Shown here: piece by piece, positions 1 through 64,000 of the stretch | How positions within the stretch are numbered: position 1 is the stretch's first letter | Layout of the letters: every line of letters starts with the position of its first letter | Assembly (NCBI GenBank): GCA_018820925.1 | Contig: JAHJNJ010000028.1 | Location: 1-64,000, forward strand | Direction of reading: 5' to 3' | Source: Gammaproteobacteria bacterium | GTDB taxonomy: Bacteria > Pseudomonadota > Gammaproteobacteria > Burkholderiales > Gallionellaceae | DNA: 64,000 nucleotides | The notes under the pieces: generated by a model | What the model was told of the DNA's origin: nothing | Seen by the model: only the letters and a program-made list of their open reading frames with translations | The model's database searches: none | Position numbers and translations under genes: made by a program

Positions 1-1
1 C

Positions 2-118
2 CGCCGCGACCTGTACCAGGCGCAATACAACTACCTGGTGAGTCAATTGCGCCTGAAGGCGGCGGTGGGCACGCTGGGGGAAGAGGATCTGGGCAGGGTG
101 AATCTGGCGCTGCACTAA
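2..118 (+). CDS. TolC-family outer membrane efflux protein, C-terminal end (5' partial)
   Basis: An open frame enters from the left edge and stops with TAA at 116-118, giving 38 residues. The stretch RRDLYQAQYNYLVSQLRLKA followed by GTLGEEDL and a short tail is typical of the last periplasmic helix of TolC-type outer membrane channels, which carry substrates of type I secretion and RND efflux systems out of the cell. Only the tail is visible, so the subfamily cannot be named. It converges on rfbD across a palindromic repeat. Confidence 0.8.
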   Translation, partial: RRDLYQAQYNYLVSQLRLKAAVGTLGEEDLGRVNLALH

Positions 119-137
119 GCGTCCATCGCTCGCAGTG

Positions 138-268
138 TGTAGGGTGGGCACGTCGTTTGTGCCCACGCGGAAATATCTTTCACTACAGCGTGGGCAGTGC
201 GAATGGGTAACGGCGCAGTAGCAGCTTCTCTTTCCGCGTGGGCACACAATACGTGCCCACCCTACGCG
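138..268. repeat. Paired inverted REP-like repeat between convergent genes
   Basis: The block at 138-174 reappears as its reverse complement at 229-268, nearly identical over about 36 bases (core TAGGGTGGGCACGT, then GTGCCCACGCGGAAA). Each arm also carries its own small dyad, GTGGGCAC/GTGCCCAC. The arrangement resembles a BIME (two REP units head to head) and sits between the convergent tolC and rfbD genes, where it could act as a two-way transcription terminator. The stop codon of rfbD (262-264) lies inside the right arm. Confidence 0.8.
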
Positions 269-1170
269 GACTCGGGTTGTTCGTAAATCTCCCGCACGCA
301 TTCGGCCAGGCTGTCCTGCCAGGCCGGCAAAACGATTCCGAATGCATCGCGAATTTTGTCATTCGCCAAAACAGAATTGACCGGCCGTTTGGCGGGAACC
401 GGATACTCGTGCGTGGCGATGGGATGGATGTTGAGCGGTTTGGCGGCGAGTGCCGAATCGTACTTGCGCGCCAGGCGCACGATCTCCTCGGCATATTGAT
501 GCCAATTGGTGCGTCCTGCAGCGGTGAGGTGATAAAGGCCGCCCAGCTGATGATCCCAATCAAGAATCTTCCAGCAGTTCAGTGCCGAAGCGGTAGCTTG
601 CGCGAGATCCCGGGCCCAGGTCGGCGCACCGAACTGGTCGGCTACGATGCGTAGTTCGTCACGCTCCCTGGCCAGCCGCAACATGGTTTTGACGAAATTG
701 CCGCCGTGCACGCCGTAGACCCAACTGGTACGCAGAATGAGGTGCTTGCAGCCGGATGCGCGTATTGCCTGCTCCCCGGCGAATTTGGTTTTGCCGTAAA
801 CGCTTTGCGGTTTGGGCACATCGCTCTCGGTGTAAGGCGCGGGTTTGCTGCCATCGAACACGTAGTCAGTGGAGTAATGCACCAGTACTGCCCCGAGATG
901 TTGTGCCTCCTCGGCCAGAACACCGGCTGCGATGCCGTTGACTGCCATTGCCAGATCGGAATCGCTCTCGGCTTTGTCAACAGCCGTGTAAGCGGCGGGG
1001 TTGATGATGAGGTCGGGACTTACATCGCGAACAAAGCGCCTGATGGCATCCGCGTCGGCAAGATCCATATCATCGGCATCAACCGCAATGACTTCTCCGG
1101 AAGATGCAAAAACGCGCTGCAGTTCCCAGCCGACCTGCCCATTCTTGCCGGTGATCAATATCTTGCTCAT
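262..1170 (-). CDS. rfbD: dTDP-4-dehydrorhamnose reductase
   Basis: Last step of dTDP-L-rhamnose synthesis: NAD(P)H reduction of dTDP-4-keto-L-rhamnose in the cytoplasm. The 302-residue protein has the N-terminal dinucleotide site ITGKNGQVGWEL (residues 6-17), the catalytic STD at 100-102 and YxxxK at Y125/K129, as in extended SDR reductases of the RmlD type. Length is normal. Its ATG overlaps the rfbC stop by 4 nt (ATGA), so it is the last gene of the rfbBACD run and is probably translated by coupling. The last codons fall in the palindromic repeat that ends the operon. Confidence 0.95.
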   Translation of the reverse strand: MSKILITGKNGQVGWELQRVFASSGEVIAVDADDMDLADADAIRRFVRDVSPDLIINPAAYTAVDKAESDSDLAMAVNGIAAGVLAEEAQHLGAVLVHYSTDYVFDGSKPAPYTESDVPKPQSVYGKTKFAGEQAIRASGCKHLILRTSWVYGVHGGNFVKTMLRLARERDELRIVADQFGAPTWARDLAQATASALNCWKILDWDHQLGGLYHLTAAGRTNWHQYAEEIVRLARKYDSALAAKPLNIHPIATHEYPVPAKRPVNSVLANDKIRDAFGIVLPAWQDSLAECVREIYEQPESA

Positions 1171-1715
1171 GCGAACGTGTCTAATTCACGCAAGCGCTTG
1201 CCAGCCTGATCTTTGGCGGAAAGCAGGGGTGTTGTGTTACCAAGTTGCCAGTCGATGGCCAAATCGGGATCGTTCCAGATGATGCAGCGTTCGTGTTCCG
1301 GCGCCCAATAATCCGTTGTCTTGTACAGGAACTCGGCCGAATCGCTCAGCACGACAAAACCGTGCGCAAAACCTTTCGGTATCCACAGCATTTTTTTGTT
1401 TTCGGCAGACAGTTTTATGTCAAACCATTTCCCGAAATTGGGAGAACTTTTGCGAACATCCACTGCGATATCCAATATTTCGCCTGCTATGACGCGGACC
1501 AGTTTGCCTTGCGGCTGACGTATCTGGTAATGCAGGCCGCGCAGCACATTACGCGCAGATTTTGAATGGTTGTCCTGTACAAAAGAATCGGTCACCCCCG
1601 TCATTTCAGTAAAACGACGCTGATTGAAACTCTCAAAAAAGAACCCCCGGTCGTCGCCGAACACTTTGGGTTCGATGACAAGCAAATCGGGTATGGAAGA
1701 AGGAACGACTTTCAT
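1167..1715 (-). CDS. rfbC: dTDP-4-dehydrorhamnose 3,5-epimerase
   Basis: Epimerises dTDP-4-keto-6-deoxyglucose at C3 and C5, the third step to dTDP-L-rhamnose. The 182-residue cupin-like protein shows LRGLHYQ with the expected catalytic base H62, and the acid Tyr near residue 131 (FLYKTTDYW). Both are standard for RmlC, and the length fits the family. It starts with the ATG at 1713-1715, sharing one base with the rfbA stop (TGATG), and overlaps rfbD downstream. Position and spacing show it is part of one transcript with rfbB, rfbA and rfbD. Confidence 0.95.
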   Translation of the reverse strand: MKVVPSSIPDLLVIEPKVFGDDRGFFFESFNQRRFTEMTGVTDSFVQDNHSKSARNVLRGLHYQIRQPQGKLVRVIAGEILDIAVDVRKSSPNFGKWFDIKLSAENKKMLWIPKGFAHGFVVLSDSAEFLYKTTDYWAPEHERCIIWNDPDLAIDWQLGNTTPLLSAKDQAGKRLRELDTFA

Positions 1716-2590
1716 CAGCGAGCATCTTCCCGCATTAGACGCTGCAGGTATTGTCCGTAACCGTTCTTTGCCAGCGGCACGATGAGCTTCTGCAATTGCT
1801 CTGCATCAATATAACCCTTGCGATAGGCGATCTCTTCGGGACAGGCGATCTTCAGACCCTGCCGTTTCTCCAGGGTCTGGATGAACATGGAGGCTTCCAG
1901 CAGGGACTCGTGCGTACCGGTGTCCAGCCAGGCATAACCGCGACCCATGACTTGAACGTCGAGCTTGCCGCGATCCAGATAAATCTGGTTGACGGTGGTG
2001 ATTTCCAGTTCGCCCCGGGCCGATGGCTTGATGGACTTGGCAATTTGCACCACATCATTGTCGTAAAAATACAGGCCGGTCACGGCGTAATTGGATTTGG
2101 GTTTAAGCGGTTTTTCCTCGATGCTGAGCGCCTTGCCTGAGGCATCGAAATCAACCACGCCGTAACGTTCCGGATCCAGGACGTGGTACGCGAAAACCGT
2201 ACCCCCTTCCGCCTTGCTGGCGGCCGGTGTCAACAAAGTATCGAATGCATGACCGTAGAATATGTTGTCGCCCAGTACCAGCGAGCAGGCCTCTTTGCCG
2301 ATAAATGATTCACCAATGATGAAGGCTTGTGCCAGGCCATCCGGGGATGGCTGCACCGCGTAGGAGAAATTCATCCCCCATTGCGAACCGTCGCCCAACA
2401 ATTGCTCGAAACGCGGGGTGTCCTGCGGCGTGGAAATGACAAGTATGTCGCGGATTCCGGCCAGCATCAGCGTGGTAAGCGGGTGATAAATCATCGGTTT
2501 GTCATAAACCGGCAGCAGTTGCTTGGAAATCGTTTGCGTAATCGGATAGAGCCGGGTGCCGGATCCGCCGGCGAGAATGATGCCTTTCAT
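1715..2590 (-). CDS. rfbA: Glucose-1-phosphate thymidylyltransferase
   Basis: Makes dTDP-glucose from glucose-1-phosphate and dTTP, the first step to dTDP-rhamnose. The protein opens [16 protein letters not shown], the nucleotide-binding signature at residues 6-16, and contains VLGDNIFYG and [10 protein letters not shown] as in RmlA. The frame is open for 31 more codons upstream, but that extension is basic, unlike the family, and overlaps rfbB. The ATG at 2588-2590, which overlaps the rfbB stop by 4 nt (ATGA), gives the usual 291 residues and is the start chosen here. Confidence 0.95.
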
Positions 2591-3654
2591 GATGTTTTCC
2601 TGTCGCCGTAGTTCTGTTTCATCCATTTCTGGTATTCGCCGCTGGTGACGCCTTTTACCCAGTCGTCGTTGGCGAGATACCATTCGACCGTTTTGCGCAG
2701 GCCCGTCTCGAACGTCTCCTGCGGCTTCCAGCCCAGATCATTGGCGATCTTGTTGGCGTCGATCGCGTAGCGTTTGTCGTGCCCGGGACGGTCTGCCACG
2801 TAGGTGATCAATTGGGTGTGGGGTGCGCCTTGCGGGTGCAGGTCGTCCAGAATGGCACAGATGGAATGCACCACTTCCAGGTTGGTTTTCTCGTTCCAGC
2901 CGCCAATGTTGTAGGTTTCGCCCAATTTGCCGCGCTCCAGCACCAGCCGCAAAGCGCTGGCATGGTCATCCACGTATAGCCAGTCGCGGATGTTGTCCCC
3001 CTTGCCATAAATCGGCAAAGGCTTGCCATTGACCGCATTCAGGATGACCAGCGGGATCAGCTTCTCCGGAAATTGATGCGATCCGTAATTGTTGGAGCAG
3101 TTGGTTGTTACAACCGGGAAGCCGTACGTATGGTGCCAGGCACGCACCAGATGATCGGAAGATGCCTTGCTGGCGGAATAGGGGGAGTTGGGTTCGTAGG
3201 CGGTTGTTTCGGTAAAGAAACCGGAGTCGCCCAGGCTGCCATAGACCTCGTCGGTTGAAATGTGGTGAAAGCGGAACGCCGATTTGCGCTGGGCATCAAG
3301 GCTGTTCCAGTAATTGCGCGAGGCTTCCAGCAAAATATAGGTGCCGACAATATTGGTCTCAATGAAGTCAGCCGGGCCGCTGATGGAGCGGTCGACGTGA
3401 GATTCGGCAGCGAGGTGCATCACGGCGTCGGGTTGGTGTTCGCGGAACACGCGGGTCAGTTGGCCGCCATCGCAGATATCGACATGTTCGAACTTGTAAC
3501 GCGGGTTGTCTGCGATGGAGACCAGCGATTGCAGGTTGCCCGCATAGGTCAGTTTATCGAGATTGACCACACTACAGTCGGTTTCGTTGATGAACTGACG
3601 AATGACTGCAGAACCGATGAAGCCGGCACCGCCGGTGACGAGAATTTTTTTCAT
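2587..3654 (-). CDS. rfbB: dTDP-glucose 4,6-dehydratase
   Basis: Second step of dTDP-rhamnose synthesis: NAD-dependent oxidation at C4 and loss of water to dTDP-4-keto-6-deoxyglucose. The 355-residue extended SDR has GGAGFIG at 8-14, the catalytic TDE at 134-136 and YxxxK at Y159/K163, all in place. It is the first rfb gene after waaA, only 30 bp downstream of it, so the rhamnose genes are probably co-transcribed with the core genes. The 30-bp gap is formed by a tandem duplication of the waaA end and holds no clear Shine-Dalgarno site. Confidence 0.95.
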
Positions 3655-3658
3655 GATG

Positions 3659-3698
3659 TGAATTTTAACGTACCAAAATGAATTTTAGCGTACCAAAA
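3659..3698. repeat. Tandem 20-bp direct repeat at the waaA 3' end
   Basis: Two adjacent 20-bp units, 3659-3678 and 3679-3698, match at 19 of 20 positions (TGAATTTTARCGTACCAAAA). The second unit contains the stop codon and last codons of waaA on the minus strand; the first fills the leader of rfbB. It looks like a local slip or duplication of the waaA tail. Confidence 0.85.
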
Positions 3699-4986
3699 CT
3701 ACATTATTGTATAGAGAATGGTTAAGCGCCAACGCAATATGCGCCATCGCATGTTTGGTTGCGCCGCTATTGTTGCTGACAAACAGCTTCCCGGCCTCAC
3801 CCATACTTCTGATTTGGGCCCGGTCGTGCAACAGGATATTAAGCTGCTGCACCAGATCATGGGCATGCTTGAACTGCATTGCGGCGCCATGGGCAACGGC
3901 CTGTTCGGTGGCTTGTTCAAAATTGTAAGTGTGGGGACCAATCAGTACCGGCGTACCGACCGCACAAGCCTCGATCAGGTTTTGCCCGCCAAAGGGCAGC
4001 AGGCTGCCGCCGATAAAAGCGACGTCGCAGGCCGCAAAGTAGGCAAACATTTCGCCCATGCTGTCACCCAGCACCACCTGTGTGTGGCTGGAAATGGGCT
4101 CGTTCGCACTGCGGCGCTGCAAGTGCAAGCCACGCTTTTCAACGAGAGCAGCGACTTCGTCGAAGCGCTGCGGGTGGCGCGGCACAATGACCACCAGCAA
4201 TTGATCGATGTCCGAATGATGCAGCGCTTCCAGCAACAGGGCTTCCTCGCTCTCGCGGGTGCTGGCGGCGAGAAAAACCGGGCGATTTTCGCCGAAGAGT
4301 TCCCGCAATTGCCTGCCCCGCTCCAGCATGTCCGGCGGCGGGACGATGTCGAATTTCAGGTTACCCATCACCGGCACGGCACGATTGGCCAGGCTGGCAA
4401 GGCGCATGGCGTCCTCTTCTGTCTGGGCGGCAATAAGATACAGCTCATGCAATCCGGCGCGGGCGAGTTTGGGGAAGCGCGCATAGCGCCGGGCAGATTT
4501 CTCGGAGAGACGCGCATTCAACAGCAGCAAAGGGATCGCTTCGGCATGGCAGGCGTGAATCAGGTTGTACCAGATTTCGGTTTCCAGCAGTACGCCGACA
4601 GTAGGGCGGAAGTGGTGCAGGAAACGCTGTACCGCAAAGGGATAATCGTACGGCAGATACACGCGAATTACGCTGTCCCCGAATAGTTGTTCGCTGGCAT
4701 CCCGTCCGGTGGGGGTGGTGTGGGTAAGCAATATCTGGTGATCGGGATAGCTTTCGCGCAGTCTGAGCACCAGCGCGGCGATGGCGCGCGTCTCGCCCAC
4801 GGAGACGCTGTGCAGCCAGATGACGGGTTTGTCGCATTTGACAAGGTAGCGTCCAAAACGCTCACCTATATGGTTCAGGTACGCCCTTTGTTTGAGTGAA
4901 CGCCACCATAAATGGAAAAAGGCGTAAGGCAGCAGCATCCAGAGCAACACGGTATATGCGAAACGTGAATCGAAAAGCTGTTTCAT
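3685..4986 (-). CDS. waaA: 3-deoxy-D-manno-octulosonic acid (Kdo) transferase
   Basis: Adds Kdo to lipid IVA at the inner face of the cytoplasmic membrane, the first step of LPS core assembly. The 433-residue GT-B protein has an N-terminal membrane anchor (about residues 8-25), the VSVGETRA and TTPTGRDASEQLFG blocks, LLETEIWYNLI with the family's catalytic Glu, and a C-terminal GGSLLPFGGQNLIEACA block, all as in KdtA/WaaA. The ATG overlaps the stop of the upstream heptosyltransferase gene by 4 nt. The neighbours fit a core-LPS operon. Whether it adds one or two Kdo residues cannot be told from sequence. Confidence 0.95.
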   Translation of the reverse strand: MKQLFDSRFAYTVLLWMLLPYAFFHLWWRSLKQRAYLNHIGERFGRYLVKCDKPVIWLHSVSVGETRAIAALVLRLRESYPDHQILLTHTTPTGRDASEQLFGDSVIRVYLPYDYPFAVQRFLHHFRPTVGVLLETEIWYNLIHACHAEAIPLLLLNARLSEKSARRYARFPKLARAGLHELYLIAAQTEEDAMRLASLANRAVPVMGNLKFDIVPPPDMLERGRQLRELFGENRPVFLAASTRESEEALLLEALHHSDIDQLLVVIVPRHPQRFDEVAALVEKRGLHLQRRSANEPISSHTQVVLGDSMGEMFAYFAACDVAFIGGSLLPFGGQNLIEACAVGTPVLIGPHTYNFEQATEQAVAHGAAMQFKHAHDLVQQLNILLHDRAQIRSMGEAGKLFVSNNSGATKHAMAHIALALNHSLYNNVVLVR

Positions 4987-6038
4987 TGTTGTTGCCCGAA
5001 AAATGTTTCCAGTTGGCGCATGACATCGCCTGCCTCAATCAAGGACATCGCATCAGCGTGATGGACACGCGCGTTCCAGGGAAGCTGTGCGCTGTCTTTG
5101 CCCAAATACAGTTGGACGGCTTGCGGATAGCGATCCACACAAAATTCCATTTGCCGGTATGGGCCGGTCAATTTGGGTGAAGCCACCGCATACAGGCCGA
5201 TCACGGGCGTATTCATTGCCCGGGCAAGGTGAACAGCCCCGGTATCCGGGGCGATCAGTATATCAACTTCGCTTAGTAGTGCAGCGAGTTGGCCGGGTGT
5301 GGTTTTGCCGCATAAGTTCAGCGTGTGGCCGGGAGCGAGTTGCGCAAGATGGTCGCACAGTGCCAATTCTGCCGGGCTGTTGCCGCCCGTCAACACAATG
5401 CCGCAATGCCAGCGGGCAATGGATTCCTTGAGGATTTCGGCGTACCGGTCTGGTAGCCAGTTGCGCTCGCTTTTACTCGCGTGGGGATGGATCGCAATCC
5501 ACGGTTTGGGAAGCGCTTGCAATTGCTCGCGCGCCCAATCCCGGTCGGATTTATCCACGGGCAATTCCCAGATTGCGGCAGCAGCCTGGCCAGTCAACGT
5601 TTCGACAAAAGACAGAAAGCTGTCGACCAGATGTGTGTCGCAAAAAGAAATGCGCCGATTGCAAAACAGCCACTGCCCTTCGCGCGCGCGTTTGCGGTCA
5701 AAACCGATCTTGACGGGCGCCTGCAGCGCCGGATAAAGCAGATTGATACGCAAGTTGGCCTGCATGGCCAGTACCACATCGAATTGACGGCCGCGGAATT
5801 TCCGATAAAACGCAAGGTAGTCCGCCATGGAACGCGGCTTATCCATTACCTCGAATTGCACACCCTGCATGCCTTGCAGCAAGGAATAAGCCAGCGGGCT
5901 GGTGATCCAGGTAATCACTGCATTTGGCAAGTTGCGCTGCAATGCGCGTACTGCGGCAGAAACCATCACCACGTCGCCCAAAGCGGAAAAGCGGACGATG
6001 GCGATACGAGAATTGTGAGGGAAAGGGTCGGTCACCAA
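4983..6038 (-). CDS. GT9 family glycosyltransferase (LPS heptosyltransferase-like)
   Basis: A 351-residue GT-B protein of family 9, which moves L-glycero-D-manno-heptose from ADP-heptose to inner-core LPS. Visible are IVRFSALGDVVMV near the N terminus, IAIHPHASKSERNW and LTGGNSPAE in the middle, and IAPDTGAVHLARAM with the donor-site Asp and His. Pairing with waaA suggests the first heptose (WaaC role), but the exact acceptor is inferred. No ATG fits the start: it is TTG at 6038 or GTG at 6035, with no strong ribosome site. It is the first gene of the minus-strand operon running to rfbD. Confidence 0.85.
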   Translation of the reverse strand: MVTDPFPHNSRIAIVRFSALGDVVMVSAAVRALQRNLPNAVITWITSPLAYSLLQGMQGVQFEVMDKPRSMADYLAFYRKFRGRQFDVVLAMQANLRINLLYPALQAPVKIGFDRKRAREGQWLFCNRRISFCDTHLVDSFLSFVETLTGQAAAAIWELPVDKSDRDWAREQLQALPKPWIAIHPHASKSERNWLPDRYAEILKESIARWHCGIVLTGGNSPAELALCDHLAQLAPGHTLNLCGKTTPGQLAALLSEVDILIAPDTGAVHLARAMNTPVIGLYAVASPKLTGPYRQMEFCVDRYPQAVQLYLGKDSAQLPWNARVHHADAMSLIEAGDVMRQLETFFGQQQ

Positions 6039-6093
6039 GACTCAGCATAATAAATAGACCGCGCCATTGTAACGAAACCGGCTTGCTGAATAC

Positions 6094-6123
6094 TTGACAC
6101 TATCTATCATGGACTGCTGTAAT
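6094..6123 (+). promoter_or_regulatory. Probable sigma-70 promoter of the EPS regulator gene
   Basis: A perfect -35 hexamer TTGACA at 6094-6099 is followed 18 bp later by TGTAAT at 6118-6123, one change from TATAAT. A start about 7 bp downstream would place transcription just before the ATG at 6154. The TTG of the -35 box is also an in-frame codon, so the longer reading frame starting there cannot be the real gene start. Confidence 0.6.
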
Positions 6124-6153
6124 GCGTACCGTTCACAGATTGAACGCACAAAA

Positions 6154-6501
6154 ATGCTAGACGAAACCACTCATTACGGTCTGCTCAAGACCCTGGAAGA
6201 GAACCCCGGACTTTCGCAAAGAGATTTGGCGAAAAAGCTGGGCGTCAGCCTTGGAAAGATCAATTTCTGCCTCAACGCGCTGGTCGCAAAGGGCAGCCTC
6301 AAAATTAACAACTTCCGCAACAGCGACAACAAGCTGGCCTATGTCTACCTGCTCACACCGAGCGGGGTCGAGCAAAAAGCGCGCATGACTGTGCAGTTTC
6401 TCAAATATAAAGTACAGGAATATGAACGGTTGCGCGCCGAGATCGAGGAATTGCAGCGCGAAGCAGAACAAAAAGGTTTACTGGAGAAAGCACATGAGTG
6501 A
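6154..6501 (+). CDS. MarR-family EPS-associated transcriptional regulator
   Basis: A 115-residue winged-helix protein. LLKTLEENPGLSQRDLAKKL (about residues 8-27) is the first helix-turn-helix half, GKINFCLNALVAKG the recognition helix, and the last 35 residues form a charged coiled coil (YKVQEYERLRAEIEELQREA). This layout is that of the small MarR-type regulators found beside exopolysaccharide genes in Methylophilaceae and relatives. It probably controls the genes downstream, and perhaps itself. The ATG at 6154 is preferred because the promoter covers the more upstream starts. Its end overlaps manC by 8 nt, so both are translated from one message. Confidence 0.85.
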   Translation: MLDETTHYGLLKTLEENPGLSQRDLAKKLGVSLGKINFCLNALVAKGSLKINNFRNSDNKLAYVYLLTPSGVEQKARMTVQFLKYKVQEYERLRAEIEELQREAEQKGLLEKAHE

Positions 6502-7912
6502 AGTTCACGCAGTTATCCTGGCCGGTGGCAGCGGCAGCCGGCTTTGGCCATTGTCGCGGCAGCACCTGCCCAAGCAGTTCCTGGTGCTGGATGGGGATGG
6601 TTCGCTGCTGCAAACCACAATTGATCGCCTGTCGCCGACGATCAAGCCGGGAAACGTATTGGTTGTTACTCAGGAATCACATGCCAAGGGCGAGGCGTAT
6701 CACGCGCTGCTGGCATACCGCACGTTGTTTGAGCCCATCGGCCGCAATACTGCACCGGCTATAGCCTTGGCTGCAGCGTACCTGATGCAGGATGGTGCCG
6801 ACCCCGTGATGGTGGTGCTGCCTTCCGATCATGTCATCAAGGACGAAGCAGGGTTCCGAACACTACTGGATATCGCCATTAAAGAAGCACAGGGCGGAAA
6901 ACTGGTCACCTTCGGTATCCAGCCAACCAGGCCCGACACCGGGTTCGGCTATATCAAGACCAAAGGAAAGGCAGCGGCGAAAGATTCCCGGCACAGTGTT
7001 CATGAAGTGGAGCGTTTCACCGAAAAGCCCGATCATGCCACCGCCGAACGCTTTCTGCAGGAAGGCAACTATTTCTGGAACTCGGGCATGTTTGTGTGGC
7101 GCGCCTCGGTCATTCTTGCTGAAATGCAAAAATACCTGCCTGCGGTATACCAAATTGTGCAAACCATCGTTGCCGAAAGCCGGGCGGGCGTAAACTTCCA
7201 ACTGGCAGTGGAAAAGCACTTCGCGGCCATGCCCTCCATTTCCATCGACTACGGCGTACTGGAAAAGTCGGATAGCGTTTCCCTCATTCCCTGCGACATC
7301 GGCTGGAACGACGTGGGCAGTTGGCAGGCGGTACATGAGATTTCGCCCAAGGATGAAAACGGCAATGCGCTGCAGGGCAATGTCATTGCGGTTGGTTGCA
7401 GCAACACCCTGATCAGGGCGGAAAAACGCCTTGTGGCGGGCATCGGTCTGGAAGATTTATGTGTGATCGAGACCGCTGATGCCGTGCTGATTGCGAAGAA
7501 CGACCAGACCCAGAACGTGCGTGAAGTGGTGGATACGCTGCATCAGCGCGGGTCTACCGAACACATCTGCCATACCAAGGTAAATCGCCCCTGGGGCAGC
7601 TACACCGTGCTGGAAGAGGACCCGGAAGGCTTCAAACTCAAACGCATCGAGGTTGCACCCGGCGCCAGGCTCAGCCTGCAAAGCCATAAACGGCGCTCCG
7701 AGCACTGGGTAGTCGTTTCCGGCACGGCCACGGTTACGAATGGCAACGATGTCATCACCGTATACAAGAACCAGAGTACCTATATTCCCATCGGCACCAA
7801 GCATCGACTGGAGAATCTGGGAACCGAGCCGCTGCACATCGTCGAAATTCAGGTCGGTGAATATCTGGGTGAGGACGATATTCAGCGTTACGAAGACAAC
7901 TACGGTAGATAG
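6494..7912 (+). CDS. manC: Mannose-1-phosphate guanylyltransferase / mannose-6-phosphate isomerase
   Basis: A bifunctional type II PMI/GMP of 472 residues. The N-terminal part carries AGGSGSRLWPLSRQHLPKQF (10-29), the GTP-binding pyrophosphorylase signature, then FTEKPD and NSGMFVW. The C-terminal cupin (from about residue 355) has NRPWGSY, HKRRSEHWVVVSGTA and a P-I-G-x-x-H metal site for fructose-6-P/mannose-6-P isomerisation. It makes GDP-mannose for gmd and fcl just downstream and for mannosyl or rhamnosyl transfer. The ATG at 6494 follows a GGAG site; the open frame upstream of it belongs to the regulator gene region. Confidence 0.93.
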   Translation: MSEVHAVILAGGSGSRLWPLSRQHLPKQFLVLDGDGSLLQTTIDRLSPTIKPGNVLVVTQESHAKGEAYHALLAYRTLFEPIGRNTAPAIALAAAYLMQDGADPVMVVLPSDHVIKDEAGFRTLLDIAIKEAQGGKLVTFGIQPTRPDTGFGYIKTKGKAAAKDSRHSVHEVERFTEKPDHATAERFLQEGNYFWNSGMFVWRASVILAEMQKYLPAVYQIVQTIVAESRAGVNFQLAVEKHFAAMPSISIDYGVLEKSDSVSLIPCDIGWNDVGSWQAVHEISPKDENGNALQGNVIAVGCSNTLIRAEKRLVAGIGLEDLCVIETADAVLIAKNDQTQNVREVVDTLHQRGSTEHICHTKVNRPWGSYTVLEEDPEGFKLKRIEVAPGARLSLQSHKRRSEHWVVVSGTATVTNGNDVITVYKNQSTYIPIGTKHRLENLGTEPLHIVEIQVGEYLGEDDIQRYEDNYGR

Positions 7913-7933
7913 CCGCACAACAAGGAAAATGAA

Positions 7934-9025
7934 ATGAGCAAAAGAAAAGTCGCACTGATTACTGGTATTACCGGGCAGGATGGAGCCTATCTTGCCGAAC
8001 TGCTGCTGGACAAAGGTTATGAGGTGCATGGCATCAAGCGCCGCAGTTCACTGTTCAACACCGCGCGCATCGACCACCTGTACCACGATGTGCATGAAAA
8101 AGGCAGCCCGTTCTTCCTGCATCACGGCGATATGACCGATTCTTCCAGCTTGACGCATATCATCCAGAAGGTTCAGCCGGACGAAATTTACAACCTGGCG
8201 GCACAGAGCCACGTCGCGGTCTCGTTCGAGGAGCCGGAATACACGGCCAACTCCGATGCGCTGGGTGCGCTACGCATTCTGGAAGCCATACGCATCCTCG
8301 GCATGAGCAAGAAAACGCGCTTCTACCAGGCTTCCACCTCCGAGCTGTTCGGCCTGGTCCAGGAAACGCCGCAAAAGGAAACCACGCCGTTCTATCCGCG
8401 CAGCCCGTATGCGGTGGCCAAGCTCTATGCCTACTGGATCACCGTCAATTACCGCGAGGCTTATGGCATGTATGCCTGCAACGGCATCCTGTTCAATCAC
8501 GAATCGCCGATACGCGGCGAAACTTTTGTAACCCGCAAGATCACACGCGCACTCGCGCGCATCAAGCTCGGTCTGCAGGACTGCCTGTATCTCGGCAACA
8601 TGGATTCCCTGCGCGACTGGGGACATGCCAAGGATTATGTCGAGATGCAATGGCTAATGCTGCAACAGGACAAGCCTGAAGATTTCGTCATTGCCACCGG
8701 CGTGCAATACAGCGTGCGCGATTTCGTGAATGCGGCCGCCAATGAACTGGGAATGGCGATTACCTGGAAAGGGAATGGCGTGGAAGAAAAGGGCTACGAC
8801 GCAGCAGGCAAATGCATTGTGGCAGTCGATCCGCGCTACTTCCGCCCCACCGAAGTCGAAACCCTGCTGGGCGACGCCAGCAAGGCAAAAAACAAACTCG
8901 GCTGGACACCCAAGATTACTTTCGACGAACTGGTCAGCGAGATGGTGCGCGAAGACCTCAAGGATGCCGAAAAGGATGAGTTGGTGAAGAAGCACGGCTA
9001 TCACACACTAAATCATCACGAGTAG
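7934..9025 (+). CDS. gmd: GDP-mannose 4,6-dehydratase
   Basis: Turns GDP-D-mannose into GDP-4-keto-6-deoxy-D-mannose, the branch point to GDP-fucose, GDP-rhamnose and GDP-perosamine. The 363-residue extended SDR has [15 protein letters not shown] at the NADP site, STSELFG with the catalytic Ser/Thr and Glu, and [10 protein letters not shown] with the YxxxK pair. [16 protein letters not shown] is the family's tetramer/NADP contact segment. A GGAAAA ribosome site precedes the ATG. It is followed by fcl 2 bp later. The keto product may also feed the DegT aminotransferase at 28206. Confidence 0.96.
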
Positions 9026-9027
9026 AT

Positions 9028-9987
9028 ATGAATAAAGACGCAAAGATTTATGTTGCCGGTCATCGGGGCTTGGTCGGTTCTGCCCTCGTGCGATGTCTCA
9101 AGGCAAGGGGGTATAACAACCTGCTGCTACGCACCCATGCCGAGCTTGAACTGCGCGACCAGGCAGCCGTGCGCGCCTTCTTCGCCGAAGAGAAACCCGA
9201 ATACGTCTTGCTGGCTGCTGCCAAAGTAGGCGGCATCCTCGCCAACAACACTTATCCTGCAGAATTCATCCACGATAATCTCGTCATCCAGTCCAACATC
9301 ATTCACAGTGCGTGGCAGAACAATGTCAGCCGCCTGTTGTTCCTGGGATCGAGCTGCATATATCCCAAGAACGCTCCGCAACCGATGAGAGAGGAATACC
9401 TGCTGACCGGTCCGCTGGAACCCACCAATCGTCCCTATGCACTGGCCAAGATTGCCGGCGTTGAAATGTGCTGGGCATACAACCGCCAGTACGGCACCCA
9501 GTACATGGCGGTTATGCCAACCAACCTGTATGGTCCCGACGACAACTACGACTTGTCCAACTCCCACGTCCTGCCTGCCCTGATCCGCAAGATGCACGAA
9601 GCCAAACAGCGGGATGGTAAAGAAGTCGTAGTGTGGGGGACGGGCACGCCCAGACGCGAGTTTCTTTATAGCGAGGATATGGCTGATGCCTGCATCCAAT
9701 TACTGGAGTTGCCTGAAGGCAGGCTTGGCAGTCTGTTCAATAGCGAACAACCGCCGTTGGTGAATATTGGATGTGGTGAAGACTTGAGCATACGAGAATT
9801 GGCGGAAATGGTTGCAGAAGCGGTGGACTATAAAGGGAAGCTCATCCAGGACACATCCAAGCCGGATGGCACAATGCGTAAAGTCATGGATGTAACAAGA
9901 ATGCGAGCACTAGGCTGGCACGCGAAGATCGGCTTGAAGGAGGGTATTGCTTTGGCCTATCGGGATTACCTTTCCCAAGCTAAGTGA
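9028..9987 (+). CDS. fcl: GDP-L-fucose synthase
   Basis: Epimerises and reduces GDP-4-keto-6-deoxymannose to GDP-L-fucose. The 319-residue extended SDR starts with [16 protein letters not shown], carries LGSSCIYPK with the catalytic Ser, the two epimerase residues expected of this family around the Cys of SSCIYP and the following segments, and [12 protein letters not shown] with YxxxK. It sits 2 bp after gmd, so the pair forms a GDP-fucose module. Two fucosyltransferase-like genes (GT10 at 49211 and GT11 at 53191) lie far downstream on the other strand and are plausible users. Confidence 0.95.
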
Positions 9988-10008
9988 CCGTCCTTGGATA
10001 TTCACTAT

Positions 10009-10713
10009 ATGCAATTGACGAATACACAACAAAAACTTCATGAACGACTTCATGAGAAAAAGGTATTTGTTTTTGACTGGGACGGAACGATTCTGGACTC
10101 CATGGCGATGAAGTCACGGAATTTTGATCAAGCATTCAGATCTGTAATAACAGTCGGGTCAAAATCGAAGCTGATAGATGACGTGGCCGGACATTACTTG
10201 CGATTGTCCGGGCGACCAAGAAAATATATCTTTGTCCAAATATTGAATTTGTTCAATCTGGATGAAGAGCAAGCTTCTTTTGAGCGATTTAATTTGGAGT
10301 TCGAAACTCTAAATAAGCGGGATTTGATCCATGCGGATGTATTTGAAGACGCGTTTGAATTGCTAAAAGAGCTTGCAGGGCATAACCGCAAGATCTTTAT
10401 TTCTTCATCCGTTCCGCAAAGGGAATTGGTGGAATTGGTAGAGGCAATTCTTCCGGATTCTATACGGAATGGCATTTCATCCGTATTGGGAAGTGAAGAT
10501 GGTTTTGCCAAAGGCATTGGACATCTCCGGTGGATCATGAAAGAGACTGGAGCTCCATGTGATCAGCTTTTGGTAATAGGGGATGACATTGCCGACTATG
10601 AGTTGAGTTTTGAGGCGGGCGTGGACTGCATTCTGGTGGACAGGACAGGCACGATGGCGGGAAACAGGAACAATGCGGTTAGCGATCTATTTCTGATCAA
10701 GGAAAGCCTATAA
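10009..10713 (+). CDS. HAD-superfamily phosphatase
   Basis: A 234-residue haloacid-dehalogenase-type hydrolase with a helical cap, similar in layout to phosphoglycolate phosphatase. Motif I is FDWDGTILDS with D23 and D25, motif II ISSSVP with S132, motif III K168 and motif IV VIGDDIADYE with D192/D193, so all catalytic residues are present. It probably removes phosphate from a sugar phosphate; next to NeuB- and NeuA-like genes a nonulosonate-9-phosphate is an attractive but unproven substrate. Base composition is richer in A and T than in fcl before it. The ATG at 10009 is used; a TTG at 9994 is also in frame. Confidence 0.8.
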   Translation: MQLTNTQQKLHERLHEKKVFVFDWDGTILDSMAMKSRNFDQAFRSVITVGSKSKLIDDVAGHYLRLSGRPRKYIFVQILNLFNLDEEQASFERFNLEFETLNKRDLIHADVFEDAFELLKELAGHNRKIFISSSVPQRELVELVEAILPDSIRNGISSVLGSEDGFAKGIGHLRWIMKETGAPCDQLLVIGDDIADYELSFEAGVDCILVDRTGTMAGNRNNAVSDLFLIKESL

Positions 10714-10715
10714 AT

Positions 10716-12437
10716 ATGAAATTCAAAGTGCTGGTAAGAAAAGATACGTCAATCAGGGAAGCCATCGGCATGATGGCGAGCTCGGATGCGAACAAGCATA
10801 TCGCGGGAGTCGTCGTCGTCGTCGATGGCGACAAGCATGTGACCGGCATCGTGACAGATGGCGATGTCAGAAGGGGTCTGGGAAAGAACATCGGTCTCGA
10901 CCAGTCAGTAGCGCTGATCGCACATCCTTCACCTATCACGGTGAAAGCCGGACTGAGCCACCAGCAGATGCGTCTGGACATCATCCGGCAAGCCAAATTG
11001 CGCCAAAAGGACTACCAGAAGTTCCACCAGATAATCCTGGTTGATGATGACGGCAAGTTCCACGATCTGGTCCTGCTGTCGGAGATCTTCGACCATCAGA
11101 TCGAGGATCGGGTTGTGGCTGTATATGGTATGGGGTTCGTCGGACTTACACTCGCCTCTGTCCTGGCCAACGCGGGACTGATGGTGGTGGGAGTGGATAC
11201 GAATCCGGAAGTCATCAGGAAGCTCCGCCGTGGGGTGCCAACATTCTTCGAGAACGGACTGGAGTCGATGCTTGATTCGCTCGCGCAGACCAACCCGATC
11301 CGCTTTATCGACAATCCGGACGAATCGGACGCCGACATTCACATCGTCTGCGTCGGCACGCCTGTCGACAAGACCAACTCGCCCGACTTTTCCTATGTGA
11401 ACCAGGCATCCGAAGCCATCGCGCGCAAACTGAAAAAGAATGACCTGGTCATCTTCCGTTCCACGCTGCCGGTCGGATCGTCGCGGCACCTCATTATCCC
11501 GATCCTTGAGAAAAGCGGGATGAAGGCAGGAATAGATTTCTACGTCTCCTTCGCTCCTGAAAGGACCGTAGAGGGGAATGCCCTGGAAGAACTCCGCGTG
11601 CTTCCCCAGATCATCGGCGGGTTCGACAAGACGAGCTGTGAACTGGCGGCAAGACTATTCAGCAAGATCACCAATACCATTGTCGAGGTGGAATCGCTTG
11701 AGGCAGCAGAGATGGTCAAGCTGCTCAACAACACCTACCGCGACCTGGTGTTCTCGTTCGCGAACGAAGTGGCGATGATATGCGACGGCCTCAATCTGAA
11801 CGCTTTCAAACTGATCGAAGGGGCAAACGAGGGCTATCCGAGAAACCCCATTCCAATGCCCAGCCCCGGCGTTGGCGGCATCTGCCTGGCAAAAGACCCG
11901 TATCTGTACACTCACTCCGTCAGCAATAAGAACGGCTACCGTCCGGTACTCGGTGTTGCAAGCCGCTCGATCAACTCGGCGGGGCACATGAGCGTTCTGG
12001 CAAAGATCAGGAAATTCTGCGACAGGACAGGCAAAGATATAAACACCATCAAGATCTATCTGATCGGCCTTTCATTCAAGGGCGTGCCGGAAACTTCCGA
12101 TATCCGCGAATCCATTGCGACTAAACTGGTCGGGGCGCTGCCCAATCCCGCGAATATCCACATCAAGGATTTCGTAGTGGGCGCGGAGGACATAAACGCT
12201 CTTGGCTGTCCGACGGTAAGCAACATCATGGACGGATTTGCCGGAGCGGATATCGTGCTGGTCATGAACAACCATCCCTTGAACAGCCGGTTCAACATTG
12301 CCGATGCATTCAAACTGACGCAAAAGCCGTTCATGATCTTCGACGGCTGGAACATGTTCAACCAACAACAAATTGAGAGTTTTCCGGATGCGTACTACGC
12401 GACGCTCGGATACATGTCGGAGTGCGAGCCATCTTGA
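10716..12437 (+). CDS. CBS-domain / nucleotide-sugar dehydrogenase fusion
   Basis: A 573-residue fusion. Residues 1-128 are a CBS pair: the first ends in VTGIVTDGDVRRGL (about 42-55), the form usual for CBS pairs attached to sugar nucleotidyltransferases. From residue 132 follows a UDP-glucose/GDP-mannose dehydrogenase: VAVYGMGFVGLTLA (Rossmann site, 138-143), TPVDKTNSPDFSYV, FAPERTVEGNAL, MVKLLNNTYRDL with K335/N339, and GVGGICLAKDP with catalytic C390. The enzyme should oxidise a nucleotide sugar to a uronic acid in two NAD steps, with adenosine-nucleotide sensing by the CBS pair as an inference. CBS fused to this enzyme class is unusual. The start ATG lies 2 bp after the HAD gene. Confidence 0.85.
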   Translation: MKFKVLVRKDTSIREAIGMMASSDANKHIAGVVVVVDGDKHVTGIVTDGDVRRGLGKNIGLDQSVALIAHPSPITVKAGLSHQQMRLDIIRQAKLRQKDYQKFHQIILVDDDGKFHDLVLLSEIFDHQIEDRVVAVYGMGFVGLTLASVLANAGLMVVGVDTNPEVIRKLRRGVPTFFENGLESMLDSLAQTNPIRFIDNPDESDADIHIVCVGTPVDKTNSPDFSYVNQASEAIARKLKKNDLVIFRSTLPVGSSRHLIIPILEKSGMKAGIDFYVSFAPERTVEGNALEELRVLPQIIGGFDKTSCELAARLFSKITNTIVEVESLEAAEMVKLLNNTYRDLVFSFANEVAMICDGLNLNAFKLIEGANEGYPRNPIPMPSPGVGGICLAKDPYLYTHSVSNKNGYRPVLGVASRSINSAGHMSVLAKIRKFCDRTGKDINTIKIYLIGLSFKGVPETSDIRESIATKLVGALPNPANIHIKDFVVGAEDINALGCPTVSNIMDGFAGADIVLVMNNHPLNSRFNIADAFKLTQKPFMIFDGWNMFNQQQIESFPDAYYATLGYMSECEPS

Positions 12438-13294
12438 GCCGCTATTACCACGTGATCGGTCTGATCCCGGAAAAAGAGATACGGGAAGAGGATGGCATGC
12501 TGCACGTGGACATTACCCGCGCCCTGCACAGGCCTGCGGTGCACAACGACATTGATATACTGGCCGCGCAGCAGAAGGGCGAGAGCATATGGGCTTCGGG
12601 CGGCGGAACATACTTGCTGAACGGCAGGTATCTGCTGACAGTCCGGCGATCGCCCGAAGCAAGAGTGAATCCCGGAAAGTTCTCGCTGTTCACCGGCAGG
12701 GCCGACAGCTGCGAAGAGTTGCAGCAACCGGGATTGCTGATCAGGGAGCTGTTCGAAGAGCTCATCCTTTATTCCGGGCCGCGCCTCTGCAAACCGGTTT
12801 GCGGGGAGTTCCGGGAAGTGATCGATCGCGTATATGCAAAGCTGTCGGCAGAGCTTGGGATAGACGATGCAGATGCAAAGCCGCTGCCCTTGCGGGCCAT
12901 AACGCTTGCAGCAAAGAATGTGACGGTCATCAACGAAGGAAGCGCGTGGAGAGGTGCTCTTGATTATCACGTGAACCAAAACAAAGAGATCAATTTCCTG
13001 TTTGTGCTTGCCGGGGAAATCGAGCTGGCAAACCTGGTTGCCCGGGACGGCGAATACCACTTCGAAGGCGGCAAGGCGGTCGAGCACAAACGCGATATCT
13101 ATCTGTATGACACGCATACATCAATGGGGCAGAACATCTCGAGCATCGGGCAGTGGCAGGAACAGATGGCCATCCCCGGGGAATTGATGACCGAACATAT
13201 GCGCTATCTGGTCGACTCGGTGACCGGATGGCTTGCAGCAAACGCACCGAATGGGCGATCAAGAACGAAAACAACTTGCCAGGCCAACATATGA
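12422..13294 (+). CDS. Nudix-like protein of unknown substrate
   Basis: A 290-residue protein with a Nudix-type core: GGGTYLLNGRYLLTVRRSP (60-78) reads as the opening strands, GKFSLFTGRAD (85-95) leads into a degenerate Nudix box ending LIRELFEELIL (106-116). RE and EE are kept, but the gap between the first Glu and RE is two residues longer than the usual GX5EX7REUXEE. If active it would cleave a nucleoside diphosphate derivative. The rest, including the C-terminal 130 residues, I do not recognise. Start is GTG 12422 or TTG 12434 (TTGA overlap with the gene before). It overlaps the NeuB-like gene by 4 nt, so it is firmly in this operon. Confidence 0.6.
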   Translation: MRAILSRYYHVIGLIPEKEIREEDGMLHVDITRALHRPAVHNDIDILAAQQKGESIWASGGGTYLLNGRYLLTVRRSPEARVNPGKFSLFTGRADSCEELQQPGLLIRELFEELILYSGPRLCKPVCGEFREVIDRVYAKLSAELGIDDADAKPLPLRAITLAAKNVTVINEGSAWRGALDYHVNQNKEINFLFVLAGEIELANLVARDGEYHFEGGKAVEHKRDIYLYDTHTSMGQNISSIGQWQEQMAIPGELMTEHMRYLVDSVTGWLAANAPNGRSRTKTTCQANI

Positions 13295-14259
13295 AGATAA
13301 TTGCCGAGTTTTGCCAGAATCACAATGGCCGCTTCGACATCCTCAAACAGATGATCAGCGAGGCCGCCGAAGGGGGGGCAACCCACGCCAAGATACAAAC
13401 CATCTTTGCCGATGACCTCGCTTTCCGTCCCGAGTTCGAGGAAGGACTGACGGATGCCAACGGTCAGGTAAAGGTGATCAAGCGCCCGTACCAGCCGGAA
13501 TACGAACGGCTGAAAAAACTGGAGCTCACCTACGAGCAGCATCGTCGCTTCGTCGAGGAATGCCGCGCCGCCGGCATGGAGCCGCTGACGACGGCCTTCA
13601 ACCTGACATGTATCCCCGAGGTTCGCGACCTCGGGTGGAAATCGATCAAGGTCGCAAGTTATGATTGCGGATCCGTCCCGCTGATCGAGGCCCTGGCAGA
13701 CAATTTCGACGAACTGATCGTGTCCACCGGGGCCTCGTACGATGAAGAGATCGAAGCCACTGCCGCATTGCTGAATGCGCGGGGCACAAAGTACACACTG
13801 TTGCATTGCGTGACCATCTATCCGACCCCGCTCGATGCCATGCATCTCAATCGCATCGCGTACCTGCGCAGTTTGGCCGGTTCGGTGGGTTTGAGCGACC
13901 ATTCGCTGGTGTCCAGGGACGGGGTCAAGGCGGACTTGGTGGCGATCCATCTGGGTGCCGACACAATCGAACGCCATTTCACCGTGCTGCCGGAAGACCA
14001 GACCCGCGACGGCAAGGTATCGATCACCAAAGCCCATCTGCGGGAAATGGCCGACTTCGCTGCCATGGACCGTGCCGCACAGGAAGCCTACCTGGCCGAG
14101 CATGTGCCGGAATGGGAAATCATGATGGGGCAACACAAGCGATCCCTGAGCGACGCCGAGCTGCTGAATCGCGCATATTATCGCGGACGCTTCTGCAACA
14201 AGATCGGCGAGCGCCAGATTTTCAATTGGGATGCTGAAGCGCGTCAATTGATCGGGTAA
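13291..14259 (+). CDS. NeuB-family sialic/nonulosonic acid synthase-like protein, SAF domain missing
   Basis: A 322-residue TIM-barrel protein of the NeuB/SpsE family, which condenses phosphoenolpyruvate with a six-carbon sugar. Seen are IAEFCQNHNGRFDILKQMI (4-22) at the PEP site, AKIQTIFADDL, VASYDCGS, LHCVTIYPTP, and GLSDHSL ... VAIHLGADTIERHFTV with the metal-binding His. After the barrel the protein ends within about 60 residues, where NeuB proteins normally continue into a C-terminal antifreeze-like SAF domain. That domain closes the partner's active site in NeuB dimers, so its absence points to another substrate or a partner protein. Start overlaps the Nudix-like gene (ATGA). Confidence 0.8.
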   Translation: MKIIAEFCQNHNGRFDILKQMISEAAEGGATHAKIQTIFADDLAFRPEFEEGLTDANGQVKVIKRPYQPEYERLKKLELTYEQHRRFVEECRAAGMEPLTTAFNLTCIPEVRDLGWKSIKVASYDCGSVPLIEALADNFDELIVSTGASYDEEIEATAALLNARGTKYTLLHCVTIYPTPLDAMHLNRIAYLRSLAGSVGLSDHSLVSRDGVKADLVAIHLGADTIERHFTVLPEDQTRDGKVSITKAHLREMADFAAMDRAAQEAYLAEHVPEWEIMMGQHKRSLSDAELLNRAYYRGRFCNKIGERQIFNWDAEARQLIG

Positions 14260-14295
14260 TGACGAAATTTCGATAAACAACAATCCGGGTGCCAC

Positions 14296-15102
14296 ATGAG
14301 CGAACAGCGTTCGAATTCAGATTTGCAGAAATTCTACGACCAGTCCTACAAGAAGGGAGAGGCGGAAGTCTTCACCTTTTTCGAGAACGGCAAACACATC
14401 AGCGAAGACCATCCAGCCGCGCTGGCGTCGATAGACTGGAGCGGGAAAACGGTGCTGGATGTCGGCTGCGGAACAGGCATGCTGGTGCGCGAAATAGCGG
14501 CACGGGGCGCGAGCAGGGTGATCGGCCTGGACTACGCCGCGCCGGCGATCGAGGAAGCGAAAGGCATACCGTACCCGCCCAATGTCGAATTCGTCACCGC
14601 GGACATCATGAGCTGGACACCGCCCGTTCCCTTCGACGTCATCGTCACACTGGGCACGATGGAACACCTGGACGAACCGGCCCGGTTCCTGAAGAGGATG
14701 ACGGAGTTCCTGGCGGACGACGGCACCATCGTGATCGCTTGTCCGCATTTCCTGAATCCACGCGGTTATGTCTGGATGGCGTTGGCGACCCTGCTGGATG
14801 TGCCAATGTCACTTTCTGATCTGCATTTCATCCATCCATGGCACATGAAGGACTGGGCGACGGAATTGGGGATGGAAGCGGAACTGGTGACCACGGTGGA
14901 CCGCAATTGGGCCTATGGACCGCGGCTGCTGAAAGACTTCGACAAACGTCTGCGCAACGCATTGCGCGACGCCAAACTGCCGACTGGCAAAGTCGACTCA
15001 TACATGAAGTATCTGGGAGATCTGGTGCAGCATCTGGAAACGGAAAACGCGGGACCCGGCCTGGACGGCGCAACCGCACTCTATCGTCTGCGCCGCAAGT
15101 GA
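14296..15102 (+). CDS. Class I SAM-dependent methyltransferase
   Basis: A 268-residue methyltransferase with motif I VLDVGCGTGMLVREI (about 54-68), acidic end of strand 2 GLDYA, and ADIMSW, VTLGTMEHLD as motifs IV-V. The start SDLQKFYDQSYKKGEAEVFT and the IACPHFLNPRGYVW block resemble sugar or lipid-type methyltransferases of polysaccharide loci. It lies 36 bp after the NeuB-like gene in the same direction and is followed by two more methyltransferase genes. The acceptor cannot be read from sequence; a sugar hydroxyl is the simplest idea. Confidence 0.8.
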   Translation: MSEQRSNSDLQKFYDQSYKKGEAEVFTFFENGKHISEDHPAALASIDWSGKTVLDVGCGTGMLVREIAARGASRVIGLDYAAPAIEEAKGIPYPPNVEFVTADIMSWTPPVPFDVIVTLGTMEHLDEPARFLKRMTEFLADDGTIVIACPHFLNPRGYVWMALATLLDVPMSLSDLHFIHPWHMKDWATELGMEAELVTTVDRNWAYGPRLLKDFDKRLRNALRDAKLPTGKVDSYMKYLGDLVQHLETENAGPGLDGATALYRLRRK

Positions 15103-15130
15103 AGCACGGCTGTTAACTAGGAGAGAACGG

Positions 15131-15850
15131 ATGACTAATGTTGGCGACGGCCTGTCTGCGGACCGGGGAAACTGGAAGTTCAGCGGAGCGGTGGTGGATT
15201 CATTCGATGATCACGTATCGAAATCGGTGCCGCTCTATCGCGAGGGGCACGAGCTGATCTGCGACATGAGCGACTTCTTCATCAAGCCGGATTCGGTGTG
15301 CTACGAGATTGGGTGTTCGACCGGTACGCTGACCCTGAAACTGGCAGACCACAACCGCGGTAAACCTGGGGCAAGCTTTATCGGCATCGATATCGAAGCC
15401 GACATGATAGCCAAGGCGAAGGACAAAGCCTCGACAATTCCTGGCCTGAACGTCTCCTTCGTGGCCGAGGATGCACTGGCGATGGCAATGCAGCCCGCCG
15501 ACCTGATCGTGTGTTATTACACGATACAGTTCGTCCGTCCGTCGGTACGCCAGGAATTGATCGACAAACTCTACAGCACACTGAACTGGGGCGGCGCCCT
15601 GCTCCTGTTTGAAAAGGTGCGCGGTGCCGATGCACGCTTCCAGGACATCCTGACCACGCTGTACAACGACTACAAACTGCGCATGGGCTATACACCGGAA
15701 GAGATCGTGTCCAAGACGCGCAGCCTGAAAGGGGTGCTGGAACCGTTCTCGACGCAGGGCAATATCGACATGCTGAAGCGGGCGGGGTTCGTCGATATCA
15801 ATACGGTTCAGAAATACCTGTGCTTCGAAGGATTCCTGGCCATCAAATAA
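15131..15850 (+). CDS. CmoA-like SAM-dependent methyltransferase
   Basis: This 239-residue protein resembles the carboxy-SAM synthase CmoA along its length: FDDHVSKSVPLY near the N terminus, CYEIGCSTGTLTLKLA for motif I, YYTIQFVRPSVRQELIDKLY, GGALLLFEKV and a C-terminal MLKRAGF block. CmoA makes carboxy-SAM from SAM and prephenate for tRNA wobble modification. Here the Arg of the CmoA KARLHKAGF block, which I recall as the carboxylate ligand, is Met. With its place among polysaccharide genes this suggests a repurposed enzyme using plain SAM or another acceptor. An AGGAG site precedes the ATG. Confidence 0.75.
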   Translation: MTNVGDGLSADRGNWKFSGAVVDSFDDHVSKSVPLYREGHELICDMSDFFIKPDSVCYEIGCSTGTLTLKLADHNRGKPGASFIGIDIEADMIAKAKDKASTIPGLNVSFVAEDALAMAMQPADLIVCYYTIQFVRPSVRQELIDKLYSTLNWGGALLLFEKVRGADARFQDILTTLYNDYKLRMGYTPEEIVSKTRSLKGVLEPFSTQGNIDMLKRAGFVDINTVQKYLCFEGFLAIK

Positions 15851-15862
15851 GGAACGCGTGAT

Positions 15863-15898
15863 TCAAGTCCGTCCGCCCTGAGCTTGTCGAAGGGTCAC
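15863..15898. repeat. REP-like element (single unit)
   Basis: TCAAGTCCGTCCGCCCTGAG followed by CTTGTCGAAGGGTCA in the gap between two methyltransferase genes. The core CCTGAGC-N4-TCGAAGGGTCA recurs in the large palindrome at 42961-43061 of this window, so the two belong to one repeat family. Confidence 0.55.
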
Positions 15899-15958
15899 CA
15901 CGAATGAAGGAATCAAACAAAAATCCGCAGGCAAGTACCTGCAGGAGACAAAGGGGAA

Positions 15959-17041
15959 ATGAAGAACATGAGCGGCAAATCATTCGATATATCCTCCTTC
16001 GAGAGTTGTCTCGAAGCCAAGAACCAGTTTGACGGCAACCTGCGTTTCGGGGCCAAGAAGTTCCACAAGGAAACGAATCGCAGCGGCGAAGGCAAGCCGG
16101 CCGACGGGGGGTTGATCCGCGAACACGCAAAGATCGTCAAAGACACCGGCCAAGATCGCTACCAGCGGACCGGCGACTATTGGGAAGACGTGAATGCATG
16201 CCCTGTCTGTGGCGGAACTGACCGCTCGTTCTTTCTTTCCCGCATGGGGCTGGACATCTGGAAATGCAAAAGCTGCAGCCACCGCTACCAGCACCCGCGG
16301 ATCACCTTTGAAAAAGCGTGCGAACTCTACGGCGACGACAAGACGGCATCGGATATCTACACACAGCCGATCCAGAAGGATATCGACCGCATCAAATACC
16401 AGTACGGCTTGGACCTGGTCAGCCAGCTGAACCCGCCCGGTCATGACCGCATCATGGACATCGGCTGCGGCGCCGGCGTGTTTCTGGAAGTAGCCCAGGC
16501 CAACGGCTGGAACACCTGCGTGGGGATCGATGCCAACAGCCGCTATGCCGACATCTACCAGGAAGCAAAAGGCATCCAGTACATCCAGTCGAGCTTCGAG
16601 CGCTTCGATCGCGAGCGCCTTGGTACGAACTACGACTGTATCAGTTTATGGAATGTGCTGGAGCACCTGTTCGACTTGCAGGGCATCGTCGCCGAGATCA
16701 AGCGCATGCTCAAACCAGGCGGCTTGTTGTTTATCATGGTGCCCAATGTGGAAAGCCTGGCCACCCGCCTGATCCGCGAAAAATCGGCCACCTTCAACTG
16801 GAAGCATGTCTCACATTTCTCGCCCAACAGCCTCAAGACACTGATGTCCCGCCACGGCCTGGAATGCGTGCACATGGAGACGGCGATCAGCGAGATCGAC
16901 AACGTGAAGAGCTACATGTCGGGCGAGTATCCGTATCACGGTTACGGCGACCCCGATTACCTGTTCGATTTCATCACGCCGGAATACCTGCATCGCAACC
17001 TGCTCGGCAGCCGCATGATTGGAGTGTTCCGCAATGCTTAG
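15959..17041 (+). CDS. Zinc-ribbon class I methyltransferase (C-methyltransferase-like)
   Basis: A 360-residue protein. After about 80 residues comes a four-cysteine zinc ribbon: ACPVCGGTD, then WKCKSCSHRYQHP. The SAM domain follows, with RIMDIGCGAGVFLEVAQANG as motif I, GIDANSRYAD, and SLWNVLEHLFD, ML KPGGLLFIMVP as motifs IV-VI. A zinc-binding N terminus ahead of a SAM fold is shared with sugar C-methyltransferases and with many uncharacterised methyltransferases of O-antigen loci. The N-terminal 80 residues are charged and not recognised. SD AAGGGG is directly upstream of the ATG. Its stop overlaps the cytidylyltransferase start by 8 nt. Confidence 0.75.
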   Translation: MKNMSGKSFDISSFESCLEAKNQFDGNLRFGAKKFHKETNRSGEGKPADGGLIREHAKIVKDTGQDRYQRTGDYWEDVNACPVCGGTDRSFFLSRMGLDIWKCKSCSHRYQHPRITFEKACELYGDDKTASDIYTQPIQKDIDRIKYQYGLDLVSQLNPPGHDRIMDIGCGAGVFLEVAQANGWNTCVGIDANSRYADIYQEAKGIQYIQSSFERFDRERLGTNYDCISLWNVLEHLFDLQGIVAEIKRMLKPGGLLFIMVPNVESLATRLIREKSATFNWKHVSHFSPNSLKTLMSRHGLECVHMETAISEIDNVKSYMSGEYPYHGYGDPDYLFDFITPEYLHRNLLGSRMIGVFRNA

Positions 17042-17747
17042 GGGGCAACCGGTCACCGCAGTCATCCCGGTACGCGGCGGATCAAAAGGCATTCCCGGCA
17101 AAAACCTTTATCGCCTGGGGCGAGACACCCTGCTGGAGCGCACAATAAAAATTGCCAAGTTGTGCCCGTATGTTGACCGCGTTCTGGTCTCCACCGATAA
17201 CCGGGAGATGTTCGACATCGCCCAGCGCTACACAGCCGCGGCCCCCACCCTTCGCCCGGCCGAATTGGCCACCGACAATGCGAAAACGGTGGATGTCGTC
17301 CTGAACCTGATTGAAACAGCGCCCATTCCCGCAGGCTGGGTGCTGCTGCTGCAGGTGACCTCGCCATTGCGCACGCTTGGCGATTTGAATGACTTCTGCC
17401 GCACCTTTGAAGAAGCTGACCCTGCAGCCGAGGCCATAGTCAGCCTGGTTCAGCATGATTCTCCTCACCCTGACAAGATACAGAAAATCGATAACGGAAT
17501 TGTCGTCTCATACCTGGGCAAAGAATCAATGGTCGCTCGCCAGTTGCTGCCTAAGGTGTATTCGCTGAATGGTGCCTTCTACCTGACGCATCGGGACATA
17601 CTCATTGAACGAAGAACCTTCATGCCGGCACAAACGATCCCATTCATCATGCCAGAAGAAAGAAGCCTGAATCTTGATGGAAAGCTGGATCTGTTCTTGT
17701 TGGAAGCCCTTCTTGAAAAAGGGCGGATTGTCCTGGAGGAGTATTGA
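17034..17747 (+). CDS. CMP-sugar (N-acylneuraminate-type) cytidylyltransferase
   Basis: A 237-residue nucleotidyltransferase of the NeuA/PseF/LegF type: AVIPVRGGSKGIPGKNLYRL (8-27 or so) is the CTP-binding signature, VSTDNREMFDIA and LLLQVTSPLRTLGDLN follow, and SLNGAFYLTHRD and NLDGKLDL near the end match the family's sugar- and metal-site segments. It should activate a nonulosonic or 3-deoxy acid as the CMP derivative. The NeuB-like gene 3 kb upstream would supply the acid. The ATG at 17034 overlaps the previous gene's stop. Which acid is made cannot be told: no NeuC, PseB/C/G/H or Leg homologue is nearby. Confidence 0.85.
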   Translation: MLRGQPVTAVIPVRGGSKGIPGKNLYRLGRDTLLERTIKIAKLCPYVDRVLVSTDNREMFDIAQRYTAAAPTLRPAELATDNAKTVDVVLNLIETAPIPAGWVLLLQVTSPLRTLGDLNDFCRTFEEADPAAEAIVSLVQHDSPHPDKIQKIDNGIVVSYLGKESMVARQLLPKVYSLNGAFYLTHRDILIERRTFMPAQTIPFIMPEERSLNLDGKLDLFLLEALLEKGRIVLEEY

Positions 17748-17860
17748 ATGGTAGTTTGTCATGCTTGGGATACTTTCATGCTCGTGAATAAGATGACGCT
17801 AAGTCATAGGATCAATCGCCTGCTGCACAGGCACTTAACTGAACCGCAGGAGACACGGAG

Positions 17861-18802
17861 TTGAACGAGATGTCTGGAGGAACCATCCTTGTGATAGGCG
17901 GGACAGGACTCGTTGGATCAGCTCTGGTTCCGCGTCTTGTAGCATCAGGCCGTAAAGTCTATTGCCTCTCCCGATCAGGAGAAAACGTCCCGACAGGCGC
18001 CCTTCCATTAATTGCAGACTTGAGAGACCCCGAATGGTTAAACGCACTGGCGGAAATTCCGGAGCGAGTTGATTCGCTAATTTATCTGGCATATTCGATC
18101 AGTCAAGATAGAGATGCAGACTGGAGAGTGAATAGCGTAGAAATGCAGAGGGCTGCAAATTACATTAAGCCGTCTGAGATTGTTTTTACAGGCTCGGTTG
18201 GCGTATTTGGGGCCTACCCTGACGAGGGGGCATATACGGAAGACAGCGTGCGGGTTGCTGATACTGATTATGCGAGAGCAAAACTCGATGCTATTGGATA
18301 TCTCAAGAAACTCGAACTGAAGTGCACAGTGCTTCATCCGTCAATCGTTTGGGCATCATCTTCCCCTCGTGTGGATTATTACAGAGACCAGCTGCGGCGT
18401 GGCTACTATGTATATAAAGGTGATGGATCCGGTTACTACAACATTGTTCACGCAGACGATGTTGCCAGCGCAATTATGCTTTCCCTGCGCAGGCAAACGG
18501 GCGGGCGCTTTGAGGAATATATTGTCAATGCGGAACGGCCCCCTTTCCGTGAATGGATTGACATAATCGAGCATCGATTTGGCTATGATCAATTGGTTCG
18601 TTTGCCCGTCGTACTGGCTCCGCTGGCACGCGGCCCCTTTCGCAAATTCCTTTCCATATTTGGCCGAACACCAATGCTAATTACGGAACCGAAGTCTAGT
18701 TCATTCGAACGCAAGGTTGATTTCAGTTCCGCCAAGATAGTAAGGGAGCTTGGTTGGTGCCCCGAAAACTTTGCGAAGAAGATATTGTTGTCTTCAAAAT
18801 AA
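17861..18802 (+). CDS. NAD-dependent epimerase/dehydratase (extended SDR)
   Basis: A 313-residue sugar-nucleotide-type [22 protein letters not shown] (9-27) is the NAD site, VFTGSVGVFG holds the catalytic Ser, and DYARAKLDAIGY the YxxxK pair. HPSIVWASSS replaces the usual RPxxVYGP, and YYNIVHADDVASAI follows. The product is unknown; it could reduce or epimerise a nucleotide sugar of this locus. The start is TTG 17861 (AGGAGA six bases before) or ATG 17870. From here to about 19850 the DNA is clearly richer in A and T than the genes on either side, which suggests separate acquisition. Confidence 0.75.
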   Translation: MNEMSGGTILVIGGTGLVGSALVPRLVASGRKVYCLSRSGENVPTGALPLIADLRDPEWLNALAEIPERVDSLIYLAYSISQDRDADWRVNSVEMQRAANYIKPSEIVFTGSVGVFGAYPDEGAYTEDSVRVADTDYARAKLDAIGYLKKLELKCTVLHPSIVWASSSPRVDYYRDQLRRGYYVYKGDGSGYYNIVHADDVASAIMLSLRRQTGGRFEEYIVNAERPPFREWIDIIEHRFGYDQLVRLPVVLAPLARGPFRKFLSIFGRTPMLITEPKSSSFERKVDFSSAKIVRELGWCPENFAKKILLSSK

Positions 18803-18806
18803 AGCC

Positions 18807-19850
18807 ATGCGTTCAACAACAGGCATCTATTTCGAGAAACTTGATCATGTAAGGGCAGTGGCGGCTTTCCTTGTCTTTACTTGGCATTTTATTCATGCGG
18901 GCGGTGTTCCAACCTCCTACGTACCGAGCTTTTGGCCCGCCTCAATATTAGAAGAAGGGCATACAGGCGTTTCAATATTTTTTACTCTCAGCGGCTACTT
19001 GTTTGCAAAGCTTCTGGATGGTCGTACTGTTTGCTATCCGCGATTTATTCTAAACAGAGCGATTAGACTGTTGCCGCTACTCATAATTGCCCTCGCACTA
19101 TGGTCGGCAGTTGAACTCCATTCAGGCACCTCATCACGCACTGTTCTTGCGACTCTGATTGGCGGCGCCGTACTTCCACTCTGGCCTAACGGGGCTTGGT
19201 CAATTGCAGTGGAGATTCAATATTACGTTCTTCTCCCGTTAGTTCTGTACCTCTTGCATAGAAATATCAGGCTATTGTTTTGGCTAATGCTGGTATTGCT
19301 GGTAATCCGTGTTGGAATTTTTCAATTTGTCGACATTCAACGAATTGCCTATGCAACAATTATTGGCAGACTTGATCAATTCATCCTTGGGGTGTGTGCA
19401 TTCGCGTTAACCAAAAGACGGCCAGTCCCGGCAGCTCTCCTGTTTGCTTCTATATTGGCATTATTGGTTGTCTACCAAGTCTTCAATCTGCAAGGAGGAA
19501 TTGACGGGACGGAGAAGTCGTCAATATGGCTCGTATTGATGACTTTTGAAGGTGGCTGCTATGCAGTCTTGATTGCCTATTACGACCAATCCTCATGGAA
19601 TTTGCCCGCCAAGCTTTCTAAAGCACTAGCTTTTTTCGGTACCGTTTCTTATTCAGTCTACCTGTTGCATCCATTCTACGTTGCTGTTGTTGCGCCAATA
19701 GTCTTCACAAAACAAGAGGGGCCTCCAACATTCCCGGGTGCACTGGCAATATCTACCATTGCCCTTATTTGCTTTCTTCCAATTGCATGGATCAGTTATC
19801 AACTGATAGAAAAACCATTTCTAAAGTATCGAGTGCGATACTTCAAATAG
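18807..19850 (+). CDS. Acyltransferase 3 family membrane protein (sugar O-acyltransferase)
   Basis: A 347-residue integral membrane protein with about ten hydrophobic segments. The first has KLDHVRAVAAFLVFTWHFIH, the acyltransferase-3 opening with the conserved Arg and catalytic-type His. SIFFTLSGYLFAKLL and RFILNRAIRLLPLL are the next family blocks, WSIAVEIQYYVLLPLV the Glu-bearing segment. Such proteins carry acetyl groups across the membrane onto O-antigen, capsule or other sugars. The ATG at 18807 starts 4 bp after the SDR stop. Composition is A/T-rich like the gene before it. Confidence 0.85.
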   Translation: MRSTTGIYFEKLDHVRAVAAFLVFTWHFIHAGGVPTSYVPSFWPASILEEGHTGVSIFFTLSGYLFAKLLDGRTVCYPRFILNRAIRLLPLLIIALALWSAVELHSGTSSRTVLATLIGGAVLPLWPNGAWSIAVEIQYYVLLPLVLYLLHRNIRLLFWLMLVLLVIRVGIFQFVDIQRIAYATIIGRLDQFILGVCAFALTKRRPVPAALLFASILALLVVYQVFNLQGGIDGTEKSSIWLVLMTFEGGCYAVLIAYYDQSSWNLPAKLSKALAFFGTVSYSVYLLHPFYVAVVAPIVFTKQEGPPTFPGALAISTIALICFLPIAWISYQLIEKPFLKYRVRYFK

Positions 19851-19947
19851 GGTGACTATTGAAACACCTCTTGAATGTTGAAAATCCGGAGCATTAATGA
19901 AGAATAAAAGCACGGGTGTTATGCTTTATAAAATGAGATAGGAAACA

Positions 19948-20685
19948 ATGCCAAAACAAGAAATCACACATCGCGACCATCTGGGGCCTACGTACAAGGG
20001 AGTGGCGATACACGCGCTCCCGGGGCTGCATGAGCAAGTCTATCAGTTTGCGCTGGAAAACTTTGAAACCGGCCTGCCCGTGCTTGAACTGGGCGCGGGC
20101 TCCGGCGCGTTATCCCTGCGCATGCGTGATGGGGGGTTCTCTGTCGTCCCCGTCGATCTGGATGGCAACGACTGGAACCTTGACATCCCGTTGATAGAGG
20201 CAAATCTGAATGAAGAAAACTGGCAGAAGAAACTGCCTGCCGGGATGCGGTTCCGCCAGATAGTTGCTATCGAGGTGATTGAACATCTTGAGAATCCATC
20301 CGGGTTCTTCCGCGATATCTCGTCCTTACTGGATGAGGGTGGATGTTTGATTCTTTCCACGCCAAACGTGTGTTCCTTTCATTCTGCCTATGCGCTGATG
20401 AAGAGAGGTGAGCTTGCCCTGTTTTCGCCGGACGACTGTATCACGTCCGGGCATATCTCGATCTTGCCATGGTGGATGTTGCAGCATCTGGCTGCAAGGT
20501 GCGGCTTGGCTGTCGCCAGGTGTGAGGGAGTCTGCGAGATACCGGTCGCGGGTCCTCTGAAGAAGCTCTTCGTGCGGCTCGCCGCGCGGCTGAGGGCGCT
20601 TGTTTATCGGCCCGCAGAATTCGTGCACCCCGATGGCCTTAACGTCGTTCTCGTGTTCAGGAAGCGGACTGCCGGTAATGAGTAG
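19948..20685 (+). CDS. Class I SAM-dependent methyltransferase
   Basis: A 245-residue methyltransferase: PVLELGAGSGALSLRMRDGG is motif I, VPVDLDG the second, and IVAIEVIEHLENPSGFFRDI and GGCLILSTPNV the later motifs. The EVIEHLENP and LSTPNVCS wording is that of the UbiG/COQ5-like group common in glycan loci. A GGAAAC site precedes the ATG. Its stop overlaps the next gene by 8 nt, so it works with the KpsS-like protein and the glycosyltransferase that follow. The acceptor is unknown; capping or decoration of a glycan is a fair guess. Confidence 0.8.
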   Translation: MPKQEITHRDHLGPTYKGVAIHALPGLHEQVYQFALENFETGLPVLELGAGSGALSLRMRDGGFSVVPVDLDGNDWNLDIPLIEANLNEENWQKKLPAGMRFRQIVAIEVIEHLENPSGFFRDISSLLDEGGCLILSTPNVCSFHSAYALMKRGELALFSPDDCITSGHISILPWWMLQHLAARCGLAVARCEGVCEIPVAGPLKKLFVRLAARLRALVYRPAEFVHPDGLNVVLVFRKRTAGNE

Positions 20686-22327
20686 TCGATCCCTGTTGTA
20701 CTGGACAAGGTTTCCATTAAAGGTGCCTGCCGCGCTGAAACGGCGTCTTGGCCTGATCGTGGATTTCCTGAAGTACAGAAAGAATTTCAATACCTACCGG
20801 AACATCGTTGACGGCAATCATCGAACGGGCGGCAGGGTCCTGTTCGTGGCGGGTCGAGGGATGAACGTTGGCTGGGCGCAGATGTGGACGTATTTGAGTT
20901 TGAGCTTTGCCTTGCGGAATATCGAGCCGTGCGTACTGATATTGAGCAGGCAATGGGTTATGCGCCTGTATTTCAACTTGGTCGGGGCGCGCATCTTCAG
21001 ACTGGAGGTCGTTTTGGAAAATGACGCTCGTCCATTTTGTTCCGAGGAGCTGGAAGAATGCCGCACAGTGAAGCAATGGAAGGCGCTCCATTACATGAAC
21101 ATGCCGGTCGGGCAGATGGCCTTGTCAACCTATTGCAGATACCATGCAACCGGATTTATCGAGCCTTCGAATGAGTCTTTCAGAGTATTTGCCGCCGAGT
21201 GGATACAGGATATATGCAGGGCCTACGAAGCGGCCGCCAAACTGTACCGGACGCATAAGATTGACAGGGCGGTATTCACCGAGACATTCATCGAAGAATA
21301 TGGCGGCTTCTATTACGCTGCACTGGCATCCGGGATTGATGTGATCAAGACGTCCGGAACAGTGAGGGATAACGCCATCGTGGTGCAGCGCCGTAGCGCA
21401 CAGAATGAGCGGCTGCATCACGCAGCCTTGACCGATCCGGCATGGCAGATCGTAAAGCAGCTAATAGATTACGACCAGATCAAGAGCGAGGTGGACAGGA
21501 ACTTCTCAGATCGCTACGGAGGCAAGTGGCTTCGTTCCCAGCGCAACCACAAGAATACGAAAATCGTGTCGCGAGAAGAAGGCCGGGCTCTGCTGGGCTT
21601 GACCGGCGAACGCAAGAGCGTGGTTGTCTTCAGCCATATCCTGTATGACGCCATGTTCCATTATGGGGACGAGCTATTCCAGGACTATGCGACCTGGTTG
21701 ATTGAAACCGTCAAGGTGGCCATCGAGAACCCCGGGGTGGATTGGTTCATCAAACTGCACCCGTCCAATTTGTGGCGGGGTGAGTTCCAGTCCATGCTCG
21801 GAGGGAAGTACGAGGAAGAGAAGATTATTGCCCGCCATATCGGTGCCCTCCCTGCGCATGTTCACCTAGTGTACGCAGATACGCCGATCAATCCTTTCGG
21901 CTGGTACCAGATCGCCGACTATGGAATATCTGTGCGAGGTACGGCAGGGCTGGAGATGGCGTGCTTCGGCAAACCTGTGATCACCGCGGGAACGGGCAGG
22001 TACGAGGGCAAAGGGTTCACGATCGACCCCAGGTCAGTGGATGAATATCGCTCGATCCTGCTGGCACTCCCAGCCCTGAATCCATTGACGCCAGCGCAGA
22101 CTGAGCTTGCTGTTCGCTACGCACACGGTCTGTTCAACATGAAGCCGTTTACGCTTGCCTCGCTTGAACCAAGACTGAAGTTCGGAAAACGTCAGGTGCG
22201 CGAGTCGGATGACATTACTTATGTTCCGCATCCACATTCGGAGGCAACACCATTGCCATCAGAACTTTTGCGCTTCGCAGACTACATCGAAGATAAGAAT
22301 CAGATCGATCTGTTGACGGAGGCCTGA
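20678..22327 (+). CDS. Capsule-polysaccharide-synthesis-like protein (KpsS/KpsC-type GT-B)
   Basis: A 549-residue protein. The C-terminal half reads like the capsule synthesis family: VVVFSHILYDAMFHYGDEL, WFIKLHPSNLWRGEF, then YQIADYGISVRGTAGLEMAC and GKPVITAGTGRYEGKGFT, matching the donor-site half of a GT-B transferase. In KpsS/KpsC such domains add Kdo from CMP-Kdo. A CMP-sugar user would fit the CMP-sugar synthetase at 17034, but this link is inference. The N-terminal 250 residues are poorly recognised. The ATG at 20678 overlaps the methyltransferase stop by 8 nt. Confidence 0.6.
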   Translation: MSSRSLLYWTRFPLKVPAALKRRLGLIVDFLKYRKNFNTYRNIVDGNHRTGGRVLFVAGRGMNVGWAQMWTYLSLSFALRNIEPCVLILSRQWVMRLYFNLVGARIFRLEVVLENDARPFCSEELEECRTVKQWKALHYMNMPVGQMALSTYCRYHATGFIEPSNESFRVFAAEWIQDICRAYEAAAKLYRTHKIDRAVFTETFIEEYGGFYYAALASGIDVIKTSGTVRDNAIVVQRRSAQNERLHHAALTDPAWQIVKQLIDYDQIKSEVDRNFSDRYGGKWLRSQRNHKNTKIVSREEGRALLGLTGERKSVVVFSHILYDAMFHYGDELFQDYATWLIETVKVAIENPGVDWFIKLHPSNLWRGEFQSMLGGKYEEEKIIARHIGALPAHVHLVYADTPINPFGWYQIADYGISVRGTAGLEMACFGKPVITAGTGRYEGKGFTIDPRSVDEYRSILLALPALNPLTPAQTELAVRYAHGLFNMKPFTLASLEPRLKFGKRQVRESDDITYVPHPHSEATPLPSELLRFADYIEDKNQIDLLTEA

Positions 22328-22329
22328 AG

Positions 22330-23589
22330 TTGGACTCAACCGCATATCCCGATAAAGAAGAGGTGACGCTGATCGCGCATGCCAGTGCATACGGTGGTGT
22401 GGCAACACACCTCAATCAGTTCGCAACGGTCTTGCGGGGCATGGTTAGCGTGAAACACGTGTTTTTGTTTACGAATTCCGCGATCGAGATCAACAGCGAA
22501 AATGGTCTGCCTGCGCCAACGCTAGTGCCGACATTGAATAGCCTGTGGGCGTCTAGACGGTTGCTGCTGAAGCTGCTTGTGCCGCTAAATCTGGTTCGGG
22601 AAATATGGTTGGCTGCCAGATATTGCGGGGCGATCTGTGGCCGGCATATTGTGATTACATCACATGATCCGCATGCCTTCTGGGGGTTGGTGCTGCTTGC
22701 AGGACATGCGGAATATTTCCTGTTTGTGTTGCCCGACCCGCGTGAAGATGATTCAACCAGGAAACCGAGAAAACTGAGAGATGCTGTATACCGCATTTGG
22801 CAGGCGTTCATGCACCGTGTGGTCAGCCGACGGCTGGAACGGGCGAGTCTCAGCCTTGTAGCGCCAACGAGCTACGCGGCCGAGATGTGGGCTGAATTAC
22901 TGAAAATCGACAGTGCTGCCATACGCGTGATCCCCAACCCGCCTTTTCTCGCCCGACAATGCAATGGGATACTCAGGGACGTACAAGCGAATTCATCAAT
23001 GATTGACACCATAATCCAACTGGCCAAGGAAGGTTTGAAATTGGTGCTTTCCGTCGGCCACATGGTGGACTACAAGAACCCGCACAAATGGCTTGAATTG
23101 ACCAAGCATGCCCATGAAAAGAATGCCGGCTTGCTGTTTGTATGGGCGGGGGACGGCCCGCTGCTTGAAGAAATCCGCACTTCGGCTGCCGGGTATTCCC
23201 GGATATTTCTGCCAGGGCGTCTTAACCAGTCGGACTTGAGGAGACTGTATGAAATTTGTTGGGTCTTTTTCCATCCAGCCATCAAGGAATCACAGGGTAT
23301 CGTGGTTATGGACGCGCTTACTCTCGGTATCCCGGTCATTCTGAACGAAAGCGAGGCATTGCCAGGATTGATTGGTGATTCCGGCGCAGGCTGTGTGATC
23401 GATTGTGCGAGCGATGACGCATCTTCTAGATATATCTCCATTCTTGATGGGCTTGGAGATGGGGAGGGCTACCAACACGCTTCTCGGCAAGCAAGACTTC
23501 TTGCTAGCCGTAGCTATTCATACGAGAAATGGCTGGCGGAATTGCGGACTTTGCTCCTTAAAACACAAGAATTGTGCGAGAGAATATGA
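22330..23589 (+). CDS. Glycosyltransferase, family 4 (GT-B)
   Basis: A 419-residue cytoplasmic transferase. N-terminal AHASAYGGVATHLNQFATVL is the acceptor-side opening; LVLSVGHMVDYKNPHKWLEL, LFVWAGDGPLLEE, IFLPGRLNQSDL and ESQGIVVMDALTLGIPVILN form the donor half, the last holding the EX7E-type pair. No ATG is available near the start; TTG at 22330 is supported by GGAGG at 22318-22322, 7 bases before. It follows the KpsS-like gene by 2 bp and overlaps the next methyltransferase by 4 nt. Donor sugar unknown. Confidence 0.85.
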   Translation: MDSTAYPDKEEVTLIAHASAYGGVATHLNQFATVLRGMVSVKHVFLFTNSAIEINSENGLPAPTLVPTLNSLWASRRLLLKLLVPLNLVREIWLAARYCGAICGRHIVITSHDPHAFWGLVLLAGHAEYFLFVLPDPREDDSTRKPRKLRDAVYRIWQAFMHRVVSRRLERASLSLVAPTSYAAEMWAELLKIDSAAIRVIPNPPFLARQCNGILRDVQANSSMIDTIIQLAKEGLKLVLSVGHMVDYKNPHKWLELTKHAHEKNAGLLFVWAGDGPLLEEIRTSAAGYSRIFLPGRLNQSDLRRLYEICWVFFHPAIKESQGIVVMDALTLGIPVILNESEALPGLIGDSGAGCVIDCASDDASSRYISILDGLGDGEGYQHASRQARLLASRSYSYEKWLAELRTLLLKTQELCERI

Positions 23590-24614
23590 AAAACACATTT
23601 GGGAAAAATCTGTTGAGGGCGGCAAGAAATCCAGTGGGCGCCGTCCTGACTTTATATATTCGCTTTTCTGCGCGTCGACCAGATAAACGCTTGGGACTGT
23701 TTGAAAAGTTAATTCTTAACGTGTGCGCTAACGTCCTGTTGCCATTCACTAAAGAAAGCGGGATGCGCATCGAGTATCTCAGGTACCTCCAATCATGCGG
23801 ATTGAGTGCCTTGCCGGATAGATATTTCGAGCCAGTTCCCCGGGTTGATGACGTGGACAGGGCTACCGTCACCCCCGTGTTGATTGCAGACGATCCAGGT
23901 GAAACACCTGATATGCGCGAGGTTAGTGAGTTATTGAATACGCCCGCGCAGGTCCGGGAATTCGAGAACCGTTGTCTTTCGATGATTGCTGGAAACCGTA
24001 TGTTCGGGGCAGCGGACGCTTTTGCATATTCGCACTTTATTAAGAAATACAGGCCACGCCATATTGTCGAAATCGGATCGGGTTACTCGGCTCAAGTTGC
24101 CCTATGGGCAAGTGCCGATTGCAATTTGGATAACGAAGTCATTTCAATTGAGCCGTTCCCGTCCGACTTTCTGCTTGAACTGAACCGGAAAGAAGCCAGA
24201 CACACGCTGGTACGTCAGCGTATTCAGGACTATCACTATGCAAAGAATGATATTTTCTCTAAGCTTCGTGAGAATGACATTTTATTCATTGACTCTACTC
24301 ACGTTTGTTCGATTGGCGGGGATCTGCCCGCAATTTTTTGCCATATTCTTCCCAGACTGCATCCCGGGGTTCTTGTCCATGTTCATGATGTTTCATGGCC
24401 GTATGAATATCCAAGGAGCTTGGTGTTTAAGAGTGGACGGTTCTACAACGAACTTTACTTGCTCACTACGCTCCTGAACCACGGCAACTATGAGTATCTC
24501 TTTGGTACCTATCACCTGCTGATGAAAAAGGGTATATGGCTGGCACCAACAAATGATTTCCCACATGCATCGGGAGGGTCACTCTGGATGCGCAAAAGGT
24601 CGCTGCACAAATAA
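23586..24614 (+). CDS. Class I SAM-dependent methyltransferase (Methyltransf_24-like)
   Basis: A 342-residue protein with a C-terminal SAM fold: HIVEIGSGYSAQVALWA as motif I, VISIEPFPSDF as the acidic second strand, and NDILFIDSTHVCSIGGDLPA with VHVHDVSWPYEYP later, the FIDxxH and HDV pattern of the Methyltransf_24/cephalosporin-hydroxylase-like group. The first 110 residues include one hydrophobic stretch (near 45-60) and are not recognised. It overlaps the GT4 gene by ATGA. A role in methylating the glycan made by its neighbours is likely but unproven. Composition is fairly A/T-rich. Confidence 0.75.
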   Translation: MKNTFGKNLLRAARNPVGAVLTLYIRFSARRPDKRLGLFEKLILNVCANVLLPFTKESGMRIEYLRYLQSCGLSALPDRYFEPVPRVDDVDRATVTPVLIADDPGETPDMREVSELLNTPAQVREFENRCLSMIAGNRMFGAADAFAYSHFIKKYRPRHIVEIGSGYSAQVALWASADCNLDNEVISIEPFPSDFLLELNRKEARHTLVRQRIQDYHYAKNDIFSKLRENDILFIDSTHVCSIGGDLPAIFCHILPRLHPGVLVHVHDVSWPYEYPRSLVFKSGRFYNELYLLTTLLNHGNYEYLFGTYHLLMKKGIWLAPTNDFPHASGGSLWMRKRSLHK

Positions 24615-24717
24615 GGTTGACGGATAACAGCCAACTCAAAGGATGCCAAGTTGGGAAACGAAAATGAGGTCTTAATGCCAGCCAAGAACGCAAATCCTAG
24701 GAAGTGTGGATAACTAA

Positions 24718-26526
24718 TTGAACACCTTGCTAAAGCTTCTATCTGTATTTTCGCCCCGTGAGCGGAGAAATATCTACTGGCTGCTTTCGGCCATCATTGT
24801 GATGGCCATGCTGGAAATGGCGGGTGTTGCATCGATTATGCCGTTCATGGCATTGGTTGCTGACCCCGGCTTGATTCATCGTCATGCAGTGCTTGCCAGC
24901 ATGTACTCGGCTCTTGGATTCTCGCGCGATGTGGCGTTTCTATATTTTGTTGGCGCGGTTGTACTCGGAGTATTGGTTTTCAACAACTTGTTCTCTGCTT
25001 TCGCTCAATGGTTTTCTCTGCGAGTTACGTCCCTGTGTGGTCACACCCTTTCCGAGCGTTTGTTCGCCGAATATCTTTCCCAACCATATACGTTTTATTT
25101 GACGCGGAATTCGGGCGACATGGCAAATATCCTGTTTGCGGAAGTCAACCGCCTGGTTGCCGGCGTGTTGCTGCCGTCAATCGAGATTGTTGCCAAAGGG
25201 GCGGTGATACTGGCGATTCTGCTGCTGCTGCTGATTATTGACCCAATGATGGCCGTTGGCGTGACCATCGTAATGGGTGGGATTTACAGCCTCATATTTA
25301 TTGCGATACGGCGCCATCTGACTCGAATTGGCAGGGAAAGTATTGCAGCCGGATCGGATCGTGTCAGGATCGCGAATGAGGCATTTGGCGGAATCAAGGA
25401 ACTAAAAATTCTAGGTAATGAAGAAAATTTTGTCCGCAGATATGACGTGCCTTCTAGAGTGCTGGCGGAACAGCAGGCTGCAAGTCAGGCTTTGGCAAAG
25501 TTGCCAAAATATCTGCTGGAAATGTTTGCTTTTGGCGGGGTTCTCCTGATTACATTGTTGTTGCTCGGCAGACAGCAGGCATTGAGTCAGGTGCTGCCGG
25601 TCATTGCCGTGTACGCCTTTGCCGGATACCGTTTGCTCCCAGCTATCCAGCAAACATATTCGAATATCGCGGTAATCCGGTTCAACTTGCCGGCCCTGGA
25701 GGTGGTGTTCCGGGATGCCGGCCCATATAGCGCGCGGTTGGCAAATACCAGTGACAAAACAGGTGAGACATTGGTGCTGAAGAAGAGTATTTCATTTGGC
25801 AACGTAACGTATCAGTACCCCGGTGCGGCCGCTCCAAGCGTTGCCGGATTATCGCTTTCCATAGCAGCCAACTCGACGGTAGCTTTCGTTGGCCCAACCG
25901 GGTCCGGGAAGACAACAACAGTGGATATTTTGCTGGGATTATTCGAGCCGCTGATCGGGTCTCTTCTCGTCGACGGGGTTGCGGTCGACGGAAAAAATCT
26001 GCGCGCATGGCAGCGCAATCTTGGCTATGTCCCGCAGCAGATTTTTCTTTCCGATGACACCATTGCGCGCAACATCGCTTTTGGGTTCGACAGCGCAGAT
26101 ATTGATTCACAGGCAGTTGAGAATGCCGCACGTACGGCGAGAATTCACGAATTCATCGTGAACGAACTTCCGCAGGGCTATCAGACAATAGTAGGCGAAC
26201 GCGGCATCCGCTTGAGCGGCGGGCAACGGCAGCGGATCGGCATTGCGCGGGCGCTCTATCGTGATCCTGAGGTACTGGTACTGGACGAGGCTACCAGTGC
26301 GCTGGATGGAATTACGGAATCTGCCATCATGGATACGCTCGGCCAGCTTGCGCACAAAAAGACCATCATCATGATCGCGCACAGGATATCGACTGTTCGC
26401 GCGTGCGACAGAATATTCATTCTGGAAAAAGGTGTTCTGATTGCCCAAGGTGACTATTCGGAGTTGATGAGAGACAGCAATTTGTTCAGGAGCCTGTCCC
26501 AGTCCGGAGATTTGGTTGAGGTTTGA
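24718..26526 (+). CDS. ABC transporter, fused permease and ATPase (PglK-type glycan flippase)
   Basis: A 602-residue half transporter. Six membrane segments span about residues 20-320; the ATPase has Walker A GPTGSGKTT, signature LSGGQRQRIG, Walker B EVLVLDEATSALD and the switch His in IAHRIST. The single-chain layout and the GIKELKILGNEENF linker resemble PglK/WlaB, which flips a finished lipid-linked oligosaccharide in Campylobacter. No Wzx-type flippase was seen in the window, so this is the best candidate for moving the glycan across the inner membrane. It starts with TTG at 24718, after a 103-bp gap. Confidence 0.85.
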   Translation: MNTLLKLLSVFSPRERRNIYWLLSAIIVMAMLEMAGVASIMPFMALVADPGLIHRHAVLASMYSALGFSRDVAFLYFVGAVVLGVLVFNNLFSAFAQWFSLRVTSLCGHTLSERLFAEYLSQPYTFYLTRNSGDMANILFAEVNRLVAGVLLPSIEIVAKGAVILAILLLLLIIDPMMAVGVTIVMGGIYSLIFIAIRRHLTRIGRESIAAGSDRVRIANEAFGGIKELKILGNEENFVRRYDVPSRVLAEQQAASQALAKLPKYLLEMFAFGGVLLITLLLLGRQQALSQVLPVIAVYAFAGYRLLPAIQQTYSNIAVIRFNLPALEVVFRDAGPYSARLANTSDKTGETLVLKKSISFGNVTYQYPGAAAPSVAGLSLSIAANSTVAFVGPTGSGKTTTVDILLGLFEPLIGSLLVDGVAVDGKNLRAWQRNLGYVPQQIFLSDDTIARNIAFGFDSADIDSQAVENAARTARIHEFIVNELPQGYQTIVGERGIRLSGGQRQRIGIARALYRDPEVLVLDEATSALDGITESAIMDTLGQLAHKKTIIMIAHRISTVRACDRIFILEKGVLIAQGDYSELMRDSNLFRSLSQSGDLVEV

Positions 26527-26557
26527 TCTTCCACAATAAGAATAATGGAGCTCAGTG

Positions 26558-27775
26558 ATGAAAGTGTTATTTACTACGCCTGTTCTGGAACATCCGCCTG
26601 CCGGCGGGCCGCAGCTTCGGATCGAAAATTCCATCAAGGCGCTTGACCGGGTTTGCGAGTTGCATGTTGTTTCCCGCATCAACTGCCGGAATATGGGCGG
26701 GCCGGAAGCAGAAAGCTATTTTACGAATCTGTGCCGCAATTTTTCTTATGCGCCATCATGCAAATGGCGCTCGACAAACCGCTATCTGCGCAAGGCTCAA
26801 ACCCTGTTCGGTGAAATGACAGGAATGGATGTTAGTCGAGACGCGCACTTCCTGTTGGAGATGGTGGACCGGCTCGAGATTGATGCGATCTGGTTTGGTT
26901 TTGGCAACATATCGTTCCCGCTGATCCAGGCAATCAGGACTGCGCGTCCAAAACTCCAGCTGGTGTGCGATACCGATAGTGTATGGTCGCGCTTCGTGTT
27001 ACGTGAGCTGCCATACGCGGGCAGCGAACGCCGTCGTGCCGCGATCGAGCGGAAAGGACGCCAGAAGGAGACGGAGGAACGCGCATGGGTTAAGCTTTGC
27101 GATGTGACGACGGCAGTGTCCGAAGTCGATGCCGAATTCTATCGTTCGATCGGGCCGAATCCGGAACGGATACGCCTGTTCTCCAATGTGATCGACCTCG
27201 CGAGCTATCGTGAAGTGCCACCACCGCCCGCCGGGCTGAAGCGCCCGTGCATGTTTCTGGCGGGGACTTTTGGGCATTACAACAGCCCCATGGATACCGC
27301 TGCGCGCTGGGTGCTCGAAGAGATATTGCCGCGCGTACAGGAACAGATTCCTGACGTGCACTTCTATATCGTCGGGAAAGGCTCCGACCGCACCTTGGGC
27401 CATGTATCGGGGCCGTCCGTCACCGTGACGGGCAAGTTGCCGTCGGTATTGCCCTACCTGTGCCATGCGGATGTCTCGCTGGTACCACTCAAGTTTGAGT
27501 CCGGCACGCGTTTCAAGATACTTGAAGCGGCGGCGTGTGGGGTGCCCATCGTGTCCACTGTACTTGGCGCCGAAGGTTTGCCGGTGGTGCATGGAGAGCA
27601 TGTACTGCTCGCCGATGAGCCGGAGCAGTTTGCAGCAGCCGTGGTCGAAATGATCCGCAACAAACCAATGGCACGGCAACTTGCCGAAAATTGCCGTAAT
27701 CTGGTGCAGCGGGGTTATAGCGTGGAGCACTTGGGAAATGAAGCGCATGAAATACTGGGAGCATTAAACAAATGA
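26558..27775 (+). CDS. Glycosyltransferase (GT-B, GT4-like)
   Basis: A 405-residue transferase with the N-terminal TTPVLEHPPAGGPQLRIENS acceptor block, DVTTAVSEVDAEFY, and a donor half: FLAGTFGHYNSPMD, FYIVGKGSDRTL, TGKLPSVLPYLCHADVSLVP and GTRFKILEAAACGVPIVS, the last with the family's E. This form is common for transferases that build O-antigen units. The ATG at 26558 has GGAG seven bases upstream. It overlaps the cupin gene by 4 nt. Donor sugar unknown. Confidence 0.85.
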   Translation: MKVLFTTPVLEHPPAGGPQLRIENSIKALDRVCELHVVSRINCRNMGGPEAESYFTNLCRNFSYAPSCKWRSTNRYLRKAQTLFGEMTGMDVSRDAHFLLEMVDRLEIDAIWFGFGNISFPLIQAIRTARPKLQLVCDTDSVWSRFVLRELPYAGSERRRAAIERKGRQKETEERAWVKLCDVTTAVSEVDAEFYRSIGPNPERIRLFSNVIDLASYREVPPPPAGLKRPCMFLAGTFGHYNSPMDTAARWVLEEILPRVQEQIPDVHFYIVGKGSDRTLGHVSGPSVTVTGKLPSVLPYLCHADVSLVPLKFESGTRFKILEAAACGVPIVSTVLGAEGLPVVHGEHVLLADEPEQFAAAVVEMIRNKPMARQLAENCRNLVQRGYSVEHLGNEAHEILGALNK

Positions 27776-28203
27776 TCGAGCGCATCACACACGCAGGCGA
27801 ACTGTTGGCAATCATCGTGCGGGCGGCTTTTAATGAGCCCGGAATTTCCTTTTTTACGCCGAACGAGCTCTCGCAGCAGTTGGCATACATGCGCCACCCG
27901 GCGGGCAAGCTCATACAGCCTCATGTGCATAATCCGGTACCGCGGCAGGTGCATTACACCCAGGAAGTGCTGTTCATCCGCAGGGGAGTGTTGCGTGTAG
28001 ACTTCTATGATAACGGGCAGAACTACTTGGAGAGTCGCATGCTGCGGGGGGGCGATACAATTCTGCTGACAACCGGTGGCCATGGATTCGAGGTGCTCGA
28101 GGAGGTTGAGATGATCGAAGTTAAACAGGGCCCTTATGCCGGCGATGCTGACAAAACCCGTTTCGACGGCGTGTCGACGGCATGCTTAACAATAAAGGAT
28201 TGA
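27772..28203 (+). CDS. Small cupin-fold protein (sugar-nucleotide related)
   Basis: A 143-residue single-domain cupin: HPAGKLIQPHVHNPVPRQVH carries the HxH metal-type motif, QEVLFIRRGVLRVDFYD the Glu and the turn, and GGDTILLTTGGHGFEV the second half with a further His. Cupins of this size stand beside aminotransferases in dideoxy-aminosugar loci, sometimes as isomerases of keto-sugars. The exact reaction cannot be read. It overlaps the GT before it (ATGA) and is 2 bp ahead of the aminotransferase start, so the three are translated together. Confidence 0.7.
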   Translation: MIERITHAGELLAIIVRAAFNEPGISFFTPNELSQQLAYMRHPAGKLIQPHVHNPVPRQVHYTQEVLFIRRGVLRVDFYDNGQNYLESRMLRGGDTILLTTGGHGFEVLEEVEMIEVKQGPYAGDADKTRFDGVSTACLTIKD

Positions 28204-28205
28204 AC

Positions 28206-29327
28206 GTGACCGCCTTCATCCCTGTAAACGAGCCACTGCTTGATGGCAATGAAAAAAAGTATCTGTGCGAATGTATCGACAGCGGCTGGATATCATCCGA
28301 AGGGCCATTCGTTCAGCGCCTCGAAAAAGAGTTCGCGAGTCGTATGGGCCGCAGGTTCGGCATCGCGGTTGCCAACGGCTCCGTGGCGCTCGATGCGGCG
28401 GTAAAGGCGCTGGACCTCGGTCCCGGCGACGAGGTGATCATGCCGACCTTTACCATCATCTCCTGCGCTGCCGCGATCGTGCGTTCCGGGGCAATACCGG
28501 TGCTGGTGGATAGTGAGCCGGACACCTGGAACATGGACCTGCGCCAGGTTGAGCAGAAGATCACGCCGCGCACGCGTGCAGTCATGGCCGTGCATATCTT
28601 TGGCTTGCCGGTGGATATGGATGCCTTGCTGGCGATCACGGAGCCGCGCGGCATCAAAGTGATCGAGGACGCGGCGCAGATGCACGGCCAGACAGTCCGT
28701 GGTCGGCCTTGCGGCAGCTTTGGCGACTTGAGCACCTTCAGTTTCTATCCCAACAAGCATGTCACTACCGGCGAGGGCGGTATCATCGTCGCGAATGATG
28801 AGGCGCTTGCCGAACGCTGCCGGGGTTTGCGCAATCTGTGTTTCATGCCGCAAAAGCGTTTTGTGCATGAGGAGCTGGGCTGGAACTTCCGCATGTCGAA
28901 CCTGCAGGCGGCGCTCGGTTGTGCGCAACTTGAGCGGCTGGATACCTTTGTCGCGCGCAAACGGAATATGGGCCGCCGCTATGACGAGTTGCTGGCAGAT
29001 GTGCGGGACATACAGCGGCCGTTGACCAGTACTGCGTGGGCAGAGAATATCTACTGGGTCTACGGCCTGGTGCTGGATGATGCACTGCCTTTCGATGCGG
29101 AGGAGGCGATGCGCCGACTCGGTGCAAAAGGCATCGGATGCCGCCCCTTCTTCTGGCCCATGCATGAACAGCCGGTCTTCCGCCGCATGGGGTTGTTCGC
29201 CGGGGAAAGCTATCCGGTCGCGGAGCGGATGGCGCGCCGGGGTTTTTATCTGCCGAGCGGGATGGCGCTCACCGGGGCGCAGATGGATCGTGTTGCTGAT
29301 ATGTTAAAAGAGGTGATTGCCCCATGA
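28206..29327 (+). CDS. DegT/DnrJ/EryC1-family aminotransferase (GDP-perosamine-synthase-like)
   Basis: A 373-residue PLP sugar aminotransferase. IPVNEPLLDGNEKKYLCECI and DSGWISSEGPFVQRLEKEFA at the start closely follow the GDP-perosamine synthase pattern. EDAAQMHGQ holds the PLP ring contact and FSFYPNKHVTTGEGG the PLP lysine. GDP-4-keto-6-deoxymannose from the gmd gene of this window would be a ready substrate, giving GDP-perosamine; this is inference. The GTG at 28206 is preferred to the ATG at 28182 because AAAGGA lies 6 bases before it and the family starts there. It overlaps the next methyltransferase by 4 nt. Confidence 0.85.
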   Translation: MTAFIPVNEPLLDGNEKKYLCECIDSGWISSEGPFVQRLEKEFASRMGRRFGIAVANGSVALDAAVKALDLGPGDEVIMPTFTIISCAAAIVRSGAIPVLVDSEPDTWNMDLRQVEQKITPRTRAVMAVHIFGLPVDMDALLAITEPRGIKVIEDAAQMHGQTVRGRPCGSFGDLSTFSFYPNKHVTTGEGGIIVANDEALAERCRGLRNLCFMPQKRFVHEELGWNFRMSNLQAALGCAQLERLDTFVARKRNMGRRYDELLADVRDIQRPLTSTAWAENIYWVYGLVLDDALPFDAEEAMRRLGAKGIGCRPFFWPMHEQPVFRRMGLFAGESYPVAERMARRGFYLPSGMALTGAQMDRVADMLKEVIAP

Positions 29328-30091
29328 GTGTCTTTGGAAACTATGCACGCTATTACGATCTTCTCTATCGCGACAAGCCCTACAAGGAAGAGGCGGACTA
29401 CATTCACAAGTTGATTGTGTCGCGTGTTCCCGACGCGCACGTCCTGGTGGAGCTGGGCTGCGGCACAGGCATCCATGCGGAACATCTGGCATATGCGGGC
29501 ATGGAGGTGCACGGGGCCGACCTGAGTGAGTGGATGCTGGAACGCGCTGCGGACCGAAGAAAGACGCTGCCGGACAATGTGGCAAAGCTGCTGCATTTTT
29601 CCCATGGCGATGTGCGCGATGTCAGGTTGGGTGTGCGGGCAGACGCAGTGATCTCGCTGTTCCATGTGATGAGTTACCAGTCGGAGAATGCCGATCTGCA
29701 GGCAATGTTCGCCACTGCCCGCGAGCATCTGCGACCCGGCGGTGTGTTCATATTCGATGTCTGGTACGGGCCGGCTGTGCTCACGGACCGGCCTGAGGTG
29801 CGCGTAAAGGAACTTGAGGACGACGAGTTGAAGATCACCCGGATTGCCCAGCCTGTCCTGCACCCCGACCGCAATCTGGTCGACGTGAATTACCGCATCA
29901 TCGCTTGCGAAAAGGGAACCGGGAATTATTCCGAAACTGCGGAAACGCACCGTATGCGTTACCTTTTCACTCCGGAAATAGAGTCGCTGGCAACGCAGGC
30001 GGGACTTGCTGTGATCGACGCGCACGAGTGGATGAGCGGGCGCAAGCCCGGATTCGAAACCTGGGGCGTGTGTTTTGTATGCCGGGCGTGA
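29324..30091 (+). CDS. Class I methyltransferase, TylM1/DesVI-like (possible aminosugar N-methyltransferase)
   Basis: A 255-residue SAM enzyme. NYARYYDLLYRDKPYKEEAD, LVELGCGTGIHAEHLAYAGM (motif I) and HGADLSEWMLERA follow the pattern of N,N-dimethyltransferases that act on dTDP-amino sugars (DesVI/TylM1), and SLFHVMSYQSENADL matches their motif IV. Being directly coupled to the aminotransferase gene (ATGA overlap), it may methylate the new amino group. A plain O-methyltransferase cannot be excluded. The end overlaps the next gene. Confidence 0.75.
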   Translation: MSVFGNYARYYDLLYRDKPYKEEADYIHKLIVSRVPDAHVLVELGCGTGIHAEHLAYAGMEVHGADLSEWMLERAADRRKTLPDNVAKLLHFSHGDVRDVRLGVRADAVISLFHVMSYQSENADLQAMFATAREHLRPGGVFIFDVWYGPAVLTDRPEVRVKELEDDELKITRIAQPVLHPDRNLVDVNYRIIACEKGTGNYSETAETHRMRYLFTPEIESLATQAGLAVIDAHEWMSGRKPGFETWGVCFVCRA

Positions 30092-31275
30092 AAAAAGTAG
30101 GCATATTCCTCGGGAGCGATCCGGGCAGTGGCGGTATGTTTCAATACAGCCTAGCTATATTGGAGGCCCTATCGACACTGCCACGCGCTGAGCACGAGAT
30201 AGTTGTAGCGTATTTCAACCCGGCATGGCGGTCATATATCGAGCCGCTCGGGTTGAAAACCATTCACCTGGGGTCTGCCGCGGGACGCGAATCGCTCACC
30301 TTGGGGCGGCTTTGGCGTACGCTCTGTTTGCCACTTGCGGCTTGGAGGAGTTTCTTCTGGCGCCTTGATCCGGTAGCGCGCGCATTGAAGGAAACGGGTT
30401 GCGGCCTCTGGGTCTTCCCGGCGCAGGATCATTGGGGTTATCTAGCGCCGGTGCCGGCGATGGTGACCATCCACGATCTCATGCACCGCTACGAGCCGCA
30501 GTTCCCCGAGGTCTCCAGATGGGGGCGGCACTTCCTGCGGGAATACCGCTTCCGCAATATCTGCCGGTATGCAAAGGCCGTGCTGGTTGATTCGGAAGTG
30601 GGGCGCAAACAGGTAATGGAGTCATACGGTCTGGATAGAGACAGGATATACCCGCTGCCTTATCTGCCGCCCCGCTACATTTTTGCCGAGGGCACGCCGG
30701 ACGACTTTGATTCGCGCTACACGCTGCCATCCCGATTCCTGTTTTACCCGGCGCAGTTCTGGCAGCACAAGAACCATGATCGGTTATTGCAGGCCATGGC
30801 AATGGTGCGCAAGGAGTGCCCCGATATCAACCTGGTGTTGGCAGGGCCTATGCGCTATGAATACCAACGACTGACCCGGCGCGTGGAAGAACTGGGGTTG
30901 CATGATCGCGTTCTCTTTACTGGCTATGTACCGGATGCGGACTTGCCGGAGTTTTATCGTCGTGCCAAGGCGCTGGTTATGCCTACCTTTTTTGGGCCGA
31001 CCAACATTCCGCCCCTGGAGGCGTTTGCCCTTGGTTGCCCGGTGGCGGTCTCCGGTATCTACGGCATTCCCGAACAAGTGGGTGATGCGGCTTTGTTGTT
31101 TGATCCACGCTCAGTTCAGGAAATGGCGGCGGCAATACAAAGTCTATGGTTGAACGATGAATTGTGCAGGGGACTGGCGGAACGTGGAATTGAACGCTCG
31201 TTGCTTTGGAATCAGAAGGAATTCGATAGCGAGTTACAGAAAATCATGACTTCCGTACTAACCATGAACCGCTGA
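30079..31275 (+). CDS. Glycosyltransferase, family 4 (mannosyl/rhamnosyl-type)
   Basis: A 398-residue GT-B enzyme: KVGIFLGSDPGSGGMFQYSL at the N terminus, TIHDLMHRYEPQFPEVSRWG and VLVDSEVGRKQVMESYG in the middle, and a donor half with FYPAQFWQHKNHDRLLQAM, FTGYVPDADLPEFYRRAK and GPTNIPPLEAFALGCPVAVS. The TIHDLMH block and the donor half resemble GT4 mannosyl- and rhamnosyltransferases such as WbaZ/RfaB types. The ATG at 30079 overlaps the methyltransferase by 13 nt; a GTG at 30088 with a 4-nt overlap is an alternative. Confidence 0.85.
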   Translation: MPGVKKVGIFLGSDPGSGGMFQYSLAILEALSTLPRAEHEIVVAYFNPAWRSYIEPLGLKTIHLGSAAGRESLTLGRLWRTLCLPLAAWRSFFWRLDPVARALKETGCGLWVFPAQDHWGYLAPVPAMVTIHDLMHRYEPQFPEVSRWGRHFLREYRFRNICRYAKAVLVDSEVGRKQVMESYGLDRDRIYPLPYLPPRYIFAEGTPDDFDSRYTLPSRFLFYPAQFWQHKNHDRLLQAMAMVRKECPDINLVLAGPMRYEYQRLTRRVEELGLHDRVLFTGYVPDADLPEFYRRAKALVMPTFFGPTNIPPLEAFALGCPVAVSGIYGIPEQVGDAALLFDPRSVQEMAAAIQSLWLNDELCRGLAERGIERSLLWNQKEFDSELQKIMTSVLTMNR

Positions 31276-31282
31276 GCGAGGA

Positions 31283-31288
31283 AGGAGG
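31283..31288 (+). promoter_or_regulatory. Ribosome-binding site that decides the ligase-family start
   Basis: AGGAGG at 31283-31288 is a perfect Shine-Dalgarno site. It touches the first ATG (31289), too close to serve it, and lies 9 bases before the second ATG at 31298, which is therefore taken as the start. Confidence 0.7.
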
Positions 31289-31297
31289 ATGCCATTC

Positions 31298-32767
31298 ATG
31301 AATTCAAGAACCATCCAACCCGCGGGGCCGAAGAATCCACGAATGATGGCGTGGGCAGCAGTTGCAGGTCGCTGGATAATTCCCTTTTCGCTCGCGGGCA
31401 TAATGGCCGGGCAGATTTTCTTTTCGGCAGCCAAGTATTATCTGGGGATCGAACATCCGGCATGGCCGTTCTGGGGTTCGCTTGCAGCAGGGGTGACATT
31501 GGCTTTGTTGCGGCGGATATCGTCAATCAGGTTCACACATCTGGATTTGACGATGCTGGCCTTTGTGTCAGCCGTGGCAGCGTCATTTATGCTTTGGGGC
31601 TTGAGTAACACACACCAGGCATTCAACCACATTGCCGCCTTTATGCTGCTGCCGTTTCTGGCCGGACGCTTGCTTGACGCTGCCGGCATAACCAACTTCT
31701 TCAAAGCCACGATAGGCATTGCTGTTGCTGCAATTCCATTGGTGGGCTTCGGTCTTCTGACCATGCCGGAATCGGGACTTCATGTGGACAGAATTAGCAC
31801 GTTGTTCACTGAGTTTGCTGACCTCAGTACTGCCGGGGTATCTACCATTCCTTTCGTGAGTACCGTATTTGGACTTCTTCTGGTGCTGATGGCATCAAGT
31901 TCCGGCTTCGGGCCGATTCGCTGTCCCTGGAGTCTCCCTTTCTCCATCGCATTCATGGGGGTCGCAGTCTGGTTTCTTATGTTTGCGGGTACGCGAGGCG
32001 GCATTCTGACTGCCATGTTGGTAAGTATTTCCCTGCTGGCCTTTGCACATGAGATAAGTCTGATACGGCGCATTGTTCTGCTGCTCATTTTGCTGTTGGT
32101 TACAGCGGCCTCCGGGATGACCCTGCCTGATGAGCGCAAGGCCTTTTTCTGGCAAGTTAGTACTATCCAGAATGAGGCAAGTAGTATTCAGAAAGGGAGT
32201 GGCACTAATCAGAAGAGAGCAAGCAACATTCAGAAAGGGAGTGGCACTAATCAGGAGAGAGCAAGCAACATTCAGAAACGGGCAGGCGCTATTCAGGGAG
32301 AGGCAGACGCTATCTGTGACGTTTATGGGAATTCACCAGCCACAAGGGTTCGCTATTACGCTAATGCAATTAAATTGTTTAAGGCTGCGCCGTGGTTGGG
32401 AATTGGGGCAGGTAACTATGGGTTTGAGTCTTGTGGAGTAAAAGAGGATTTCGCTTCGCCTCACAGCACCCTGCTGCAGGTATTGGCGGAACTGGGTTTG
32501 CTGGGTGCGGCGGTTTACCTGCTGCTGATTGGTATGACTCTGCACAAATTGCTGGGCATTATGAAATATGGCGCGGAGCGGCAACGACTAATGGGTCGGA
32601 TGCTGGCTTCAATCTGGTTTTTCTTCTTGCTGATGGATCAGATATCCGGCAACTATTTCACTGGTTTTCATCTTTATGCGGTAGCCGGGCTGATCTCCGG
32701 TCTGGCGTCTACGTCAGGTGCGTGCCAGGACGCTTGCGAACCGAGTACTTCCCCTCTATCTACGTGA
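31298..32767 (+). CDS. O-antigen polymerase/ligase-family membrane protein (Wzy_C-type) with repeat-bearing loop
   Basis: A 489-residue protein with about eleven hydrophobic segments. FLMFAGTRGGIL and, after a large external loop, RVRYYANAIKLFKAAPWLGI and HSTLLQVLAELGLLGA match the Wzy_C/WaaL family, which polymerises or transfers lipid-linked glycans on the periplasmic side. The large loop holds eight seven-residue units (DNA 32158-32325; consensus S/G-x-I/N-Q-K-x-A/S), a tandem expansion absent from typical members. Whether this is the polymerase and the protein at 40393 the ligase, or the reverse, is not clear. It ends on TGATG with the next gene. Confidence 0.8.
   Translation: MNSRTIQPAGPKNPRMMAWAAVAGRWIIPFSLAGIMAGQIFFSAAKYYLGIEHPAWPFWGSLAAGVTLALLRRISSIRFTHLDLTMLAFVSAVAASFMLWGLSNTHQAFNHIAAFMLLPFLAGRLLDAAGITNFFKATIGIAVAAIPLVGFGLLTMPESGLHVDRISTLFTEFADLSTAGVSTIPFVSTVFGLLLVLMASSSGFGPIRCPWSLPFSIAFMGVAVWFLMFAGTRGGILTAMLVSISLLAFAHEISLIRRIVLLLILLLVTAASGMTLPDERKAFFWQVSTIQNEASSIQKGSGTNQKRASNIQKGSGTNQERASNIQKRAGAIQGEADAICDVYGNSPATRVRYYANAIKLFKAAPWLGIGAGNYGFESCGVKEDFASPHSTLLQVLAELGLLGAAVYLLLIGMTLHKLLGIMKYGAERQRLMGRMLASIWFFFLLMDQISGNYFTGFHLYAVAGLISGLASTSGACQDACEPSTSPLST
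32158..32325 (+). repeat. In-frame minisatellite, 21-bp period, in the ligase-family gene
   Basis: Eight 21-bp units encode STIQNEA, SSIQKGS, GTNQKRA, SNIQKGS, GTNQERA, SNIQKRA, GAIQGEA and DAICDVY. Units 3-4 and 5-6 form a 42-bp higher-order repeat with only a few base changes. The unit length keeps the frame, so copy-number change would only lengthen or shorten the external loop. Confidence 0.85.
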
Positions 32768-33606
32768 TGATTGTCGAGGCCCCGGATATTCCCGTCAACA
32801 GTCCCCCCGAGGGAGGCAAACGCACGCGTGGTAATTTGAAGCGATCGCTGCCGGGCAAACCACTGTTGACAGTGATCACTGTGGTGTTCAATGGTGCAGA
32901 GACGTTAGAACACACCTTGTGCAGCGTCATGGAGCAAACCTATAAAAATATTGAGCACATCGTCATAGATGGGGGGTCCAGTGATGCAACACTGGATATC
33001 CTGCGTAAATACGATAGCCACATCGACTATTGGGTGAGTGAAAAAGATGCCGGTATCTATGATGCGATGAACAAGGGCATTGCGCTGGCCAGCGGCGATT
33101 TCATCGGTATGCTGAATTCGGATGACTATTTCGCCGGCCCAAACGCGATGGAAACGATCGTCGCGAACCTGAAAGCCAGTAACGCGGATGCTGTCTTTTC
33201 CAACCTGGATATTGTCGATCCAGCCAATCCGTCGCACGTGTTGCGCAAATATCGAATTTCCCGTCTCACTCCGTTCATGCTGAGGATAGGGGTGATGCCG
33301 CCGCATCCGACGTTCTATTGCAAAAAATCATGTTATGAAAAGGCGGGTCTATACCGCACGGACTACCGTATTGCCGCTGATTTTGAAATGCTCACCCGTT
33401 TGCTGATCACACACCATATCACCTGGCAGTTCATTGATGAAACGACCGTCAAGATGCGTTCCGGCGGGTTAAGTACCAGCGGAATCAAAGCCAATTGGGT
33501 AGTCAACCGTGAAATCACTCGTGCCTGCATGGAAAATGGCTTGTATACCAATATGTTCATGCTGGTGCTGAAATTGCCCATTCGGTTGATGGAGCGGATT
33601 CTTTGA
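32767..33606 (+). CDS. Glycosyltransferase family 2 (WcaA/colanic-acid-type)
   Basis: A 279-residue GT-A enzyme: LLTVITVVFNGAETLEHTL, HIVIDGGSSDATLDILRKY and MLNSDDYFAG contain the nucleotide-binding Asp and the DxD-like pair. DAGIYDAMNKGIALASGDFI and the ADFEMLTRL block are typical of a GT2 subgroup in exopolysaccharide and O-antigen loci. The first 30 residues (Pro/Gly/basic) are not part of the fold and may be an untidy extension. The ATG at 32767 shares one base with the previous stop. It ends in a TTGA overlap with the next gene. Confidence 0.85.
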   Translation: MIVEAPDIPVNSPPEGGKRTRGNLKRSLPGKPLLTVITVVFNGAETLEHTLCSVMEQTYKNIEHIVIDGGSSDATLDILRKYDSHIDYWVSEKDAGIYDAMNKGIALASGDFIGMLNSDDYFAGPNAMETIVANLKASNADAVFSNLDIVDPANPSHVLRKYRISRLTPFMLRIGVMPPHPTFYCKKSCYEKAGLYRTDYRIAADFEMLTRLLITHHITWQFIDETTVKMRSGGLSTSGIKANWVVNREITRACMENGLYTNMFMLVLKLPIRLMERIL

Positions 33607-34649
33607 ACAAGCGTGGGAATCGCATAGCGGTGACCGGGGCAAGCGGCTTTGTCGGGCATTGCCTGTGTGCCGAAATTGCTAGGCGTGGAGGACGGGTCAA
33701 GGCAATTCTGCGTACGTCCGATTCGTTGCAGCAGAAATTCGAGTCCTTTGTCGTCGGCCAGATAAATGGCCACACAGACTGGGCCGAATCGCTACGTGGG
33801 GTAGATGTTGTCATTCATCTCGCCGCGCGAGTGCATGTCATGCACGAAGAAGCAGCCAATCCATTGGATGAGTTTCGCAAAGTTAATGTTGTAGGGACAG
33901 AACGCTTGGCGCGACAAGCGGCGCGGGCTGGGGTCAAACGGCTGGTATTTGTCAGTTCAATCAAAGTAAACGGTGAAAACACCCTCTCCCCCCCCTTTGG
34001 TGGAACTTCTAGCCATTCGACTAGGCCGCCCAAGGACGGCGACCAAGTCGCTGGTTATCCCGCTCGCGGGGGAGGGGAGCGTAAAGTTTTTGCTGAATCG
34101 GATATTCCTTCTGCGCGAGATCCGTATGGCATTTCCAAGTGGGAAGCCGAACAGGCTTTGCATCGAGTTGCTGCAGAAACGGGGCTGGAAATCGTGATCG
34201 TTCGTCCACCTCTGGTTTACGGTCCGGGGGTGAAGGGAAACTTCGCGCAAATGCTGAAGGCGATTGCCAGGGGAATACCATTGCCACTTGCCTCAGTGCA
34301 TAATCTGCGAAGTCTGCTATATGTGGAAAACCTGGTCGATTCCTTGCTGGTTTGTGCGACACATCCAGCCGCCGTCGGGCGGACCTATCTGGTGAGTGAT
34401 GGCGATGATGTCTCCACACCGGACCTGTTGCGCCAATTGGGGAATGCAATGGGGCTGCCGGCAAGGCTGTTTCCTTTTCCTCCTGCCTGGCTGAAATTGG
34501 GCGGCCGGCTGATTGGCAAGGCAGACCAGGTTGAACGACTGCTGGGTTCGTTGCGGGTTGATAGTGGTAAGATTCGCCGCGAACTCAACTGGAAACCGCC
34601 GTACACCTTGCAGCAGGGGCTGCAAGCGACCGCTGCGCGGTATCATTGA
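33603..34649 (+). CDS. NAD-dependent epimerase (WbpV/UDP-HexNAc 4-epimerase-like) with internal insertion
   Basis: A 348-residue extended SDR. IAVTGASGFVGHCLCAEIA is the NAD site, VVIHLAARVHVM, FVSSIKVNGE with the catalytic Ser, DPYGISKWEAE with YxxxK, and IVRPPLVYGPGVKGNF follow the WbpV/WbpK pattern, which in Pseudomonas gives UDP-QuiNAc or UDP-FucNAc. Between VNGE and DIPSARDPYG lie about 36 extra residues (about 127-162), rich in Pro, Gly and basic residues, encoded by a palindrome-like stretch at 33983-34086; related proteins have only a few residues there. Start is TTG 33603 with GGAG about 10 bases before. The 34656 and 35626 genes complete an initiation set. Confidence 0.85.
   Translation: MNKRGNRIAVTGASGFVGHCLCAEIARRGGRVKAILRTSDSLQQKFESFVVGQINGHTDWAESLRGVDVVIHLAARVHVMHEEAANPLDEFRKVNVVGTERLARQAARAGVKRLVFVSSIKVNGENTLSPPFGGTSSHSTRPPKDGDQVAGYPARGGGERKVFAESDIPSARDPYGISKWEAEQALHRVAAETGLEIVIVRPPLVYGPGVKGNFAQMLKAIARGIPLPLASVHNLRSLLYVENLVDSLLVCATHPAAVGRTYLVSDGDDVSTPDLLRQLGNAMGLPARLFPFPPAWLKLGGRLIGKADQVERLLGSLRVDSGKIRRELNWKPPYTLQQGLQATAARYH
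33983..34086. repeat. Palindrome-like element inserted in frame in the epimerase gene
   Basis: The stretch opens CCCTCTCCCCCCCC and closes GCGGGGGAGGGGAGCG, complementary in large part, with a smaller hairpin inside (GCCG...CGGC near 34024-34040). It encodes a Pro/Gly-rich insert where the enzyme family has almost nothing, and keeps the frame. This looks like a mobile REP/RPE-type palindrome that has landed in a coding region. Confidence 0.6.
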
Positions 34650-34655
34650 CCATCT

Positions 34656-35633
34656 ATGAGCTATATCACCCCCATCATTACGGCGCTCTGCTCGGTGTTA
34701 TTGATCGCAATCATACTCGCCAGCGGGCTTTACAAGAACTTTCAGGACGTCCCAAACGAGCGGTCCTTGCATTCCTTACCCATCCCGCGTATCGGGGGCG
34801 TCGGGCTGACTGCCGGAGTACTGGGCGGCTGGATGTTTGAGTTCACTTCGCTAATGTGGTGGGTAGTACTGCCGCTGGTTGGACTGTTCATCCTTTCACT
34901 ATTTGACGACATACGCGGTCTGCCCGTGCGCCTGCGCATGTTGGCGCATATCGTTGCAGCGGCTATTCTGGTTGGAGGCTCCGGTTTGTACACAAGCCAT
35001 GGGCTGGTGGCCGCCATGACAGCGCTGTTGCTTACGGTCTGGGTGACCAATCTTTACAATTTCATGGATGGTTCGGATGGGTTGGCTGGCGGAATGGGCC
35101 TTATCGGATTTGCCTTTTATGGTGTCGCGGCCTTGCATGCTCACAATGAGACGCTGGCGACGCTGTGCTTTGCCGTCAGCGCGGCAGCGTTGGGTTTCCT
35201 CTTCCACAATTTTCCGCCGGCAAAAGTCTTCATGGGCGATGCGGGCTCCATTCCGCTTGGCTTTCTTGTTGCAGCCATGGGGCTATGGGGATGGCAGCAG
35301 GGATGCTGGACAGTATGGTTTCCTTTGCTGGTTTTCTCGCCCTTTATCGCAGATGCGAGCGTGACGCTGATAAAGCGTACCTTGCGCGGTGTGAAGATAA
35401 CTGAAGCACACCGCGAGCATTACTATCAGCGCGCGATATTGCTGGGCTGGAGCCATCGCAAGTTGGCACTCATCGAATATTTGCTGATGCTGGCGAGCGG
35501 CATGGCGGCGTTGTCGTCCCTTAACCAGTCGTTTCCCTGGCTGATTTTGCTTGTGTGTTTGGTCGGCTACGGGGCATTGATGTTGCCACTCGACAGGGCA
35601 TGGAATAAATACGAACGGGGACAGCATGCTTAA
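34656..35633 (+). CDS. Undecaprenyl-phosphate glycosyl-1-phosphate transferase (WbpL/WecA-type)
   Basis: A 325-residue membrane enzyme with about ten segments that puts the first sugar phosphate on undecaprenyl phosphate and so starts the glycan. PNERSLHSLPIPRIGGVGL, LSLFDDIRGLP with the DD pair, LYNFMDGSDGLAGGMG with the NxxxD catalytic block, VFMGDAGSIPLGF, and AHREHYYQRAI (the HxxH-type loop) are all in place. This pattern is closest to WbpL, which uses UDP-FucNAc or UDP-QuiNAc. It lies between the WbpV-like and WbpM-like genes, as in Pseudomonas O-antigen loci. Its stop overlaps the next ATG by 8 nt. Confidence 0.92.
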   Translation: MSYITPIITALCSVLLIAIILASGLYKNFQDVPNERSLHSLPIPRIGGVGLTAGVLGGWMFEFTSLMWWVVLPLVGLFILSLFDDIRGLPVRLRMLAHIVAAAILVGGSGLYTSHGLVAAMTALLLTVWVTNLYNFMDGSDGLAGGMGLIGFAFYGVAALHAHNETLATLCFAVSAAALGFLFHNFPPAKVFMGDAGSIPLGFLVAAMGLWGWQQGCWTVWFPLLVFSPFIADASVTLIKRTLRGVKITEAHREHYYQRAILLGWSHRKLALIEYLLMLASGMAALSSLNQSFPWLILLVCLVGYGALMLPLDRAWNKYERGQHA

Positions 35634-37458
35634 GGTCAGTCGCTATACTGTAATGGCTGTGGTGCATGATCTGTTGGTTGCGGCCTTGGCATGGGCGGGC
35701 GCATATCTATTGCGTTTCAATTTTGACCTGCCGCAAAACTATCAAAGCGAGATGTGGCGCACCATGTTATGCGTTGCGCCACTGCAATCTGTCATTTTCT
35801 GGTTTATGGGCCTGTACCGCGGTATCTGGCGCTTCGCCAGTGTGGCGGATCTGCGTCGTATTCTCACGGCGGTTTTGCTTGCTGCCTTGCTGATCCCGTT
35901 GTGTTTCTGGTTGTTCCGCGTAGATGCCGTCGTTCCGCGTTCGGTGCTGATTCTCGATCCGATTCTGTTGTTGCTGGTGATGGGTGGCGACCGTCTGCTT
36001 TATCGTTTGTGGAAAGAGAATTTGCTATATGGCGACTTTCATTTGCGGGGCGAGCCCGTGCTGGTGCTGGGTGCGGGCGTGATTGGCATCAACCTGTCCA
36101 AGGAGCTTGCCCGCAGCAACGAATGGCATCAGGTCGGATTTCTCGATGACGACCCGGACAAACAAGGACGCTCGATCAATGGCATGAAGGTGCTGGGGCG
36201 GCTGGATAGTATGCCGTATTGGGCGCAGCTGTTGGGCGTGAATCAGGTCATTCTTGCCATGCCCTCTGCATCGCACCAAGTGCGCAAACGTGCTATCGAT
36301 CTTGCGAACAACAACGGCATCAAAGCCCTGATGGTTCCCGCTTTCGAGGATCTGTTGAGCGGTCGAGTGGCAATTTCTCAACTGCGCGCAGTGGAGCTGG
36401 ACGACCTGCTCGGGCGTGACCCGGTCCAGTTGGACGATGCGGGCTTGCAGGAGCAATTGACCGGCAAAGTGGTGCTGGTGACGGGCGCGGGGGGGTCTAT
36501 TGGTTCCGAGTTGTGCCGCCAGATCGCATTCTTTATGCCAAAGAAACTGGTGCTCTTTGAAGCCAGCGAGTTTGCGCTGTACAACATCGAGCAGGAATTG
36601 CAGAAGAGCTTTCCGCATCTCGACATCGCCTACCTTGCCGGCGATGTGCGTGATGATGCTCGCCTGGAGCAGGTGTTTTCCGAATGCAAACCGAGTGCGG
36701 TGTTTCATGCTGCGGCTTACAAACATGTGCCGTTGATGGAGCGCCACAACACCTGGCAGGCGGTGCGCAACAATGTGTTTGGCACTTGGCGCGTGGCTGT
36801 TTGTGCTCAACGGCATGGGGTGGAGACGTTTGTGCTGATCTCCACTGACAAAGCGGTGAATCCGACCAATGTGATGGGGACCACCAAGCGTTTGGCCGAA
36901 ATGGTATGCCAAAGCCTGCAGCAAGAGAGTGGCACCCGTTTCGTCATCGTGCGCTTCGGTAATGTGCTTGGCAGCAATGGCAGTGTCATTCCCAAGTTCC
37001 GCGAACAGATCGCCAACGGCGGGCCGATTACCGTGACGCATCCCGAGATTACGCGCTTCTTCATGTCCATTCCCGAAGCGGCGCAACTGGTGATGCAAGC
37101 GGGTTGCATGGGCAGGGGCGGCGAGATATTCGTGCTTGACATGGGCGAGCCGGTGAAAATTGTTGATTTGGCCAAAGACATGATCCGTCTTTCAGGATTG
37201 GGCAATGACGACATTAAGATCGAATTCACCGGCCTGCGCCCAGGCGAGAAATTGTATGAGGAACTGCTGGCAAACGACGAGAACACATTGCCGACTCCGC
37301 ATCCCAAATTGCGTATCGCCCAGGCGCGTGCCGCAAATGGCGAGATGCAGGAACTGCTGGAATGGATAGGCAGCAATTCAACCTGTTCAGATGAAGCCGT
37401 GCGCGAGCATTTGCGACGCTGGGTGCCGGAGTACACGCCCACATCGAACGGACATTGA
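35626..37458 (+). CDS. UDP-GlcNAc 4,6-dehydratase, membrane-bound (WbpM/PglF/CapD-type)
   Basis: A 610-residue protein: four membrane segments in residues 1-125, a first Rossmann-like domain (VLVLGAGVIGINL) and then the catalytic SDR domain with VLVTGAGGSIGSELCRQIA, FHAAAYKHVPLMERH, and LISTDKAVNPTNVMGTTKRL. The Met in NVMGTTK stands where other SDRs have the catalytic Tyr, as is normal for WbpM/PglF. It converts UDP-GlcNAc to the 4-keto-6-deoxy sugar used for QuiNAc, FucNAc or bacillosamine. With the WbpV-like reductase and WbpL-like transferase it forms the first-sugar module. Confidence 0.93.
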   Translation: MLKVSRYTVMAVVHDLLVAALAWAGAYLLRFNFDLPQNYQSEMWRTMLCVAPLQSVIFWFMGLYRGIWRFASVADLRRILTAVLLAALLIPLCFWLFRVDAVVPRSVLILDPILLLLVMGGDRLLYRLWKENLLYGDFHLRGEPVLVLGAGVIGINLSKELARSNEWHQVGFLDDDPDKQGRSINGMKVLGRLDSMPYWAQLLGVNQVILAMPSASHQVRKRAIDLANNNGIKALMVPAFEDLLSGRVAISQLRAVELDDLLGRDPVQLDDAGLQEQLTGKVVLVTGAGGSIGSELCRQIAFFMPKKLVLFEASEFALYNIEQELQKSFPHLDIAYLAGDVRDDARLEQVFSECKPSAVFHAAAYKHVPLMERHNTWQAVRNNVFGTWRVAVCAQRHGVETFVLISTDKAVNPTNVMGTTKRLAEMVCQSLQQESGTRFVIVRFGNVLGSNGSVIPKFREQIANGGPITVTHPEITRFFMSIPEAAQLVMQAGCMGRGGEIFVLDMGEPVKIVDLAKDMIRLSGLGNDDIKIEFTGLRPGEKLYEELLANDENTLPTPHPKLRIAQARAANGEMQELLEWIGSNSTCSDEAVREHLRRWVPEYTPTSNGH

Positions 37459-37460
37459 TT

Positions 37461-38207
37461 ATGTATTCCCTCACCATCATTCTTATCACCAAAAACGAAG
37501 CAGCAAACATCCGTGAATGTTTGCAATCGGTAGCATGGGCGGATGAAATTATTGTGGTGGATTCCGGCAGTACAGACAACACAGTGGCAATCGCCAGGCA
37601 AATGGGTGCGCAGGTTTACGAATATGACTGGCCGGGATTTGGCCCGCAAAAAAATCGTGCGCTTGATCATGCAAGCAAAGACTGGGTGTTCTCCATCGAT
37701 GCGGATGAGCGTGTTACACCGGAGCTGCGCGCCGAGATTCAGGCCGCGATGAGCGAGGGGAGGAAAGATGCATATGAGATACCCCGACTGTCGAGTTTTT
37801 GCGGAAGCTACATCCATCATTCCGGATGGCGTCCGGATTATGTAACGAGATTATTCAGGCGCGGCGCAGGGCGCTTTTCTGATGATCTGGTCCATGAAAG
37901 GGTCATTGTCACCGGTACAACAGGCAAACTGCAGCAGTCGATATTGCACGAATCGTTTCGAGATGCGGAAGAGTTGCTGGCCAAGATCAATCAATATTCG
38001 ACGGCCGGTGCACGCATGCTGCACAACAGGAACCGCACGTCTTCTCTGACAAATGCAGTTACGCATGCCTTGTGGGCCTTCGTGCGCACCTATTTTCTGC
38101 GCGCGGGTTTCCTGGATGGACGAAAAGGTTTCATGCTGGCGGTATCGACTGCCGAAGGTACATATTATCGGTACGTGAAATTGATGCTGCTGACTGAAAA
38201 GAAATAA
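37461..38207 (+). CDS. Glycosyltransferase family 2, WaaE/KdtX-like (LPS core)
   Basis: A 248-residue GT2 enzyme. SLTIILITKNEAANIRECLQ, IIVVDSGSTDNTVAIARQMG, FSIDADERVTPELRAEI and the WRPDYVTRLFRRGAGRFSDD segment with VHERV are the pattern of the WaaE/KdtX group, which adds beta-1,4-glucose to inner-core heptose. No membrane span is needed; the C terminus is basic and somewhat hydrophobic. The ATG at 37461 lies 2 bp after the WbpM-like stop. A role in core synthesis fits the GT9 gene that follows soon after. Confidence 0.85.
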   Translation: MYSLTIILITKNEAANIRECLQSVAWADEIIVVDSGSTDNTVAIARQMGAQVYEYDWPGFGPQKNRALDHASKDWVFSIDADERVTPELRAEIQAAMSEGRKDAYEIPRLSSFCGSYIHHSGWRPDYVTRLFRRGAGRFSDDLVHERVIVTGTTGKLQQSILHESFRDAEELLAKINQYSTAGARMLHNRNRTSSLTNAVTHALWAFVRTYFLRAGFLDGRKGFMLAVSTAEGTYYRYVKLMLLTEKK

Positions 38208-38211
38208 ATCC

Positions 38212-39291
38212 ATGCCGGAAATAATCAACATTGTTGAGCCGACACTGACCAATGAAGCCGGACATTGTTACAGCTTCATCAGTTCGTTTTGCAAAGCCTG
38301 TGATGAAAACAGAACAATTCGTTTGTGGGTCGACCGTCATGCAGAAGTCTCATTTGCCGGAAGAAACATCCATATCAGGAAATATTTCAATCGGGCTTTA
38401 CGAAGACTGCAAAGCTATATCCTCTACAAAAGACTGCTCCGGACTCCGGGCAGGATCTTTATATCGACGGCAGGAAGTGCAGATTTTCTTTTGCTTGATT
38501 GGGCAGCCAAAGGCGTGCTACCGCCCAAAAAAGCATTTCTCTATTCGCATTGGTTCAGGCCTAATGACAAGAAAATCGGCAGATTGAAAAAACTTGCCCT
38601 CAAACAGCCCAATCTGGAAATTCTGGGCCCCACACCTTCGGTAGTAAAAATATTTCAGGATGCGGGTTTCAAAAATGCCCACGTAGTGCCCTACCCGATT
38701 TCGGAACAGGAGGTGGTTTCTCCGGCCGGGGAAACCGGTTTCAGGCATTTGCTATATGCGGGCGCTGCACGACGCGACAAAGGCTTTTCGCATGTGGTCG
38801 ATCTGGTGGAGTATTTGCAAGCGCGCGGTTTGCAGATTCCGGTGGCGTTGCAGACTTCCCCGGAGCATTATGGTAAATATGACGCACTAACCAAGGCGGA
38901 TATTCAGCGTCTGCATTTAATTGCCTATCCCCATCTTCAACTCAGCCCGGAAACCCTCAATAACAACGAATACGCGGCCCTTTTCGACGGGGCAATTTGC
39001 ATTCAGCTATATGACACGGCTGATTTTGTGGATCGGATAAGCGGGGTGACGCTGGATGCTTTTTCGGCAGGCTGCCCGATTGTCGCCTCGCCGGGAACGT
39101 GGATTGCCAGAATGGCGCAACGTTTCGATGCGGGGATCGTGGTGGAAGACATGTCTCCAACGCAGGTACTGTCTGCGGTTCAGCGCATCATTTCGGAATA
39201 TGCACGCTACAACAAGCATGCAATTGCAGCAGGTAAAACGCTGCAGGAAGAAAATAATGCTGATGCCCTGTTCAAGGTAATAACAAAATAG
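38212..39291 (+). CDS. Glycosyltransferase (GT-B, GT1/GT4-like)
   Basis: A 359-residue protein. IINIVEPTLTNEAGHCYSFI is the N-terminal strand with the Gly-His acceptor loop; FRHLLYAGAARRDKGFSHVV, VALQTSPEHYG, and a donor-site block ISGVTLDAFSAGCPIVASPG with IVVEDMSPTQVL follow. The E of the usual EX7E motif is replaced by D in TLDAFSAG. The family is not precise, but the fold is clear. It is 4 bp after the WaaE-like gene and shares one base with the GTG start of the GT9 gene, so it probably acts on the core or a core-linked glycan. Confidence 0.7.
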   Translation: MPEIINIVEPTLTNEAGHCYSFISSFCKACDENRTIRLWVDRHAEVSFAGRNIHIRKYFNRALRRLQSYILYKRLLRTPGRIFISTAGSADFLLLDWAAKGVLPPKKAFLYSHWFRPNDKKIGRLKKLALKQPNLEILGPTPSVVKIFQDAGFKNAHVVPYPISEQEVVSPAGETGFRHLLYAGAARRDKGFSHVVDLVEYLQARGLQIPVALQTSPEHYGKYDALTKADIQRLHLIAYPHLQLSPETLNNNEYAALFDGAICIQLYDTADFVDRISGVTLDAFSAGCPIVASPGTWIARMAQRFDAGIVVEDMSPTQVLSAVQRIISEYARYNKHAIAAGKTLQEENNADALFKVITK

Positions 39292-40376
39292 TGCAAACCC
39301 GGAAAAAAATATTGGTGATCGTCACTCGACGTATCGGCGATGTTTTGCTGACCACGCCGCTAATCCGTTCTTTGCGGCGCGCCTGGCCGGATGCCATTAT
39401 AGATGCGCTGGTTTTTGCCGGGACTGAAGGCATACTCGCCAACAATCCGGATATTGACCAGGTCATCACAGTCGCGCAGCGCCCAACAGTGATGGAGCAT
39501 TTGCGTCTGATGCGGCGCTTGTGGCGAAGTTATGATATAGCGCTATCGACGATGTCGAGCGATCGCCCCACGCTGTATGCCCGTATTGCCGCCAAATATT
39601 GCGCCGGAGAAGTCAATCCCGGCAACAAGCATCGATGGAAGAAAATGCTGTTGTCGCAGTCGGTGCAAACCGACGACATCAATACTCATACAGTGCTGAT
39701 GCACCTCAAGCTTGCCGATGTGCTCGGCGTGCCACGTAATCATGAAGTGGTCGTTGCATGGCAAGCCGGGGACGAAGCAGCAGTGCGCAAGGCAATTCCT
39801 TTCGATCCCGACTCGCAAGCATATGCGGTGCTGCATGTTCATCCGATGTATGTTTACAAAGCGTGGCGGCACGAAGCCTGGCTGCAATTGGCCGACTGGT
39901 TGGAAGGGCAGGGAATACGCGTAGTCCTTACCGGTGGCGGCAGTGCGGAAGAGGTTGCGAACGTGCGCGAATTATTGGCGTCCATGCCGCAAGACACGGT
40001 TGACGTTGCCGGCAAGCTGAATTTTTCCGGCGTGGCGTATTTGCTGAGCAAGGCACGCGCATATATCGGTCCCGATACTGTTGTGACGCACCTTGCGGCG
40101 GCGGCGGGGACGCCGACTGTTGCATTGTTCGGCCCATCCAACCCGGTAAAGTGGGGGCCGTGGCCCAAAGGCTACGCGGAGGATCTAAATCCTTACAAGA
40201 TGACTGGAACCCAGCGCGTCAACAATGTGGTGTTGCTGCAAGGGACGGGCGACTGCGTGCCGTGCATGGAGGAAGGCTGCGAGCGCCATATCACCAGTTT
40301 GAGTGACTGCCTGCAGAAACTTCCGGTCGCGCGTGCGATTGATGCGCTGCGCGAACAATTGAATTTGCCGAATTAA
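39291..40376 (+). CDS. GT9 family glycosyltransferase (heptosyltransferase III/WaaQ-like)
   Basis: A 361-residue GT9 protein: ILVIVTRRIGDVLLTTPLIR at the N terminus, YAVLHVHPMYVYKAWRHEAW, VVLTGGGSAEEVANV, and IGPDTVVTHLAAAAGTPTVA with the donor-site Asp/His, GPSNPVKWGPW after it. WaaQ adds a side-branch heptose to the inner core. The cysteines in GDCVPCMEEGCERH near the C terminus also occur in relatives. GTG at 39291 is the start, overlapping the previous stop by one base. Together with the WaaE-like gene it makes a small core set inside the O-antigen region. Confidence 0.85.
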   Translation: MQTRKKILVIVTRRIGDVLLTTPLIRSLRRAWPDAIIDALVFAGTEGILANNPDIDQVITVAQRPTVMEHLRLMRRLWRSYDIALSTMSSDRPTLYARIAAKYCAGEVNPGNKHRWKKMLLSQSVQTDDINTHTVLMHLKLADVLGVPRNHEVVVAWQAGDEAAVRKAIPFDPDSQAYAVLHVHPMYVYKAWRHEAWLQLADWLEGQGIRVVLTGGGSAEEVANVRELLASMPQDTVDVAGKLNFSGVAYLLSKARAYIGPDTVVTHLAAAAGTPTVALFGPSNPVKWGPWPKGYAEDLNPYKMTGTQRVNNVVLLQGTGDCVPCMEEGCERHITSLSDCLQKLPVARAIDALREQLNLPN

Positions 40377-40392
40377 TGACTGAGAAATATAT

Positions 40393-41799
40393 ATGAATTT
40401 CTTGCGCCAATTCTGGACTGCCACGAGCAGGACAGTTCAGCAAATTCAATTAAGCTTTGCGGGATGGGTGTTGTTATTGTTATGCGCAAGTCTGCAATTC
40501 ATTTTTTCCTTGCCTCATGCCATAGCACTGAGGAAATTGTTTTTGCTGATAGCCTTCCTGCTCGCATTCAAGTATTTTTGGGAGGGGCTGAAAAAACAGC
40601 CGAAACCACTCTTGACGGCAGTTCTGATATTTGTTGCTTTTCAGGTTTGGATGCTGGTAATTTCAGGATTCATTTCCAGCCAGCCATTGGCTTCTTTTTC
40701 CGAGTGGAAAGGGCAATGGCTGCCCCCATTCATGGATTTTGTTGCCGGAATCGGACTTGCCCGTGCCCTGATGTTGTCCAGAATGAAGAATCCTTCGGCG
40801 ATCATCGTGCTGAGCATCCTGATTCCGGTCACCGCATTCCTGTGTGCGAATGCAATTGCCATAATCCATGGCTGGATCCAGGCGAGTGCATTTCTCCCAA
40901 GCCAGCCCGGAATCGGTGATCACAAGGGAATCAACGGCTATTTGGTTGCCTTGCTGGCACCAATACTGATTGCCGATTTGCTGAGTCGCTTTATCAAAGG
41001 AAACAGGTTGCTCCCGTTACCCGTATGGGCAATTTCCGGCTTGCTTATATTCGCAATAGGCACTCTGATCGCAACGACAAATCGTAACGGCATAGTCATC
41101 ATGATTATGACCTTCATGCTGTGTGTGATGATCATGATTCCGGAAATCCGAAAGATATATTCTGCGAAAAGAGTCATCTCTTTTGTTGTGGCAACGCTTG
41201 TATTCGTGCTGGCAATCGCGCTGGTTTCCTACAAAATCGATCCCCGTTGGCAAACTTTCGCAGAAACCATACCCATCGCCTGGGATATAGATCGCGATTT
41301 GTTGTGGTTAAACGGCGATGATGCCAGTGCGGCTCCTTTGACTCCCAGCGGCAAACAGGTCGATATTTCCGAATATAGCCGCATCGCCTGGGCGCATGAA
41401 GGGTGGCGCATGCTGAAGCAGCATCCTTGGGGAATAGAAATTGCGCGGGATACCTTTCGCAAACTCGAACTGGAAAAATACGGACATGCAGGCATGTCGC
41501 ACAGTCACAATAGTTGGATAGATTTGGGCCTGAATGTGGGTATACCGGGATTGATTCTCTGGGGAAGTTTTTTAGCGTTACTGGCCCGATTCGGGTGGCA
41601 AACCTGGCGGACACATAAAGAACCGCTGGGACTGGCGCTGGCAGTTCTGGTCATCATGTTTGCCCTGAGGGGATTGCTGGATTCGATTTTCCGCGATCAC
41701 GAGCTTGAACAGTTCCTGCTGGTGACGAGTTTGCTACTTGGTACGCTTTGTTTCGGGAGAAAAGATTTTCATCAAGGCAGAATCAACAATGGCAGCTAA
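40393..41799 (+). CDS. O-antigen ligase family membrane protein (WaaL-like)
   Basis: A 468-residue protein with about twelve hydrophobic segments. TNRNGIVIMIMTFML is the short conserved loop before the large external loop, and SEYSRIAWAHEGWRMLKQHP, then GMSHSHNSWIDLGLNVGIPG with the conserved His, are the family signature. WaaL joins lipid-linked O-antigen to lipid A-core on the periplasmic side. Following core glycosyltransferases directly, this is the better candidate for the ligase of the two family members in the window. The gene faces a reverse-strand gene across 45 bp. Confidence 0.85.
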   Translation: MNFLRQFWTATSRTVQQIQLSFAGWVLLLLCASLQFIFSLPHAIALRKLFLLIAFLLAFKYFWEGLKKQPKPLLTAVLIFVAFQVWMLVISGFISSQPLASFSEWKGQWLPPFMDFVAGIGLARALMLSRMKNPSAIIVLSILIPVTAFLCANAIAIIHGWIQASAFLPSQPGIGDHKGINGYLVALLAPILIADLLSRFIKGNRLLPLPVWAISGLLIFAIGTLIATTNRNGIVIMIMTFMLCVMIMIPEIRKIYSAKRVISFVVATLVFVLAIALVSYKIDPRWQTFAETIPIAWDIDRDLLWLNGDDASAAPLTPSGKQVDISEYSRIAWAHEGWRMLKQHPWGIEIARDTFRKLELEKYGHAGMSHSHNSWIDLGLNVGIPGLILWGSFLALLARFGWQTWRTHKEPLGLALAVLVIMFALRGLLDSIFRDHELEQFLLVTSLLLGTLCFGRKDFHQGRINNGS

Positions 41800-41844
41800 C
41801 CTGACTGTGGTGGGTCTGCCTTATGGTGATAAATCAGCGCGCCC

Positions 41845-42594
41845 CTAGAATAGAGAACTGAAGGACTTGTCTCTTTTTACTATTCGCAATCTTATTCTTT
41901 CCTTGATTCTGCGCTTCAGGTTATTTTTATAGTATGTGCCCGATCCGCCTGCTACTCCGCAGATTACAGGGGGCACATTGAACATGATTTTTGAAAATTG
42001 CTCTTTCCGGATTACATCCCGAAAGCAATGTTCAAGGCTGAGTCCCTGCTCGCCGCCAACGTTCAGATACACTGTAGACAGATATTTCAGATAGAACGAC
42101 TTACTAACCAGATAAAACCTGGTGTCAACGTATTCGAACCGGGTTTTACCCAGGGAGAAAACATTGGAAAAAAATGCTTTGCACAAAAATTTGCCATTCC
42201 AGTGTTCAAGGCAATCGAAAAAGTTTTCTACCCACAGTTTGGATGTGCACTTGGCAAAGAAATCGGATTCCTTGAGGCTTGCGGAATGCTGAAGGGCATA
42301 ATTGACTATTTCGCCTTCACCATAGCCTTTTCCATGCAAACGAACCATTTCTATATTGTTCTCGAAAAAAATGCATTCGATATTTGCGCCAGGAAATTTC
42401 TCAAGAATTACCTTTGAAAAATCAAAATTTGACCCATCGCATATAACCAAACGCAAATCGGGAGATATTGCCAGCCATTTTTCGACAGACTCGAGGGTAT
42501 ATCGAATTCGTGTATCTTTATCTTTAAGAGAAACGGACTGGTCGGAAACAAACACGCATGAAGTTAAAAGAATGGGGGGGAAATTTGACGTCAT
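41845..42594 (-). CDS. Protein of unknown function (possible glycosyltransferase)
   Basis: I do not recognise this 249-residue protein. SVEKWLAISPDLRLVICDGS reads like the first strand-helix-strand of a GT-A fold; FFENNIEMVRLHGKGYGEGE, DFFAKCTSKLWVENFF and RFYLVSKSFYLKYL follow, then a basic C-terminal tail. KCTSKLWVEN near the middle is reminiscent of transferases that copy K(G/T)R(Y/L). The ATG at 42594 gives a clean N terminus; the frame is open to 42741, but that part is unlike a normal start. It is A/T-rich, on the opposite strand to its neighbours, and looks recently acquired. Confidence 0.55.
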   Translation of the reverse strand: MTSNFPPILLTSCVFVSDQSVSLKDKDTRIRYTLESVEKWLAISPDLRLVICDGSNFDFSKVILEKFPGANIECIFFENNIEMVRLHGKGYGEGEIVNYALQHSASLKESDFFAKCTSKLWVENFFDCLEHWNGKFLCKAFFSNVFSLGKTRFEYVDTRFYLVSKSFYLKYLSTVYLNVGGEQGLSLEHCFRDVIRKEQFSKIMFNVPPVICGVAGGSGTYYKNNLKRRIKERIRLRIVKRDKSFSSLF

Positions 42595-42741
42595 GTTGTC
42601 GCAGGCCGATGTCTCGAAATAAACAATGGATATGATAAGGCGTTGTAAGAAGCCGATTATGGCGTCGGTATATCCCCCGACGAATTCGTCGTCCAATCGC
42701 TGCGGCATAATAAAGTATAAGTGCCCGTAACGGAACAACAT

Positions 42742-43321
42742 TTAGTGAGGTTTTGCCAGGCATTTAATCGGAACTACGAAAATCGGGCGGGTTGGTGCTG
42801 GTTTTATCGACCCTGCCCGGATCGGACTTTCTCCTGTGCCATATATTGAATTGATCACAACCGGAATGCTGAAAGCCGCAAGAAGACGAATGGGAGTATC
42901 GCTTCCACAGCACAACATCCCCCGAAAGTACCGGACAATAAACCCAGTTACTCCATTTAAGGAAGGTCTGATTAAATCCGTTCGCCTTTCAACAAGGCCT
43001 TTAGTCCTGAGCGCAGTCGAAGGGTCAGGGCGAACGGACTTAATCAGACCTTAGACCTTCCCTAATTGATTATTTGGGTTAAAACCAGAAACAATGGAGT
43101 AGCCTTAAAGCGAACTGATAAAATACTGCCGCAGAATTGCAAGTCAGGCATGGATAGGCTTTACTCAATTCCAGCGTCTTGTTAATGCTGGCTTGGCAAA
43201 GGATTTGCGTTGTTACTTGGGATGTCGGGAGTGAGTCCGTCGGCAAAGCGGTTTCTCCGGAAGCCGGATGGAATTCAGTTTGGAATTGTGTTGCCGTTTT
43301 GCAAATTATTTGGGAGTGTGA
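42742..43321. other. Intergenic region (about 580 bp) before the CDP-sugar genes
   Basis: No convincing gene here. It holds the large palindrome at 42961-43061. The last 250 bp lead into the rfbF start with a GGGAG ribosome site; I see no strong promoter, though one must exist somewhere in it, since rfbF is the first gene of its operon. Confidence 0.5.
42961..43061. repeat. Large REP/MITE-like palindrome
   Basis: Left arm GGAAGGTCTGATTAAATCCG and TTCGCC (42961-42986) pairs almost perfectly with the right arm from 43029 (GGCGAACGGACTTAATCAG, then ACC...ACCTTCC to 43061). The centre (42987-43028) carries GTCCTGAGCGCAGTCGAAGG, the core also seen at 15863-15898. Together the whole can form one long hairpin of about 100 bases. 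Confidence 0.85.
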
Positions 43322-44095
43322 ATGAAGGCGGTCATTCTTGCGGGTGGATTGGGAACACGAATCAGTGAAGAGACATCGGTTCGTCCGAAGCCGATGGTTG
43401 AGATCGGCGGCAAGCCGGTTTTGTGGCACATCATGAAAACCTATTCTGCCTACGGCGTGAATGACTTTGTGGTTTGCTGCGGCTACAAGGGCTATATCAT
43501 CAAGGAATACTTCGCCAATTACTTCCTGCACATGTCGGATGTGACCTTCGACATGGAGCATAACAAAATGGAAGTGCATCAACGTTACGCCGAGCCGTGG
43601 AAGGTGACTTTGATTGATACCGGAGAAAACACCATGACCGGCGGTCGATTGAAACGGGTGGCGGATTACGTAAAAAATGAGGAAGCTTTCTGCCTGACCT
43701 ATGGTGACGGCGTAAGCGACGTCAACATCACCGAATTGATTGCCTTTCACAAGACGCAAAAGGTCAAGGCAACCCTGACTGCGACGCTTCCCCCCGGCCG
43801 CTTCGGCGCCCTCGACATGAAGGGCAGCAAGGTCAACAGTTTTCGCGAAAAGCCCAAGGGCGATGGCGCAATGATCAATGGCGGCTTCTTTGTGCTGTCT
43901 CCGCAAGTCATCGACTATATCGCCGGCGACCAAACCGTTTGGGAGCGCGAACCGATGGAGCGCCTGGCGGAAGAAGGCCAGCTAGCCGCTTTCCAGCACG
44001 AGGGCTTCTGGCAACCGATGGACACGCTACGCGACAAGATGCATCTCGAGGAACTGTGGCAATCGGGCAAGGCGCCGTGGAAGGTCTGGCCGTGA
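43322..44095 (+). CDS. rfbF: Glucose-1-phosphate cytidylyltransferase
   Basis: Makes CDP-glucose from CTP and glucose-1-phosphate, the first step to CDP-3,6-dideoxyhexoses (also named ddhA or ascA). The 257-residue protein has [20 protein letters not shown], the signature with the longer gap typical of Rfb[37 protein letters not shown], and [17 protein letters not shown]. All family blocks and length agree. The ATG follows GGGAG. It overlaps the next gene by 4 nt and heads the set of five genes to 49179. Confidence 0.95.
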
Positions 44096-45162
44096 ATGCT
44101 GCCTTCTGGAACGGCAGGCGCGTCCTGTTGACCGGGCACACCGGTTTTAAAGGCAGCTGGCTGTCACTCTGGTTGCAATCCATGGGTGCGCAAGTGACGG
44201 GTTATGCACTCGCTGCACCAACGAATCCCAGCCTGTTTGAAGTTGCCGAAGTCGCCAAAGGCATGACCAGCATCGTCGGCGACATTCGCGACCTTGAACT
44301 TATGCGCAAGGTGTTTGCCGAGCAGCGGCCGGAGATCGTGATCCACATGGCTGCGCAGGCGCTGGTGCGCCATTCCTACGTCGAGCCGGTCGAGACTTAC
44401 TCTACCAACGTAATGGGCACCGTGAACGTGCTTGAAGCGATCCGAACCACCAGCAGCGTCAAGGCCGTGGTAAATGTAACCAGCGACAAATGTTACGACA
44501 ACCGCGAATGGGTATGGGGCTACCGCGAGAACGAAGCAATGGGAGGCTTCGATCCCTACAGCAGCAGCAAAGGTTGTGCTGAACTGGTGACGGCCGCCTA
44601 CCGCAACTCATATTTCCATCCTGATAAATACCAGACGCATGGCGTCGCACTGGCATCCGGCAGGGCAGGCAACGTCATCGGCGGCGGCGACTGGGCTGAA
44701 GACAGGCTCATCCCCGATATTGTTCGCGCCATTGCCCAAGGCAAGCCGGTCAACATTCGCAACCCGCATGCGATCCGTCCCTGGCAGCATGTACTGGAGC
44801 CGTTGTCCGGCTATTTGGTGCTGGCGCAGAAACTATTTGAGGAAGGCACAAGCTATGCGGAAGGCTGGAACTTCGGGCCGAACGATGAAGATGCCAAGCC
44901 GGTGGAATGGATAGTGGACAAGCTGACCAAAACCTGGGGCGAAGGCGCAAGTTGGGTGCTGGATGGCGGCAACCATCCGCATGAAGCGCATTACCTGAAG
45001 CTGGATTGTTCCAAAGCAAAAACGCGTCTGGGCTGGCACCCGAGGTGGCATCTGGAAGATGCGCTGGGCGCAATCATCGAATGGCAGCGCGCCTACCGTG
45101 ACGGGAAAGACATGCGTGAACTGACATTGCGCCAGATCGACGCATACAACAATAGTATTTAA
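44092..45162 (+). CDS. rfbG: CDP-glucose 4,6-dehydratase
   Basis: Converts CDP-D-glucose to CDP-4-keto-6-deoxyglucose (also ddhB). The 356-residue SDR opens [20 protein letters not shown], has [12 protein letters not shown] with the catalytic Thr/Asp/Lys region, [20 protein letters not shown] with YxxxK, and [20 protein letters not shown], all family marks. The frame is open far upstream, over rfbF, but the family start corresponds to GTG 44092, which overlaps the rfbF stop (GTGA). It is followed 22 bp later by rfbH. Confidence 0.95.
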
Positions 45163-45184
45163 AAATAGCGAGCGGGAGTTTCAA

Positions 45185-46498
45185 GTGGAAAAGGCAAAAA
45201 TAAAACAACAAATACTCAATCTGGTTGAGCAATACAGTACGCTGCAATATGCCGAAAAGACCTTCACACCGGGCACCAGCGTCGTCCCGCCTTCCGGAAA
45301 AGTGCTCGGTGCAGCCGAACTGAAGAACATGGTCGAGGCATCCCTGGATGGATGGCTCACTACGGGGCGCTTCAATGAAGCATTTGAAAAACGCTTCGCC
45401 GAGTTTGTGGGCGTTCCCCATGCACTGACCACCACCTCCGGCTCATCGGCGAATCTGCTGGCATTCACCGCGCTCACCTCGCACAAGCTGGGTGCGCGCG
45501 CGCTGAAACCGGGCGATGAAGTCATCACGGTTGCGGCGGGATTCCCTACTACGGTAAATCCCATGCTGCAGAACGGCATGGTACCGGTGTTCGTGGACGT
45601 GGACATTCCCACCTACAATATTGATCCGAACAAAATTGAAGCGGCAATCACTCCAAAAACCAAAGCCATCATGGTTGCGCACACGCTGGGCAATCCATTC
45701 GATCTGGACACAGTCATGGCAATCGCCAATAAACATAATCTCTGGGTCATCGAAGATTGCTGCGATGCGCTTGGTTCGCGTTATAAAGGCCAGCACGTCG
45801 GTTCCTTCGGCCATATCGCCACCTGCAGCTTCTATCCCGCGCACCACATCACCATGGGCGAAGGCGGCATGGTGTTCACCAAAGACCGCGACCTGCGCAC
45901 GATCATCGAATCCTTCCGCGACTGGGGACGCGACTGCTATTGCGCGCCGGGTTGCGACAATACCTGCGGCAAGCGCTTCGGCTGGAAGCTGGGCTCGCTG
46001 CCCGAAGGCTATGACCACAAATACACCTACTCGCACTTGGGCTACAACCTCAAGATCACCGATATGCAGGCGGCCTGTGCGTTGGCGCAGATGGACCGGT
46101 TGCCGGAGTTTGTTGAAGCACGCAAACGCAATTTTGCCTTCCTCAAGGAACGTCTGAAATCTTGCGAAGAATTCCTGATCCTGCCGGAAGCAACTTCGGG
46201 TAGTGAGCCCTCCTGGTTCGGCTTTCCGATTACCCTGCGCGAAGCGGCGGGCGTCAATCGCGTCGAACTGCTGAAATACCTGGATCAGTACAAGATTGGC
46301 ACGCGCCTGCTGTTTGCAGGCAACCTCACGCGCCAGCCGTATTTCGAGGGCCGCACTTATCGCATCAACGGCGAACTCGCCAATACCGACAAGATCATGA
46401 GCGATACCTTGTGGATCGGCGTGTACCCCGGGCTGACTGAAGAGATGCTGGGCTTCGTGGTTGAGAAGATCGAAACGTTCTTTGGCCTGAATTTCTAG
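45185..46498 (+). CDS. rfbH: CDP-4-dehydro-6-deoxyglucose 3-dehydratase (E1)
   Basis: Removes the 3-hydroxyl from CDP-4-keto-6-deoxyglucose using PMP and a [2Fe-2S] cluster (also ddhC or ascC). The 437-residue DegT-fold protein has [15 protein letters not shown], where His stands in place of the PLP lysine, the hallmark of E1, and the cysteine-rich [15 protein letters not shown] that binds the cluster. [20 protein letters not shown] and [14 protein letters not shown] are further family blocks. It starts with GTG 45185 after GGGAG. Its reductase partner E3 (ddhD) is not in this window, so electrons must come from elsewhere. Confidence 0.95.
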
Positions 46499-46523
46499 CA
46501 CGACGCGAACACAGGGATACACC

Positions 46524-48233
46524 GTGAAGGCTTCTGACGCACTCGCTAGATTTCTGATCGCCCACCGTGTTCAAACTTGTTTTGAACTCGTGGGCGGGAT
46601 GATCACCCATCTTCTCGACAGCCTTGCCGAATCAGGCCAGTTCAACATTATCTCCATGCATCACGAACAATCCGCTGCTTTTGCCGCAGAAGGTGTGGCG
46701 CGATATACCCGGGGCAAGATGATCGCGGTGGCTATGGGCACCAGCGGCCCGGGAGCAACCAACATGATCACGGGCATCGGCAGCTGCTGGTTCGATTCTG
46801 TGCCTTGTCTGTTTATCACCGGACAGGTCAACACCCGTGAACTCAAAGGCGATCTGGCCATACGCCAGCAGGGTTTCCAGGAACTGGATATCGTTGAAGT
46901 CGTGCAATCGCTGACCAAATACGCGGTCAGAGTGGATCGCCCGGAAGACCTCCTGCCGGAGTTGCATCGGGCGCTGTCGGTCGCGCTGAGCGGGCGCCAG
47001 GGGCCGGTGTTGCTGGATATTCCCAATGATGTCCAGCGTGCCGATATTCCCGATGAACTGGTTGCGCAATGGTTGAAGACGCCCTTGAAGATCGATGCGG
47101 GCCCGGAGATAAGTGTGAGCGATCTGAAACAACTGGAGGCTCTTTGCAAAGATGCGCAGCGACCGTTGATTTGTATAGGTGGCGGGGCGCGCGGGGCCGA
47201 TGCGATGGACGAATGGCTGCTTGCAGCGGAGGAACTGGGTATCCCCTATGTATCAACACTGATGGGGCACGAGCGTGTGGTTGCCCGCAATCATTATTTC
47301 AACATGATCGGCAGTTATGGCAATCGCGAGGCCAACTGGGCGGTGCAGAACTGCGACTTGCTGATTGTGGTGGGCGCGCGCCTTGATGTCCGGCAAACAG
47401 GTTCCGACGTGGATGATTTTGCGCGCAAGGCGCGCATCGTCCAGATAGACATCGATGCAGCCCAGTTGGGTAACAGGGTTCAGGCTGACCAGAGCATCTG
47501 TGCAACTTCGGAAAGTTTTTTCAGGGCTTTTTCCTGCGGCACCACAAGGTTCCAGAATCTGGACAAGGCTTGGTTGCCAGAATTGATCAAGCAGCGCGAA
47601 CGAGCGCAGTTAAATGAATATGCGGACTGGGAGATCAGTCCCAGCGAACTTTTCAAGAAACTGAATCGCCTCCTGGCCAATCAGCCTGTCGATTATGTTT
47701 GCGACGTGGGCAATCACCAGATGTGGGCAGCGCAAAGCCTGCGGCTGTCTCCCAATCACGCCGTTCACTATAGCGGCGGCATGGGCGCGATGGGGTTTGC
47801 GTTCCCAGCGGCGCTGGGCATTGCGCTGCAGTCGCACAACAAGGCGGTTGTGATCAGCGGGGATGGTAGCCTGCAAATCAATATTCAGGAACTGGATACG
47901 CTCAAGCGACTGAACCTGGACGTGGCCATCATCGTCATGAACAACTCGGTGCTGGGCATGGTCAAGAATTTCCAGGACATGTACTTCGACGGCAGGAATC
48001 AATCGACGCGCAAAGGCTACAGCAGCCCTGCCTTTGCCGATATTGCGACAGCCTATGGGATCAAGGCATGCCGGATAGCCAACGCTGCAGACATGGATCG
48101 GGTATTGCCTCTGATAGCGGAACACAAAGGCCCGCTGCTTATTGAAGTCATGATGGATGGAGCAACGGAATGCCGTCCGCGTCTGGCATTTGGTTCGAAG
48201 CTGGACGAACAATTCCCCAAACTGAATAGTTAA
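46524..48233 (+). CDS. ThDP-dependent acetolactate-synthase-like enzyme (YerE-like)
   Basis: A 569-residue ThDP enzyme with acetohydroxyacid-synthase layout: MHHEQSAAFAAEGVARYTRG with the cofactor-activating Glu (E48), ATNMITGIGSCWFDSVPCLF, a central FAD-type domain, and SGDGSLQINIQELDTLKRL (GDGS at 446-449) with NN at 473-474, the ThDP/Mg site. Set right after rfbFGH, it matches YerE of Yersinia, which adds a two-carbon unit from pyruvate to C4 of CDP-3,6-dideoxy-4-keto-glucose. That role is inference from context and family. The start is GTG 46524. Confidence 0.8.
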   Translation: MKASDALARFLIAHRVQTCFELVGGMITHLLDSLAESGQFNIISMHHEQSAAFAAEGVARYTRGKMIAVAMGTSGPGATNMITGIGSCWFDSVPCLFITGQVNTRELKGDLAIRQQGFQELDIVEVVQSLTKYAVRVDRPEDLLPELHRALSVALSGRQGPVLLDIPNDVQRADIPDELVAQWLKTPLKIDAGPEISVSDLKQLEALCKDAQRPLICIGGGARGADAMDEWLLAAEELGIPYVSTLMGHERVVARNHYFNMIGSYGNREANWAVQNCDLLIVVGARLDVRQTGSDVDDFARKARIVQIDIDAAQLGNRVQADQSICATSESFFRAFSCGTTRFQNLDKAWLPELIKQRERAQLNEYADWEISPSELFKKLNRLLANQPVDYVCDVGNHQMWAAQSLRLSPNHAVHYSGGMGAMGFAFPAALGIALQSHNKAVVISGDGSLQINIQELDTLKRLNLDVAIIVMNNSVLGMVKNFQDMYFDGRNQSTRKGYSSPAFADIATAYGIKACRIANAADMDRVLPLIAEHKGPLLIEVMMDGATECRPRLAFGSKLDEQFPKLNS

Positions 48234-48249
48234 TCATCCCCACAATGTG

Positions 48250-49179
48250 ATGCGAATAGCGATTCTCGGTGCTACCAGTCAAATTGCCAGAGACCTGATT
48301 CTCTCGTTTTCCGTGGCAGCGGAAAAACAACTGCATCTGTTTGCACGTCGTCCGGATGAAGTCACGAAACGGCTGGCCTCAGCGGGAATGCCGGAACGTT
48401 ATCCGGTAAATGATTTCCCGGAGTTTTCAAAATACGAGTTCGACGCTGTCATCAACTTCGTCGGTGTTGGTAATCCGGCGCAGGCGGTCGCGATGGGCAA
48501 TTCGATCTTTGAGGTCACCCTGCGCTTTGACGAGATGGTGCTGGAATATCTGAAGTCGCATCCGACATGCCGCTACCTGTTCCTGAGCAGCGGGGCGGCT
48601 TACGGATCAGTGTTCAGCGAACCGGCCAGGCGGGACACGCCTGCCGTGGTGGACATAAACAATCTGGCGCCGCATGAATGGTATGGAGTGGCGAAGCTGC
48701 ATGCGGAATGTAGGCACCGCGCACACCCTGAATTGTCCATCGTCGATATGCGCGTGTTCAACTATTTCAGCAGAACCCAGGACCTTTCCGCACGCTTTCT
48801 GATCACCGATATTCTGAGAGCCATTCGCGACAAAGCCGTTCTACAAACTTCATCCGATTACATCGTGCGCGATTACCTGCATCCATCCGACTTTTACAGG
48901 TTGGTCAGCGCGCTATTTGCCGCGCCCGCTGCCAATGCGGTTGTTGATTGCTACAGTAAGGCACCCATAGACAAGCCGGGTTTGCTGAAAGCCATGCAGG
49001 CCAATTTCGATTTGCAATATGAGACTGTCTCCGTATCGGCGGGAGTCAATGCGACCGGGACAAAAGCGAATTATTATTCCCTGAATACCAGAGCTGCCGA
49101 TTTTGGCTACCAGCCGGGTTTGACTTCGATTGAAGGAATTTTGCACGAGTCGCAGAAGATTCTGAGCCGCCGTCAGTAA
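48250..49179 (+). CDS. NAD-dependent epimerase/reductase (YerF-like)
   Basis: A 309-residue SDR: IAILGATSQIARDLILSFS is the NAD site (GATSQIA for the usual GxxGxxG), AVINFVGVGNPAQAV, FLSSGAAYGSVF holds the catalytic Ser and WYGVAKLHAECRHRAHPE the YxxxK pair, VDMRVFNYFSRTQDLS follows. In yersiniose A synthesis YerF reduces the new acetyl side chain after YerE. The gene directly follows the ThDP enzyme (17 bp), so this role is likely. Start ATG 48250, with GTG 48247 just before. It converges with the GT10 gene across 31 bp. Confidence 0.75.
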   Translation: MRIAILGATSQIARDLILSFSVAAEKQLHLFARRPDEVTKRLASAGMPERYPVNDFPEFSKYEFDAVINFVGVGNPAQAVAMGNSIFEVTLRFDEMVLEYLKSHPTCRYLFLSSGAAYGSVFSEPARRDTPAVVDINNLAPHEWYGVAKLHAECRHRAHPELSIVDMRVFNYFSRTQDLSARFLITDILRAIRDKAVLQTSSDYIVRDYLHPSDFYRLVSALFAAPAANAVVDCYSKAPIDKPGLLKAMQANFDLQYETVSVSAGVNATGTKANYYSLNTRAADFGYQPGLTSIEGILHESQKILSRRQ

Positions 49180-49210
49180 TGGCGTCCGATCTGGGTATTG
49201 TTCCGGTAAC

Positions 49211-50236
49211 CTATTTAGCTGCACCTGGAATTACATCACCGGCAATAGCATTGGCAATTGTTGTTGCAAAATTCTCTGCATTGAAAAGATAGCCTTTTTC
49301 ACTCCCTAGGAACTCTGCAATATTCTTCTGATATTGCGCATGCTGTTCTGGCGTGACACTCAGCAAGTATTTATGAACCTCGGCAGTGTCCCTGAAATTT
49401 CTGCGGTCGATAAAGCAATCTGCGGGAATATAGTCGAGCACATTATTTGCGCCCCAGTAAATGGGTACGCAGCCGGAAAGAAAAGCGTCGAAAATTTTTT
49501 CCGTTATGTAGTAAGGCATATCCTTTACGTTCTCATAGCAGTAGGAAAATTTCGCGTCGGACAGGATCTCTGACTTGAAATTGACTTCCCCGTGCCAGCT
49601 CGGGAAAGGTTTGTATCCGAACAACTGGGTTCTCAACCTTGCGATTCGCCGCAACAATTTGTCCTTGCGCGAAAATGCGTGGCCGGGTTTTCCCCAGCCC
49701 CTGCCATACAAGTGAAACAGCGGAAGTGCATTCTTCTCATACCAGCGGATTACGTTGATCCGCTCGGCATAAAGATCGTTTGAACCGAACCATGGCGCCG
49801 CTTTATTACTGCAAATCAGGCAGGAAAAAATACTGCGGTCTGCAAAGGGGCGCGGCGCCCGCATGGAAATTACGTTGGGGGTAAATATGCGTACCGCTCC
49901 CGGATAAATCAGCGAGGCATCAGTCAAGGAAAATACGCGATAGTAGGACTTCAGGTGTTCAACATCTGCATTGAGCATATTAATCAACGGATTTTCAACA
50001 GCGATCAAGTACTTGCGAATATTGTTGTCAATTAAGGGTCGACCATCCATGTGGATTTCAAAAGACACGGCCCTGTCCGTGTTGACATCGGGCGTATTGA
50101 TCTCAATCCCCGACTGCAAAAGTTTATCTCTGAGAAGAATATAAGGAGTAAAAAGTCCGTCGCTATTTCTTGGACTGGAATAGTCGAATAACTTGTTACC
50201 GGTGATGCTTTCGCAATATATGTTTCCGTAAATCAT
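49211..50236 (-). CDS. Glycosyltransferase family 10 (alpha-1,3/4-fucosyltransferase-like)
   Basis: A 341-residue protein whose C-terminal third has the GT10 donor motif: DAKFSYCYENVKDMPYYITE followed by KIFDAFLSGCVPIYWGANNV and YIPADCFIDRRNF, close to the family's F-x-I-A-F-E-N-S ... YVTEK ... GxVPVxxG pattern. GT10 enzymes use GDP-L-fucose, which gmd and fcl at 7934-9987 would provide. The N-terminal part is not recognised in detail. The gene is A/T-rich. It stands on the minus strand with the GT2 gene upstream of it (88 bp away). Confidence 0.8.
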   Translation of the reverse strand: MIYGNIYCESITGNKLFDYSSPRNSDGLFTPYILLRDKLLQSGIEINTPDVNTDRAVSFEIHMDGRPLIDNNIRKYLIAVENPLINMLNADVEHLKSYYRVFSLTDASLIYPGAVRIFTPNVISMRAPRPFADRSIFSCLICSNKAAPWFGSNDLYAERINVIRWYEKNALPLFHLYGRGWGKPGHAFSRKDKLLRRIARLRTQLFGYKPFPSWHGEVNFKSEILSDAKFSYCYENVKDMPYYITEKIFDAFLSGCVPIYWGANNVLDYIPADCFIDRRNFRDTAEVHKYLLSVTPEQHAQYQKNIAEFLGSEKGYLFNAENFATTIANAIAGDVIPGAAK

Positions 50237-50324
50237 TTTGGAGTATCTTTATATATACGAAGTGAGGATTGGATAAGAGAAGTCAAACCACATACATCAT
50301 CAGAGTTGTGGAAACCAAATATTT

Positions 50325-51236
50325 CTACTTGAACAATTTCCTGAATGCATTGGACAGATAGTAATAAGTCTCAGGCTTGATAAAGCGTCTTAACCTGTAT
50401 GCCTGCAAGTAACTGGAGAAGTAGCTCTCAAATTTGTCCGGGAATTCACGGCCAGCCAACCCGGATTTATGCAGTTTCTTGTACAAAAAGAAGCGGAAGT
50501 CGTTAATGATGGCCTGCCCGACGAACGATCTATTTTTCTTCAGGTAGCCAAGCAGTCTTAACCTGTCTCTGAGAGATTCAAGGCCGCCGTCATTGCCTGC
50601 GTGGATTCGATAGCGAATCAATTTTTCAGAATTCCAGGCGAATAATCCGCATTTGGAAATTTCCAGCAACCATGCGACATCGGAATATTTTCCACCCGTC
50701 AGGTGATTTATGGGGTTTTTTTTGACAATATCAGAGCGATAAATATAGGCAGGAAACGGCGCAATTCCATTCGGGAATCTTGAGAAATACCGGCCCGCTA
50801 GTGTGCGGGGGCTTTCAATGAACACATGCGCATGTCCGGATTCAAAAGAGGCGCCCTTGGGCAAATCATCGTCATCAATAATTTGCGCATTGCATGAATA
50901 GGCAACCGCGTGCGGAAAAAGCGCTATCGTCCTGAGCATGGCATCTACATAGCCGGGCTCCATCAAGTCATCATCGTGAAACAGGCAGACGTATTCTGTT
51001 TCCGTCTCCGCAATGTTCGTATTGAAATGATCAAGCGCCGACAATGAGGAGGATCTGCGGCGATAGTCAAGGCCGGGAAATTCGGCACGCATCAAATCAC
51101 TAAGTTCATCGTTGCTGGAGTTGTCCGATACAACCAGATGAAAATCCCGGTTCGTCTGGTTCAAAACAGACTCAATCGTTCTCCTGGCATAGACCGGCCG
51201 ATTGTGGCAATGAATAAAGATCGTGAGTTTGTTCAA
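50325..51236 (-). CDS. Glycosyltransferase family 2
   Basis: A 303-residue GT-A enzyme: LTIFIHCHNRPVYARRTIES, FHLVVSDNSSNDELSDLMRA, YVCLFHDDDLMEPGYVDAML with the DDD metal site, then NHLTGGKYSDVAWLLEIS. The C-terminal 90 residues are helical and basic. Its donor cannot be read. It starts with TTG 51236 and ends before the GT10 gene; it is A/T-rich like that gene, so the two may have come in together. The msbA gene ends 47 bp upstream. Confidence 0.82.
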   Translation of the reverse strand: MNKLTIFIHCHNRPVYARRTIESVLNQTNRDFHLVVSDNSSNDELSDLMRAEFPGLDYRRRSSSLSALDHFNTNIAETETEYVCLFHDDDLMEPGYVDAMLRTIALFPHAVAYSCNAQIIDDDDLPKGASFESGHAHVFIESPRTLAGRYFSRFPNGIAPFPAYIYRSDIVKKNPINHLTGGKYSDVAWLLEISKCGLFAWNSEKLIRYRIHAGNDGGLESLRDRLRLLGYLKKNRSFVGQAIINDFRFFLYKKLHKSGLAGREFPDKFESYFSSYLQAYRLRRFIKPETYYYLSNAFRKLFK

Positions 51237-51283
51237 AAACTAATCCGTTTGAGCCGTGACTATTATCTTCGAAAAAGCGAACA

Positions 51284-53041
51284 CTACTCCGCTTGAGCGG
51301 TCCCTGCCAAGGCGAATTGAATTCGATGCAGTCGCGCATACACGCCTTCTCTCGCCAGCAACTCACTGTGTGTGCCGATCTCGACTATTTCGCCCTTCTG
51401 CAACACGACAATGCGATCCGCATTTTCGATGGTAGACAGGCGGTGCGCAATGACCAATGAAGTGCGCCCCTGCATCAACGTTTCCAGTGCGGCTTGAACA
51501 TGACGTTCCGATTCACTGTCCAAGGCCGAGGTTGCTTCGTCAAGAATGAGGATAGGTGCGTTCTTGAGAATGGCGCGGGCAATGGCGATGCGCTGGCGCT
51601 GGCCTCCGGAAAGCTTAACGCCCCGCTCACCGACCAGCGTGTTGAAACCCTGCGGCATTTCGCGAATGAATTCGATCGCATGTGCGGCCTGTGCGGCGGC
51701 AATGATTTCCTCCTCGGGCACTTCCCGCATTTGGCCGTAGGCGATGTTGGCAGCAACGGTATCGTTAAATAAAACGACTTCCTGACTTACCAGCGCGATG
51801 TTGGCGCGCAAACTGGCAAGCGAAAGATCGGCCAGATCATGTCCGTCCAGTGTGATGCGTCCGCTTGTGGGCTGATAAAAACGCGGAACAAGATTCGCCA
51901 ATGTGCTCTTCCCGCTACCGGATGAACCCACCAATGCAACCGCTTGGCCTGCCGGGATTTTGAGGCAAATGTCATGTAACGCCAGGCGTTCATCCTGGTT
52001 ATAGGACAGGCTCAGGTGCTCGAATTCTATCTGCCCGCTTGCGCGACCAATGGCGATCCTTCCAGTATCCGTCTCACTGGGGGTATCGAGCAAAGTGAAT
52101 ATGCTTTCCGACGCCGCCAGCCCGCGCTGCATGAATTCGCTCACGCCCGTAATACGCTTGATCGGTGCAGTCAGCATCAGCATGGCAGCGATAAATGAAA
52201 GAAATCCGCCCACCGTGGTTTCGTCGCTGTGTGCTTGAACAGTGGCAAGATAGACGATAGCAGACAGCGCCATGGCGGCGATCATTTGCACGAGGGGTAC
52301 ATTGGCCGCAGCCGCCATTGCTTGTTTCATGATGTAGCGCCGCAACCAGTTGGCTCGATCAAAAAAACGGTCCCGTTCATATTGCTGTCCGCCGAACAGT
52401 TTTACCACCTTGTGAGCGGAAATACTTTCCCCGATCACTTGCGTGAGGTCGCCTATCGCGTGTTGCGCATCGCGGCTGGCATTTCGCATACGGGCATTGA
52501 TAACCTTCAGGATGACGGCAATGATGGGAAACATCACCAGGCTGAACAGGGTAAGCTTCCAGTTAAGGTAAAACAGCCAGCCGAGTAGTCCAACGATGAT
52601 GATGGAATCACGAATCGTCACGGTCACCACATTGGTGGCGGCGGCGGTTACCTGGTTTACATCGGAAGTGACCTTGGATATAAGATTACCTGTGGCGTGA
52701 TCGTCGTAATAATGTGTCGGCAGGGTGAGCAACTTGTGAAACATTTTCTCGCGCAAATCCATCACAACCTTGTTGCCGACCCAGCCGATGGCATAAGTGC
52801 CAACGAAAGAAGAAACGCCGCGCACGAAGAAAATTACCAAAATAATCAGCGGTGCAAGCCGGATGACCGTGTCATCTTTATGAATGAATGTGCCATCAAG
52901 CATGGGTTTCAATAATGCGGGCAGCAACGGCTCGGTTGCAGCTGTTACGGCCATGGCCAAAATCGATAGAGCAAAGGTGCGCCAGTAGGGTTTGACGTAT
53001 CCGAGAAGACGAAAATATAGCTGAGCGCTGGAAAGATTCAT
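51284..53041 (-). CDS. msbA: Lipid A export ABC transporter, permease and ATPase
   Basis: A 585-residue half transporter. Six membrane segments span about 20-310. The ATPase has Walker A LVGSSGSGKSTLANLVPRF, signature KLSGGQRQRIAIARAIL, Walker B PILILDEATSALDSESERH and the switch His in VIAHRLSTIENADRI. VMDLREKMFHKLLTLPTHYY and the VGERGVKLSGG context are as in MsbA, which flips lipid A-core across the inner membrane. The ATG at 53041 is preferred to the GTG at 53050. It sits among glycosyltransferases here rather than beside lpxK, which is a little unusual. Confidence 0.92.
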   Translation of the reverse strand: MNLSSAQLYFRLLGYVKPYWRTFALSILAMAVTAATEPLLPALLKPMLDGTFIHKDDTVIRLAPLIILVIFFVRGVSSFVGTYAIGWVGNKVVMDLREKMFHKLLTLPTHYYDDHATGNLISKVTSDVNQVTAAATNVVTVTIRDSIIIVGLLGWLFYLNWKLTLFSLVMFPIIAVILKVINARMRNASRDAQHAIGDLTQVIGESISAHKVVKLFGGQQYERDRFFDRANWLRRYIMKQAMAAAANVPLVQMIAAMALSAIVYLATVQAHSDETTVGGFLSFIAAMLMLTAPIKRITGVSEFMQRGLAASESIFTLLDTPSETDTGRIAIGRASGQIEFEHLSLSYNQDERLALHDICLKIPAGQAVALVGSSGSGKSTLANLVPRFYQPTSGRITLDGHDLADLSLASLRANIALVSQEVVLFNDTVAANIAYGQMREVPEEEIIAAAQAAHAIEFIREMPQGFNTLVGERGVKLSGGQRQRIAIARAILKNAPILILDEATSALDSESERHVQAALETLMQGRTSLVIAHRLSTIENADRIVVLQKGEIVEIGTHSELLAREGVYARLHRIQFALAGTAQAE

Positions 53042-53124
53042 GGCGCGCACTTTAGCAGAAAAAGGACTATTTGCCTTGGCCTATGACCTGTCTACAAAGC
53101 TGTTTCCGGGCTACCGAGAGTGCT

Positions 53125-53140
53125 GCAGACTTTAGTCTGC
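53125..53140. terminator. Hairpin between the GT11 gene and msbA
   Basis: GCAGAC-TTTA-GTCTGC is a perfect 6-bp stem with a 4-base loop. It lies 51 bp after the stop of the GT11 gene (minus strand) and before msbA. No clean T-run follows on the minus strand, so it may be a weak terminator or a small repeat. Confidence 0.4.
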
Positions 53141-53190
53141 GATAGGATTTTAAGTGCAATCTGTATTGAAAGGAAAGCCGTGCCTGTCTT

Positions 53191-54012
53191 TTAGACACTG
53201 CCATTTTCCATTATCTGGAATGTGCAGTGGGTGTGGATAGCAGCTTCAATATGGCGCTCGCTGTCACCAAACCACTGCTTGGGGATGAGCACCAAAGCAT
53301 TTGGATTGAGCGCGGCAGCAATCAGGCTGAATTGGCTGTTGGAACAAATTAGAATACGTGCGTTCCGCATGATGCGATGGGCCGTATAAGCGTCGGTATG
53401 GTCCAGAAAAGCAACTACCTCAAATAACTTGGTCATTGCGCTGCGAAAGTCTGGCCCTATAGGTGAGTCGGATATAACCACGGCACTCTTTATCAAGCCT
53501 GAAAACTTTCCGGACAACCCTACAAACGCATTGTCTGCCACCAGGTGGCTGGCTACGTTCACATAGTCGCCACGCCGTACGTGCACGCAAAGAAATCCAT
53601 CCGCCATCTCTGTCGGCAGGGCATCGCTGACGTCAGTCGGGATCTCAAAGTATTTCTGTACCTCAGGCTGCGCAAGCGCCTTGAGTCCGAGCTCTAGTTT
53701 TACGGGACCGTCTTGCAGAATGTCTGCATTTTGTTTGGTGAAGCCGGGAAATGCATTGAATGACGAAGTCGACAACCCAAAGGGTTCAAGTTGCCATGAC
53801 CAGTGCGAACAAACACCTGCATCACCGGCAATCGCGACACTTTCCGGCTGGTCAAAATATGACAAGTCGGCATAAACAGGGCGCCTTTCATCTCTCATTG
53901 AGAAATAGATGGCTGCACTGATCATTTGGGCACCCATGCCGCCGGTAAAAGTCACAACAATAGGTTTGCCTTTATCAGCCGGGGTACGTCGAAAATGTTT
54001 AAATAAATCCAT
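53191..54012 (-). CDS. Glycosyltransferase family 11 (alpha-1,2-fucosyltransferase-like)
   Basis: A 273-residue protein with the GT11 marks: VTFTGGMGAQMISAAIYFSM near the N terminus (the GGLGNQ-like acceptor motif), FLCVHVRRGDYVN with the HxRRGDY donor motif, and ARILICSNSQFSLIAAALNP with the late S-x-F-S motif. Such enzymes move L-fucose from GDP-fucose in an alpha-1,2 link. The gene start is taken as ATG 54012, giving a usual length; the frame is open further, over the previous gene. With the GT10 gene it makes two probable fucosyltransferases in one window. Confidence 0.85.
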   Translation of the reverse strand: MDLFKHFRRTPADKGKPIVVTFTGGMGAQMISAAIYFSMRDERRPVYADLSYFDQPESVAIAGDAGVCSHWSWQLEPFGLSTSSFNAFPGFTKQNADILQDGPVKLELGLKALAQPEVQKYFEIPTDVSDALPTEMADGFLCVHVRRGDYVNVASHLVADNAFVGLSGKFSGLIKSAVVISDSPIGPDFRSAMTKLFEVVAFLDHTDAYTAHRIMRNARILICSNSQFSLIAAALNPNALVLIPKQWFGDSERHIEAAIHTHCTFQIMENGSV

Positions 54013-54056
54013 ATATGACTGATGAAAGGAGTGAAATTGGTATGCTGTATAAAGGG

Positions 54057-54686
54057 TTAGATATTGCTTTTTGCAACGAAAATATCGTGTTCGATATGCC
54101 AAAGTAAGTTATTGTTTCGTGCCCAATCTACCAGAAAGTTTACGTCTGGGTAGTCAGCATATTCAGGAACAGTGGGATCAAAACATCGGATGTCGTCAAT
54201 GAGAACGGTGACATTGGCGTATCGTGCCAAGTTCTTTTCAATGTTTGATAATTCTTCACGGACTGGACAGTCAGTGGGCCCTTGGTGGGTTATTCCGCCA
54301 GAATAGTGGCCATCGAGCCAAAAATTAACCGTGCCACTCAAGGTGGGCAGCAGGGTTGGAAATACCTCTTCAGATAACCCATGGATAACATGAACGCTAG
54401 GGTTGCTGAAAAACCGCGATTCCGCCTTTTCGAATAATGTTCTGTCCGGTTCGATGGTGTAAACCTCCCTGGCTTCCAAAGCAAGAAGTGCCGCCGTGTC
54501 ACCCATGAAGGTTCCTGTCTCAACCCAAATGGCATTTGGTGCGCCAAGACGCAACAGAACGGCACGCTTTATGTGCGCCAGACTCGGTGCCGCATATTGC
54601 CGCTCCGCCCATTGGCGCGCTTCAGCTCGACGGCCTTTGTACTCACGCCATTTGCGTCTCAAATTAAATAATGATGTATTGCGCAT
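54057..54686 (-). CDS. Rossmann-fold methyltransferase-like protein
   Basis: A 209-residue protein. NAIWVETGTFMGDTAALLAL reads as methyltransferase motif I with T-G-T in place of G-x-G, VYTIEPDRTLFEKAE as the acidic second strand, VNFWLDGHYSGG and NVTVLIDDIRCF as the later motifs. This LDGHxSGG type is known in glycan and FkbM-like regions but uncharacterised. The basic start (RRKWREYKGRRAEARQWAER) suggests membrane or nucleic-acid contact. It precedes the GT11 gene by 44 bp. Function not known; a methyltransferase on the glycan is the best guess. Confidence 0.55.
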   Translation of the reverse strand: MRNTSLFNLRRKWREYKGRRAEARQWAERQYAAPSLAHIKRAVLLRLGAPNAIWVETGTFMGDTAALLALEAREVYTIEPDRTLFEKAESRFFSNPSVHVIHGLSEEVFPTLLPTLSGTVNFWLDGHYSGGITHQGPTDCPVREELSNIEKNLARYANVTVLIDDIRCFDPTVPEYADYPDVNFLVDWARNNNLLWHIEHDIFVAKSNI

Positions 54687-54780
54687 TGCTATCCCTTTAT
54701 GAAAATACTGATGACCGACATGGTGGTTCGAAATTGTGGAGCAATATTCAAGCGTTAAAACTATTAGGGGGGCGGTAGTG

Positions 54781-55674
54781 TCAGGCTAATCGCCGCAGAA
54801 CGCGCCGCTTGAAGGCGCGAACAAATCTGGACAATGGGCCTTTCTTGTTATGCCCATAATCAAATTGTTTATCCCAGTTCGATTGCACGCACACGCCGAG
54901 GTAGACTTGGCTTAACGTCTCGTCCGACTCCCCCACTTGTTTTGCGGCAATGTACTGCTGCTCGTAGTGATAGCAACGGAACAACGTTTCCACAGGCCAT
55001 AATTCGATTGAACGGTACTTTAACAAGGCTTCGCCATACCAGCGCATCTCGGACGGGAAAAGAACCATGGCATCGAGGAAGCTCAAGCCTTTCGGTTCGA
55101 GGAACTTCTCTGCCATGTCCGACCAGACACGCCGGCTCCATACTACCGGCAGCGGGCCGAAGTCGTAGCGTCTTCCGGTGCGTCCGAAGATGTCCATGAT
55201 GGTCTTGCAATCTGCATCGATATTACGGGCTATCTTCGCATGACGATTTACCGCTCCGAACGTGCGAAGTTCCAGGCTTTCATTCATCACGGTATAAGGC
55301 ATGCCAGTAGGGGTCAGGAAATCGTCCTTGCTGAAGTCGCGGATGAAATAGGAATCCGAATCAAGGCAAAGATAATTCTCGCAAATCCCGAGACGCCAGA
55401 ATTCCGACTTTACAATTTGCTGGGATATTCCTCCAGGCAATGAGCTGAAAGCTTTTTGGTCGATGGAGGCATTTGCAGCGACAATTTCTTCATCGGCCAA
55501 GAAGGTGACACCGTCGCCACCGATGGTGTTCTGGAACAATGTTAAATCGGAAGATGGACAGGAAAGGTAAAACGGCAGGTTTGAAATATTATGTTTGCGC
55601 ACGCTCTCGGTAAGTCGCGCGGCGCGAAGAACATCGCGGTGATATGACTTGCAGTAAAGAACAATGTCCTTCAT
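54781..55674 (-). CDS. DUF6492-type putative glycosyltransferase
   Basis: A 297-residue protein. VLYCKSYHRDVLRAARLTES opens like a GT-A fold, PFYLSCPSSDLTLFQN follows, and ENYLCLDSDSYFIRDF carries a DSD motif in the place of the DxD metal site. PYTVMNESLELR and YDFGPLPVVWSRRVW are further blocks I associate with the DUF6492 group found in polysaccharide loci. Donor and acceptor are unknown. It is separated from the methyltransferase-like gene by 94 bp and from the GT4 gene by 24 bp, all on the minus strand. Confidence 0.65.
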   Translation of the reverse strand: MKDIVLYCKSYHRDVLRAARLTESVRKHNISNLPFYLSCPSSDLTLFQNTIGGDGVTFLADEEIVAANASIDQKAFSSLPGGISQQIVKSEFWRLGICENYLCLDSDSYFIRDFSKDDFLTPTGMPYTVMNESLELRTFGAVNRHAKIARNIDADCKTIMDIFGRTGRRYDFGPLPVVWSRRVWSDMAEKFLEPKGLSFLDAMVLFPSEMRWYGEALLKYRSIELWPVETLFRCYHYEQQYIAAKQVGESDETLSQVYLGVCVQSNWDKQFDYGHNKKGPLSRFVRAFKRRVLRRLA

Positions 55675-55698
55675 TTGTTATGAATGGCGATGTAAATG

Positions 55699-57021
55699 TC
55701 AGGTATGCGAAGACTTGTGTTGCAGGCATTCCCGGGCCAGGGCGACTATTTGCTGCGTAGCGGCTTTGGACGTATAGGGAGAAGGTATCCCCGAGTCTGC
55801 CAGATCATCTTGCATCCAGCGTGCGTGCAGTTCCTCAATGGCAGTTGCTATCGAATCTGCGTCGTCAGCTTTTACAGCCCAGTGTCCCAGTTCGCGCAAC
55901 ATATGTTCCATTTGCGGGTTACGCCAGACCAGCGCCAGGATCGGGCGCTGCGTCCAGAGATATTCGTATGTTTTGGAAGGAATGTACTCTTCGCAGAATG
56001 GAACGGTGCCGTGCAGCAACAACAGGCAATCGACAGCATTCATGCGCTTGAGGACTCGCTCTCTGCCGCTTTCTCCGGTCTTTGGGTCGGTCTCGAGACG
56101 GCCAAACTGTTCGATCATCCGGGGGTGGGGAAAATCCTTTATGGCGTGCACGGAAACGGCATCAACGCCACCGCCGTAAAGATGCAGACGGATATCCTCC
56201 GTCCATTGGGGGTTTCTCTTTAAGGCACGGCGCAGGCCCTGCAGGAATATTTCCAGATTTCGTGTTTCCGCCAACGATCCGAAGTGCCCGATAACCAGAT
56301 GTTTGCCGCGCTGGTACGGTGCACGCGAGAATTCAGGCGCATCGGCACCCGGAATAATGCAATGCCCACGTTTACCAAGTTCCGGATGGCGTGCCTGCGC
56401 ACGCTTTAAAACCTCATCGGTAAACCACCAGGCAACATCGGCATGTTTGCAAATTATTCCTTCCAGCCATGCCGAAAAGCGCATGCGCATTTTGTTTGTC
56501 GTTTGACCGGGAAAGATCATGGGATCGTGGATCTCGGCAATCCATGGCAGCCCGAATCTGCGGGACAGCCAATAACCGGCGATGTGAGCCGAGTAAGCGC
56601 CGCCGGTTGAATAGATAAGTGCCGGATTGCGTTTTCGAATAATGCGCGCACCGGTGAAATACGCCGTTATCGCCCATGACCAATGAGTCTCGATACGGAT
56701 GAATATTTTCTCAATCAGGATGAACGGCAGCAGCAGCAGGGAAATGGCTGTCATTGCGATACGGTAATAGACTCGCGAAGAGATTCGTTGCTTCAGGTAA
56801 TGGCGCAGATCAAAGCGCAAGGCCACCGGACCGGCCGGCAGAACTTGATGATGCTCGACTACCTTGTCCTTTTTTCCGGTGATGGCGCTGACAACGACAG
56901 GCTCTACGCCAAGGTCGATCAAGTGGGGGATTTTGTCAGTGATGGTCTGGCTTGCCGCGCGACCATCCATGTTGAAGCCATGAGAAAGCACCAGCCACAC
57001 CTGTTTGTTGCTATCGTTCAT
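55699..57021 (-). CDS. Glycosyltransferase family 4 with membrane-associated N-terminal half
   Basis: A 440-residue GT-B protein: VWLVLSHGFNMDGRAASQTI opens the N-terminal domain, ISLLLLPFILIEKIFI (about 93-108) is a hydrophobic segment that may dip into the membrane, PALIYSTGGAYSAHIAGYWL and PWIAEIHDPMIFPG follow, and the donor half has LVIGHFGSLAETRNLEIFLQ and EEYIPSKTYEYLWTQRPILA. Its place beyond the DUF6492 gene marks the outer end of the polysaccharide locus. Donor sugar unknown. Confidence 0.8.
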   Translation of the reverse strand: MNDSNKQVWLVLSHGFNMDGRAASQTITDKIPHLIDLGVEPVVVSAITGKKDKVVEHHQVLPAGPVALRFDLRHYLKQRISSRVYYRIAMTAISLLLLPFILIEKIFIRIETHWSWAITAYFTGARIIRKRNPALIYSTGGAYSAHIAGYWLSRRFGLPWIAEIHDPMIFPGQTTNKMRMRFSAWLEGIICKHADVAWWFTDEVLKRAQARHPELGKRGHCIIPGADAPEFSRAPYQRGKHLVIGHFGSLAETRNLEIFLQGLRRALKRNPQWTEDIRLHLYGGGVDAVSVHAIKDFPHPRMIEQFGRLETDPKTGESGRERVLKRMNAVDCLLLLHGTVPFCEEYIPSKTYEYLWTQRPILALVWRNPQMEHMLRELGHWAVKADDADSIATAIEELHARWMQDDLADSGIPSPYTSKAATQQIVALARECLQHKSSHT

Positions 57022-57054
57022 GCATGCTCCACATCGAAGTTGGACGGGGTTTCT

Positions 57055-57312
57055 TCAGGCCAAGTGCGGATTTTGTAAAGGCATCCCGGGAAGGTTTGAC
57101 GTAATCGGGACGACGGGAATTTGGCTGGGCGTTGTTAATATCCATGCCAATGATTCTAGCAGAAAACGCTGTTCCGGCTTCTTCAGATATGTGCCTGTTG
57201 TGGTGGGTGAATTCGGCTTGCGCCGCATCATCAGGCGTAAGCGAAAACAATTCCGTAAGAGTTGATCGGTATCATCGGGGAAATATTCCGGCGTTACTAA
57301 AATGATATGCAT
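57055..57312 (-). pseudogene. Possible remnant of a glycosyltransferase gene
   Basis: A short frame begins MHIILVTPEYFPDDT, which is just how GT4 proteins begin (first strand plus acceptor loop), but the following 70 residues do not continue such a protein and other frames are no better. It lies between the last intact GT gene and apaH, in a 357-bp gap otherwise without a gene. A decayed 5' end of a glycosyltransferase is the likeliest reading; a chance open frame cannot be excluded. Confidence 0.35.
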
Positions 57313-57378
57313 TAGGCAGATATTGATCGTCCGGGCGATAGAATAGGTACACGCAGTTATTCAAACAATGGGTGAGCG

Positions 57379-58200
57379 ATGGCAACTTATGCAATAGGCG
57401 ATATTCAGGGCTGTTACATCGAGCTTCAGCAATTGCTGGAGCAGATCCGCTTCGATCCTGCGCAAGATCGGCTCTGGCTGGTCGGCGATCTGGTCAATCG
57501 CGGGCCGGATTCCTTGCAGGTGCTGCGCCTGGTCAAATCGCTGGGCGACAGCGCCATTACCGTCCTTGGCAATCACGACCTGCACTTGCTGGCGGTGGCC
57601 GAAGGGGTGGGTGAACTGCATCGTAGCGATACCCTGGACGAGGTGCTGGGCGCCCCGGATCGCGACGAATTGCTGACTTGGCTGCGCCAGCAGCGCTTGC
57701 TGCATGCGGAAGGGGATTTTGTGCTGGTGCATGCCGGACTGTTGCCGCAATGGAGCGTGAAACAGGCGGCCAGTCTCGCGCGCGAAGTCGAGAGCGCCCT
57801 GCGCGGCGACGACTACGCCACCTTCTTCGTGCGCATGTACGGCAATACCCCGCACGCCTGGGACGACAAACTCGATGGCTACAAACGCTTACGCGTCATC
57901 GTCAACGCCTTCACCCGGCTGCGCGTCTGCACCCCGCAGGGTGAGATGGAGTTCAAGTTCAAAGGCGAAGTGGGAAGGATTCCGGAGGGTTACGTGCCGT
58001 GGTTCGAGGTGCCGCAGCGCAAAAGCCGCAAGGCCTCCGTCATTTTCGGGCACTGGTCCGCGCTGGGGCTGAAAGTCACGCCCAAAGTCATCGCGCTGGA
58101 TACCGGCTGCCTGTGGGGCGGGCCCATGACGGCCATCCGGCTCGAAGATCGCCAGTTGTTTCAGGTGAACTGCAACAGCCCCGTGGCGAAAAACTGGTAA
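57379..58200 (+). CDS. apaH: Bis(5'-nucleosyl)-tetraphosphatase, symmetrical
   Basis: Splits diadenosine tetraphosphate to two ADP, limiting this stress nucleotide, which also forms the NpnN caps of bacterial RNA. The 273-residue metallophosphatase has [51 protein letters not shown] and a late FGHWSALG, giving all the metal ligands. [10 protein letters not shown] is the family block. The ATG at 57379 follows GGGTGAGCG. It converges on infA across 7 bp. This is where the ordinary chromosome resumes. Confidence 0.95.
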
Positions 58201-58207
58201 AACTGAA

Positions 58208-58468
58208 TCAGTACCTGCGTTTCTGTTGCGGAACGGCCGGACCGCGACCTTCGATGTGGCGGAACGTGATGCGCCCCTTGCTCAAGTCGTAAGGTGAAAG
58301 TTCGAGCGACACTTTATCGCCCGCCACGATACGGATGTGATGCTTCTGCATTTTGCCTGCGCTGTAAGCGATGAGCTTGTGCCCGTTTTCCAGCGTCACG
58401 CGAAAGCGCGAGTCGGGCAGAATTTCATCCACCACGCCGTTCATTTCCAGTAGTTCTTCTTTGGCCAT
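58208..58468 (-). CDS. infA: Translation initiation factor IF-1 (second-copy type)
   Basis: An 86-residue OB-fold protein that binds the 30S A site during initiation. [39 protein letters not shown] and [14 protein letters not shown] are clear IF-1 blocks. It has about 14 residues beyond the usual end ([15 protein letters not shown]). Betaproteobacteria often carry such a longer IF-1 apart from the ribosomal-protein operon copy. The ATG at 58468 has GGGAGA upstream. It lies just after the csp gene and its terminator. Confidence 0.93.
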
Positions 58469-58495
58469 AACCAAGTCTCCCTGAAATTTCAGAAA

Positions 58496-58521
58496 CAAAA
58501 AACCCGGCAGTCGCCGGGCTC
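58496..58521 (-). terminator. Rho-independent terminator of the csp gene
   Basis: On the minus strand AGCCCGGCGACTGCCGGGTT forms a 6-bp GC stem (CCCGGC/GCCGGG) with a short loop, followed by TTTTTTG. It is 48 bp after the csp stop codon. Confidence 0.85.
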
Positions 58522-58568
58522 ATGGTCAGGACTGACAGCATGGCAAAACGCCATGCCTGCCTGTCCAT

Positions 58569-58775
58569 TTATTCCGCTGCGCGGATGTTTGATGCCTGCT
58601 GACCCTTGGGGCCTGCGACGACGTCGAAACTGACTTGCTGACCTTCGGTCAGGGTCTTGAAACCCGAACTCTGGATCGCGGAAAAGTGGGCGAAAAGATC
58701 ATCGCCGCCACTAGATGGGGTGATGAAGCCGAAGCCCTTGGAATCGTTGAACCACTTGACTGTACCTGTTGCCAT
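58569..58775 (-). CDS. Cold shock protein, CspA family
   Basis: A 68-residue OB-fold RNA chaperone that melts mRNA structure. [20 protein letters not shown] holds RNP-1 (KGFGFI), [10 protein letters not shown] holds RNP-2, and [10 protein letters not shown] is the normal end. All aromatic RNA contacts are kept. The ATG at 58775 follows AGGAG; the frame is open upstream, but that is the leader, about 160 nt up to 58934, a length typical of cold-shock 5' UTRs. A terminator follows. It stands directly before infA, another cold-linked OB-fold protein. Confidence 0.95.
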
Positions 58776-59063
58776 TTTGAATCTCCTGAAAAACAAACAA
58801 AGGGGACGTAGCCCCACACTGAGGGCGATGGTCAAGACGGCAAAATGATGAAGGGAGAAATACCGCAGGTAAGCGGGTACAGAACCAGACAACAACGACA
58901 GACTTGAAAATCGCTGGCGCGCACTATGGGGCATATCGGCGGGAATAGCAAACTAAATTATCGAACGAGCCCGAAAAAAGGCTGCGATGACAAATCCGAA
59001 GCACAACAACCGAAAAAAGACTGCGGAAGGAGTTATCGCGTCAGCCTGAGCTGGATCGTCAAT
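58776..59063. other. Intergenic region with the csp leader
   Basis: The 288 bp between csp and the ankyrin gene hold no gene I can support. The part next to csp probably is its long 5' leader; the rest is the downstream region of the ankyrin-repeat gene. Confidence 0.4.
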
Positions 59064-60014
59064 TCAGGCTGCACCAGGTTGGGCAGGCAGATCGATACCC
59101 GATGTCGATTTGACGAATTTCACATGGTCTTTCAACAACGACAGGAAAAGCTTGATCACGGGCACATGATGCTGGAAGCTGGCCTTTTGCAGTGCCGTCC
59201 AGCCGTGACTGGAAACCAGGCCGGTATCGGCACCGCTGTCAATCAATGCAGAACACGCGAACAGATGTCCGTTCCACGCGGCCATCATCAACGGCGTCCA
59301 GCCGCGCAAACTGGGGGCGTTGATATTTGCCTTGTGGGTGATCAAATGCTCGATGATCGTAGTGTGACCATTGAATGCCGCCCAATGCAGCGGCGTAAAG
59401 CCCGCGCAATCCTGCATATTCACGTTGGCGCCGAACTCGATGAAAATCTTCGAGAACTCGCTGCTGCCATTGAATGCCGACAAAATTAACGGTGTCCAGC
59501 CGCGCTCGTCGCTGGTGTCGACACTGATTCCACTATGCATGAACAATCCGATCGCCTTGATATCCCTGGCTGCTGCGGCCTTCAGGAATCCCTGCGGTTT
59601 ACAAGGGTAGCCCATGCTTTCAATTTCGTGCCGGGTGGCGGGGGGGATATGTGCCCAAGGTCCGTCAGCGCTCGGGGCGCGCATGTTGATGAAATCCTGC
59701 GGGGAAGGCTCGAAATTGGCGGACCCGGCCTGTCTGTTGTTGACCTGTGCCAGCGGATTGTCGTCAAAAACCACGGGCAAATTGCGCGTACCGTCAAACA
59801 GCTGGTTCAAGTAGTACAGCTCGCCCGCCACTTCATGCGAAAACCCCTGGCGGTCACCGCGTGTATTGAGCAATAACTCGAGAAAAAATTCTGCCATTTG
59901 CGGGGTGTGCCAAAGCGTGACAATTTTTTCCAGGATGTGCGGGTGGTGAAGTTCCAATTGAGCGGGATAAATGCTTTCCACGCCATATACCAATTCCAGC
60001 ATGGCGCGATTCAT
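59064..60014 (-). CDS. Ankyrin-repeat protein
   Basis: A 316-residue protein. From about residue 140 it has four to five ankyrin repeats: RGWTPLILSAFNGSSEFSKI, AGFTPLHWAAFNGHTTIIEH, RGWTPLMMAAWNGHLFACSA and HGWTALQKASFQHHVPVIKL. The first 130 residues (MAEFFLELLLNTRGDRQGF region) are not recognised and carry no signal peptide. Ankyrin repeats bind other proteins; the partner is unknown. It stands alone, with 269 bp to the fructosamine kinase gene. Confidence 0.85.
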   Translation of the reverse strand: MNRAMLELVYGVESIYPAQLELHHPHILEKIVTLWHTPQMAEFFLELLLNTRGDRQGFSHEVAGELYYLNQLFDGTRNLPVVFDDNPLAQVNNRQAGSANFEPSPQDFINMRAPSADGPWAHIPPATRHEIESMGYPCKPQGFLKAAAARDIKAIGLFMHSGISVDTSDERGWTPLILSAFNGSSEFSKIFIEFGANVNMQDCAGFTPLHWAAFNGHTTIIEHLITHKANINAPSLRGWTPLMMAAWNGHLFACSALIDSGADTGLVSSHGWTALQKASFQHHVPVIKLFLSLLKDHVKFVKSTSGIDLPAQPGAA

Positions 60015-60283
60015 GGCAATTTACCCGGGCAGTACAAAGATATTTGCCGTGGAAGCAATGGCGGAACGTGATGTCTGAAAGACATTCCCATCATTTTTTT
60101 GGCCCGAAGTCGGTATCTGAAATCCAATCCGCATTGCTCCGGCATTCCGGAACAGAAGCGGTTGACACGGTTTGTTTGAATAAATTGTGCCCGTTATGGC
60201 ATGGAGGCGCAAGGCAAAAACCGCTGCAAAGGCTGATCTATGTCCGGAAACAAATAGCAAACAGGTTTGGGAAAAATGATCGC

Positions 60284-61171
60284 TCAGCGAAGTTGCGACA
60301 ATAGTTTCTGCATGATCTGTTCCGCCTGTCGCGCATAGCCTGCGCCGAACAAATTGGCGTGATTGAGAATATGGTACAGGTTGTACAAATCGCGGCGGGT
60401 GGAATAGCCCGCATCCAGTGGCCATGACGCGCGATACGCGGCGTAAAAACCGGGAGGGTAGCCGCCGAAAAGTTCGGTCATCGCGATGTCGCATTCGCGG
60501 TCGCCGTAATAGGCGGCGGGATCGAAGATGACCGGTTTGCCCCCGGCGGTAAAGCCGTGATTGCCGCTCCACAAGTCGCCGTGCAACAAAGAGGGTTGAG
60601 GTGAGTAGCCCTTGAAGAAAACGGGCAAGGCATCCAGGAGTTTTTCGCCCGGAGTCTGCAATTGGCTGCCGTAGCTGTTTGCCGCTGCCAGTTGCAACTG
60701 AAACCCCAGGCGATGTACGCGCCAGAAATCAATCCAGTTGTCTTTCCAGCCATTCGGCTGCGGCGTGGTGCCAATGAAATTATCCTGTGAAAAACCGAAG
60801 GAATTGAATTTGCACCGGTGCAGGGCGGCGAGTTGTTCGCCGAGCAGTCTTGCATCGCCGCGTGCATGCAATTCCAGGTGTTCCAGCACCAGGAAGCTTT
60901 GCGCGCCGGCAATACCGTGCGTGATGGGTTGCGGTACGCGCACGGTGTTGCTTGCGGTGATGGCGTCGAGCCCCGCCGCTTCCGCGATGAACATCGGGTA
61001 ATGTTCGGCATCGTTGAGCTTGAGAAAATAGCGCTCGCCGTCCGTACCTTCCAGGCGCAACGCCTCGTTGATGCTGCCGCCGCCGACTGCGGTTGCAGCG
61101 CACACCTCGAACGGACGATGCGTTGCCGCGTGTATGGCGGCGGAGAGCTGCGAGAACAGTTTCTGCTTCAC
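60284..61171 (-). CDS. Fructosamine kinase family protein
   Basis: A 295-residue kinase of the FN3K fold, which phosphorylates sugar-amine adducts and so starts protein deglycation. VGGGSINEALRLEGTDGERY with FLKLNDAEHYPMF forms the ATP-site strands and Lys, LLHGDLWSGNHGFTAGGKPV has the catalytic Asp and Asn, and IFDPAAYYGDRECDIAMTEL the metal-binding Asp. Start is GTG 61171, overlapping the stop of the VOC gene by 4 nt, so the two are translated together. Confidence 0.9.
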   Translation of the reverse strand: MKQKLFSQLSAAIHAATHRPFEVCAATAVGGGSINEALRLEGTDGERYFLKLNDAEHYPMFIAEAAGLDAITASNTVRVPQPITHGIAGAQSFLVLEHLELHARGDARLLGEQLAALHRCKFNSFGFSQDNFIGTTPQPNGWKDNWIDFWRVHRLGFQLQLAAANSYGSQLQTPGEKLLDALPVFFKGYSPQPSLLHGDLWSGNHGFTAGGKPVIFDPAAYYGDRECDIAMTELFGGYPPGFYAAYRASWPLDAGYSTRRDLYNLYHILNHANLFGAGYARQAEQIMQKLLSQLR

Positions 61172-61605
61172 GTCTTGAAGCGCAAATCGCCGTGCTCGGT
61201 GAAATCGAACATCGGCCCCCAGGCCACCTCCCAGTAGTGCCCGTCCGGGTCGGAGAAGTAGCCGCTGTAGCCGCCCCAGAACGTGTCCTGCGGGGCCTTG
61301 GCAATATGCGCGCCCGCTTCGGCGACCCGGGCGAATATGCTCGTGATCTCATCCTTGCTGCGCGCGTTATAGGCAAGGGTGACGCCGTGGAAAGTACCCG
61401 GTGCGGGCAGCTTCACTTCTTCCCCGATATCCTCGGCAAGTTTTTCCAGCGGGTAAAGCGAGAGCCAGACGCCGGGGAGCGGAATGAAGGTGACGCCGGC
61501 ATGCTCGGTGACGGGCGGGGTGGAAAATATTTCGCGATAGAAGGCAGTTGAGCGGGTGAGGTCGGCTACGCCCAGCGTGATGACGGTCATGCGCGGGATT
61601 TTCAT
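61168..61605 (-). CDS. VOC-family (glyoxalase/bleomycin-resistance type) protein
   Basis: A 145-residue two-module beta-alpha-beta-beta-beta protein. MTVITLGVADLTRSTAFYRE opens module one, GVTFIPLPGVWLSLYPLEKL ends it, GVTLAYNARSKDEITSIFAR opens module two and GYFSDPDGHYWEVAWGPMFD closes it with the metal Glu. Substrate unknown; coupling to fructosamine kinase hints at sugar or aldehyde damage repair. The ATG at 61605 has AAGGAG 8 bases before; the frame is open a little upstream. Confidence 0.85.
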   Translation of the reverse strand: MKIPRMTVITLGVADLTRSTAFYREIFSTPPVTEHAGVTFIPLPGVWLSLYPLEKLAEDIGEEVKLPAPGTFHGVTLAYNARSKDEITSIFARVAEAGAHIAKAPQDTFWGGYSGYFSDPDGHYWEVAWGPMFDFTEHGDLRFKT

Positions 61606-61621
61606 GCTGTCTCCTTTGCCG

Positions 61622-61646
61622 GTCATGCCCGGGGTTCGGGCATGAC
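61622..61646. repeat. Perfect 10-bp inverted repeat
   Basis: GTCATGCCCG-GGGTT-CGGGCATGAC, arms fully complementary with a 5-base loop. It lies between the PfkB stop and the VOC start on the minus strand. There is no T-run, so it is more likely a REP-type palindrome than a terminator. Confidence 0.75.
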
Positions 61647-61656
61647 GTTTGCGGGC

Positions 61657-62595
61657 TTACAACGTGATGCGCGAGCCGAAATGCTGCTTGTACAACTCCG
61701 CCAACTCCATGCGGGTGTATTTGTGATTCTGGCCGCCGCGGCTGGCGATTTTGAGCGAGCCCATCAGCGAGGCCAGACGCCCCGTGGTTTCCCAATCCCA
61801 GCCTTGCTGGATGCCGTGCAACAAACCGGCGCGATATGCATCGCCGCAGCCGGTCGGATCGACAATGGCTTTGGGTTTCGGGGTGGGGATGGCGATCTGC
61901 TTGCCATCGGCATAAATGAGCGAGCCGTCGCCGCCGAGCGTGACGATCAGCGCCTTTACTTGTTGCGCAATCTCGGCCAGCGTCTTGCCGGTCTTGTCCT
62001 GCAGCATTTTGGCTTCGTAATCGTTGACGGTGACGTAGCTTGCCTGGTCGACAAAGTCCAGCAGCTCATTGCCGGAGAACATCGGCATGCCCTGGCCCGG
62101 ATCAAACACGAAAGGAATATTGGCCTCGGCGAATTCGAGCGCATGGTTGAGCATGCCGTCGCGCCCATCCGGCGAAACGATGCCGAGCGTGACTTCCTTT
62201 GCATCACTGACGTGGTTGAGGTGCGACATGCCCATGGCGCCGGGATGGAACGCGGTGATCTGGTTGTCGTCGAGGTCGGTAGTGATGAAGGCCTGGCCGG
62301 TGAAACTGTCCGGTACATGGCGGATATGCGTCTGCAGCAGGCCGACGTGTTCCAGACGCTGCGTGTACGGGCCGAAATCGTCGCCCACCGTCGCCATGAT
62401 CAGCGGATGCCCGCCCAGCAATTGCAGGTTGTAGGCAATATTGCCCGCGCAACCGCCGTACTCGCGGCGCATTTCCGGTACCAGGAAGGCGACGTTGAGG
62501 ATGTGGATCTGTTCGGGCAGGATGTGTTTCTTGAACTGGTCCTTGAACACCATGATGGTGTCGTAAGCCATGGAACCGCAGATGAGTGTTTTCAT
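61657..62595 (-). CDS. PfkB-family carbohydrate/nucleoside kinase
   Basis: A 312-residue ribokinase-fold protein. MKTLICGSMAYDTIMVFKDQ opens as in adenosine-kinase-like members, YGGCAGNIAYNLQLLGGHPL is the first signature, and DPTGCGDAYRAGLLHGIQQG the second, with the catalytic Asp and the anion-hole glycines. VTVNDYEAKML is the family's NxxE-type metal site. The substrate cannot be fixed; adenosine or a sugar is possible. Length is normal. It ends 51 bp before the VOC gene. Confidence 0.88.
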   Translation of the reverse strand: MKTLICGSMAYDTIMVFKDQFKKHILPEQIHILNVAFLVPEMRREYGGCAGNIAYNLQLLGGHPLIMATVGDDFGPYTQRLEHVGLLQTHIRHVPDSFTGQAFITTDLDDNQITAFHPGAMGMSHLNHVSDAKEVTLGIVSPDGRDGMLNHALEFAEANIPFVFDPGQGMPMFSGNELLDFVDQASYVTVNDYEAKMLQDKTGKTLAEIAQQVKALIVTLGGDGSLIYADGKQIAIPTPKPKAIVDPTGCGDAYRAGLLHGIQQGWDWETTGRLASLMGSLKIASRGGQNHKYTRMELAELYKQHFGSRITL

Positions 62596-62646
62596 TTGAT
62601 CGACAGGGATTTGGGTGACAGGGACGGATTATAACTGCGGCAGACC

Positions 62647-63411
62647 TTATTTTTTGTCCAAATCCTGAATGAACAATTTGACAAAGTCATCAATCTGCTC
62701 CGGCTTCCGGATGAAGTGGAAGCCGGCATGGTTGCTCGGCGCGCCATCGGCCTGCGTTGCAGGCTTGGCGAAACGCAACTCAAGGTCGGCAATCATGGTC
62801 GCGCCGTTCGGCGCGATGATGCGGCAGCCCTTCAGTATCGTGCCTTTCTTGAGGGCGACGTCCGGGCTGTAGATCATGCAGCCCAACCCGTCGTGACTGA
62901 TGTCGGTGATATGCGATTCGAACGGGATAAAACCCGCCTCGTCGGCGACACAACGCAGCGAAATATCGGCAGAAACCGGGACGCGCGGATGATCCCGCCG
63001 GTTATGCAGCAGGAGTGTCTTCGGCAAGGAAAACTGGATGACGCGTTCTGTGGCGATTTGTGCTTCTGCGGGAGCGGTGGCGACAAAGGTGAAAAGCAAC
63101 CCTTGACGGTCGACTATGGTGAATTCGACCGATGCAGAGCCCAGCAGCATGGCATTGAGCGGAGGCTGGGCGCCATAGGCGATGAAAAAGCGATTACCGC
63201 TCGTGTCGACAGAAAGAATATGGGACGCAAAAAAATGCCCGTCCCCCAATTCTGCCGAGATGGGGCAACGTTTCAGTGCCAGCAATTGCAGAATGCGGCA
63301 GATCTCGATGCGCGAATGAAACAGCAGATTCCCGGTTCGGGATTTTTCAGCGGGGAGGGCTGAGTCGTTCACCCTGGAGGTGTCCGGTTTTTCATGGTTT
63401 TCTTCAGCCAA
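62647..63411 (-). CDS. PilZ-domain protein, YcgR-like
   Basis: A cyclic-di-GMP receptor of about 254 residues. The N-terminal YcgR-type domain runs from about 30 (LLFHSRIEICRILQLLALKR), and the PilZ domain has both ligand motifs: RRDHPR (RxxxR) and DISHDGLG (DxSxxG). YcgR proteins slow flagellar motion when c-di-GMP rises, or act in polysaccharide control. No good ATG is at the start: TTG 63411 has AGGGAA nine bases before; ATG 63462 is an alternative with no ribosome site. The neighbour at 63538 is a close paralogue. Confidence 0.82.
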   Translation of the reverse strand: MAEENHEKPDTSRVNDSALPAEKSRTGNLLFHSRIEICRILQLLALKRCPISAELGDGHFFASHILSVDTSGNRFFIAYGAQPPLNAMLLGSASVEFTIVDRQGLLFTFVATAPAEAQIATERVIQFSLPKTLLLHNRRDHPRVPVSADISLRCVADEAGFIPFESHITDISHDGLGCMIYSPDVALKKGTILKGCRIIAPNGATMIADLELRFAKPATQADGAPSNHAGFHFIRKPEQIDDFVKLFIQDLDKK

Positions 63412-63537
63412 GATGTGAGTTTCCCTGAATGTCGCGTTGGGTCGGCGCACAGGCACATACATGATCCGCGCCGCCGTGCATATTATCCCACGCCGGGCAG
63501 AATTTGATATTGCAAACCCATGACAAGGGCGCACGGT

Positions 63538-64000
63538 CTACGCGGATTTTTTGTCCAGGTCCTGAATGAACTGCTTGATCACTTTCTGCTGCTCATCCTT
63601 GCGGCTGGCAAAGCGGAAACCGGCCCGATGGGCAAACGTTCCATCGGGAAGCTGCACCGTGGCGATGTGGCGCAAAACAAGGTCGGCGATCACGGCATCG
63701 CCGTTCGGGATGACGATGCGGCAGCCCTTCAGGATCGCCCCCTTTTCCAGGTTGATATCGGGATCGTAGATCAGGCATCCGAGTCCGTCATGGCTGACAT
63801 CGGTGACATGGGATTCGAAAGGAATGACGCCCGCTTCATCGGCGACGCAGCGCAAGGTAACGTCCGCAGGCGCGGGCAGACGCGGATGCTCGCGCTGGTT
63901 GTGCAACAGCAGCGTGTTGGGAATGTTGAACTGAATGGCTGGCTGGTCGTCGAGCAGCGTTTCCTCCGGGACGGAACCTTCGAACGTAAAGTGCAGATCT
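63538..64000 (-). CDS. PilZ-domain protein, YcgR-like (5' end outside the window)
   Basis: The frame runs in from the right edge and stops at 63538-63540. The visible 153 residues hold the end of the N-terminal domain and a PilZ domain with QREHPR (RxxxR) and DVSHDGLG (DxSxxG), so c-di-GMP binding is expected. CVADEAGVIPFESHVTDVSH and the FIQDLDKK end nearly copy the gene at 62647, which marks a tandem duplication. They read in the same direction with 126 bp between. Confidence 0.85.
   Translation of the reverse strand, partial: DLHFTFEGSVPEETLLDDQPAIQFNIPNTLLLHNQREHPRLPAPADVTLRCVADEAGVIPFESHVTDVSHDGLGCLIYDPDINLEKGAILKGCRIVIPNGDAVIADLVLRHIATVQLPDGTFAHRAGFRFASRKDEQQKVIKQFIQDLDKKSA

Follow-up and report, generated by a model that had tools for sequence, protein, structure and literature searches.

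A NeuB-family enzyme works together with a HAD phosphatase and a CMP synthetase both in KDN synthesis by B. thetaiotaomicron and in the animal pathway through Neu5Ac-9-P. In the NeuC-NeuB-NeuA sialic route, for example in C. jejuni HS:6, the sugar is released from UDP, condensed with PEP by a NeuB-family enzyme and activated with CMP, while in C. jejuni HS:11 an epimerase and a UDP-ManNAc 6-dehydrogenase make UDP-ManNAcA (PMC10919079). Arg314 of NeuB positions the N-acetyl group of ManNAc, and sugar-phosphate synthases such as KDO8P synthase are without the SAF (antifreeze-like) domain (PMC6795526; background on the domain in PMC7591256). Here we analyzed a window of 64,000 nucleotides (the whole stretch of DNA under study) from a member of the Gallionellaceae. 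Comparison of loci shows that its SAF-less NeuB-family protein, a predicted synthase that we call NeuB*, is co-inherited with a CBS-fused 6-dehydrogenase of the UDP-HexNAc type, usually with a NeuA, and with one of several putative release modules. Among the titles listed in searches of the open-access literature, none is on this unit. Two published systems were considered and set aside: the Shewanella sfm operon (PMC3765264) combines a NeuB-domain gene with a methyltransferase, the available text containing neither "dehydrogenase" nor "CBS", and the Serratia KDN capsule (PMC9000132), with a NeuB that carries an extra isomerase-type domain and no "phosphatase" in the available text, is another system.

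The gene set and its conservation

The eight-gene set at 10009-17747 is present as first described (Table 1). Most genes had been said to overlap by 4-8 nt; with the NeuA start taken at 17034, only three of the seven junctions overlap (by 16, 4 and 8 nt) and the other four are gaps of 2, 36, 28 and 108 nt. As a whole, the initial cluster observation is partly confirmed. That NeuC, Pse and Leg genes are missing holds for the eight proteins, which gave no NeuC match and stayed below the cut-offs of all NeuB, Pse and Leg models. Elsewhere in the window two genes score below their cut-offs, one for a LegC-type aminotransferase (28182-29324, 318 of 420 bits), the other for a PseB/WbpM-type dehydratase (35626-37455, 192 of 408 bits).

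Table 1. Genes of the cluster, with positions in the window.
Gene	Assignment	Position	Strand	Profile evidence
P0001	HAD-IA phosphatase	10009..10713	+	PF13419 42.6 bits; TIGR01549 28.7 bits (cut-off 23.3)
P0002	Fusion of CBS pair and nucleotide-sugar 6-dehydrogenase	10716..12437	+	PF00571 + PF03721/PF00984/PF03720
P0003	Nudix-like protein	12422..13294	+	No Pfam match; irregular Nudix-type box
P0004	NeuB*, SAF-less NeuB-family PEP-condensing synthase (predicted); defining gene of the unit	13291..14259	+	PF03102 169.7 bits
P0005	MT1, class I SAM methyltransferase	14296..15102	+	PF13649/PF13489
P0006	CmoA-related protein	15131..15850	+	TIGR00740 147 bits (cut-off 193)
P0007	MT3, zinc-ribbon-like stretch and methyltransferase	15959..17041	+	PF13489 102 bits; PF12760 24.6 bits (cut-off 25.4)
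P0008	NeuA/PseF-type CMP-sugar synthetase	17034..17747	+	PF02348 61 bits (cut-off 22.6)

We found 26 relatives of NeuB* in records of about ten phyla. The fusion adjoins NeuB* in 20 of 27 loci, in one of them truncated at the edge of the contig, and in 0 of 20 ordinary NeuB loci, the HMMs and cut-offs behind these and the other locus counts having been built from the same loci after inspection. One of the 20, L083, which was found independently by profile and is in no training alignment, reads NeuA-NeuB*-fusion-C3, where C3 is a PseG-like protein discussed below. Identity distances among the NeuB* proteins follow those among their dehydrogenases with r = 0.906 (n = 19 loci) and those among their NeuA proteins with r = 0.784 (n = 21), and 0 of 2000 shuffles came as high in either case. 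The locus counts, L083 and the correlation with the dehydrogenase together place the arrangement beyond chance. The neighborhood search that the first-pass annotation had suggested finds NeuB* and the fusion traveling together.

The ordinary loci are a slightly impure control, since the CBS part alone scores weakly in four (22-58 bits), a dehydrogenase occurs in two (100 and 218 bits) and a 2-hydroxyacid dehydrogenase in one (266 bits). Conversely, five of the 27 NeuB* loci are without the dehydrogenase. In L049, L052 and L055 NeuB* lies near a contig end, in L052 right at the end with no partner gene in the available DNA; for L037 the DNA extends 1.6 kb in one direction and 10 kb in the opposite one; L040 offers 10 kb on each side without dehydrogenase, C3, Nudix-like, HAD or NeuA gene. 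L082 and L100 lie on contigs equal in length to those of L032 and L051 and were taken to be identical with them, and L084 and L085 are other NeuBs of two bearer genomes; all four are uncounted. L049, L052 and L083 enter the later counts and stand outside alignment A3. Searches of genome sets gave bearers in 2 of 398, 2 of 395 and 3 of 385 genomes, numbers that include the genome of the window, the centre genomes and known ones, so that G663 is the sole new bearer. Plasmid and phage collections gave no P0004 match (E 1e-60 and 1e-20); on viral contigs we saw 14 loci, all distant relatives of 34-38% identity.

NeuA is found in 21 of the 27 loci and absent from six. P0008 itself matches the N. 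meningitidis CMP-Neu5Ac synthetase 1eyr (phmmer E 1.1e-26) and stays below the PseF equivalog cut-off (97 of 206 bits). The first-pass annotation counted three methyltransferases: P0005, P0006 and P0007 do all have the SAM-methyltransferase fold, but one of them is CmoA-related. They stand outside the core, with MT1 in six of 27 loci and the CmoA-related gene and MT3 in the same seven, so that the methylation suggested earlier is kept only as a decoration.

The SAF-less synthase and the fused dehydrogenase

The suspected absence of SAF from the NeuB-like protein was borne out. P0004 matches PF03102 alone in Pfam, and among 24 aligned NeuB* members all have this TIM-barrel domain and none has SAF; the same search found SAF in 10 of 10 ordinary NeuBs, which were taken as positive controls from 10 of the 20 ordinary loci. 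P0004 is also below the cut-offs of the NCBIfam equivalogs TIGR03569 (163 of 400 bits) and TIGR03586 (137 of 340). We mapped 17 positions of N. meningitidis NeuB, 15 of which we took to be PEP, metal or substrate residues. Unchanged in all 24 members are 14 of the 17, while E134 is D in 24 of 24, N184 is T or S and N74 varies. The other two positions come from PMC6795526, whose active-site list has 13 residues: 11 are alignable and nine of these identical in all 24, F288 is not alignable, and R314 falls inside the missing SAF. The tail of NeuB* carries invariant NR-x-Y-x-x-GRF and NW. The comparison shows NeuB* to be a separate subfamily of predicted SAF-less synthases. The data support a conserved, non-standard unit of a putative PEP-condensing NeuB-type enzyme with a NeuA-type activator, and we keep the earlier idea of a CMP-ulosonate-type sugar.

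The fusion P0002 belongs to the nucleotide-sugar 6-dehydrogenase family (TIGR03026, 320 bits, cut-off 189.8). The catalytic-type Cys of the GVGGxC motif is present in 18 of 18 aligned fusions, L034 having the variant GVAGLC. The 20 fusions all fall into a single clade (SH-aLRT 98), which groups with UDP-ManNAc/GlcNAc-type dehydrogenases (SH-aLRT 99). The kinship of P0002 to UDP-ManNAc 6-dehydrogenase is by tree only, the equivalogs NF040825 (214 of 750 bits) and NF008286 (198 of 459) both being below cut-off. C3, NeuB* and NeuA of L041 and L053 are accompanied by another dehydrogenase, one of hexose type, so that an oxidation would be kept although the enzyme changes. The oxidation to an acid that was first suspected is retained and looks integral to the unit. 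For the CBS domains of KpsF/KdsD-type Kdo enzymes, CMP-sugar sensing has been proposed, and the CBS part of P0002 gives a weak match to the KpsF model (TIGR00393, 32 bits). By analogy, the CBS pair may be a feedback sensor, possibly of the CMP-sugar.

Putative sugar release and the proposed route

Between oxidation and condensation the sugar must leave its nucleotide in our proposal, and the loci differ in how this could be done. The Nudix-like gene occurs in eight of 27 loci. Its family has an invariant SGGG and an invariant G-x6-E-x8-RELFEE box (8/8), compared with the standard Nudix box G-x5-E-x7-REUxEExGU. P0003 has no Nudix match in Pfam or NCBIfam; in HHalign its family comes weakly nearest, with probability 24 and E 8e-4, to seven Nudix proteins encoded in the same genome, six unrelated profiles staying below 0.5, and the AlphaFold2 model of P0003 has a pLDDT of 87.6. 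The Nudix label given at first sight is a weak assignment, with Nudix as the nearest profile, an irregular box and no database match. The HAD protein, whose six aligned members all carry the DWDGT and GDD motifs, is present in seven of 27 loci, which are seven of the eight Nudix-like loci (L035 is without HAD), and both genes are confined to one NeuB* branch.

C3 is found in 14 of the 27 loci, including L042, where it is cut by the contig end (61-bit match), and never together with the Nudix-like gene; on the NeuB* tree, in which L073 and L096 sit on long branches, two changes between these states suffice. HHalign aligned C3 over 278 columns to 14 PseG-type proteins from control loci (probability 93, E 3.5e-7), a reference set chosen by the motif common to C3 and PseG, and to six unrelated profiles with probability below 1. 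Of these PseG-type proteins 10 were checked, all above the PseG cut-off. The best solved-structure matches of C3 are GT-B glycosyltransferases, and it could be such an enzyme instead of a release enzyme. Finally, NeuB* of L055 is directly preceded by a true NeuC (370 bits, cut-off 236), which suggests that the sugar there is plain ManNAc. C3, the Nudix-like protein and NeuC alternate among the loci, which points to interchangeable means of freeing a sugar from its nucleotide; the modules look mutually exclusive, their sugar-releasing role being a prediction.

We propose a pathway of nonulosonate type whose starting point is a nucleotide-bound uronic acid; its step order and product, both inferred, are as apt to be right as wrong. 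The CBS-dehydrogenase would oxidize C6 of a UDP-HexNAc, UDP-ManNAc being favored, to the uronate. In the window, P0003 would act as UDP-uronate pyrophosphohydrolase to give the uronate 1-phosphate, from which HAD would take off the phosphate; in the 14 relatives with C3, this PseG-like hydrolase would free the uronate. NeuB* would then join the open-chain uronate with PEP; the resulting 3-deoxy-nonul-2-ulosonate would bear a second carboxylate, at C9, and in the case of ManNAcA would be 5-acetamido-3,5-dideoxy-nonulosaric acid (C11H17NO10, 323.085 Da, calculated). NeuA would provide the CMP-sugar, whose nine-carbon chain would be acidic at both C1 and C9, and the methyltransferases would modify it for use in the polysaccharide that the surrounding island makes. 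An acid at C9 would make C8 an alpha-hydroxy acid, fit for the 2-hydroxyacid dehydrogenase found in nine of 27 loci. In the widest form of the proposal, to which we give slightly less than even credence, bacteria of about ten phyla make CMP-activated nonulosaric acids: a UDP-HexNAc dehydrogenase gated by CBS acts with a SAF-less synthase and with a release step that is interchangeable (Nudix-like plus HAD, a new PseG-like hydrolase family or NeuC), and in some of them (9/27 loci) the 2-hydroxyacid dehydrogenase would edit C8 as well.

The most serious competitor, though an unlikely one, is that the operon serves two sugars: the UDP-uronate made by the fusion would go directly into the polysaccharide, and NeuB* and NeuA would turn ManNAc, Man or a similar sugar, set free by Nudix plus HAD, C3 or NeuC, into an ordinary CMP-nonulosonate. 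Indeed, two C. jejuni serotypes use separate enzyme sets to make UDP-ManNAcA and CMP-Neu5Ac for their capsules (PMC10919079), NeuC is paired with NeuB* in L055, and the use of a uronate by NeuB* is itself our inference. However, tight co-inheritance of synthase and dehydrogenase, a fusion missing from all ordinary loci and the substitution in L041 and L053 would be unexpected for an unrelated sugar.

Two further readings seem improbable to us, and to the same degree. In the first, the proposed route uses ManA or some other hexuronate that carries no acetyl group, and leads to a KDN-type diacid of 282.059 Da. Arg314 is lost together with SAF, so the substrate may not be N-acetylated, and the hexose-type dehydrogenases of L041 and L053 as well as a GDP-mannose gene at 6422-7912 (TIGR01479, 563 bits) fit this idea; the window's fusion nevertheless clades with UDP-HexNAc enzymes, and NeuC occurs in L055. 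The second is the logic of the KDN and animal routes favored by the first-pass annotation, in which a hexose 6-phosphate is the partner of PEP in the NeuB* reaction and the 9-phosphate of the product is then taken off by HAD. HAD and NeuB* do lie in one gene run, bacterial KDN synthesis is a precedent, and NeuB* shares the absence of SAF with the sugar-phosphate synthases introduced above. A phosphatase acting after NeuB* would, however, be needed everywhere and one acting after Nudix only with Nudix: HAD tracks the Nudix-like gene and is in 0 of 14 C3 loci, so this logic is not supported, and it leaves the dehydrogenase, Nudix and C3 unexplained. Less probable still is a late oxidation of C9 by the fusion on a neutral, already CMP-activated nonulosonate, which would give the identical end product and might use the CBS pair to bind a cytidine nucleotide, but P0002 has retained PF03720, the domain for UDP binding, and its place in the tree is with UDP-HexNAc dehydrogenases, and the switch to a hexose-type dehydrogenase would be hard to account for. 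Altogether, the first interpretation of the cluster is partly supported.

Relation to known systems

If the uronate-based proposal is true, a doubly acidic class is added to the sialic-type sugars, and a subfamily of PEP-condensing synthases works without SAF, by which the active site is completed in the relative that has been studied best. NeuB* with a CBS-dehydrogenase would then be a genomic marker for such polysaccharides, and P0003 and C3, whose members tried had no Pfam match, would gain testable functions.

Of the neighboring systems, CmoA, the carboxy-SAM synthase, is a sequence relative of P0006 (background on CmoA, CmoB and phage carboxymethylation in PMC3663124, PMC4482062 and PMC12783734). 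In CmoA, Arg199 forms a salt bridge to the carboxylate (PMC3663124). P0006 differs in that it is below the family cut-off and, where E. coli CmoA has Arg199, its family shows T, S or A (7/7), with an Arg at +1 (7/7); the host genome has no CmoA or CmoB above cut-off. Carboxy-SAM synthesis was therefore set aside as a minor, less likely possibility, and P0006 is probably a methyltransferase. With the PseG step of the pseudaminic pathway the relatives share, in their C3, an alignable protein and the motif G-x-GH-x-x-R (10/10 clustered members), but five C3 members have no match to the PseG models, and no C3 was found in the window between 1 and 26600, where Nudix-like and HAD genes occur. The KDN and Neu5Ac-9-P routes have their phosphatase in common with the window, where it follows the Nudix-like gene rather than NeuB*. 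Compared with UDP-ManNAcA synthesis in HS:11, the dehydrogenase family and its conserved Cys are the same, whereas the fusion carries a CBS pair at its N-terminus and forms a clade of its own, and in our proposal the uronate is freed and chain-extended rather than transferred as UDP-ManNAcA (PMC10919079). Finally, release from a UDP-sugar, NeuB-family PEP condensation and CMP activation are common to the NeuC-NeuB-NeuA route and the unit described here. The unit differs in its missing SAF, its additional dehydrogenase, a release by Nudix-like plus HAD or PseG-like proteins with NeuC only in L055, and a product that is predicted to be a diacid.

The gene set and its island

We found the eight genes, whose domains were examined against Pfam and NCBIfam, on one strand within a large polysaccharide island of the 3.44 Mb host genome (G000). 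The first-pass annotation had placed them correctly, while its description of most as overlapping was wrong: overlaps (16, 4 and 8 nt) occur at only three of the seven junctions, and at the other four the genes lie 2, 36, 28 and 108 nt apart. A single transcription unit is plausible. The GDP-mannose gene lies upstream, together with GMD-type and fucose-synthase-type genes, the latter two named from reading the translations. The CmoA-related protein and its counterparts in six relatives form a family in polysaccharide loci, in which Arg199 is replaced and an invariant Arg occupies the next position. A protein of about 550 aa, which recurs in the Nudix-type loci L032, L033, L034 and L036, is a possible CMP-sugar transferase. 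Farther along, glucose-1-phosphate cytidylyltransferase, CDP-glucose 4,6-dehydratase and RfbH, each above cut-off, are followed by a protein resembling acetolactate synthase that stays below its cut-off and by an SDR-like ORF that matched no model; the set resembles CDP-yersiniose-type branched-sugar genes.

Coordinates of the features discussed (window unless a locus is named)
Feature	Position	Strand	Remark
GDP-mannose gene	6422-7912		TIGR01479
Eight-gene set	10009-17747	+	P0001-P0008
NeuB* (P0004)	13291-14259	+	NeuB-family PEP-condensing synthase
CmoA-related gene (P0006)	15131-15850	+	
Protein of ~550 aa	20600-22327	+	no Pfam match
Branched-sugar-type set	43322-49179		
ORF of 509 aa	L036:13670-15196		Sulfuricurvum locus

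NeuB* and its neighbours

The synthase P0004 (NeuB*) contains PF03102, lacks SAF and scores far under the curated synthase models (163 of 400 bits for sialic, 137 of 340 for pseudaminic). No second NeuB match was found in the host genome. NeuB matches occur in 33 of 100 genomes searched around the host (host included), where the best other match to P0004 by E-value has 34% identity. Scanning one genome per species furnished at least 25 relatives with 47-84% identity, a partial list because the scan requires exact short peptides of P0004. Their records are labelled Bacteroidetes, Flavobacteriaceae, Saprospiraceae, Alpha-, Gamma- and Deltaproteobacteria, Rickettsiales, Sulfuricurvum, Nitrospirae, Planctomycetota, Elusimicrobia, Armatimonadetes, Prochlorococcus, Bacteriovoracaceae and Omnitrophota, labels that may be wrong because most relatives are metagenome-assembled. 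NeuB* is rare in genome samples (2/398, 2/395 and 3/385, known bearers counted). Distant relatives (34-38% identity) were detected on IMG/VR contigs (L086-L097); 11 of 14 viral loci have a 2-hydroxyacid dehydrogenase match, and within the sequence available none of the 14 showed a sugar dehydrogenase (CBS-dehydrogenase included), a Nudix-like gene or C3, the PseG-like protein of the relatives.

With the NeuB* profile (A3), the NeuB* proteins of four genomes gave 496 to 520 bits and the other NeuBs there at most 129. A fully supported branch parts NeuB* from ordinary NeuBs, and some viral sequences fall on the same side of it as NeuB*. Fourteen of 17 positions mapped to N. meningitidis NeuB are identical in 24/24 members; the divergent ones are E134 (D), N184 (T or S) and N74 (variable). 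From the 13 active-site residues listed in PMC6795526, 11 are alignable and nine identical in all 24. The same paper describes Arg314 of the SAF domain as completing the active site; SAF is absent from all 24 members, and its place is taken by a tail in which NR-x-Y-x-x-GRF and NW are invariant. By these sequence criteria NeuB* is a separate subfamily, and given the loss of Arg314 its sugar substrate may be non-N-acetylated.

Neighbours were counted in 27 loci (window 1-26600, L031-L055 and L083) using HMMs trained on NeuB* loci, with cut-offs chosen afterwards. The CBS-dehydrogenase fusion (P0002) is present in 20, and 22 have a dehydrogenase of some kind, which in two lacks CBS (21 by cut-off, omitting L044, where the contig end cuts the fusion). 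NeuA, the CMP-sugar synthetase, occurs in 21, C3 in 14 (including a 61-bit match in L042 cut by the contig end), the Nudix-like gene in eight, HAD in seven, the CmoA-related gene and the methyltransferase MT3 in seven, and MT1 in six. None of four C3 members tried reached a Pfam cut-off. Fusion, C3, Nudix-like gene and HAD were each found in none of 20 control loci with ordinary NeuB (about 20 kb each, same order as the host); these contain PseG in 15, the CBS part alone as a weak match in four (22-58 bits) and a dehydrogenase in two (100 and 218 bits). For fusion and NeuA, a simple tblastn search with the proteins of the window showed this pattern as well, and L083, which lies outside every training set, reads NeuA-NeuB*-fusion-C3.

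Distance matrices of NeuB* correlate with those of the dehydrogenase (0.906, 19 loci) and NeuA (0.784, 21 loci), 0/2000 shuffles being as high in either case; shared descent contributes to these values. The scatter of members over phyla favours transfer of the set as a unit. The 9.4-kb contig L031, binned as Bacteroidetes, contains the complete eight-gene set in unchanged order (59-91% protein identity) and is either a recent transfer or mis-binned. Between MT3 and NeuA, L036 contains an ORF that by eye looks B12-binding radical SAM-like.

The dehydrogenase and the proposed route

In a quick midpoint-rooted tree all 20 fusions fall into a single clade (SH-aLRT 98), which groups with UDP-ManNAc/UDP-GlcNAc-type dehydrogenases, apart from the UDP-glucose type. 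Nucleotide-sugar dehydrogenases require a Cys for the alcohol-to-acid oxidation, and a catalytic-type Cys is present in 18/18 aligned fusions. The host has two further such enzymes elsewhere (TviB-like and Ugd-like). It also has a WecB-like epimerase that falls short of its cut-off (177 of 210 bits) and is a possible source of UDP-ManNAc. In L041 and L053, the position of the fusion beside C3, NeuB* and NeuA is occupied by a hexose-type dehydrogenase that lacks CBS. Because the oxidation step is kept despite this swap, the arrangement argues that the acid group belongs to what NeuB* uses.

We propose that the fusion would turn UDP-HexNAc into UDP-HexNAc-uronate and that the uronate would be set free, in the window by the Nudix-like protein and then HAD. 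NeuB* would join it with PEP to give a nonulosaric acid, which NeuA would activate with CMP before methylation and transfer. Oxidation and activation are assigned from family membership, release from the exclusion pattern and distant similarity, and condensation from the subfamily's conserved residues and neighbourhood. L037, L040 and L055 as they stand do not fit a dehydrogenase-first route. Additionally, an acid at C9 would make C8 an alpha-hydroxy acid and thus a predicted substrate for the 2-hydroxyacid dehydrogenase C15 of nine of the 27 loci; this is only a hint, since a related gene is found near viral NeuB relatives and in one of the 20 controls.

Proposed release of the sugar

C3 and the Nudix-like gene occur together in 0/27 loci. 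Neither is present in five. Of these, L044, L049 and L052 are truncated close to NeuB* or the fusion, L055 has NeuC above its curated cut-off directly upstream of NeuB*, and L040 lacks C3, Nudix-like gene and NeuC alike. PseG and NeuC both release a sugar from UDP, and a nucleotide sugar can also be converted into the free sugar in two steps, by Nudix cleavage and then a phosphatase. Since the modules are mutually exclusive, the simplest account would be one such release function filled in three ways. The NeuB* tree requires two changes between C3 and Nudix-like states, several forks being poorly supported. The first-pass annotation had HAD dephosphorylate the product after NeuB, as in KDN and animal routes. 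The exclusion pattern would shift HAD before NeuB*, with Nudix-like protein and HAD read as the release module. P0003 has an irregular Nudix box, no Pfam match and an HHalign probability of 24 to Nudix, which makes it a weak candidate for a Nudix-like hydrolase; the AlphaFold2 models of P0003 (pLDDT 87.6) and C3 (90.5) are confident.

The C3 profile matches glycosyltransferases among solved structures and is GT-B-like. Against PseG-type proteins of the control loci it aligned over 278 columns (HHalign probability 93, E 3.5e-7), a reference set of 14 chosen by the G-x-GH-x-x-R motif also present in C3; six unrelated profiles gave probabilities <1. Ten of the 14 were tested and all ten exceed the curated PseG cut-off. 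The PseG models matched none of five C3 members tried; C3 aligns distantly with PseG of the pseudaminic acid pathway and has the motif in common with it.
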